Origin: a virus
Strand: one strand, 5' to 3'
Virus record (IMG/VR): IMGVR_UViG_3300047560_000182
Coordinates: 1 to 26,667 of that record
DNA: 26,667 nucleotides
Below the pieces are notes generated by a model. The model saw only the letters and a program-made list of their open reading frames with translations. It made no database searches and was not told the origin of the DNA. Position numbers and translations under genes: made by a program. Below, in pieces: positions 1 to 26,667 of this stretch. Numbering within the stretch: the first letter of the stretch is position 1; each line of letters starts with the position of its first letter.

Positions 1-168
1 CGCTTTTGCAATACGGTGCAGTTCCCTATGCCCAGATAAAGTACCGTGGTCAGTGATGGCAATTGCTGGCATCCCTAACTCAACTGCACGGTTCACGTAT
101 TCTTCTGGAGTAGCGATTCCGTCAAAGAGGGAGTAGTGGGTATGGACGTGTAAGCCTACGTAACTCAT
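1..168 (-). CDS. dnaE: DNA polymerase III alpha subunit (DnaE-like), N-terminal PHP domain, partial
   Basis: The 56 visible codons start at an ATG at 168 and run off the left edge in frame. The peptide begins MSYVGLHVHTHYSLFDG and contains AIAITDHGTLSG at residues 35-46. The His-x-His-x-His pattern (residues 7, 9, 11) followed by Ser13, and the Asp40-His41-Gly42 motif, are the first metal-binding motifs of the PHP domain at the N-terminus of bacterial-type replicative polymerases (DnaE/PolC family). The expected role is genome replication with the phage primase, helicase and SSB encoded just upstream. The start lies 3 bases after the SSB stop codon with only a weak ribosome site, so translation is probably coupled. 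The intact metal motif suggests a functional PHP site, but the polymerase domain lies outside the window. A stand-alone PHP phosphoesterase cannot be excluded. Confidence 0.85.
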   Translation of the reverse strand, partial: MSYVGLHVHTHYSLFDGIATPEEYVNRAVELGMPAIAITDHGTLSGHRELHRIAKA

Positions 169-171
169 CTA

Positions 172-825
172 TTACCAGTCGATGTTTGTGCTAGTAACAG
201 ATGGAGTATCAAACCCAAAGTAGAATGCTTCCTGCTCTGGATAAGGAACTTCACGAACAACCTTTTCTAGGTTGAAGAACTCGTAGCCGTCCCATGGGAA
301 TGGCTCTGTGTCTGGCTTTGATGGAAGAAGTGTGTAGTTGGTTTCAGTTCCCTGTCCATTACGCTTTAACTTCCATTCAAGGTTTGAGATGCTACCTGTA
401 TCAAGTGCATACTCACGAATGTTATTGAATGCTGACTGCTTTGAGATACCCTGTGACCATACGGCAATATAGGCATCTTCTGTTCCGTCATTAATCAATA
501 CATTGCAGTAGAAACGAAGTCGTGCTCTCCAGCCTGACTTTGGCTCCTTACGAGCCATTTCGCAACCAAAGCAGCGACCTTCTGATTCTTGTGTACAAGC
601 AGCCTTACGCTTATAGTCTTTTGGATTTGTATGTTCTGCAACTACAACAGATAGACCACGATCTTCTGAGTAGTTTGCTGAATCCTGGTCCAACTCTTCA
701 ACGAATCGAACCTTTGCTGATTGTCCGTCGGCTAACTTTACCCAACGAACCTTTTGACCTGTGCTTTCGAACTTTGGCTTATCGAGCAGGGCGTTGATGT
801 CTTTTAATCCCTTAATTACGCTCAT
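172..825 (-). CDS. Single-stranded DNA-binding protein, T4 gp32-like with zinc site
   Basis: A 217-aa protein starting MSVIKGLKDI. Residues 25-43 resemble the start of the OB-fold core of gp32-type proteins (KVRWVKLADGQSAKVRFVEE). His65, Cys77, Cys85 and Cys88 have almost the same positions as the zinc ligands known in T4 gp32 (His64, Cys77, Cys87, Cys90). It should coat single-stranded DNA at the phage replication fork and during recombination. It sits between the primase and polymerase genes in the replication operon. The ATG is preceded by a clear GAAGGAG ribosome site. The C-terminus is not strongly acidic, unlike the protein-interaction tail of T4 gp32, so partner recruitment may differ. 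A possible promoter lies at 854-862. The family call rests on the zinc pattern and the neighbourhood. Confidence 0.82.
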   Translation of the reverse strand: MSVIKGLKDINALLDKPKFESTGQKVRWVKLADGQSAKVRFVEELDQDSANYSEDRGLSVVVAEHTNPKDYKRKAACTQESEGRCFGCEMARKEPKSGWRARLRFYCNVLINDGTEDAYIAVWSQGISKQSAFNNIREYALDTGSISNLEWKLKRNGQGTETNYTLLPSKPDTEPFPWDGYEFFNLEKVVREVPYPEQEAFYFGFDTPSVTSTNIDW

Positions 826-851
826 CTTTTTCTCCTTCTGTGTTGTTTGTA

Positions 852-1796
852 TTAGTTTAGCATAGACATGATTGATTTGTCAAACTGGAAATCAAGTTTC
901 TTTATTTCTTCGTCTGGCATATCTCCAATGTCCTTATATTGTTTATCTAGTTTGATTACGCTAACACGAGAGCCAAGTTTTTCAATTATCTTATCTTTCA
1001 TGTTACCGCCTGCTTCATCGTTATCTGCAATAACAATAATGTTATTAAAGTACTTTTGAAGCAATTCTATTTGTATGTTGGAGACATTTGCTCCAAGTGT
1101 TGCTACTGCTGGAAAACCAACTTGATCTAATCTAATAGCATCAAACGATGATTCAACTATATATATTCTATCAGCAGTCTTAACTCTATGCAAGTTAAAA
1201 AGTGTTTTTGCTTTTGGTAGACCTGGAGTATTTTTGAACTCCTTGCCCTCAATAGAACGACCAACAAAACCAACTGGCATACCGTCAGGACTATGCACTG
1301 GAACAGTAACCATGTCTTGCTTCTCAGAATATCCAAGAGAGAACTTGGCACATGAGGATGAACTAATCTTTCTATATATAAAATAGTCTTTTGCTCTATC
1401 TGAGGACAATAGATTATTGTTTAGTCTCTTAATGATAAGTTCATCGAATGGAACAAACTCAGGCTTTGCATATAGTTGCTTGTTGATTTCTTGCTCTAGG
1501 TCTACCTGAGTTTCTTTATTTTTAATAAACCTAATTGACTCAAAGTATGTTCTTCCAGTTGTATGCATAACTAGTTCAATTAGGTCTGCAATCTTCTGAC
1601 ATGAAAAGCAAAAGAATGTTCCGTTAAACTTATCGACTTCTCCTGCAGGGGTTCTGTTGTTATTGTGGAATGGGCAAAAGATAATGTAATCTGAGTCTAC
1701 TTCTGATTCAACGGTAATTCCTGATCCCGTGATGACTCTTTTGATCTGTTCTTTTGTGTATAGATTGCTTTTGTTCCGTCTATTCCTGATATCCAT
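852..1796 (-). CDS. DNA primase (CHC2 zinc finger plus TOPRIM)
   Basis: A 314-aa DnaG-type primase, much shorter than bacterial DnaG (about 600 aa) because it lacks the C-terminal helicase-binding region. Residues 41-66 hold the zinc-binding motif: Cys41, His44, Cys63, Cys66 (CPFH, then CFSC). The TOPRIM domain spans roughly residues 205-290, with the catalytic Glu215 in IYIVESSFDA and the acidic Asp258-x-Asp260 pair in VIADNDEAG. It synthesises RNA primers for the phage polymerase and probably contacts the DnaB-type helicase encoded at 2063-3286. The ATG at 1796 follows a GGAAGAGG ribosome site. The first 100 bases overlap the end of the upstream gene in another frame. Both the N-terminal helix region and the zinc site are needed for the fold, so a much later start is unlikely. 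Confidence 0.92.
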   Translation of the reverse strand: MDIRNRRNKSNLYTKEQIKRVITGSGITVESEVDSDYIIFCPFHNNNRTPAGEVDKFNGTFFCFSCQKIADLIELVMHTTGRTYFESIRFIKNKETQVDLEQEINKQLYAKPEFVPFDELIIKRLNNNLLSSDRAKDYFIYRKISSSSCAKFSLGYSEKQDMVTVPVHSPDGMPVGFVGRSIEGKEFKNTPGLPKAKTLFNLHRVKTADRIYIVESSFDAIRLDQVGFPAVATLGANVSNIQIELLQKYFNNIIVIADNDEAGGNMKDKIIEKLGSRVSVIKLDKQYKDIGDMPDEEIKKLDFQFDKSIMSMLN

Positions 1797-2041
1797 TCGC
1801 TATTCCTCTTCCCTACATGTATCCCGTGTACTGTTAATGCAAAATTAAATGTTTGTTTTGTTTCATTATAGTCTATTGTAAAGTCTGGCTCAATATCCAA
1901 TCGTGGAACATATCCGCTAAGGCGCATCTCTGTGACCAGAAGCCTGATATATTCATTTTTGAGCCTACCAATTGCAGATTCATCATGGATTGATCCATCT
2001 AGATAAAACTTCTTGATAGGCTTGTGATGGTAATTTGCCAT
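1697..2041 (-). CDS. Hypothetical protein of the replication operon, overlaps primase
   Basis: A 114-aa protein, not recognised as a named family. It has a mixed helix/strand character: an N-terminal basic stretch (YHHKPIKKFYLDGSI), a helical segment around residues 24-42 (GRLKNEYIRLLVTEMRLSG), then alternating hydrophobic strands around residues 48-78. The C-terminal 30 residues are polar and charged (KNRSKESSRDQ). It lies between the helicase and primase genes, so a replication accessory role is plausible but unproven. Its last 100 bases overlap the primase start in a different frame, which is long for this compact genome. No Shine-Dalgarno site precedes the ATG; instead TATAAT ends 5 bases before it, which suggests a leaderless transcript or translational coupling to the helicase gene ending 22 bases upstream. 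Confidence 0.7.
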   Translation of the reverse strand: MANYHHKPIKKFYLDGSIHDESAIGRLKNEYIRLLVTEMRLSGYVPRLDIEPDFTIDYNETKQTFNFALTVHGIHVGKRNSEWISGIDGTKAIYTQKNRSKESSRDQELPLNQK

Positions 2042-2046
2042 ACCAT

Positions 2047-2052
2047 ATTATA
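2047..2052 (-). promoter_or_regulatory. Possible -10 element (TATAAT) for a leaderless transcript
   Basis: A perfect TATAAT on the minus strand lies in the 21-base gap after the helicase stop codon. Its last base is 6 positions from the first base of the downstream ATG at 2041, so transcription would start at or next to the A of the start codon. There is no Shine-Dalgarno sequence in the gap. The spacing matches leaderless promoters known from actinobacteria. The element lacks the TGn extension seen at other promoters in this window, so it could be chance in AT-rich DNA. Confidence 0.4.
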
Positions 2053-2062
2053 ACTGCCAATG

Positions 2063-3286
2063 TTAATTTTTATCCTCAAAGTCCTTGTATCGATAATATC
2101 CCCTGTCAAAATCGACCTGTACCAAGAAATCTCCCATAAATCCGTTACGGTTCTTTCTAAAGGCACATTCAATGATATCACTATTTGCCCCACGACCAAG
2201 TGCAATAACCCAGTCAGCATCGTAGGCAATCTGCTTAGACCATGCTGTTTGGCCCAGTGTAGGGACCGCTGAGAGGTCATTAGAGTCATCTGGTGTAGCA
2301 GATGAGATAGCAATAATAGGCACCTCTTCGCCAATAGCCATAAGTTTTAGTTCTCGTGAAAGGTTCTTCATTCGTACTGTTTCGTTGTCTGACTTTTGGT
2401 TTGGTGACATCAACTGTAGGTAGTCTACAATTACGAAGTCTGGCTTATACTGATCAATCTTTCCACGAAGAACAGAAGGGTTGATCTCTCCACCTGAATC
2501 ATTAGAGATGATATGAAACTCTGGCTTACCTTGTAGGTGCTTCTGATGCCACATCTTGAGTGTATCTAATTCAACATCTCCAGCAGATAACTTTCTGTGT
2601 GACCATAGACCCTCACCCATAATTGTAAAGACACGATTGCGGACTTCTGTTTCGCTCATTTCAAGTGAGATTACTAGTGGCGACTTTCCCTGCTTCCATG
2701 CTTGCACAGCAAAGTATAGTGCCATCCAAGACTTACCAATTCCTGGATAAGCAAGGAACACTCCAAGTTGTCCTGGCATAATTCCTGCTGGGAGATAGTT
2801 ATCAAATCCTGGAAGGTTTGTCTTAATGCCTAGATGTCCTGCTGCTTGCTGTTCTTTTAGTTGCTCATAATATGCAATTGCAGACTCAATATCCGTTACA
2901 TCAATATCACGAATAGCAGATGTATTCTTTTTTAGTTCAGAAGTCTTGGTTATAAGTTCTTCTAGAGCATGACCGCCATTACCAGTCTGAACTTCTGATG
3001 CAGCAGATCTTAGAATATCTTTTAGGCTGTCTGTTAGATACTCTGTTTGTAATTCTTCTAAATGGTGCTTTGTCGCACCCACGCCTTCGATTGGCTGGAA
3101 GTCACGAAACTTATCAACAACTAGGTCTACTGGTGGAACAGAACTATTGTTCTCAAAGTAATTGCGAATAAAGTTCCAAACATCGTTATGGGTTCTTAGA
3201 AGGTTATCAACATTTGCCTGAAGAAGAACATGTACCTGCTTATCATTGAGGACTGCGGAGATTACCTTTGCTTCTGTATTATTCAC
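2063..3286 (-). CDS. Replicative DNA helicase, DnaB-like
   Basis: A 407-aa RecA-fold helicase of the DnaB family. The N-terminal part (residues about 1-110) resembles the helical DnaB N-domain, followed by a linker helix and the ATPase core. The Walker A is AYPGIGKS at residues 179-186, the acidic motif SLEMSE surrounds Glu209, the Walker B is FVIVDY at residues 284-289, and KNRNG at residues 378-382 carries the likely arginine finger. It should unwind DNA ahead of the phage polymerase. The start is a GTG at 3286, chosen because AAGGAG lies 7 bases upstream; it overlaps the preceding gene by 8 bases. Two oddities: the first Gly of the Walker A consensus is Ala, and the usual sensor Gln after the fourth strand is Ser (AISSA, residues 326-330). 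The ATPase motifs otherwise look intact. Confidence 0.92.
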   Translation of the reverse strand: MNNTEAKVISAVLNDKQVHVLLQANVDNLLRTHNDVWNFIRNYFENNSSVPPVDLVVDKFRDFQPIEGVGATKHHLEELQTEYLTDSLKDILRSAASEVQTGNGGHALEELITKTSELKKNTSAIRDIDVTDIESAIAYYEQLKEQQAAGHLGIKTNLPGFDNYLPAGIMPGQLGVFLAYPGIGKSWMALYFAVQAWKQGKSPLVISLEMSETEVRNRVFTIMGEGLWSHRKLSAGDVELDTLKMWHQKHLQGKPEFHIISNDSGGEINPSVLRGKIDQYKPDFVIVDYLQLMSPNQKSDNETVRMKNLSRELKLMAIGEEVPIIAISSATPDDSNDLSAVPTLGQTAWSKQIAYDADWVIALGRGANSDIIECAFRKNRNGFMGDFLVQVDFDRGYYRYKDFEDKN

Positions 3287-3587
3287 TTAACCACTCCTTA
3301 GCCATTCGTCTACGCTCTGCTCTTTCTTTATCGTCTTGTTCTTTATCTAGTTTTGCCTGCAAAATCTTTTCTGCATTATAAGCAAAGTAATTCCAACTTG
3401 GTGACTGAGCAACCTTAAAGTATTGCTCTAGTAAATCGTAGCACATGGGAAGCCCATATGACTCAATAAGTGCATCTGACGCCCACTGCTCAACATTTAA
3501 ATTTAATGATGGCTTTTGCTCATACTTTGCAGTATGTAATTTGCTATATCTTGAAAGCAAAGCCATGCGGTCTTTGCGTTCAGCCAT
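3279..3587 (-). CDS. Small helical protein upstream of helicase (possible replication accessory)
   Basis: A 102-aa protein without a recognised family. It looks mostly helical: a basic N-terminus (MAERKDRMALLSRYSK), a central segment with aromatic residues (WASDALIESYGLPMCYDLLEQYF and WNYFAYNAE), and a strongly charged C-terminal helix (residues about 80-102, KLDKEQDDKERAERRRMAKEW). It begins in a TAATG junction with the preceding gene and its end overlaps the helicase start by 8 bases, so the two should be produced together. Small helical proteins directly upstream of a phage DnaB gene are often helicase loaders or regulators; here that is only an inference from position. Confidence 0.72.
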   Translation of the reverse strand: MAERKDRMALLSRYSKLHTAKYEQKPSLNLNVEQWASDALIESYGLPMCYDLLEQYFKVAQSPSWNYFAYNAEKILQAKLDKEQDDKERAERRRMAKEWLSE

Positions 3588-3787
3588 TATTCGTTAATCT
3601 CTGCTTTCGCTTCGTTAATCTTTTCAGTTAGTTTATCTTCAACAAACTTATAGACACGCTCAAATGCCTGATCTGTATTTTCTCCGTCACGCTTGCTATC
3701 TACTACCCCAAGGTCCAATCGTAAAGATTGAAAATTGCCAAGGTTAAGTGTATATCCTAGTGTAACTGATACCTTTGTTTCTTCCAT
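3587..3787 (-). CDS. Hypothetical small protein
   Basis: A 66-aa protein from the ATG at 3787. I chose that start because AAGGG lies 7 bases upstream of it. An in-frame ATG at 3802 sits in a TAATG junction with the preceding gene and would add five residues (MKGMN) but has no ribosome site of its own. The sequence has an N-terminal beta-like half (VSVTLGYTLNLGNFQSLRLDLGV) and an amphipathic helical C-terminal half (AFERVYKFVEDKLTEKINEAK). No named family is recognised. It lies between a MerR-like DNA-binding protein and the pre-helicase gene, so it is part of the early or replication operon. It could be a small regulator or scaffold; nothing in the sequence decides this. Confidence 0.68.
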   Translation of the reverse strand: MEETKVSVTLGYTLNLGNFQSLRLDLGVVDSKRDGENTDQAFERVYKFVEDKLTEKINEAKAEINE

Positions 3788-3801
3788 GTTCATACCCTTC
3801 A

Positions 3802-4344
3802 TTAAATAGATTCAGACCACACTGGAATGAATCGTCCATCTTCAGTTCTCGTATATGTAAGTATACCGTCTCCCATTCGCCGTGTCAACTCTTGGCGTGA
3901 TGGGGTAATATCATTTGTTATTAACTTATCTTTTCTTGGTCTACCAATATGGTATGTAGCAAGTATATCACGAATCTCATGAACCTGCGACTCAGAATAA
4001 TAAGATCTTACCTGAAATCCTCTTGCCCCACCCTTTTGTGAACCCATTGGAAATGGTATAATTCCACGCTTCATTAGTGATGGCATATATTTTTTATGAC
4101 GATTAACTAAATCAGCAGTCTGCCCAACTGTGTAGGCTCTTTCTCTTTTAGTTTTAAAATCATTAATTAAACAACTTTCTATTCTGTCTTTTGTAATGTT
4201 ATAAACAGACATAATACCATTTGATCTATTCAGATGGTGTACACGAACAAGGTCTCCGTTTAGGAACCAGACCTTTTTGTTCCCTGGGATTACAGGGAGG
4301 AGATTGTATTTCTCGCTCTCAATTGTTCCCTTTTTAGTAGCCAT
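3802..4344 (-). CDS. DNA-binding protein, MerR-like helix-turn-helix with AT-hook
   Basis: A 180-aa basic protein. Residues about 70-128 resemble the winged helix-turn-helix of MerR/excisionase proteins: a helix beginning YTVGQTADLVNRH, a second helix with KRGIIPFP, a wing rich in Gly and Lys, and a third element YYSESQVHEIRDIL. It is followed by GRPRKDK (residues about 134-140), an AT-hook core that binds the minor groove of AT-rich DNA. It probably regulates transcription or replication; its position at the border between tail and replication genes would suit a switch factor. The ATG at 4344 has a strong GGAGGG ribosome site 4 bases upstream, and the gene begins inside the end of the zinc-ribbon gene (55-base overlap, different frame). 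The N-terminal 65 residues are unassigned. Confidence 0.72.
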   Translation of the reverse strand: MATKKGTIESEKYNLLPVIPGNKKVWFLNGDLVRVHHLNRSNGIMSVYNITKDRIESCLINDFKTKRERAYTVGQTADLVNRHKKYMPSLMKRGIIPFPMGSQKGGARGFQVRSYYSESQVHEIRDILATYHIGRPRKDKLITNDITPSRQELTRRMGDGILTYTRTEDGRFIPVWSESI

Positions 4345-4481
4345 CTTCCCTCCGCAGTGCTTTCTGGTGGATTATAAAAATTTCTTGAACCGCAATATAA
4401 ACAGTATGTCTCTAAATGCATAACAGAACTATACTGTCTGTCAACAAACATTCTACGATTACACTTCTTGCATGCGATCAT
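4290..4481 (-). CDS. Zinc-ribbon miniprotein
   Basis: A 63-aa protein with two CxxC pairs: Cys4-x2-Cys7 (CKKC) and Cys27-x2-Cys30 (CLYC), the layout of a small zinc ribbon. The C-terminal half is polar and basic (RWLLKREQLRARN). It starts in a TAATG junction with the preceding fibre gene, so translation is likely coupled, and its end overlaps the MerR-like gene by 55 bases. Such miniproteins can bind DNA, RNA or a protein partner; the next gene encodes a DNA-binding protein, so a regulatory pair is possible. The metal site is clear from the sequence; the function is not known. Confidence 0.7.
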   Translation of the reverse strand: MIACKKCNRRMFVDRQYSSVMHLETYCLYCGSRNFYNPPESTAEGRWLLKREQLRARNTISSL

Positions 4482-4927
4482 TAGTTTGGAATACCGATTA
4501 CAATAGCATTAACTCCAACTGATAGATCTCCACCAGTAGAATTAAATCTGACCACTCCTTGTGCGCCAGATGCTGTTATAGAACTTATAACAACAGTTAC
4601 ATTTCGTCCAGCAACAGTATTACCAACATTCACTGGTGTTGCAGTTACAATTGGTGGATACTTAAACAAAAAGTTATTAAATGGAATTGAGAATGTTACT
4701 TCTTCTCCAGAGGTTTTAGATGCGCTGTTAACTACTGAGATATAAGATGCAAAAATCTTTACATCTCCAACCTTGCTATATTGTGTTCCATTGACTGGAG
4801 TATCTACTGATACATTTTTAGTTGTTGACGAAGCCTCAGTTGCGATCTGATTTATGGCATTAGCCATCTCATAGACGTATGTAACGTCTAATGGTTGTCC
4901 TCGTTCTGGTAGTGGTAATTTAGCCAT
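4481..4927 (-). CDS. Tail fibre / receptor-binding tip-like protein
   Basis: A 148-aa protein. Residues 1-35 form a polar helix-like attachment segment (LPLPERGQPLDVTYVYEMANAINQIA), followed by a beta-rich domain with many Val, Thr and Ser (residues about 50-148), including FLFKYPPIVTATP, a pattern common in the C-terminal beta-sandwich of phage fibre tips and H-type-lectin-like modules. It is the last structural gene before the regulatory genes. The ATG at 4927 is preceded by AGGAGA and, 17 bases upstream, by an extended -10 promoter (4944-4952), so it can be expressed separately from the tail operon. Host-receptor binding is an inference from fold pattern and position. Confidence 0.68.
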   Translation of the reverse strand: MAKLPLPERGQPLDVTYVYEMANAINQIATEASSTTKNVSVDTPVNGTQYSKVGDVKIFASYISVVNSASKTSGEEVTFSIPFNNFLFKYPPIVTATPVNVGNTVAGRNVTVVISSITASGAQGVVRFNSTGGDLSVGVNAIVIGIPN

Positions 4928-4943
4928 GTTTTCTCCTAATACA

Positions 4944-4952
4944 ATTATACCA
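4944..4952 (-). promoter_or_regulatory. Extended -10 promoter, TGGTATAAT
   Basis: The minus strand reads TGGTATAAT, a perfect extended -10 element, across the stop codon of the preceding gene. Transcription should start about 17 to 18 bases after the TG, leaving a leader of about 10 bases that contains the AGGAGA ribosome site of the fibre-tip gene at 4927. No good -35 box is seen at the usual distance, as expected for this promoter class. A 5-bp hairpin (ATACC/GGTAT, 4947-4961) overlaps it. The same motif is found at 21872, 22588, 23351 and 26471. Confidence 0.6.
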
Positions 4953-5376
4953 CTAGGGTATCTGTTCCTTCAAAAATTTGTAGCGCTGGATTGAGAACTT
5001 TCTTTATTCCCTGCAATTGAATAATAATATTAACTTTTACCGCTCCAGGATTTAAAAATGAATATCCGTGACTGAAAGCCTCTCCATGATGAAAATATTC
5101 TGCATCATCAAAACTAACAAAAATATCGTATGCCTCTTTATCATTTCCATTTTCTGGATCTGTCCAGTAAACTTGTACTCCCTTTTGGCTAATCTCTACG
5201 CTTCCGTCAACATTTTCTGCTTGTGGTGCAATAACACTATAGATTGGAGACCAGTGAGATGTTCTGTTTTTGTCAGATGAAATAATTCTATATCTAAATG
5301 AATAGTTATTGTCTGGGCCAATGGGTGGTAAGTTATCTTTTTTAATTACAACTTTTTTAATTCCAGATATTGCCAT
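4945..5376 (-). CDS. Minor tail protein with fibronectin-III-like fold
   Basis: A 143-aa, beta-rich protein. Residues about 22-85 read like a fibronectin type III or related Ig-type domain: FRYRIISSDKNRTSHWSPIY corresponds to the strand pattern ending in the typical W-S-P, and VQVYWTDPENGNDKEAYDIF matches the following strands. A second beta segment fills residues 90-143. Such domains are common in phage tail tips and baseplates, where they support weak carbohydrate or cell-surface contacts. It starts in a TAATG junction with the 406-aa tail protein upstream and ends inside the promoter of the next gene. The fold call is by pattern only, and the precise place in the virion is unknown. Confidence 0.65.
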   Translation of the reverse strand: MAISGIKKVVIKKDNLPPIGPDNNYSFRYRIISSDKNRTSHWSPIYSVIAPQAENVDGSVEISQKGVQVYWTDPENGNDKEAYDIFVSFDDAEYFHHGEAFSHGYSFLNPGAVKVNIIIQLQGIKKVLNPALQIFEGTDTLVV

Positions 5377-6596
5377 TATTGTACATCCATGCCAAATCTA
5401 AATTCTAGATAGTTTGTAGTATTTGCAATTTTTACAATTGGCAAGGACCCTGTATTTTTAATGACAGAGTATCCAGTCAATCCGTAGAGTGGATTTTCTA
5501 CTGACTTATTCTCAAGCCTAAGTCCATCTAAACCAATATAGTAGTCTTCGCTTACCTGGCCGTTCTTTGTTATGGATACATAGATTTTTGCAATACCTAC
5601 AGATCCCCAAGAAAATCCAGAACTCTTTACAAGTTCCTGCAACTGCTTTGTTATAATGACATATCTATTTGTGCTAAAGTCCTGTTCAATATCTGCTTCT
5701 CCAGCAACAAAAGATGTGTTATCAATGTCGACTTCTAGCCTTGCCCATTGACCATCATCGTAAAGGTCTGATGAAGAAAACTCAACCAAGATCTTTACAT
5801 TATCTGGGCTTGATGTATCAGAGACAGACTTATTAATTACTGAAAATGCAAGTTTTAACTCATCCTTTGGAGAATTTTTACTAAAGTCAATAGATGTTCC
5901 AGTAAGGTGGATGTGATTTGATCCTTCTGCAGGAACCATTTTGCCAGATCCATCAATATTGAGGGTAGCATTATCACCTTGAATCATGATAATATTATTT
6001 AAAAATCTGCAGCGCTCATGTCTATTTAGTCTTTCATTGTTAAACCCAGTAACAAATATCTTATTGTCAGCATTTGTATTGAAAACTGGGGTCGCAGTTT
6101 TTGTTGCTACAGTAGAATCATATTGCTTTGTGGCTGGGTTTAGTTTGTACTCTCCAGCAATAACACCTGTTTCGCCGTCAACATCTAATGGAACATAAAT
6201 AGTTGGAATTGCTTCTGCAGCAGACTGTGAGTGGTACTCCCAATTTTCTGCATCATTAAATGAGTAAATGTTTTTACTATCATATGCTCCTGCCACAGGA
6301 TTTGATCCTGCTGAATAAACACCAACCTCTGTGATCTCATATCGTTCTTCTGTTGGTAGTTCTGCAGTAAGCACGATCTTTGATACCCCGTCTTCATTTA
6401 CATATCCACGAGATGTGATTGGCACTCTAAACATCTCAAAGTCCAGTGTTTTCTTTGTGGAGTAATCTACAAGGGTAAGATCCGCATCTGATGGCAGAGG
6501 CTTTGCTCCGCAACCGACAGCAATATATGAGGCATAGGCTGGAGCCTGCCCAACAAGATATTTGGCAATAATGCCTTTCCCAGTATTAGTAATCAT
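5376..6596 (-). CDS. Minor tail / baseplate protein
   Basis: A 406-aa protein. Residues 1-120 form a compact start (MITNTGKGIIAKYLVGQ, then YASYIAVGCGAKPL and RYEITEVGVYSAG) of the kind found at the N-terminus of phage tail-tip or fibre proteins that attach to the baseplate. The rest is beta-rich; residues about 215-375 look like a jelly-roll or carbohydrate-binding type domain (LNIDGSGKMVPAEGSNHIHL, then WARLEVDIDNTSF and YYIGLDGLRLENKS). It likely belongs to the adsorption apparatus at the tail end. The start lies in a TAATG junction with the 165-aa gene. Lectin-like function is an inference; no catalytic motif is seen. Confidence 0.68.
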   Translation of the reverse strand: MITNTGKGIIAKYLVGQAPAYASYIAVGCGAKPLPSDADLTLVDYSTKKTLDFEMFRVPITSRGYVNEDGVSKIVLTAELPTEERYEITEVGVYSAGSNPVAGAYDSKNIYSFNDAENWEYHSQSAAEAIPTIYVPLDVDGETGVIAGEYKLNPATKQYDSTVATKTATPVFNTNADNKIFVTGFNNERLNRHERCRFLNNIIMIQGDNATLNIDGSGKMVPAEGSNHIHLTGTSIDFSKNSPKDELKLAFSVINKSVSDTSSPDNVKILVEFSSSDLYDDGQWARLEVDIDNTSFVAGEADIEQDFSTNRYVIITKQLQELVKSSGFSWGSVGIAKIYVSITKNGQVSEDYYIGLDGLRLENKSVENPLYGLTGYSVIKNTGSLPIVKIANTTNYLEFRFGMDVQ

Positions 6597-7093
6597 TAAT
6601 TATTCACCTCATACATTGTACCATTAAACACGCTTGCGTCTGAAAGCATTTCTACCTCTACCTGCTCTTCTTGATCTAGGTTAATTACATTAATCACTAG
6701 GTCCCCCGTCTCAGAATCTAGATAAACCGTCTCACCATTTGGACCAGTCCCAGTATCTGGAACCTTCATCTCAAATCTAATTGGAAAACTCTTAAAGTAT
6801 GTTGCAGAATGATCCTGAAGGCTCAAGATATTTTGTGGGTTATACTGTAGGTATATGCTGGTTAAATTTTTAATTGGTGTGTATAGGATGGACTGTCCAT
6901 TTAAAATGTCATTTCTTGAAATATTAATTAGTTCTTGTCCGCCAATATCTTCAAATATCAGGTCAACCATTAAGTCGGTTGGTAGGACTCCATTGCTTAG
7001 TGCAACTAATTCTGGTGTTGCAGGCTTTATAGCCGTTGACTGTGTTACAGTTGGGGTTGCTGCTGGTTGGTTTGCTGTTGCATCAATCGCCAT
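6596..7093 (-). CDS. Minor tail protein
   Basis: A 165-aa protein. The first 30 residues are a low-complexity linker rich in Ala, Thr and Pro. Residues about 40-85 contain VDLIFEDIGGQELINISRND and the following LYTPIKNLTSIYLQYNP, resembling small baseplate proteins of actinobacteriophages. Residues 98-165 are beta-rich and acidic (FPIRFEMKVPDTG, then VINVINLDQEEQVEVEML). It is joined by TAATG junctions to the tail hub gene upstream and the 406-aa gene downstream, so it should be made together with them. I do not recognise a named domain; the structural role rests on position. Confidence 0.62.
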   Translation of the reverse strand: MAIDATANQPAATPTVTQSTAIKPATPELVALSNGVLPTDLMVDLIFEDIGGQELINISRNDILNGQSILYTPIKNLTSIYLQYNPQNILSLQDHSATYFKSFPIRFEMKVPDTGTGPNGETVYLDSETGDLVINVINLDQEEQVEVEMLSDASVFNGTMYEVNN

Positions 7094-10000
7094 TATGCTA
7101 CCTCGCTTAAGAATATCTTCATGTCTGGGCCATCATTATTTCGTGAGTACTCTATATTATACACTACAAAGCGCTTCCCAGTTGTTCCAAGTTTATCTAT
7201 TCCATTTTCAATATATTCAATATTGACAATATCCCCAAGTTGAATCATTGGGTTAGAAAATATGCTCACTCCAACAGACTTTCTAGGCTTCATGATTTTT
7301 GAGATTATCCACTTCATAAGGTTTTCAGCATCGTCATGTGTTTGGATATACGGAACATCTAACGTAAAGTCTTTATTTCCATATGTCATTCTGCTTAGTT
7401 TAATATCCTCATAATCTTTTGAAACCTTAAATGGGGAAGAAACTAGCGAAGAGCCACTAAACTGTGGATCTGAGAAGTCAGAGTTTTTCTTAAAGAACTC
7501 ATCAACTGTAAGGTCTACTTGGCTTTGCTGCGTAAATGTTACTCCCTGAATTCTTAGGTAGTTTCCAGTTGTTTCATCAAGCGATAGAGCAGTGTCAGTG
7601 TTGTTAAAGATTAGGAACTCTGCACCATAGGATCCTGCTCTGAATCCAGAAACAGTGTATCCCTTTAACGAGTTAAAAGTTGGAGACATCTTTGCATATA
7701 GTGCTGGATATGCCTTGTCATATCTTACATTAAAAGTTGCTGCTTCTCTCATAATAGTTCCAAACTCATCAAAGTATATGTTGAAGTTTGGTGGTTGAGA
7801 CTGACTAATTCCAGAAAGGTATGTTGACTGAATCATTCCGCTCATTGAGTACTTCTTGAGTGATTCGCTCATGTTTATCTCAGTATCCTCAAATATTGAA
7901 TTTACTGGAGTGTCTAATGAGTAGGCTGTATTTTGGCTATAGTTGTTAGTCACAGCATATATGTTTTCAAACATTACCCTGGAAGATCCACGAACAAAAA
8001 GAGCCATATTATTATATACTGGCAGTGGCTTATTGTCATCTACGCTTGCAATCAAGTTGCCATTGAGATATAAAAAGAATCTTCTCACTGTTCCCATATC
8101 TTTATACTCTACCGCTAGGTCGTATACGGTTGGAGTCTCTTCTGCAGCCATTCTATACTGACCAGTAAACTTTCCATCATCTACAACAATATTTGATAAG
8201 CCTTCCCATAATTTAACTGGAATTGCTTCTCCGTCCTTTTGCTCAATTTTATAGAACAGCATATTGTTTACATTTGCTTCTGTTGTTACATTTGACATGT
8301 TTGATCCAAGAGCAATAATTTCAAAGTAATAACCATTATTTGTTTCTGGATTAAGCATTACTCCAAGTCCACCAGAACCGCCAGTTATGCTTATGTTCTT
8401 TTCTGGTGTTGTTCCAGGAATAATAAAGTATGTAGAACTTCCAATAGCGGTTTGTCCACGATCTGTGTTGTTTTCAATTTTTCCAACAACCCTCATTCTT
8501 GTGCCAAAATGCTTAAATTTATCTGTCAATGGTTTATAAACATATGAAATAAAATCTGTTGGCTTCTCTGATGTTGTAAAGGATGGTCCACTCATAACTA
8601 GTGCAGATGATTGAACGCTTCCAGTTTGTGTAGAGAACATCTTTCTAACTGCCTCATCTTCAATATATTTAGATGATAAGAAGTTTTTGATAATTCCATT
8701 TCTTGTTGTTTTTTGTGCTATTAAGTTATTTGCAGAACTTACGCCTGCTGCACCTGCAGATGTAGAAGGAGTTTGCTGAATAAAAGAAACAGTGGCACCT
8801 GACAAATCCGTTGTTGGTGCAGGTGAAACTGTTATTTGTTTTTCACTTACTATTGCAGTAACAACGGTGTCTAGACCTACTGCTAGATTGCCTGTTCCAG
8901 AAACTAGCGCCAACTTATCACCAACTCGTATATTTGAAGAACTTGATACATTTACTGTTGCCTTGGATGACGATACACCATAAAGTGTGCTTGCTGCTAA
9001 ATCATAAAATAGGTAGTTAGACTTCATTAGACATCCACGAACATTGTTGTTATCAGACCAATATGAATCAATACCTGCATTGTGTTTTACTACCTGTGTT
9101 CCGAATTGGCCTCTACCGTGTTTTGCTACTGCTCCATCTTTAAGTTTTAAAATACCTTCTACTTCTTCATAGTTAGGCTCTGCATAGATGCGGACTAACC
9201 CAGTAGGGTATATCTTTCCATTAAATGGTAACTTTGAAAAATAGTTATCGTACTCCTGAACATTATTGATCCAAACATTTCCAATACCAGAAACATTATA
9301 CTCAACAGCATCAAACTTAATAATCTCACCACTGCTATAGAAGTATCCGTTATACCTTGTAATCCAATAAACGCCCTCACCAAAGTCAATCACATTATTC
9401 TTTACCTGATTATTTGAAATATATGGAACTACATCTGACAAATTAGCATTAAGTGGCATTGCGCTTAGCATATAGGTTGATTGATTACCTACTTCACCAT
9501 TAATTGATTTTGTGTTTTCTGTACCTGCAACTTCCCACAAAAGAACTGGCTTGTAAACCCAGGTCTTCTCATTATCTACAAGGCTTGCTTGCTTAAGAGA
9601 CCCAATGCTTCTTTGAATATGCTTTGTTGTATATAAAATCTTTCCATTGTTATATACCTGATTATTTTGATCAGTAATGTCAACAATGTTTGCTAACTTT
9701 GGTTTTGTATGACTATTTTTCACAATGCCAGTATCTGCAAAGTCAATAGATCCATAAAGTGTAATATCTGTTGCTCTTTGTTCTTCAGATGGCATAATGT
9801 AGTTTTTACTCATCATAACAAAGTTATTATATTCGTCAAAGAACATGGCGGTCTGTGTAGATACTGCTAGTTGATTTAAAATCTGAGCAACGCTTATGTC
9901 TGGTGGAATAAAGAAATATGGAATCGTCATCTCAGACTCTCCATCAACTCTCTTAAAGGTATAGTTTGAAAATCCTATTGAATCAAAAAGCAGGGCTACA

Positions 10001-11568
10001 GCAGAACTAACTGTTGTCTTTGTTAGTAATATCTGTGGTGCTGTAACTGACTCAAGGTAGAAGTATAGGTCTCTTAGTCCAAGTTGTACAGTCTTATTTG
10101 CATTGCTTGTCTTTGGAAAGCCATCCGAGTACATTGTTTTAATTGGAATATAGTAATCATATCCATCTACATTAACAACAATATCGTATACCTTGATCTG
10201 TAAATGTCTAGTTATATAGTTTGCAACAATACTGTTTGCATTATTAACATTAAATGCATCATCAAAATCAAACAACTCTATGCTTCCAGTAGATGCCAAT
10301 AATTGTCCAACTGGCATTCCGCTGATACCAAGGTCTGATGCACTCTTATTAATAGACACAGATTGTGTCTTACCAGAAAGATCTACTGATAGTCTTGGTG
10401 ATAACTCGATTAGGTCAAATGTTGCATCTCCCTTTACCATGCTGTCTACAACAATTCTTAATCCACGCAAATACTCAAATTCACGATACTTGCTTACACC
10501 GTCGCTTGGATTTTTGTATGTTACTGGTGATGTTAGATCTGTGACAAAGTTGGTTAATCGGTCTATTGTTTCTTCTTCTAGTTGCCATCCATATGTTGGA
10601 GTGAATGTCTCCCATGCACCATCAAACCAGATATGGAATGTTCCAATGCTCTCTTCATTTGGTGTAATTAAATAAGCATAGCCATTGATTGCTTCCTGTG
10701 GCAAAAGAGTTGTCGAACTCAATTGCTCTGCAAAAACAAACACATCCTTGTATTTGTCTGGAACTTTTAAGCCATACGATAACTCTACATATCCATCAGA
10801 CTTAATTACATTTGTGCCGTCTTTTCTTTTGGATGCTTCAGTAAATGAAATTAAATCTACCCAGTTGTTTCCCTTTAAAGATTGCACCTTCCATCTTAGT
10901 GGAACAGTCCTATTTGAGTCTCCGTAGAATGGGTCTGATGCTCCAAGGTCTATGTCTCCAACCCCAGTCTGCATCTTAACTATCACTCTATTTGCTGGAA
11001 CATTTTCTTTATAAACAACAAATGGAACAGCATCTTCAATTACCTTATTGCTAGATGTTTTGTTGCTTGAGATTCCATACTCAATACCGTTTTCGGTTCT
11101 GAATGATGTCCAATACTTAAACTTATCTTTTTTATCGCCCATATAGTACCTTGGTCGTCTTGCCATATTAACATTTGAATGATGAAGATAAGATCCATTT
11201 AAGAACCTTGCCTTATTAATTCCAGATCGTGGTCTAAACTGTCCAAAGCAATCTTCTAAAGAATAAAGCATTTTTAACTTTTCTTTTGTTGATAATAGAG
11301 TAACTGGAAGACCACTGTCATCAAACCCACCATCAATCACAATATCAGAATCTGTTGCTCCAGTATAATACTGTCCAGCATCTGATAAATCAAATGTGTT
11401 CGGCAATGCGCTAAACTTTGAGTCTGACTGTGTTGGTCTATATCTATAGTTTCCAATTTTTAAAATGTTTGTTGGAATATTCATATTCCACTCTGCAATA
11501 ATCGCAGCCTGACTTTTTACAACAGAACTTGTTTCAATGTGCGCTTTTAGTTCTTCGTTCTGAAACAT
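7093..11568 (-). CDS. Tail hub / tail-tip protein with lectin-like insertion
   Basis: A 1491-aa protein. The start is the ATG at 11568 in a TAATG junction, preceded by GGAAGAGG; an in-frame start 33 bases further upstream would lie inside the previous gene and is unlikely. Regions: residues about 100-520, beta-rich; about 520-640, a hub-like segment typical of gp27/Tal-type proteins (DISVAQILNQLAVSTQTAMF followed by FDEYNNFVMM); about 860-930, a small beta domain with NIRVGDKLALVSGTGNL; about 985-1215, a concanavalin/laminin-G-like domain (FGTRMRVVGKIENN through GRF-type strands and RRFFLYLNGNLIASVDD); about 1380-1491, a conserved hub C-terminus (NPMIQLGDIVNIEYI, KRFVVYNIEYS). It should close the tail tube and carry host-recognition parts. 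No peptidoglycan hydrolase motif is visible. It follows the Dit-like gene, the usual order. Confidence 0.78.
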   Translation of the reverse strand: MFQNEELKAHIETSSVVKSQAAIIAEWNMNIPTNILKIGNYRYRPTQSDSKFSALPNTFDLSDAGQYYTGATDSDIVIDGGFDDSGLPVTLLSTKEKLKMLYSLEDCFGQFRPRSGINKARFLNGSYLHHSNVNMARRPRYYMGDKKDKFKYWTSFRTENGIEYGISSNKTSSNKVIEDAVPFVVYKENVPANRVIVKMQTGVGDIDLGASDPFYGDSNRTVPLRWKVQSLKGNNWVDLISFTEASKRKDGTNVIKSDGYVELSYGLKVPDKYKDVFVFAEQLSSTTLLPQEAINGYAYLITPNEESIGTFHIWFDGAWETFTPTYGWQLEEETIDRLTNFVTDLTSPVTYKNPSDGVSKYREFEYLRGLRIVVDSMVKGDATFDLIELSPRLSVDLSGKTQSVSINKSASDLGISGMPVGQLLASTGSIELFDFDDAFNVNNANSIVANYITRHLQIKVYDIVVNVDGYDYYIPIKTMYSDGFPKTSNANKTVQLGLRDLYFYLESVTAPQILLTKTTVSSAVALLFDSIGFSNYTFKRVDGESEMTIPYFFIPPDISVAQILNQLAVSTQTAMFFDEYNNFVMMSKNYIMPSEEQRATDITLYGSIDFADTGIVKNSHTKPKLANIVDITDQNNQVYNNGKILYTTKHIQRSIGSLKQASLVDNEKTWVYKPVLLWEVAGTENTKSINGEVGNQSTYMLSAMPLNANLSDVVPYISNNQVKNNVIDFGEGVYWITRYNGYFYSSGEIIKFDAVEYNVSGIGNVWINNVQEYDNYFSKLPFNGKIYPTGLVRIYAEPNYEEVEGILKLKDGAVAKHGRGQFGTQVVKHNAGIDSYWSDNNNVRGCLMKSNYLFYDLAASTLYGVSSSKATVNVSSSSNIRVGDKLALVSGTGNLAVGLDTVVTAIVSEKQITVSPAPTTDLSGATVSFIQQTPSTSAGAAGVSSANNLIAQKTTRNGIIKNFLSSKYIEDEAVRKMFSTQTGSVQSSALVMSGPSFTTSEKPTDFISYVYKPLTDKFKHFGTRMRVVGKIENNTDRGQTAIGSSTYFIIPGTTPEKNISITGGSGGLGVMLNPETNNGYYFEIIALGSNMSNVTTEANVNNMLFYKIEQKDGEAIPVKLWEGLSNIVVDDGKFTGQYRMAAEETPTVYDLAVEYKDMGTVRRFFLYLNGNLIASVDDNKPLPVYNNMALFVRGSSRVMFENIYAVTNNYSQNTAYSLDTPVNSIFEDTEINMSESLKKYSMSGMIQSTYLSGISQSQPPNFNIYFDEFGTIMREAATFNVRYDKAYPALYAKMSPTFNSLKGYTVSGFRAGSYGAEFLIFNNTDTALSLDETTGNYLRIQGVTFTQQSQVDLTVDEFFKKNSDFSDPQFSGSSLVSSPFKVSKDYEDIKLSRMTYGNKDFTLDVPYIQTHDDAENLMKWIISKIMKPRKSVGVSIFSNPMIQLGDIVNIEYIENGIDKLGTTGKRFVVYNIEYSRNNDGPDMKIFLSEVA

Positions 11569-12251
11569 TATGCCTCTTCCAGCGTAACAGATACATTCCA
11601 AAAATCATAGTTGCTTGATCCACGCTTTACAATATTATATGAAAAATCTGAAAAGAATACTTCCATGACTTCGCTATATTGTCCAAGGTGTCCATAAGAA
11701 GAATCGTCCTTGCCAAAATTAGGGTAGTTATCATAGGACAAAAATACCCAAAATGACCCCTGATGATTATTGTACCAATCTAGAAGTTCTGCCCCTCCAG
11801 CACCACCATCAGTTGTATATTGCTGGTCTACAGAAGATGAGGAACCAAAATTTCCTGACATATCTGACTTACCATTTGAGTTAAAATTAGGAGACATTGC
11901 AAATGATCTGGATGGGATCATATCCCAAGATACCGTGATTTGCATTTTATCTGCAATATGATATGACCTCATGCGACCATTAATCATTCTTTTGCGTGTT
12001 TCGATTCTTGTAGGCTTAAAATCGATTTTAGACCTATTGTCATCTGTTAGTATCAGGAACTCATCAAACAGGGCTGTATTGGCCTCTGAGCCTGTATTAG
12101 CCCCTATCTCATAGCCTGTTGGTACGTAGATCTTATTATCTGGATTGTCCTGTGTTGGGGCTGCTATAAGGGTTCCAGGGTTATCAGACCATAGCATTGC
12201 CTGTGGTCTTGCATACTTTTTCCTGCCATCCATATATGCTTTAGTTGCCAT
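11568..12251 (-). CDS. Distal tail protein (Dit-like)
   Basis: A 227-aa protein directly after the tape measure gene and before the large hub gene, the standard position of the distal tail (Dit) protein. Beta-rich with few helices; recognisable stretches are FKPTRIETRKRMINGRMRSY, MQITVSWDMIPSR and FWVFLSYDNYPNF, and a C-terminal strand FWNVSVTLEEA. A Gly/Ser-rich loop (residues about 120-150) may be flexible. Dit hexamers form the ring that joins the tail tube to the tip. The ATG at 12251 overlaps the tape measure stop codon in a TAATG junction, so translation should be coupled. The family call is mainly from gene order; a generic minor tail protein is the alternative. Confidence 0.68.
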   Translation of the reverse strand: MATKAYMDGRKKYARPQAMLWSDNPGTLIAAPTQDNPDNKIYVPTGYEIGANTGSEANTALFDEFLILTDDNRSKIDFKPTRIETRKRMINGRMRSYHIADKMQITVSWDMIPSRSFAMSPNFNSNGKSDMSGNFGSSSSVDQQYTTDGGAGGAELLDWYNNHQGSFWVFLSYDNYPNFGKDDSSYGHLGQYSEVMEVFFSDFSYNIVKRGSSNYDFWNVSVTLEEA

Positions 12252-15200
12252 TATACTCTTACCCCTCGAATTCTCTGTGCATCAATCTGCTTGATTTGAG
12301 CCATTACAGTTCTTGCAATATCGTCAGCAGATGAGTCAGATTTTGCATTAACTGTCAGACTATAATTATACACTGAGTCGCCAACTGATGCTCCAGCATT
12401 AATTGCTCTCATTGTGTCTACGCCATGATTATTAACAGCATATCTACTCATGACAAATTCTCCAGGCGTAAGCATTGCTGGAACAGTGTCTGTTCCAATT
12501 GCAAAACCACCCTTTGCAAAATATTTAGGAACTAGCCCACCTGCTGACATAGCATTTGCTTGAGCAAGTGCAGCATTTGCTGTATCTATTTCTTTTTGTG
12601 CATCTGCCTGCATTGCTCTGGCTGCATGCTGGCCGACAGCAAACTCTAGTCTCTTTGCTGTAGCCATATGATCATTTGCTGTGGCAAGTGCTTTATTTGC
12701 TGCTTCTATTGCAGCAGTTTTTGCTGCTGAATTAGCAACATCAGTATTTACAACCTTTGGTGTAGGAACTGTTGAAGGTGTAGTATTTGCTCCTGCAGGC
12801 ATTGGTGCTTGAATTGTTTTTACATACTGAGTAATCTCAATAGACTTACTCTTAATTGCATCATATGCTGTTTTAATATCTCCCCAAGCAGTTGCAATAG
12901 GCTTTGATACGTCTCCAACTACTCCAAGCGCTTTAGCCAAATCACCCTTTGCCAATTTTTCTGTTGCTTCTGCTGCTGATTTAATGTCTAACCATTGCTG
13001 TCTTGTTGCTCCTTGAATAATCCTATTCTTATCATTATCAGCAATCATCTTAAACAAGATATCGCTTTGCTGTTGTAGAGGAAGAACCTGATCAGTGATA
13101 GCCTTAAGAGCATTTTGTTGGTCAAGCAATGTTCCATACTGAATTTTTGCAATAGCATCTGTCTTAACCTGAATTGCATCAAGTGCTGCCTGTCTTCCCT
13201 GCTCTAAATTATAAATTTCATCTTGAATAGATAGAATTTGCTTATCAATTGCTGCCTTGCCAAGTTCTAGATTATAGACTTGCTGACTGATTTGCCATTG
13301 TTCTTCTTGAATATCTTTTTGTGATTTACCAGTTACTCCGCCACGCTGTGCACCAAGTTCGTTTTGTCTTGCTTGCTGCAGAGCCTGTTGTGCGTTCTGT
13401 CCAAATGCTGATGCTTGTGAGGCTCTCATGTCCTGAGCAGCCTTTGCTGCTGCTGCAATATCACCTCGTGAAAGTGCGTCTGCCAAACCTAGTTGTTGCT
13501 GTTGTTGCTCAATAATTCTTTGGTTAATCTCTTGAACCTTAGATAAAGCCTCTTGCTGCTTATCATATTTTTCGTTGATTGCTTCTGCAGCATGATTCAT
13601 AACATCAAGATCATGTGAAAGAATTGCTGAGCGATCCTGCAAAGCCTGAATTGGTCTTGTATAGTTCATTTCTGCAGTACGGTTTAGTTTATCTATTGAT
13701 CTTTGTCTTTGTTCAATAGGTCTTGTAAAGTTGGTCTCAACATCTCTTTGCATCTTGTCAACTTCTTGCTGCATGCCGTCAATCTTTGATTGTGTAATAT
13801 TAATTGCATCCTGAGCAATCTTTGACTGGTTGTTAAGGTCATCCATCTTAACCTGAAGTGATGCGTAAGTGTTACCTTCTTTATTCTTAAGAGTATTTTC
13901 ATCAATCATCTTGTATGCATCAAACATTTCAGCAGCAGCATCTGCGCCAGCAATTTTCTTCTGAGCATCTGTTTGTGTAAATACTAACTCAATAATCTTT
14001 CTATCTGGAATCTCATCAATAAATCCAAGGGCTTGGTTAAATTGATTCTTTGCGTCTTCACCCATTGTTGCAAAGTTATCCATGCCAGTAATGAGTTGGT
14101 CAAGCATTGCTGGGTCAGCAAGCGCTTCACGAATTCCTTCTGCTGAAACTCCAGCCTGCTGCATCATTGAAACAACCTCTGGGATTCTCTTTTGATTTCG
14201 TGCAGCATCTGTTGCTTCTTGACCTGTCTGAAATAGTGCTGAAATCTTGCTTCTAATTCTTGCCTGTGCTGTTAAGGCTGCGTTTGTCTCTAGTTCCTTT
14301 TGTGTAATCTTTCCAGTAGCAATTAAGGTGCGATAGTTTTCATCAGCAAGCATTGTTTGGATGTCTGCCTGATTGTATCCAAGTGCTACCAACTTTGTTC
14401 TTGCTGCAATCTCTTGCTTGTTTGCTTGTACAGTTAGTAATTGGGCTTTATTATAATCTCCAGCAATGGCTTTGTTAAAGCCTTGCTCCATGAGTTTACC
14501 CTTGTCATTTAATACAAAGTCACCCTTCTTAACTCCCTTTTTCTTTTTGCCAGTATTTGGATCTACTCCTGCTTTTGTTGCAGCCTTACCAAACTTATTT
14601 AATGTTTCTTGGTCAAGTCCTGCAAGGTACTCGGTGAATTGTGCAGTCTTGCCAGTTTTAATCATCTGTTGCTCAAGGCCATTGAACTGATCCTTGATTG
14701 CCTTAATTCCAGTTTTTGCCATTGCTTTCTTTAACTCTGCAAATCCTCCTGCTGCATTAATTGCTGCTAAACGAACATTGCGAAGTCGTGTAAGAATATC
14801 ATCGTATGTTGTATCACGGTTTCCTTTTTCTGCGCTACCTGGTGGTGGTGGTGCGTCAAGTGAAGGTATGTTAAGGGATCCACCAATCACGTTCTTTGTA
14901 TATGCTCTTGTTGCTGCATCTGTTTTCATGTAGGATTCAATTAACGCATTTTTTGCATCTATGTATGCCTGAGAGGTTGTACTAACTCCCCAGAATTCTT
15001 CGTCTGCCATCATTGCTTGGGTTGCACTTAATTCTGCTTCTGCACGTAATTGCTCTTCGTTAAGGTTTGCCTCTGATGCATATGTGACTGCTAGGTTTTG
15101 TAACCACTCTGCTTGCTGGTCTGCGGTTAGAGCATTATATTTATCCCACATATCCTTATTGCCCTCTAATTGCTTTAACATTGGAGCAAGTCTTGGGTCT

Positions 15201-18200
15201 GCTGCAGATGCTTCAGCAGTAGTAATTTTTGCGTTTTTTCCTTCTTTTTTAACCTGATCATCTTTTAACTTTTCAATATCTTCAATCTGTTTTTGAATTG
15301 TTTCAACACCCTTTAAACCAACTGTAGACACTAATAGTTCAAAATCAATTGTCGTACCATTTAAACTCTGCATTTTCTTTAATGCTTCCATTGTTGCATC
15401 AAACTCTGCTGGATTTTTCTTTGTTAATATAATTTGTTGAATCATCTCTGTGGCGATCTTCTTCTTTGTAAACCCAGAGAACATTCCCATTAACTCTTTT
15501 GTCTTTGCAATACCCTGAGTCTTAATACCAACATTTAAAAGAAAATCAAGTTTATCAAGTCGACCACTAAATAGATTCATCATTTCTGTTGCTTCTGTAG
15601 GATTTAAAACCTTGCTTCCTACAAGAAGTTCCATTTTAGCCTGGAATGCCTGACCTGCTCTTGCAGTACCCAAACCATTCTTCTGATATGTTCCAGTTGT
15701 AGCATTATATGTTCCAGTTGTTGCATTTTCTTCAAGATCTTTTGTTTTATTTAAAAACTTTTCAGCAGCCTTTTCCTGATCTGTACCCTTATATGCTGAC
15801 TCAACCGTTGCTCTTGATGCGTCAAAGTATGCGTCTTCACGCATTGCCTGTCCGCCCCAAACAGAGTCACTGTAGAATTTGCTAAAGTCATTTTCTGCCA
15901 TAGCAAGTTGTCTCAGTATCTGGCCATTCATAACTTCAGTGTTTGCTGCGTTAGTATCATTTAAAGTATTTAGTTCATCTTGCAACTTTAATTTCTTTTG
16001 AAGATTTGTTGTAGAAGCAATTTCAGACTCTAATTTCTTTTTTGCAGTCTGATACTCATGCTCAACTGCATCTGCTTGCATAGTTGCAAGTTCAAGATTA
16101 TTTATATTAAATGCTGCAAGTGCTGCAATGTCTTTTCTTACAGACTCTCCATTTGACTTCTTTTCTTCAATTGTCTTTAGTTGCTTTTCGCTTCTCATGC
16201 GGCCCTGAACAATCAGCCCAACCCTTGATTTTAGTGGCTCCTTTTCAAGATTTTCTCCATTAGGACCAAGTAGCATTCGCATCTTTCCAGAAACTTGCAT
16301 CTCAACTTTTTGGTTTTTAAGTGCAAGACCAAGTGATGCTGCGATGCTTTCTGCTTGTGGACCAGTCAATACACCATCTGCAACCTGTGCAGCAAGTTTT
16401 AGCGCTAGGTCATCTGCTGCTTGCTTGTCTCCATACTTTGCAAGATTTTCTTTAAATGTCTTTTTGTATTCTTTGCCAAGATCTGACCCCATAAACTTTT
16501 TACCAAAGGTGTCTTGAACCTTAAATGACTCAGTATACTTACCATACTGGCTGCCTTTTCTTCTTCTATCCATAATTTCAGAAGCACCAACCTTACCAGT
16601 TAGTTCTCCCATCTTCTTCATGCTCTCACGAGTAGCAGATGTTGAAATTGCAAACTTTGCTGCTTCAGCAGCCATCTTATTAAAGTGCTTATTGAGCATG
16701 TAGGCTCCTGCTCCTACCGCCATAATTCCTGCTGCTGCCCAACCTACTGGTCCCATACCAGCAAGCATTGGAGCAAACTGTGCAACTGTTGCTGCTGTAC
16801 CTAATGCTGCTGTGACCTTTGGTGGCGCTCCTGCCATTCCTGCAACCATCGCTGCGGTGCCAAGTGCACCAGAAGCCTTACCAGAGAACTTGCCAACTTT
16901 TTCTCTACGCATTCCACGCTTCTTCTTTGTAAGTTGCTTTTGGCTTAGCGTTGTTGGTGCACCAGTTTCTGGGTCAATTAAAACAGAACCCTTACTGTCT
17001 CTTGTATAGGTTGCTGCTTCTTCGTATGCGTCAACAGAACTTAGCGCTGTGCTTGGAATCATATTTCCTGTTTGCGATCCAGCAGGAACAACTGGTGCAG
17101 CAGCCTCTGCAGCAAGTTTTGCATTGTATTGAGAAAGAAGAAGTCTTTGCTTTTCCTTTTCAGCATTAATTTGATCATTAAGGGCTGCTTCTTTTTGAGC
17201 ATCCTTAATTGCTTCTTCTTCTGCAGCATTTAATTGATCTGCATTTTCTGCTGAATCTCTTAAACTATTCTGTGTAGCATTAATAAGTTCTTCGTTAGTA
17301 ATTAGACTATTTGATTGACGCTCTGTTGTTTGTGCAATTTCGTTTGAAGAGATAATTTCTTGCTGCTTGGCATTGTTAATTTGATCTTGAGCCTTTGCAG
17401 TTTGCTGTTGTGATTCAAGAACATCAACAGATGCAGCAGCAGTTGCTTCAGCATTATTAGATGCATTCTGTACTTGCTTTACATTATTGGTTTGTGCAGC
17501 AGATAATTTTTCTGCGGACTTCTTTGATTTTGCTGATTCCTTTGCTGCTGCATACGCAGCCTCCGCTGCTTTAATTCTTAGTTTTGCTGCCTTTAGTTCG
17601 GCTTCATCTGCAAGTGCTTTTAGTTCCTCTGCATTCTTAGATGACTGTGCATTCTTACCAGCATTTTGTAGGCCAACATCTTCCCACTTGGCTTGTTCAA
17701 TTCTTAGTCTTGCTGCTGTTTGTTCTGCCTTTGCTGCTTCCAGCATTAGTTGATCTGCCTTTTGCTGCTCTGCATTAATTGTTACATTAGCAGAGATGCC
17801 CATTGCAGATTTTTCTTCAATTACATTTTGTCCAAGATATGCTGCATCTACTGTACGGCTTGCACCAAGTTTTCTTCTTTGTCTATCTTGAGACTTTAGG
17901 ACTTGTCTATCGTACTGTAATTCTGGTGTGTTAAGGTCATCATAGAAAGCCTTGTTAGTTAGGTCCATCTTGTCAACACGGGATGCTGTATCTGCTGCTG
18001 TTGGAATTGTAGCCCCACCAAGTTTAGATGCTTGTGATCTTACGCTTCCTTCTCCCTCTTGCATTCCAATAACAAGTCCATCAACAACTTCACGACCTGC
18101 CTCTATACCCTTTTTAGAAGGTGACTGTGCTGCAGTTCCATTTGGACCTCTTAGACCATCAAATAGTGCACTTCCAACTGCTTCTCCATGCTGCGCTGCT

Positions 18201-21200
18201 CTTTTTATGTCAAGTTCATTTCCAACGGTTAAGTTTTTCATATTTTGTTTTTGATATGAACCCTGCATAGACGTAATCTTCTCGCCACCAACCTCTATTT
18301 CATCTTGTAAACCAAGTTCTCCTCTTAGTGGCACATCTGATTTTTTAGGAACCGCTATTCTATTGCCTTGTCCACCACGTCCGTCATCTGGAGAAAATAC
18401 TGCATATGTAGTTGTTTTTAATAAATTGTCTACAGCGCTTCTAAGCGTTGTGTCTGCTTGGTCAATTCTGGCGTTTGCTTTTCCAACAGCATCATAAAAA
18501 TCTGCTTCTCCAAAGTTTTCTGGAAGTTTACTAATCTCATCAGCAATTAATCCACCATAGTTATCCATGCTTGATTGAAGTTGCGCCATGGTTTCTGGAT
18601 TGTTCATTGCCTCCTCTAGTGTTATACCTTGAAGTCTTGCCCATTCTTGATAAATAGGAGATAATGTTTTTCCAGCATCAGTACCAGTGAATAGATCCAT
18701 GATCTCGCCCTTTGGCATTGCAAAGTTTCCACCTTCTGCTCTGGTGTTTGCTTCCTTTGGCATAATAAATCCAAAACTGCTCATCTCATAGGCTCTGCCT
18801 CCACCAGTTGCAGCAGAAGAAAGTGCTTTTGACAAACTGGTATCTGTTCTCTTGCCAGTAGAAGAAACTCTTTGTGACTGGGTAGCAAGTCTTGCTAATT
18901 CATCTGGATCACTGATTTCTTCCCCGTGATCTGCTCCATGAGCAAACACATATTCTCTATCGCCAAATTTTGTAGCAGATGTTCCGTGATATTGTTCTCT
19001 AAATGATCCACCTGTAACTGCATCTGTTTGCTTTGTAATGTTTTCAATTGCACTTGCTGTAACAGTTTCTAGCCCTTGAACAGACTCTGCAAACATTGAC
19101 TTTAGTCTTTCAGCAAATTCTGGTCCAACACGATCTACTGCCTTTGTTAGTTCATCTGACAAAAGTTTTGCTACCGCTGATTGTGATTTTGCATTTGGTG
19201 CCATTGCTGAAATTGCTGCAACAAAGTCTTCCCTGCTCATTCCCATAAGTTCTGATGCTGTTTGTCTTGCACCTTCGCCAAGAGTTCCACCATTATATTT
19301 TTTAAAGTTATTATTCATAAGTGCAGAAAGCATTGCTTGTCCTTCTGGACTTTGTGCAATTCCTGCTGGAACTACTGCTTCGCCTGGAGTAAGCATTGCT
19401 GGAACAGTGTCTTTGTTTCCTGTTCCAGGAACACTTATAATTCCCTCAGCATACTTTGGAAGACCTGATACGGCGCCTGCTGCGCCTGGTACTGCATTAA
19501 ATAATCCTGGTGATCCTGAAGCAAGTGCTCGTGCTTGTGACGCAGCATTTGAGTATGCACCTGCTAGGGCATCAAGGGATGCCTTCTCTACATTAAATGT
19601 TGAAATGAGTTCTTGGTGTGCACCATGGAGTGCCTGTGATTGTGCAAGGTTGTCAATTTCTGCTTGTGTTAAATAATCAAACCCTCCACCCAAAACATTA
19701 TTTTGACCATTAAGTTTAGCCATTCCACCACGAAGCATTCCAAAGAACTTAACAAGGTTCGCTGCACCGTTAGCAATAAGACCAATAGTCATAAGTGCTA
19801 CTGGAGCAATACCGCCAAGAACTGCAATAAACCCAACAACAAATTTCTTTGTTCCTTCAGACAGGTTGTTAAACTTTTCTAGAATCTTTCCAGCAAACTG
19901 AACTACTGGAGTTACTGCTTCAAGGAATGCCTTACCAATTGGAATCAATTGTAATTTAAGGTTTTCAAGTTGCTTCTGGAACTTTACACCAACAGCATTT
20001 TCAACCTTGCCTAATTCTCGCTCAGACAGGATTGCTAACTCTTCAACAGATGCTCCTGCAAGTTGGAATGTCTTACTTGCCTGAGAACCTTCCTTTGTAA
20101 TGTTTTGGAATAATGTAGAAATACGAGCAAACTGGAACTTACCAAATAGTTGTTCAATTGCTCTTGATCTTTCAAGTGGTGCGAGTGTATCTAACGCTCT
20201 TGCAAATCCTACTACAGTTCCCTTTAGGTCCCCTGCGTTTGCTTCAACAATTCCTTTAATATTAATTCCAAGGCTTGCCAACATTTCTGCTGCTTTCTTG
20301 GATGGATTGATCATAGACGCAAGACCAGATTTAAGTGCGTTAGCGCCTTCAGATGCGTTGATTCCGCCCTCCTTCATTGCAGTCATAAAGAATGCAAGAT
20401 CTTCTACGGAACCACCAAGTTGCTTTACAACTGGTGCAGCCTTTGGAATTGCTGTTGTTAAATCTGAAATTGAAAGTACTGTCTGGTTTTCAACTGCGTT
20501 AAGGAAGTTGATCTTCTTTGCTAATTCTTCAGCAGAAATACCAAACGCATTTTGTAATGAAATTGTTGTCTCTAATGCTTCTTGTTGTGTTACCTGTCCA
20601 AGTACTGCAAGTTTGGTAGCGTTTGTAACCTGTGCTTGAAGTGCTCCACCTGTAAGACCCATCGCAGCAGCCTCTGCTGCCATATTCATTGTATCTACTG
20701 CTGCAACGCCAAACTTTGTAAATTCTTTTGCAAGTAACTGAATATCTGCAATTGCTTTATCTGTATCAGATACGCTGGTAAGCATATCTCCATAAACTCT
20801 TGAGAACTTTACAGTTGCCTGTTCCATTTCTCTGAATGACTTAGCAGCAACTGATCCAAGCATAGATAAAGGAATAGTCAGACCAACCATCAACTGGCGA
20901 CCTGCCCACTGAGTATTCTTACCAAAGTTAAGAAGTTGTGTTGATCCCTGCTTAATTAACTGGTTAAAGAATTGCTGTCTTTGTGCAGCCATCTGTGTAC
21001 GAGTTGCATAATCTGCATACTCTCCATTGACCATCTTAAGATGCTTTGGAACTACCTGCAAAACCTTAACTAATTCACCATTGGCATTTGTTAATTGGAT
21101 ATACTGTGTTTGTAGAGACTTTACTCTATCTTTCATTGCACGATTAAGAATGTCTTTTTCTTGTGCAAATGCTCCCTTTAATGTTTTGCTATTGAGGGTT

Positions 21201-21496
21201 GCTGCAGCAGCAGTGTACTTAAAGTACTGCGACATGCTGAGTTTGTTCTTTTCTAGGGCATCAGTGAACGCAGATGTGCTAGAAACGATATTACGTTGAG
21301 ACGCAACAAACTTGCCAGTCGAATTAATTGACTGGACAAGTTGTGCGTTTAGACCTTTTTGAGCGTTAGCAGCAGCAAGGTTTCCTTCTGTTAAAGCCTG
21401 ATTAAACTTGCTCAGGCCAGCCTGAAGTTGTCTTAACTGTGCAAGGGCGTCGGCAGTATCAAAATGTATACCAATATTAGCGTTTACATCTGACAC
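12251..21496 (-). CDS. Tail tape measure protein
   Basis: A 3081-aa protein that sets tail length and is ejected with the DNA. The start is a GTG at 21496 with GGGGTG upstream. Regions: residues 1-200 helical; about 220-480, a TP901-type tape measure core (FREMEQATVKFSRVYGDM to QLFGKFQFARISTLF); about 549-580 and 1549-1600, hydrophobic Gly/Ala segments that could cross the host membrane; about 832-1070, a soluble insertion beginning YHGTSATKFGDREYVF; about 1235-1465, Ala/Lys/Glu/Gln-rich coiled coil; about 2545-2845, a Gln-rich coiled coil with two NxTRPI repeats; and a C-terminus ending with SVYNYSLTVNAKSD. The motif DTVPAMLTPGE occurs at residues 696 and 3003. At about 0.15 nm per residue the tail would be around 460 nm. 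No peptidase or muramidase motif is obvious. Confidence 0.95.
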   Translation of the reverse strand: MSDVNANIGIHFDTADALAQLRQLQAGLSKFNQALTEGNLAAANAQKGLNAQLVQSINSTGKFVASQRNIVSSTSAFTDALEKNKLSMSQYFKYTAAAATLNSKTLKGAFAQEKDILNRAMKDRVKSLQTQYIQLTNANGELVKVLQVVPKHLKMVNGEYADYATRTQMAAQRQQFFNQLIKQGSTQLLNFGKNTQWAGRQLMVGLTIPLSMLGSVAAKSFREMEQATVKFSRVYGDMLTSVSDTDKAIADIQLLAKEFTKFGVAAVDTMNMAAEAAAMGLTGGALQAQVTNATKLAVLGQVTQQEALETTISLQNAFGISAEELAKKINFLNAVENQTVLSISDLTTAIPKAAPVVKQLGGSVEDLAFFMTAMKEGGINASEGANALKSGLASMINPSKKAAEMLASLGINIKGIVEANAGDLKGTVVGFARALDTLAPLERSRAIEQLFGKFQFARISTLFQNITKEGSQASKTFQLAGASVEELAILSERELGKVENAVGVKFQKQLENLKLQLIPIGKAFLEAVTPVVQFAGKILEKFNNLSEGTKKFVVGFIAVLGGIAPVALMTIGLIANGAANLVKFFGMLRGGMAKLNGQNNVLGGGFDYLTQAEIDNLAQSQALHGAHQELISTFNVEKASLDALAGAYSNAASQARALASGSPGLFNAVPGAAGAVSGLPKYAEGIISVPGTGNKDTVPAMLTPGEAVVPAGIAQSPEGQAMLSALMNNNFKKYNGGTLGEGARQTASELMGMSREDFVAAISAMAPNAKSQSAVAKLLSDELTKAVDRVGPEFAERLKSMFAESVQGLETVTASAIENITKQTDAVTGGSFREQYHGTSATKFGDREYVFAHGADHGEEISDPDELARLATQSQRVSSTGKRTDTSLSKALSSAATGGGRAYEMSSFGFIMPKEANTRAEGGNFAMPKGEIMDLFTGTDAGKTLSPIYQEWARLQGITLEEAMNNPETMAQLQSSMDNYGGLIADEISKLPENFGEADFYDAVGKANARIDQADTTLRSAVDNLLKTTTYAVFSPDDGRGGQGNRIAVPKKSDVPLRGELGLQDEIEVGGEKITSMQGSYQKQNMKNLTVGNELDIKRAAQHGEAVGSALFDGLRGPNGTAAQSPSKKGIEAGREVVDGLVIGMQEGEGSVRSQASKLGGATIPTAADTASRVDKMDLTNKAFYDDLNTPELQYDRQVLKSQDRQRRKLGASRTVDAAYLGQNVIEEKSAMGISANVTINAEQQKADQLMLEAAKAEQTAARLRIEQAKWEDVGLQNAGKNAQSSKNAEELKALADEAELKAAKLRIKAAEAAYAAAKESAKSKKSAEKLSAAQTNNVKQVQNASNNAEATAAASVDVLESQQQTAKAQDQINNAKQQEIISSNEIAQTTERQSNSLITNEELINATQNSLRDSAENADQLNAAEEEAIKDAQKEAALNDQINAEKEKQRLLLSQYNAKLAAEAAAPVVPAGSQTGNMIPSTALSSVDAYEEAATYTRDSKGSVLIDPETGAPTTLSQKQLTKKKRGMRREKVGKFSGKASGALGTAAMVAGMAGAPPKVTAALGTAATVAQFAPMLAGMGPVGWAAAGIMAVGAGAYMLNKHFNKMAAEAAKFAISTSATRESMKKMGELTGKVGASEIMDRRRKGSQYGKYTESFKVQDTFGKKFMGSDLGKEYKKTFKENLAKYGDKQAADDLALKLAAQVADGVLTGPQAESIAASLGLALKNQKVEMQVSGKMRMLLGPNGENLEKEPLKSRVGLIVQGRMRSEKQLKTIEEKKSNGESVRKDIAALAAFNINNLELATMQADAVEHEYQTAKKKLESEIASTTNLQKKLKLQDELNTLNDTNAANTEVMNGQILRQLAMAENDFSKFYSDSVWGGQAMREDAYFDASRATVESAYKGTDQEKAAEKFLNKTKDLEENATTGTYNATTGTYQKNGLGTARAGQAFQAKMELLVGSKVLNPTEATEMMNLFSGRLDKLDFLLNVGIKTQGIAKTKELMGMFSGFTKKKIATEMIQQIILTKKNPAEFDATMEALKKMQSLNGTTIDFELLVSTVGLKGVETIQKQIEDIEKLKDDQVKKEGKNAKITTAEASAADPRLAPMLKQLEGNKDMWDKYNALTADQQAEWLQNLAVTYASEANLNEEQLRAEAELSATQAMMADEEFWGVSTTSQAYIDAKNALIESYMKTDAATRAYTKNVIGGSLNIPSLDAPPPPGSAEKGNRDTTYDDILTRLRNVRLAAINAAGGFAELKKAMAKTGIKAIKDQFNGLEQQMIKTGKTAQFTEYLAGLDQETLNKFGKAATKAGVDPNTGKKKKGVKKGDFVLNDKGKLMEQGFNKAIAGDYNKAQLLTVQANKQEIAARTKLVALGYNQADIQTMLADENYRTLIATGKITQKELETNAALTAQARIRSKISALFQTGQEATDAARNQKRIPEVVSMMQQAGVSAEGIREALADPAMLDQLITGMDNFATMGEDAKNQFNQALGFIDEIPDRKIIELVFTQTDAQKKIAGADAAAEMFDAYKMIDENTLKNKEGNTYASLQVKMDDLNNQSKIAQDAINITQSKIDGMQQEVDKMQRDVETNFTRPIEQRQRSIDKLNRTAEMNYTRPIQALQDRSAILSHDLDVMNHAAEAINEKYDKQQEALSKVQEINQRIIEQQQQQLGLADALSRGDIAAAAKAAQDMRASQASAFGQNAQQALQQARQNELGAQRGGVTGKSQKDIQEEQWQISQQVYNLELGKAAIDKQILSIQDEIYNLEQGRQAALDAIQVKTDAIAKIQYGTLLDQQNALKAITDQVLPLQQQSDILFKMIADNDKNRIIQGATRQQWLDIKSAAEATEKLAKGDLAKALGVVGDVSKPIATAWGDIKTAYDAIKSKSIEITQYVKTIQAPMPAGANTTPSTVPTPKVVNTDVANSAAKTAAIEAANKALATANDHMATAKRLEFAVGQHAARAMQADAQKEIDTANAALAQANAMSAGGLVPKYFAKGGFAIGTDTVPAMLTPGEFVMSRYAVNNHGVDTMRAINAGASVGDSVYNYSLTVNAKSDSSADDIARTVMAQIKQIDAQRIRGVRV
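12468..12491 (-). repeat. Copy B of a 24-base exact repeat in the tape measure gene
   Basis: These 24 bases are identical to 19389-19412, 6.9 kb away and in the same orientation. They encode the DTVPAML part of the DTVPAMLTPGE motif near the C-terminus of the tape measure protein (Asp at residue 3003). Flanking codons for the same amino acids differ, so the match is partly protein-level conservation and partly retained DNA identity. Confidence 0.8.
19389..19412 (-). repeat. Copy A of a 24-base exact repeat in the tape measure gene
   Basis: Identical to 12468-12491. It encodes the first DTVPAMLTPGE motif of the tape measure protein (Asp at residue 696), preceded by a Gly/Pro-rich stretch. The Gly-Pro-rich surroundings (KYAEGIISVPGTGNK) and the FAKGGFAIGT before copy B suggest that a larger module was duplicated. 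Confidence 0.8.
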
Positions 21497-21524
21497 TTTT
21501 CATAACACCCCGTTTTCTTATTTT

Positions 21525-21845
21525 TTATTTTCCAGCAAGCAGTGCTGATGGATCTGCAAGTTGGATTCCAGATGCTGCATCAATTACTGCATAGACTGTT
21601 GGCAAATCAATATTATCTTCTAGTTCTTCTCTTGTTACTGGCTCCTTGACATATTGCTTAAATGCAATTTCAACGCAGTCCATGAGGACATCCATTGACT
21701 CGTCATTATCTTCTGCAACTGCAGTAAGATCAGCAAAGCGCTTCATAAAAGGCTTAAGCAAAGAGATCTTGAGTGGTCTAACATCAATAGATGTTCCATC
21801 AAGTAATGTGATTGTTTTTACTGCTGATTCTGTCTTTTCTGACAT
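21525..21845 (-). CDS. Tail assembly chaperone, short paralogue (G-like)
   Basis: A 106-aa protein that aligns over residues 12-94 with residues 11-93 of the upstream 227-aa chaperone, about one third identical by eye (shared LLDGT/LIDGT, PLKI, LKxFM, EDxID, TxYxV, GI). It therefore corresponds to the G domain of the lambda G/GT chaperones, which bind the tape measure protein and recruit tail tube subunits. It lacks the second (T) domain. It lies directly upstream of the tape measure gene. The ATG at 21845 has a strong GGAGGA ribosome site, and an extended -10 promoter lies at 21872-21880. No slippery heptamer with a following open frame of useful length is seen at its end, so frameshifting into a T domain is unlikely. 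Confidence 0.78.
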   Translation of the reverse strand: MSEKTESAVKTITLLDGTSIDVRPLKISLLKPFMKRFADLTAVAEDNDESMDVLMDCVEIAFKQYVKEPVTREELEDNIDLPTVYAVIDAASGIQLADPSALLAGK

Positions 21846-21871
21846 TATTCCTCCATTAGGTTAGTTAGTTA

Positions 21872-21880
21872 ATTATACCA
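21872..21880 (-). promoter_or_regulatory. Extended -10 promoter, TGGTATAAT
   Basis: A perfect TGnTATAAT on the minus strand in the 51-base gap between the two chaperone genes, directly after a hairpin at 21883-21906. Transcription would start about 20 bases upstream of the GTC-preceding ATG at 21845, giving a short leader that contains GGAGGA. No -35 box is seen. TAAC units are repeated just downstream (TAACTAACTAACC), of unknown meaning. Confidence 0.62.
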
Positions 21881-21882
21881 TA

Positions 21883-21906
21883 GGCAGGCCTTTGATTTAG
21901 CCTACC
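21883..21906 (-). terminator. Hairpin across the stop codon of the long chaperone gene
   Basis: On the minus strand GGTAGGC pairs with GCCTGCC (7 bp, one G-U pair) around a 10-base loop that contains the TAA stop codon of the long chaperone gene. No U-tract follows, so it may be a weak terminator, an RNA-stability element or a processing site rather than a classical terminator. An extended -10 promoter follows within 3 bases. Confidence 0.4.
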
Positions 21907-22580
21907 CTTTCGTATTCCAGACCCATCCCAATACCAAATCCAGCCTTTTGTGCATTAACTCCTTGTAGTGCAACAATGTCGTTAGCGTTGGCTGCTTGGC
22001 CTTTACTAAATACCCTGGCTTTCATTTCTTCCCAAGCATTTTCCTTGCCTGTATTTTTGTCTAGATCTACTCCCTGCATTGCTGCAAGAAACTTTTTATG
22101 GGCATAATCCTCTTCACGCTTTATATTTAAAATTGCAGTTAACTCCTGCATAGACAAAGATCTTTCTAGTTCATCAAAGTCTTTCCAGATACCAAGCAAG
22201 AAAACTTCAGACTCTAATTTAGCAAGGTCTAACTCTTCCCAACTCTTGCCACCTTTGACTGCCTGGTCCTTCACACTTTCATCTTGCTTCTCATCAATCT
22301 TGATTCCTGCAGAATATTCTAAAACTGAATATATAGTCTTTATATCAATTGAGTCCTCAAACACTTCTAGGTCTTTTGATATTTCTGGACAAAACTGCTT
22401 CATGCATATCATTGCACATTCTGACAGTGCTGTTATTGCCTCAATGTCTCCCTGGGCTTTTTTGACATCATCAAACTTGCCCATGAACTGTTTTAGATAT
22501 TTTATTTTTAATGGAGAAATCTCAAGTTCTGTGCCATCGATTAGATGCACAGTCCCAATTTGATAGATTTCCGTAGCCAT
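21897..22580 (-). CDS. Tail assembly chaperone, long paralogue (G and T domains in one frame)
   Basis: A 227-aa protein. Residues 1-95 are the G-like domain shared with the 106-aa gene downstream. After a charged linker (about 96-112), residues 113-227 contain SWEELDLAKLESEV and the segment ILNIKREEDYAHKKFLAAMQ with VDLDK, typical of the second part of chaperones from Gram-positive phages. It is thus equivalent to the GT fusion, but made without a frameshift. It should bind the tape measure and help tail tube assembly. It lies between the major tail protein and the short paralogue, the usual place. There is no Shine-Dalgarno site before the ATG at 22580; instead an extended -10 promoter ends 7 bases upstream, so the transcript may be leaderless. 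Confidence 0.8.
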   Translation of the reverse strand: MATEIYQIGTVHLIDGTELEISPLKIKYLKQFMGKFDDVKKAQGDIEAITALSECAMICMKQFCPEISKDLEVFEDSIDIKTIYSVLEYSAGIKIDEKQDESVKDQAVKGGKSWEELDLAKLESEVFLLGIWKDFDELERSLSMQELTAILNIKREEDYAHKKFLAAMQGVDLDKNTGKENAWEEMKARVFSKGQAANANDIVALQGVNAQKAGFGIGMGLEYERVG

Positions 22581-22587
22581 ATATATA

Positions 22588-22596
22588 AGTATACCA
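22588..22596 (-). promoter_or_regulatory. Extended -10 promoter, TGGTATACT, leaderless
   Basis: TGGTATACT on the minus strand. The last base of TATACT is at 22588, 8 positions before the A of the ATG at 22580, so transcription should start at or within a base or two of the start codon. The region between has no purine-rich ribosome site. The strong hairpin terminator at 22602-22628 ends 5 bases upstream of the element. No -35 box is seen. Confidence 0.6.
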
Positions 22597-22601
22597 AATA
22601 G

Positions 22602-22628
22602 AAAAACCCAGTCCGAAGACTGGGCTTT
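22602..22628 (-). terminator. Rho-independent terminator after the major tail protein gene
   Basis: On the minus strand CCCAGTC and GACTGGG form a 7-bp stem (22607-22624) closed by a TTCG loop, the C(UUCG)G type that is extra stable in RNA, followed by five T residues. It lies 18 bases after the major tail protein stop codon and should end that abundant transcript before the chaperone genes. The flanking A-run on the other side could allow it to work in both directions, but no plus-strand gene is present. Confidence 0.85.
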
Positions 22629-22646
22629 CCATATTATTAAATTGTA

Positions 22647-23297
22647 TTAGACTGCTGCTGGAATGGTGCGATCAACGATCTTACCATATGATGCAGAGTC
22701 ATTTGGAAGGAGACGGAATGAAACTTCAAACATTGTTGCTTCATCACGCTTTGCTGATACTGTAACATTTTCAATTGAAAGTGCACGGTATGCAACATAG
22801 ATTCTTTCCAATTCTGATCCAATTGCACAGTCACCTGTACCTGGACCTACTGCAACCAAACCACGCTCGACTGGGCATTCGCCAATGTCTCCTGCAGAAA
22901 GGTTAAGTGATGGGCCAACATTTAGCACGTTAGTAAGATCTGAGTTCTTACCAGCGAGTGAGAACAGAAGGTTCTCAAGTGTTGACTCAGCGAATGTGGT
23001 CTTAAGTGAGACCTGCATTCCCTGCTTGTACAACTTAGCAACGTCAAGAACCTGGTCAACCTTAACTTCACCGAAGTCTGGTTGGAACTGGATTTCAAGA
23101 CCATTGCTTGTGTAACCTACGTTACGGAAGTCTGCATCATTCGTAAGTGTCTTACGGAATGATTCACCGTCCACGTATGTTGGAAGATCTGCTTCTGTTA
23201 GAACGCTAGATGCTCCATCTGCTACTGGTTCGTATGTAAAAAGTGCTGCAGCACCAACGATGATGTTGTTGCTAGTACCTCTTGTATATTCTGCCAT
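22647..23297 (-). CDS. Major tail protein (tail tube)
   Basis: A 216-aa beta-rich protein with the composition of a tail tube subunit. Recognisable parts are the N-terminus AEYTRGTSNNIIVGAAALF, a central SNGLEIQFQPDFGEVKVDQV, a helix around residues 98-112 (AESTLENLLFSLAG), and C-terminal strands IENVTVSAKRDEATMFEVSF. It sits between the tail terminator and the chaperone genes, which is the conserved position. It has its own extended -10 promoter (23351-23359) upstream, a GAGGTG ribosome site and a strong terminator downstream, forming a one-gene unit, as expected for the most abundant tail protein. The codons look optimised in the same way as the capsid end. The call combines position, composition and expression signals. 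Confidence 0.83.
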   Translation of the reverse strand: MAEYTRGTSNNIIVGAAALFTYEPVADGASSVLTEADLPTYVDGESFRKTLTNDADFRNVGYTSNGLEIQFQPDFGEVKVDQVLDVAKLYKQGMQVSLKTTFAESTLENLLFSLAGKNSDLTNVLNVGPSLNLSAGDIGECPVERGLVAVGPGTGDCAIGSELERIYVAYRALSIENVTVSAKRDEATMFEVSFRLLPNDSASYGKIVDRTIPAAV

Positions 23298-23331
23298 AGT
23301 TTGTTCACCTCTTTTTTCTTATGGAATAAAG

Positions 23332-23362
23332 GGCTGTTTCCTCGTTTATAAGTATAACAGCC
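23332..23362 (-). terminator. Hairpin with a promoter in its loop, before the major tail protein gene
   Basis: GGCTGTT and AACAGCC can pair (7 bp) around a 17-base loop. On the minus strand CTTTATT follows; on the plus strand TTTTTAATT follows, so a terminator in either direction is possible. The loop contains most of the -10 element at 23351-23359. Transcripts from that promoter start within the loop and carry only one arm, so only read-through RNA could fold this hairpin. Confidence 0.45.
23351..23359 (-). promoter_or_regulatory. Extended -10 promoter, TGTTATACT, for the major tail protein
   Basis: TGTTATACT on the minus strand, just after the stop codon of the tail terminator gene. The predicted start is near 23344, about 47 bases before the ATG at 23297, so the leader is the longest of the promoters seen here and contains GAGGTG. 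The following TATA makes TATACTTATA, shared with the promoter at 22588. No -35 box is seen. Confidence 0.62.
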
Positions 23363-23369
23363 TTTTTAA

Positions 23370-23948
23370 TTATTTAGAAGATATTTCCGTATCCTGATGG
23401 TAGTCAAAATCAATAATAATCTTATTACCGCCATATGTTCTGGCTGTACCAAAATCAATAATGTCTCTGACCTCTTCCAGTTGGTAGATCTTGAACCTAT
23501 GAAAGTAAAACTTGCAAGTTAGGTCTCCTGATGGGCTTGGAATGACCCTTCCCATTGTCCAATTATTTATTTCTTCTGCTGTTTCATCTTCTCTATCCAT
23601 TAAGCGTAAAACGGCTTCCTGAATCTGAACCATGTTGTTTGTAACATCTTGCTGTGTTGCATAAAAATAATAGAGAGCCTGCTCTGTTTTTATGTGTGGG
23701 AATGGACTTCTTCTCATTCTAAACATTCTGTCGTAAACCGCCAAGATGCCATTATATGGAACTCTCTGAGATGTTGGTTTTCCATTTATGTCAAGTGCAT
23801 CTATGACCATCCATTGCTCTGTAAGGTCGTCAATAGCGTTAGGCTTTACTGGGAAAAATGGGATTGCGTTCCCTGTATTTCCAAAGATCTTTTCTTGTAA
23901 GTATTTGTTTACCCATAGCATTGGAGTATTTAAAGTTGTTTCTGACAT
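23370..23948 (-). CDS. Tail terminator / tail completion protein
   Basis: A 192-aa protein directly upstream of the major tail protein gene, the usual place of the tail terminator that caps the tail tube and joins it to the head. It starts with MSETTLNTPMLWVNKYL; the middle has an alternating strand-helix pattern (WMVIDALDINGKPTSQRVPY, then HIKTEQALYYFYATQQD and a helix MVQIQEAVLRLMDRED), and the end is beta-like (FYFHRFKIYQLEEVRDIIDF). It begins in a TAATG junction with the gp10-like gene. I recognise the arrangement rather than specific residues, so the role rests largely on gene order. Confidence 0.65.
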   Translation of the reverse strand: MSETTLNTPMLWVNKYLQEKIFGNTGNAIPFFPVKPNAIDDLTEQWMVIDALDINGKPTSQRVPYNGILAVYDRMFRMRRSPFPHIKTEQALYYFYATQQDVTNNMVQIQEAVLRLMDREDETAEEINNWTMGRVIPSPSGDLTCKFYFHRFKIYQLEEVRDIIDFGTARTYGGNKIIIDFDYHQDTEISSK

Positions 23949-24622
23949 TATGCCACCTTCCCTGCATTTGCTACCCAGCGAGATCCAACAGTTCTTCCTG
24001 TTGACTTACCGCCCTTTTTACCAGCATTAAGATTATGCTTATAAACTGATGGATTAGAAAAATATTGTGCTAGTCCAGTTGATCTTAAAAATGCTTGAGT
24101 AAAGTACTTTCCAAAAAATAGATCAAATGCGTTTGCAAACTGACCATTTGTTTCTCCTCCAGGATTTTCAACAATGACTGGCTTCTTTGTATAAACTTCT
24201 TCTCCGCCTACTTCAAACCTTAGAACCTCTGCTCTAACTGGAGCAATCCTAACCGACTGCCCACTTTCCATAATTCTTGCTTTATCAAAAAATGGTGTGT
24301 TAGATCCTTGTTGAACTGATCTTGATTGGCTAAACTCTGCAAGGAATGAAAGACCTAAATTGCTAACAGTATATTTAATATTAAATAATCTTGCTCCAGG
24401 ATCTCCAGCGTTATACCATTCATAGACATGGTGTAATGATTTATAATCAACCCTAGCATTCATATCAATAAACTCTGATGCCTGCTCTGCAATTACTGGG
24501 CCTAGTTGGTTAAAGAAATCTTTCTTTCCAATTTCTATACCCTCGACAAATCCAACAGAATAATCAACTAGATTCTTCATATCTTTTTGAAACTTAGCAC
24601 TATCAAATCTTAGAGATATCAT
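23948..24622 (-). CDS. Neck / head-tail joining protein (HK97 gp10-like)
   Basis: A 224-aa protein. Its N-terminal half looks like HK97 gp10-type neck proteins: MISLRFDSAKFQKDMKNLVD followed by a helix with FFNQLGPVIAEQASEFI, then a region LHHVYEWYNAGDPGARLF that resembles the typical W-Y segment before a beta-hairpin. Residues 120-160 are beta-like (SVRIAPVRAEVLRFEVGGEE). The C-terminal 35 residues are basic and Gly/Lys-rich (NAGKKGGKSTGR), perhaps disordered and DNA- or tail-contacting. It overlaps the head closure gene by 4 bases (ATGA) and the tail terminator gene by one base. The role is inferred from order and general pattern. Confidence 0.65.
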   Translation of the reverse strand: MISLRFDSAKFQKDMKNLVDYSVGFVEGIEIGKKDFFNQLGPVIAEQASEFIDMNARVDYKSLHHVYEWYNAGDPGARLFNIKYTVSNLGLSFLAEFSQSRSVQQGSNTPFFDKARIMESGQSVRIAPVRAEVLRFEVGGEEVYTKKPVIVENPGGETNGQFANAFDLFFGKYFTQAFLRSTGLAQYFSNPSVYKHNLNAGKKGGKSTGRTVGSRWVANAGKVA

Positions 24623-25065
24623 GCATCACTCGCCTGGTTCTCTGATCTACGCAATACCACATTGTAATACTCAACTGTTCCAAAAGGTCCCAGGAAAGGC
24701 TCCTGAGTGGCTATTTCATAGATTGTAGATTTTCCTTTACGTGGTCCAGAAGTTTCTGTATATACCTCTACACCGTTTCTGTCTCTAATATTTGTTACAA
24801 TAATATTTGTTACAGAATTACTGTTAGCCTTAGTAGATACACGAATATCATGCTTGACTCTAGAGACTAGAATGGACTCTTTTGTAATATTAACATTTGG
24901 AGTAACTTCCTCTTTACCGCTTTTGCTTAGTGGAATAAAGTTACCAATAACAGTTCTATCTAGAACCCATTGCTTATTTAAATCTCCGTATAGACCTTGC
25001 TCAACAATTGGATAAAATATATCCGCTTGCATTGGGAACATAAAGTCTGGAGTTTCGCATATCAT
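24619..25065 (-). CDS. Head closure (stopper) protein
   Basis: A 148-aa, beta-rich protein in the position of the head closure protein, between the adaptor and the gp10-like gene. It contains DFMFPMQADIFYPIVEQGLYG at the start, strands KESILVSRVKHDIRVSTK and VTNIIVTNIRDRNGVEVY, and a terminal EYYNVVLRRSENQ. Small beta-barrel proteins of this size plug the portal channel after DNA packaging. It starts in a TAATG junction with the adaptor gene, and ends in an ATGA junction. No diagnostic residues are known to me, so the call is by gene order and fold pattern. Confidence 0.65.
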   Translation of the reverse strand: MICETPDFMFPMQADIFYPIVEQGLYGDLNKQWVLDRTVIGNFIPLSKSGKEEVTPNVNITKESILVSRVKHDIRVSTKANSNSVTNIIVTNIRDRNGVEVYTETSGPRKGKSTIYEIATQEPFLGPFGTVEYYNVVLRRSENQASDA

Positions 25066-25973
25066 TAGATCAATCCAGGTTTAGTGATTGTGTTTGAGTA
25101 CTTATCAAGAATCTTGTCCACAATCATATTGCCTGTTCCCTGAAGCAATGACTTATCAAACTGGATTCTAAACTGATCAGTGTTATATGATGTTACATAT
25201 CTCTTATAATAATCAAGTCTTCCGCACTTTAGGTCATCAATTAGTAGTGTTGCTGCATATTCAACATCTGGCGGAATCGCCTTATATCCTGTGTCAACAA
25301 TCAAAGTATAGTCATATCCTTGTGGAAATGCAACTGACTGATAACCATAGTATCCAAGGTCTCCACGAGCAACTGGAAGATTTGGTGGAGAAATTTCATT
25401 TCTATTATATACTTCAGTTACTGTTCTTTGAATTGCAGTGTTGTCTAGTGTAATCTTATAGTCATATATATTTGTTTCTGGTGTATCAACATCATAGACA
25501 AGGATATTGTTTTCGTATACCTTTAAAACTTTGTATGAGTCTACCCATAGTGGCAAATAATCTGTACCCTGTCCTACGCACTGAATAATTTGTTTGTGGT
25601 TATAGAAGCCATCATTAATAATAGTATCAATCATTGATCTAGCAACAAGTTCAAGCATTTTGTATTCTGCGATCTCAGTTGCTGTTGTTCCCAATGTTTC
25701 TGGATTAACATATGGGCGAATAATATCTAGGTTGCTTTCATACAAAGTATGAACATGATCAGTATCATAAAACTTAATAAAGAATTTGCGGTCATACTGA
25801 ACTTGTGATAGTGGTAGTTCATAAATAAGTTCTCCATTTTCATCTGAGAACATGTTTGTTTCAGTTACTGAGTGGTCCACCAAATCCTCAACATAGACAA
25901 TGTACTCATAGTTTGGTATGGGTAAATTCCATGTCGTAGTTAAAGGATAAGGTGGAACTCTCATTACTTCCAT
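25065..25973 (-). CDS. Head-tail adaptor protein with N-terminal Ig-like domain
   Basis: A 302-aa protein. Residues 1-85 are a beta-rich domain (YEYIVYVEDLVDHSVTETNM, then YDRKFFIKFYDTDHVHTLYE), probably Ig-like. From about residue 90 the pattern of connector adaptors (gp6/gp15 type) appears: helix ATEIAEYKMLELVARSMIDT, a central strand pair (WVDSYKVLKVYENNILVYDV), then a helix after IPPDVEYAATLLIDDLKCG and a C-terminal helix. It would bind the portal and start the neck. It is longer than plain adaptors because of the N-terminal domain. Start codon at 25973; an in-frame ATG three codons later (MRVPPYPL) has the better purine tract and could be the real start. Confidence 0.65.
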   Translation of the reverse strand: MEVMRVPPYPLTTTWNLPIPNYEYIVYVEDLVDHSVTETNMFSDENGELIYELPLSQVQYDRKFFIKFYDTDHVHTLYESNLDIIRPYVNPETLGTTATEIAEYKMLELVARSMIDTIINDGFYNHKQIIQCVGQGTDYLPLWVDSYKVLKVYENNILVYDVDTPETNIYDYKITLDNTAIQRTVTEVYNRNEISPPNLPVARGDLGYYGYQSVAFPQGYDYTLIVDTGYKAIPPDVEYAATLLIDDLKCGRLDYYKRYVTSYNTDQFRIQFDKSLLQGTGNMIVDKILDKYSNTITKPGLI

Positions 25974-25976
25974 TGT

Positions 25977-26453
25977 TTACTTACCGAATTCCTTCGCAAC
26001 TTCTTCAGGTGTAGCAATGCGGATATGTGAACGAGTAAGCCACTTCTCTGATGCTTCCTTAGTTACAATGTTGTAGCCACGATAGACCTTGCCAACACCT
26101 TCCCAAGTAACATTCTTTGTTGAGTGGATAGCAACTGTTTCTGGCTTTTCAACCTTCTTAGCAGCAGCCTTCTTAGTCTCCTTAATAACAGGTCCTACTC
26201 CAATTGCTCCATTAGCGACTGGTGTTACTCCCTGAACTTCTACTGATGAACGACCAAAATCTGTTGTCTTAATTGCTGTTGATTCTGGCTTTGTTTCCTC
26301 TGCCTTTGGAGCCTCTTCAACCTTTACAGGTTCTGGAGTTGGCTCTTCAACTGGAGCATCTGCTGGTGCATCTACTTCAGGTGTCTCAACTGCAACTTCT
26401 TCAACGATAGGATCTTCATTCTTTGTTGTAAACGGATTGTTTAAATTTTCCAT
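25977..26453 (-). CDS. Head-associated protein with acidic Ala/Pro/Glu-rich linker
   Basis: A 158-aa protein between the major capsid and adaptor genes. Residues 14-62 are a disordered acidic linker rich in Glu, Pro, Ala and Val (EEVAVETPEVDAPADAPVEE). After a Lys/Ala-rich stretch (KETKKAAAKKVEK, residues about 91-103), residues 110-158 form a compact domain (VTWEGVGKVYRGYNIVTKEA, then WLTRSHIRIATPEEVAKEF). The layout suggests a capsid decoration or fibre-like protein whose folded end anchors to the shell and whose linker projects, but a scaffold-like role is also possible. It has a near-perfect AAGGAGG ribosome site and its own extended -10 promoter (26471-26479), so high expression is expected. 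I do not recognise a named family. Confidence 0.7.
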   Translation of the reverse strand: MENLNNPFTTKNEDPIVEEVAVETPEVDAPADAPVEEPTPEPVKVEEAPKAEETKPESTAIKTTDFGRSSVEVQGVTPVANGAIGVGPVIKETKKAAAKKVEKPETVAIHSTKNVTWEGVGKVYRGYNIVTKEASEKWLTRSHIRIATPEEVAKEFGK

Positions 26454-26470
26454 GATTTCCTCCTTGTAGT

Positions 26471-26479
26471 ATTATATCA
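26471..26479 (-). promoter_or_regulatory. Extended -10 promoter, TGATATAAT
   Basis: TGATATAAT on the minus strand between a strong hairpin (26493-26522) and the AAGGAGG site of the next gene. A second TATAAT overlaps just upstream (TTATAATGATATAAT). The predicted start is at the first A of AAGGAGG, which leaves a leader of about 12 bases, almost all of it ribosome site. No -35 box is visible because the hairpin occupies that region. Confidence 0.62.
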
Positions 26480-26492
26480 TTATAAGTAGTAA

Positions 26493-26522
26493 GGGGAGCA
26501 GGAGCGTTAACTCCTACTCCCC
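26493..26522 (-). terminator. Strong hairpin after the major capsid protein gene
   Basis: On the minus strand GGGGAGTAGGAG pairs with CTCCTGCTCCCC: 12 bp with one G-U pair and a 6-base loop TTAACG. It is followed by TTACTACTTATAA, without a proper U-run. It begins 20 bases after the capsid gene stop codon and probably ends or protects the capsid transcript. An extended -10 promoter follows 14 bases later. Confidence 0.72.
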
Positions 26523-26541
26523 CCAATTATACTGTTACAGA

Positions 26542-26667
26542 TTATGCATCTGCTGCAGCATCAGCGAACGCAATAGCATCCTGCTCTTCCCATTGAATAC
26601 CGAAGCGAACGAAGACTGTATATTCTACAGTGTCCTTCTTTGGCTTGTACTCACGGTTAACAGTGAT
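26542..26667 (-). CDS. Major capsid protein, C-terminal end, partial
   Basis: The 41 visible C-terminal residues end at a TAA at 26542 and run off the right edge in frame. They read NREYKPKKDTVEYTVFVRFG followed by IQWEEQDAIAF and a short Ala-rich tail. The VEYTVFVRFG strand followed by a short acidic end is typical of the C-terminus of HK97-fold major capsid proteins of siphoviruses, where this strand belongs to the axial domain. The position upstream of the adaptor, head closure and tail genes and the strong hairpin after the stop codon fit an abundant capsid protein. The rest of the gene is outside the window, so the call relies on this short end and the gene order. Confidence 0.75.
   Translation of the reverse strand: MTVNREYKPKKDTVEYTVFVRFGIQWEEQDAIAFADAAADA

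Follow-up and report, generated by a model that had tools for sequence, protein, structure and literature searches.

Conserved extended -10 promoters in the structural gene block of a clade of uncultured actinobacteriophages, and their predicted role in expression of the long and short tail assembly chaperones

Extended -10 promoters of the sigma-70/sigma-A type carry a TGn element (TG one base before TATAAT or TATACT) and can dispense with the -35 box. Pairs of tail assembly chaperones are made by programmed -1 frameshifting in the lambda G/GT type. Among phages of actinobacteria, the Cluster O mycobacteriophages (Corndog) have predicted leaderless SigA promoters and a terminator after the major tail gene (PMC4351075), and in the Cluster K mycobacteriophages many genes have a start-associated sequence at their ribosome-binding site (PMC3203893). 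In mycobacteria the katG element, a 5' polypurine or STAB-SD stabiliser of the mRNA, is located 4 nt before the start codon (PMC2358910). Our literature searches found no paper on the promoters of the Stanwilliamsviridae and, judged by titles, recognised none on split tail chaperones.

The DNA analyzed here (the window) comprises 26,667 nt of the virus sequence IMGVR_UViG_3300047560_000182. Its structural block is homologous and syntenic with that of the Stanwilliamsviridae, and its tail tube protein is 43-47% identical to the major tail proteins of Streptomyces phages. In a tree of the chaperones the sequences form a clade beside the Streptomyces set, itself weakly supported, and the window is a 26.7-kb fragment. 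We regard the viruses with the TGnTATA(A/C)T motif as an uncultured clade of actinobacteriophages with kinship to the Streptomyces phages of the Stanwilliamsviridae. No prophage or mis-binned contig pointing to a host was found in GTDB genomes. The features of the window are collected in Table 1; the gene that precedes the first promoter is presumably that of the major capsid protein, assigned by synteny only, from the gene order of Streptomyces phage Sham.

Table 1 Promoters, genes and RNA elements of the window, listed along the coding (minus) strand.
Feature	Position	Strand	Remarks
3' end of gene upstream of first promoter	26542..26667	-	Open ORF, 41 aa
G+C-rich hairpin	26490..26525	-	Directly upstream of the 26471 promoter, after the putative capsid gene
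Extended -10 TGATATAAT	26471..26479	-	Past the putative capsid gene; 17 nt to ATG at 26453; short SD leader
Extended -10 TGTTATACT of tail tube protein gene	23351..23359	-	
Conserved element GAGGAAACAGCC	23332..23343	-	Predicted 5' end of tube-protein mRNA
Ribosome-binding site AAGAGGTG of tube-protein gene	23306..23313	-	Conserved in alignment
Tail tube (major tail, Ig-domain) protein, 216 aa	22647..23297	-	phrog_2175, E 1.7e-32
Intrinsic terminator after tube gene	22601..22630	-	13-bp stem, TTCG loop, U-run
Extended -10 TGGTATACT	22588..22596	-	7 nt to long chaperone ATG; predicted leaderless mRNA
Long tail assembly chaperone, 227 aa, one ORF	21897..22580	-	phrog_10504 and phrog_10474
Extended -10 TGGTATAAT of short chaperone	21872..21880	-	26 nt to its ATG; SD leader
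Short tail assembly chaperone, 106 aa	21525..21845	-	Paralogous to the long chaperone's N-terminal part
Extended -10 TGGTATAAT	4944..4952	-	16 nt to ATG at 4927, fibre-region gene
TATAAT without TGn	2047..2052	-	5 nt to ATG at 2041, the second window gene with a predicted leaderless mRNA

The initial annotation had pointed to five TGnTATA(A/C)T sites on the coding strand, and all five sequences are found at their positions on the minus strand. Its remark that no match had been noticed inside a gene did not hold, as in-gene copies are present at 3962-3970 (minus strand, sense), 4054-4062 (plus strand) and 5649-5657 (plus strand). In total the window contains 8 TGnTATAMT matches; shuffling leads one to expect 3.05, and 8 are reached in 3 of 100 shuffles. 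The positional bias is strong all the same, with five of the six coding-strand copies lying within approximately 2.4% of the sequence (p approximately 5e-8 given the motif). Since the motif was picked after the fact, the relatives constitute the real test, not the p-value from the window. When the window was combined with six near-complete relatives, 107 coding-strand matches were found in co-directional gaps, where 4.4 were expected with the dinucleotide content of the seven sequences preserved, and the same gaps held 5 antisense matches against 3.0 expected. TGn precedes 107 of the 198 sense TATAMT words in the gaps and 5 of the 74 antisense ones. Gene bodies in these sequences show a mild sense excess (44 against 28.3), part of which may be due to miscalled starts; genes in the relatives were called with a simple ORF script. 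Each of the five sites is kept at the same gap in 30-100 relatives. Considering the window count alone, which is modestly above the shuffles, one could take the five sites as a coincidence of AT-rich intergenic gaps yielding TATA-like words, but the single-strand enrichment over dinucleotide-preserving expectation and the conservation of every site leave this explanation a negligible probability, and it was discarded.

The sites share with extended -10 promoters the TGn-TATAAT-like box, which stands on the coding strand upstream of genes at an appropriate spacing from the start codon. No position 14-24 nt upstream exceeds 0.05 bits over 138 sites, so the absence of a -35 signal, which had been noted for the five sites, is confirmed for the larger set. 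The clade differs from the usual situation in that nearly all promoters, over the entire phage genome, are of the extended -10 type, and they often stand 6 nt from the ATG. It was not borne out that the motif is particular to structural genes, as it is spread over whole genomes on both strands, beyond structural and late genes. Among distinct relatives the promoter ahead of the gene after the putative capsid gene is conserved in 29 of 32, the long chaperone promoter in 70 of 79, at one fixed position, and the 4944 promoter in 41 of 42, many with leaderless spacing; the gap upstream of the tube protein gene carries the motif in 83 of 103 loci.

A hairpin had been reported at four of the five sites, combined with the promoter into a unit of termination and renewed initiation. 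This arrangement stands between the tube and chaperone genes and probably also after the putative capsid gene. The hairpin at 26490-26525 has a z score of -5.9 in the window and z<-2 in 84% of relatives, with a weak U-run (TTACTACTTATAAT), and the structure at 22601-22630, a G+C hairpin followed by a U-run ahead of the promoter as expected for a terminator-promoter unit, is conserved in 62 of 62 distinct relatives with 54 different 5' arms. Because the arms of the chaperone hairpins do not align across relatives, single-sequence folds with shuffles were used here instead of RNAalifold. At the 23351, 21872 and 4944 sites, by conservation and shuffled folds, the claim had to be rejected: no more than 24% of relatives have the hairpin seen at 21880 (z -3.2 in the window), that around 23351 is specific to the window (24% of relatives), and upstream of 4952 no fold was seen (z +0.7). 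Genome-wide, a strong upstream hairpin accompanies 22% of promoter sites and 11% of control gene starts. With these frequencies and three of five sites devoid of a conserved hairpin, stop-and-restart is not supported as a general property of the promoters.

The promoter of the tube-protein gene is followed by an additional element, GAGGAAAC, which is near-invariant (present in 75-76 of 76 distinct leaders and in 40 of 40 aligned sequences), is located 6-7 nt past the -10 box in 72 of the 76 leaders, and is found 42-55 nt upstream of this one gene only. The tube-protein message is expected to begin at or next to it. Like the start-associated sequences of Cluster K (PMC3203893), GAGGAAAC is a short, conserved, SD-like sequence upstream of a phage gene, but those are AGGAG-containing repeats at many genes, whereas GAGGAAAC precedes one gene, at a distance. 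It also shares with the katG element (PMC2358910) the purine-rich, SD-like sequence in a 5' leader, at 42-55 nt from the start codon rather than 4 nt; its position and sequence fit the 5'-terminal STAB-SD type, with mRNA stabilization as only a candidate role. A structured RNA leader was rejected, as RNAalifold gave no pairs for the tube gene and Rfam no match in the window, and so was an upstream ORF starting at TTGAGG, as the TTG is not conserved and the leader varies in length.

The most frequent spacing between motif and start codon is exactly 6 nt (63 of 1,012 genes). At a spacing of 5-7 nt the start codon is ATG in 82 of 85 genes and an SD sequence is present in 3 of 85; at 16 nt or more an SD is found in 51 of 92. 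From this fixed spacing without SD we infer leaderless messages, about a dozen genes per genome, including the long tail chaperone. For the gene starting at 2041, orthologues in five of six relatives keep the same -10 spacing. Cluster O resembles the clade in having SigA-like promoters whose +1 falls on the first codon and a stem-loop terminator adjoining the major tail gene. Canonical -35/-10 promoters are predicted there, however, and only a few divergent promoters and a single reverse gene are leaderless (PMC4351075), whereas the clade analyzed here lacks the -35 and is predicted to have a leaderless long chaperone directly past the terminator.

The two chaperones share their N-terminus and are located between the tube and tape-measure genes, as are the long and short forms of the Streptomyces phages Sham and Emma1919, for which a frameshift is annotated. 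In Streptomyces and Rhodococcus relatives the chaperone is annotated as joined -1 frameshift genes. The long chaperone of the window aligns with the -1 frame of Sham, making it the equivalent of the frameshift product, but it is a single continuous ORF in 97 of 97 relatives, and does not originate from a -1 frameshift; a retained slip site was rejected, as a synonymous-constraint test found no constrained site in the gene. The short paralogue follows in 92 of 97 relatives and has its own promoter in 76 of 76 distinct ones. In the window it shares 37% identity with the long chaperone over the N-terminal part of the latter (E 5e-19), and the two are sister clades in the tree (97/83), showing a duplication of single origin. 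In contrast to the G/GT type we thus have two genes, each with its own promoter, which appear to have replaced the ribosomal frameshift.

Collectively, we consider the following picture approximately 80% probable. The clade uses TGnTATA(A/C)T as an extended -10 promoter of the sigma-A type that does not depend on a -35, and such promoters, as the initial annotation suggested, divide the co-directional structural block into separately started transcripts. The tube-protein gene would have its own promoter, with the message starting at or beside GAGGAAAC, and a terminator behind the gene. A second promoter directly past this terminator and close to the ATG would give a leaderless mRNA for the long chaperone, and a third would drive the short chaperone as a gene of its own, which has an ordinary ribosome-binding site. 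Both genes descend from one duplication. Since relatives with a single gene make both forms by -1 ribosomal frameshifting, the long to short ratio in this clade is most likely set, in place of the frameshift, by the two promoters and their two ways of starting translation.

The promoters are likely read by the host sigma-A RNA polymerase, as searches with sigma region 2, sigma region 4 and Sig70_famx1 gave no sigma factor above the family cut-offs in 17 relatives and a phage sigma factor was rejected on these grounds; a search for a T7-type polymerase ran without a positive control. Weak matches to sigma region 4 and HTH domains below cut-off in 9 of the 17 relatives leave some room for a divergent phage factor. 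That such a sigma factor or an activator reads the sites as late promoters could also draw on a motif sharper than typical host promoters and on WhiB being encoded in 13 of the 17, yet the motif equals the extended -10 element normally read by the housekeeping sigma and its sites are not restricted to late genes, which makes this improbable. WhiB might act differently, by binding region 4 of sigma-A and thereby disabling -35 recognition, so that host -35-dependent promoters are silenced; we regard this as an unlikely reason for the missing -35. If true, the extended -10, often leaderless, promoters of the phage would keep firing, and WhiB, a regulator captured from the host, would play in actinobacteria the part of AsiA of T4.

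Phage genomes are compact, and the 6-nt spacing might accordingly reflect compaction only, with the long chaperone translated from a longer read-through transcript. This is improbable: the spacing forms a sharp single-value peak with no spread, it is accompanied by SD loss and ATG use, a strong conserved terminator lies directly upstream of the long-chaperone promoter, and neither the transcript nor the sequence ahead of the ATG could accommodate an SD. The short chaperone, which has diverged from the long copy, may have another job, in which case the promoters would not set the long to short ratio. This deserves some weight but is on balance unlikely, as essentially all relatives retain both genes in the same order, each with its promoter, and the short gene matches the short form of relatives in size and domain.

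The sites described here provide a promoter map, obtained from sequence alone, for phages of actinobacteria that form a large uncultured group, and predicted leaderless messages make up a strong class in it. They also provide a concrete case where the widely conserved frameshift of the tail chaperones seems to have given way to two genes with the ratio set by two promoters, and the persistence of the frameshift almost everywhere else thereby becomes a directly testable question.

The window, a viral fragment of 26,667 bases with a G+C content of 39%, shares its gene order with Streptomyces and Rhodococcus phages, and its tail tube protein shows about 43-47% identity to major tail proteins in the former (Stanwilliamsviridae) and about 36-37% to those in the Rhodococcus phages Trina and Francesca. 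Tube-protein relatives are encoded on about 600 IMG/VR stretches, of which the best 80 were used. A WhiB protein is encoded by 13 of the 17 large relatives (G001-G017), and since this family is confined to Actinobacteria (PMC6282962), we infer that the host is an actinobacterium; streamlined freshwater lineages would fit the low G+C. At the tape-measure position the window carries an ORF of 3,081 aa (about 2,100 aa in the Streptomyces relatives), which suggests a very long tail.

The initial annotation had described five copies of the extended -10 motif TGnTATAMT, and all are present at its coordinates on the coding strand (see Table). It had noticed no match inside a gene, but the window holds three further copies, all intragenic and one of them sense. 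The window is insufficient to make the promoter case alone, because it contains only 8 matches against 3.05 expected. Counts were taken over six near-complete relatives plus the window, the expectation for gaps coming from dinucleotide-preserving shuffles of the same gaps. Co-directional gaps are rich in sense copies (107 observed, 4.4 expected) and not in antisense copies (5 and 3.0); gene bodies contain 44 sense copies (28.3 expected; some come from imperfect gene calls) and 14 antisense copies (35.1 expected). Within gaps, a TGn stands before the TATAMT hexamer in 107 of 198 sense cases and in 5 of 74 antisense cases. No -35 signal was found across 138 sites aligned on the motif, in agreement with the annotation. 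On these sequence grounds TGnTATAMT is a promoter, and all five positions are kept in relatives, by which comparison each site is old. The proposed tie to structural genes does not hold: because sites span entire genomes of the relatives on both strands, the motif is the general promoter of these phages.

Table. Coordinates and conservation of features in the window
Feature	Position	Strand	Observation
Inferred capsid gene	ends at 26542	-	last 41 codons in window; named from synteny with Streptomyces phage Sham only
Hairpin after inferred capsid gene	26490-26525		strong and conserved
Promoter after inferred capsid gene	26471-26479	-	motif in 29/32; at least 2 exceptions are wrong start calls
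Tube-gene promoter	23351-23359	-	exact motif in 83/103 loci; many others TGTATAMT, spacer one base shorter
GAGGAAAC in tube-gene leader	23332-23343	-	near-invariant in 76 distinct leaders (loci L009-L111)
Tube gene	22647-23297	-	
Hairpin before long chaperone	22601-22630		strong and conserved
Long-chaperone promoter	22588-22596	-	constant position in 70/79 distinct relatives; most exceptions have TACAMT there
Long chaperone	21897-22580	-	227 aa
Short-chaperone promoter	21872-21880	-	motif in 76/76 distinct relatives
Short-chaperone leader TTAACTAACnAACCTA	21846-21880	-	in relatives, conserved also outside -10 and RBS
Short chaperone	21525-21845	-	106 aa
ORF at tape-measure position	12251-21496	-	
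Fibre-region gene promoter	4944-4952	-	motif in 41/42
Second leaderless-spaced gene	1697-2041	-	TATAAT at 2047-2052, AGn replacing TGn; spacing kept in relatives

TGnTATAAT corresponds to the standard extended -10 recognised by the housekeeping sigma factor. Sigma region 2 and Sig70_famx1 gave no match in the 17 large relatives, and region-4-like matches there were weak, short and below cut-off; the simplest reader of the motif would be the host sigma-A polymerase. WhiB1, WhiB3 and WhiB7 attach to the -35-contacting region 4 of sigma-A (PMC6282962), and this suggests that these phages may follow an AsiA-like strategy through their WhiB. The WhiB-like proteins of the relatives, which are possible partners of region 4, carry a GVWGG/GIWGG loop. 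The effect could go in either direction, because WhiB7 instead brings sigma-A to certain promoters.

The annotation also read the promoters as following or lying within hairpins, as stop-and-restart units. Only two hairpins among the five sites are both strong and conserved; the terminator hairpin before the long chaperone keeps its structure in 62/62 distinct relatives, with 54 different sequences in its 5' arm. At 21880 the window does form a hairpin, but only 24% of relatives share it; that around 23351 is not conserved either and would fall half outside the new transcript, and no fold was found upstream of 4952 in the window. Since, in addition, a strong upstream hairpin accompanies only 22% of promoter sites genome-wide against 11% of control gene starts, stop-and-restart fits two boundaries, the one behind the tube gene and probably the one behind the inferred capsid gene, and fails as a general rule.

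The spacing between TATAMT and the start codon, taken over 1,012 genes with TGn not required, peaks sharply at 6 nt (63 genes, with 11 each at 5 and 7 nt), most other distances having only a few genes each. Of the genes spaced at 5-7 nt, 82/85 begin with ATG and 3/85 have a Shine-Dalgarno sequence, which occurs in 51/92 at 16 nt or more. Sigma-70-type promoters start RNA about 7 nt downstream of the -10, so that mRNAs with this spacing would begin at the start codon and are predicted to be leaderless. The clearest predicted case is the long tail chaperone, with its promoter directly behind the terminator hairpin; its start is real, because third codon positions vary just past the ATG while the protein N-terminus is kept. 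Leaderless genes are common in actinobacteria, with one third of mapped starts given for M. avium (PMC3774663). The fibre-region promoter (loci L115-L194) stays at the same position across related phages, whose start codons lie either about 6 nt from it, the leaderless spacing, or about 15 nt from it, with an SD leader.

In Sham, Emma1919 (Streptomyces) and Francesca the short chaperone ORF extends in the -1 frame to the long form, the whole being annotated as one joined gene, and the Sham -1 frame ...WKELDLASLEAEAFLLGHWKNFEE... matches ...WEELDLAKLESEVFLLGIWKDFDE... within the single long ORF of the window. The long chaperone is a continuous ORF in 97/97 relatives (223-242 aa) and is followed by the short gene in 92; of the other five, four have no further ORF in the available sequence and the fifth carries a different one. 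No constrained slip site is left in the long ORF. The short gene duplicates the N-terminal part of the long chaperone (37% identity, E 5e-19). In a tree the long copies are the sister clade of the short copies (97/83) and the Streptomyces proteins branch outside them, so a single duplication basal to the clade accounts for the two genes. Because these differ in promoter and in translation start, it is most likely at this level that the long:short ratio is fixed.

The tube-gene leader contains GAGGAAAC, located 6-7 nt past the -10 in 72/76 leaders, and the tube-protein mRNA is predicted to start at or beside it; in the four others a second TATAMT in an A/T-rich stretch may be the cause of the deviating spacing. 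Streptomyces phages have GAGGAAGTGC and Rhodococcus phages AGGTAGGA at a comparable place. GAGGAAAC is purine-rich and SD-like but lies 42-55 nt upstream of the start codon, for which there is a separate AAGAGGTG; no conserved RNA fold was found in this leader. In sequence and position GAGGAAAC resembles 5' stabilisers of the STAB-SD type, for which an actinobacterial polypurine case is described (PMC2358910).

Collectively, the initial annotation was mostly right in what it observed and half right in how it interpreted it, and what is of more interest had escaped it: the leaderless spacing, the paired promoters of the split chaperone and a tube-protein message whose 5' end is conserved.
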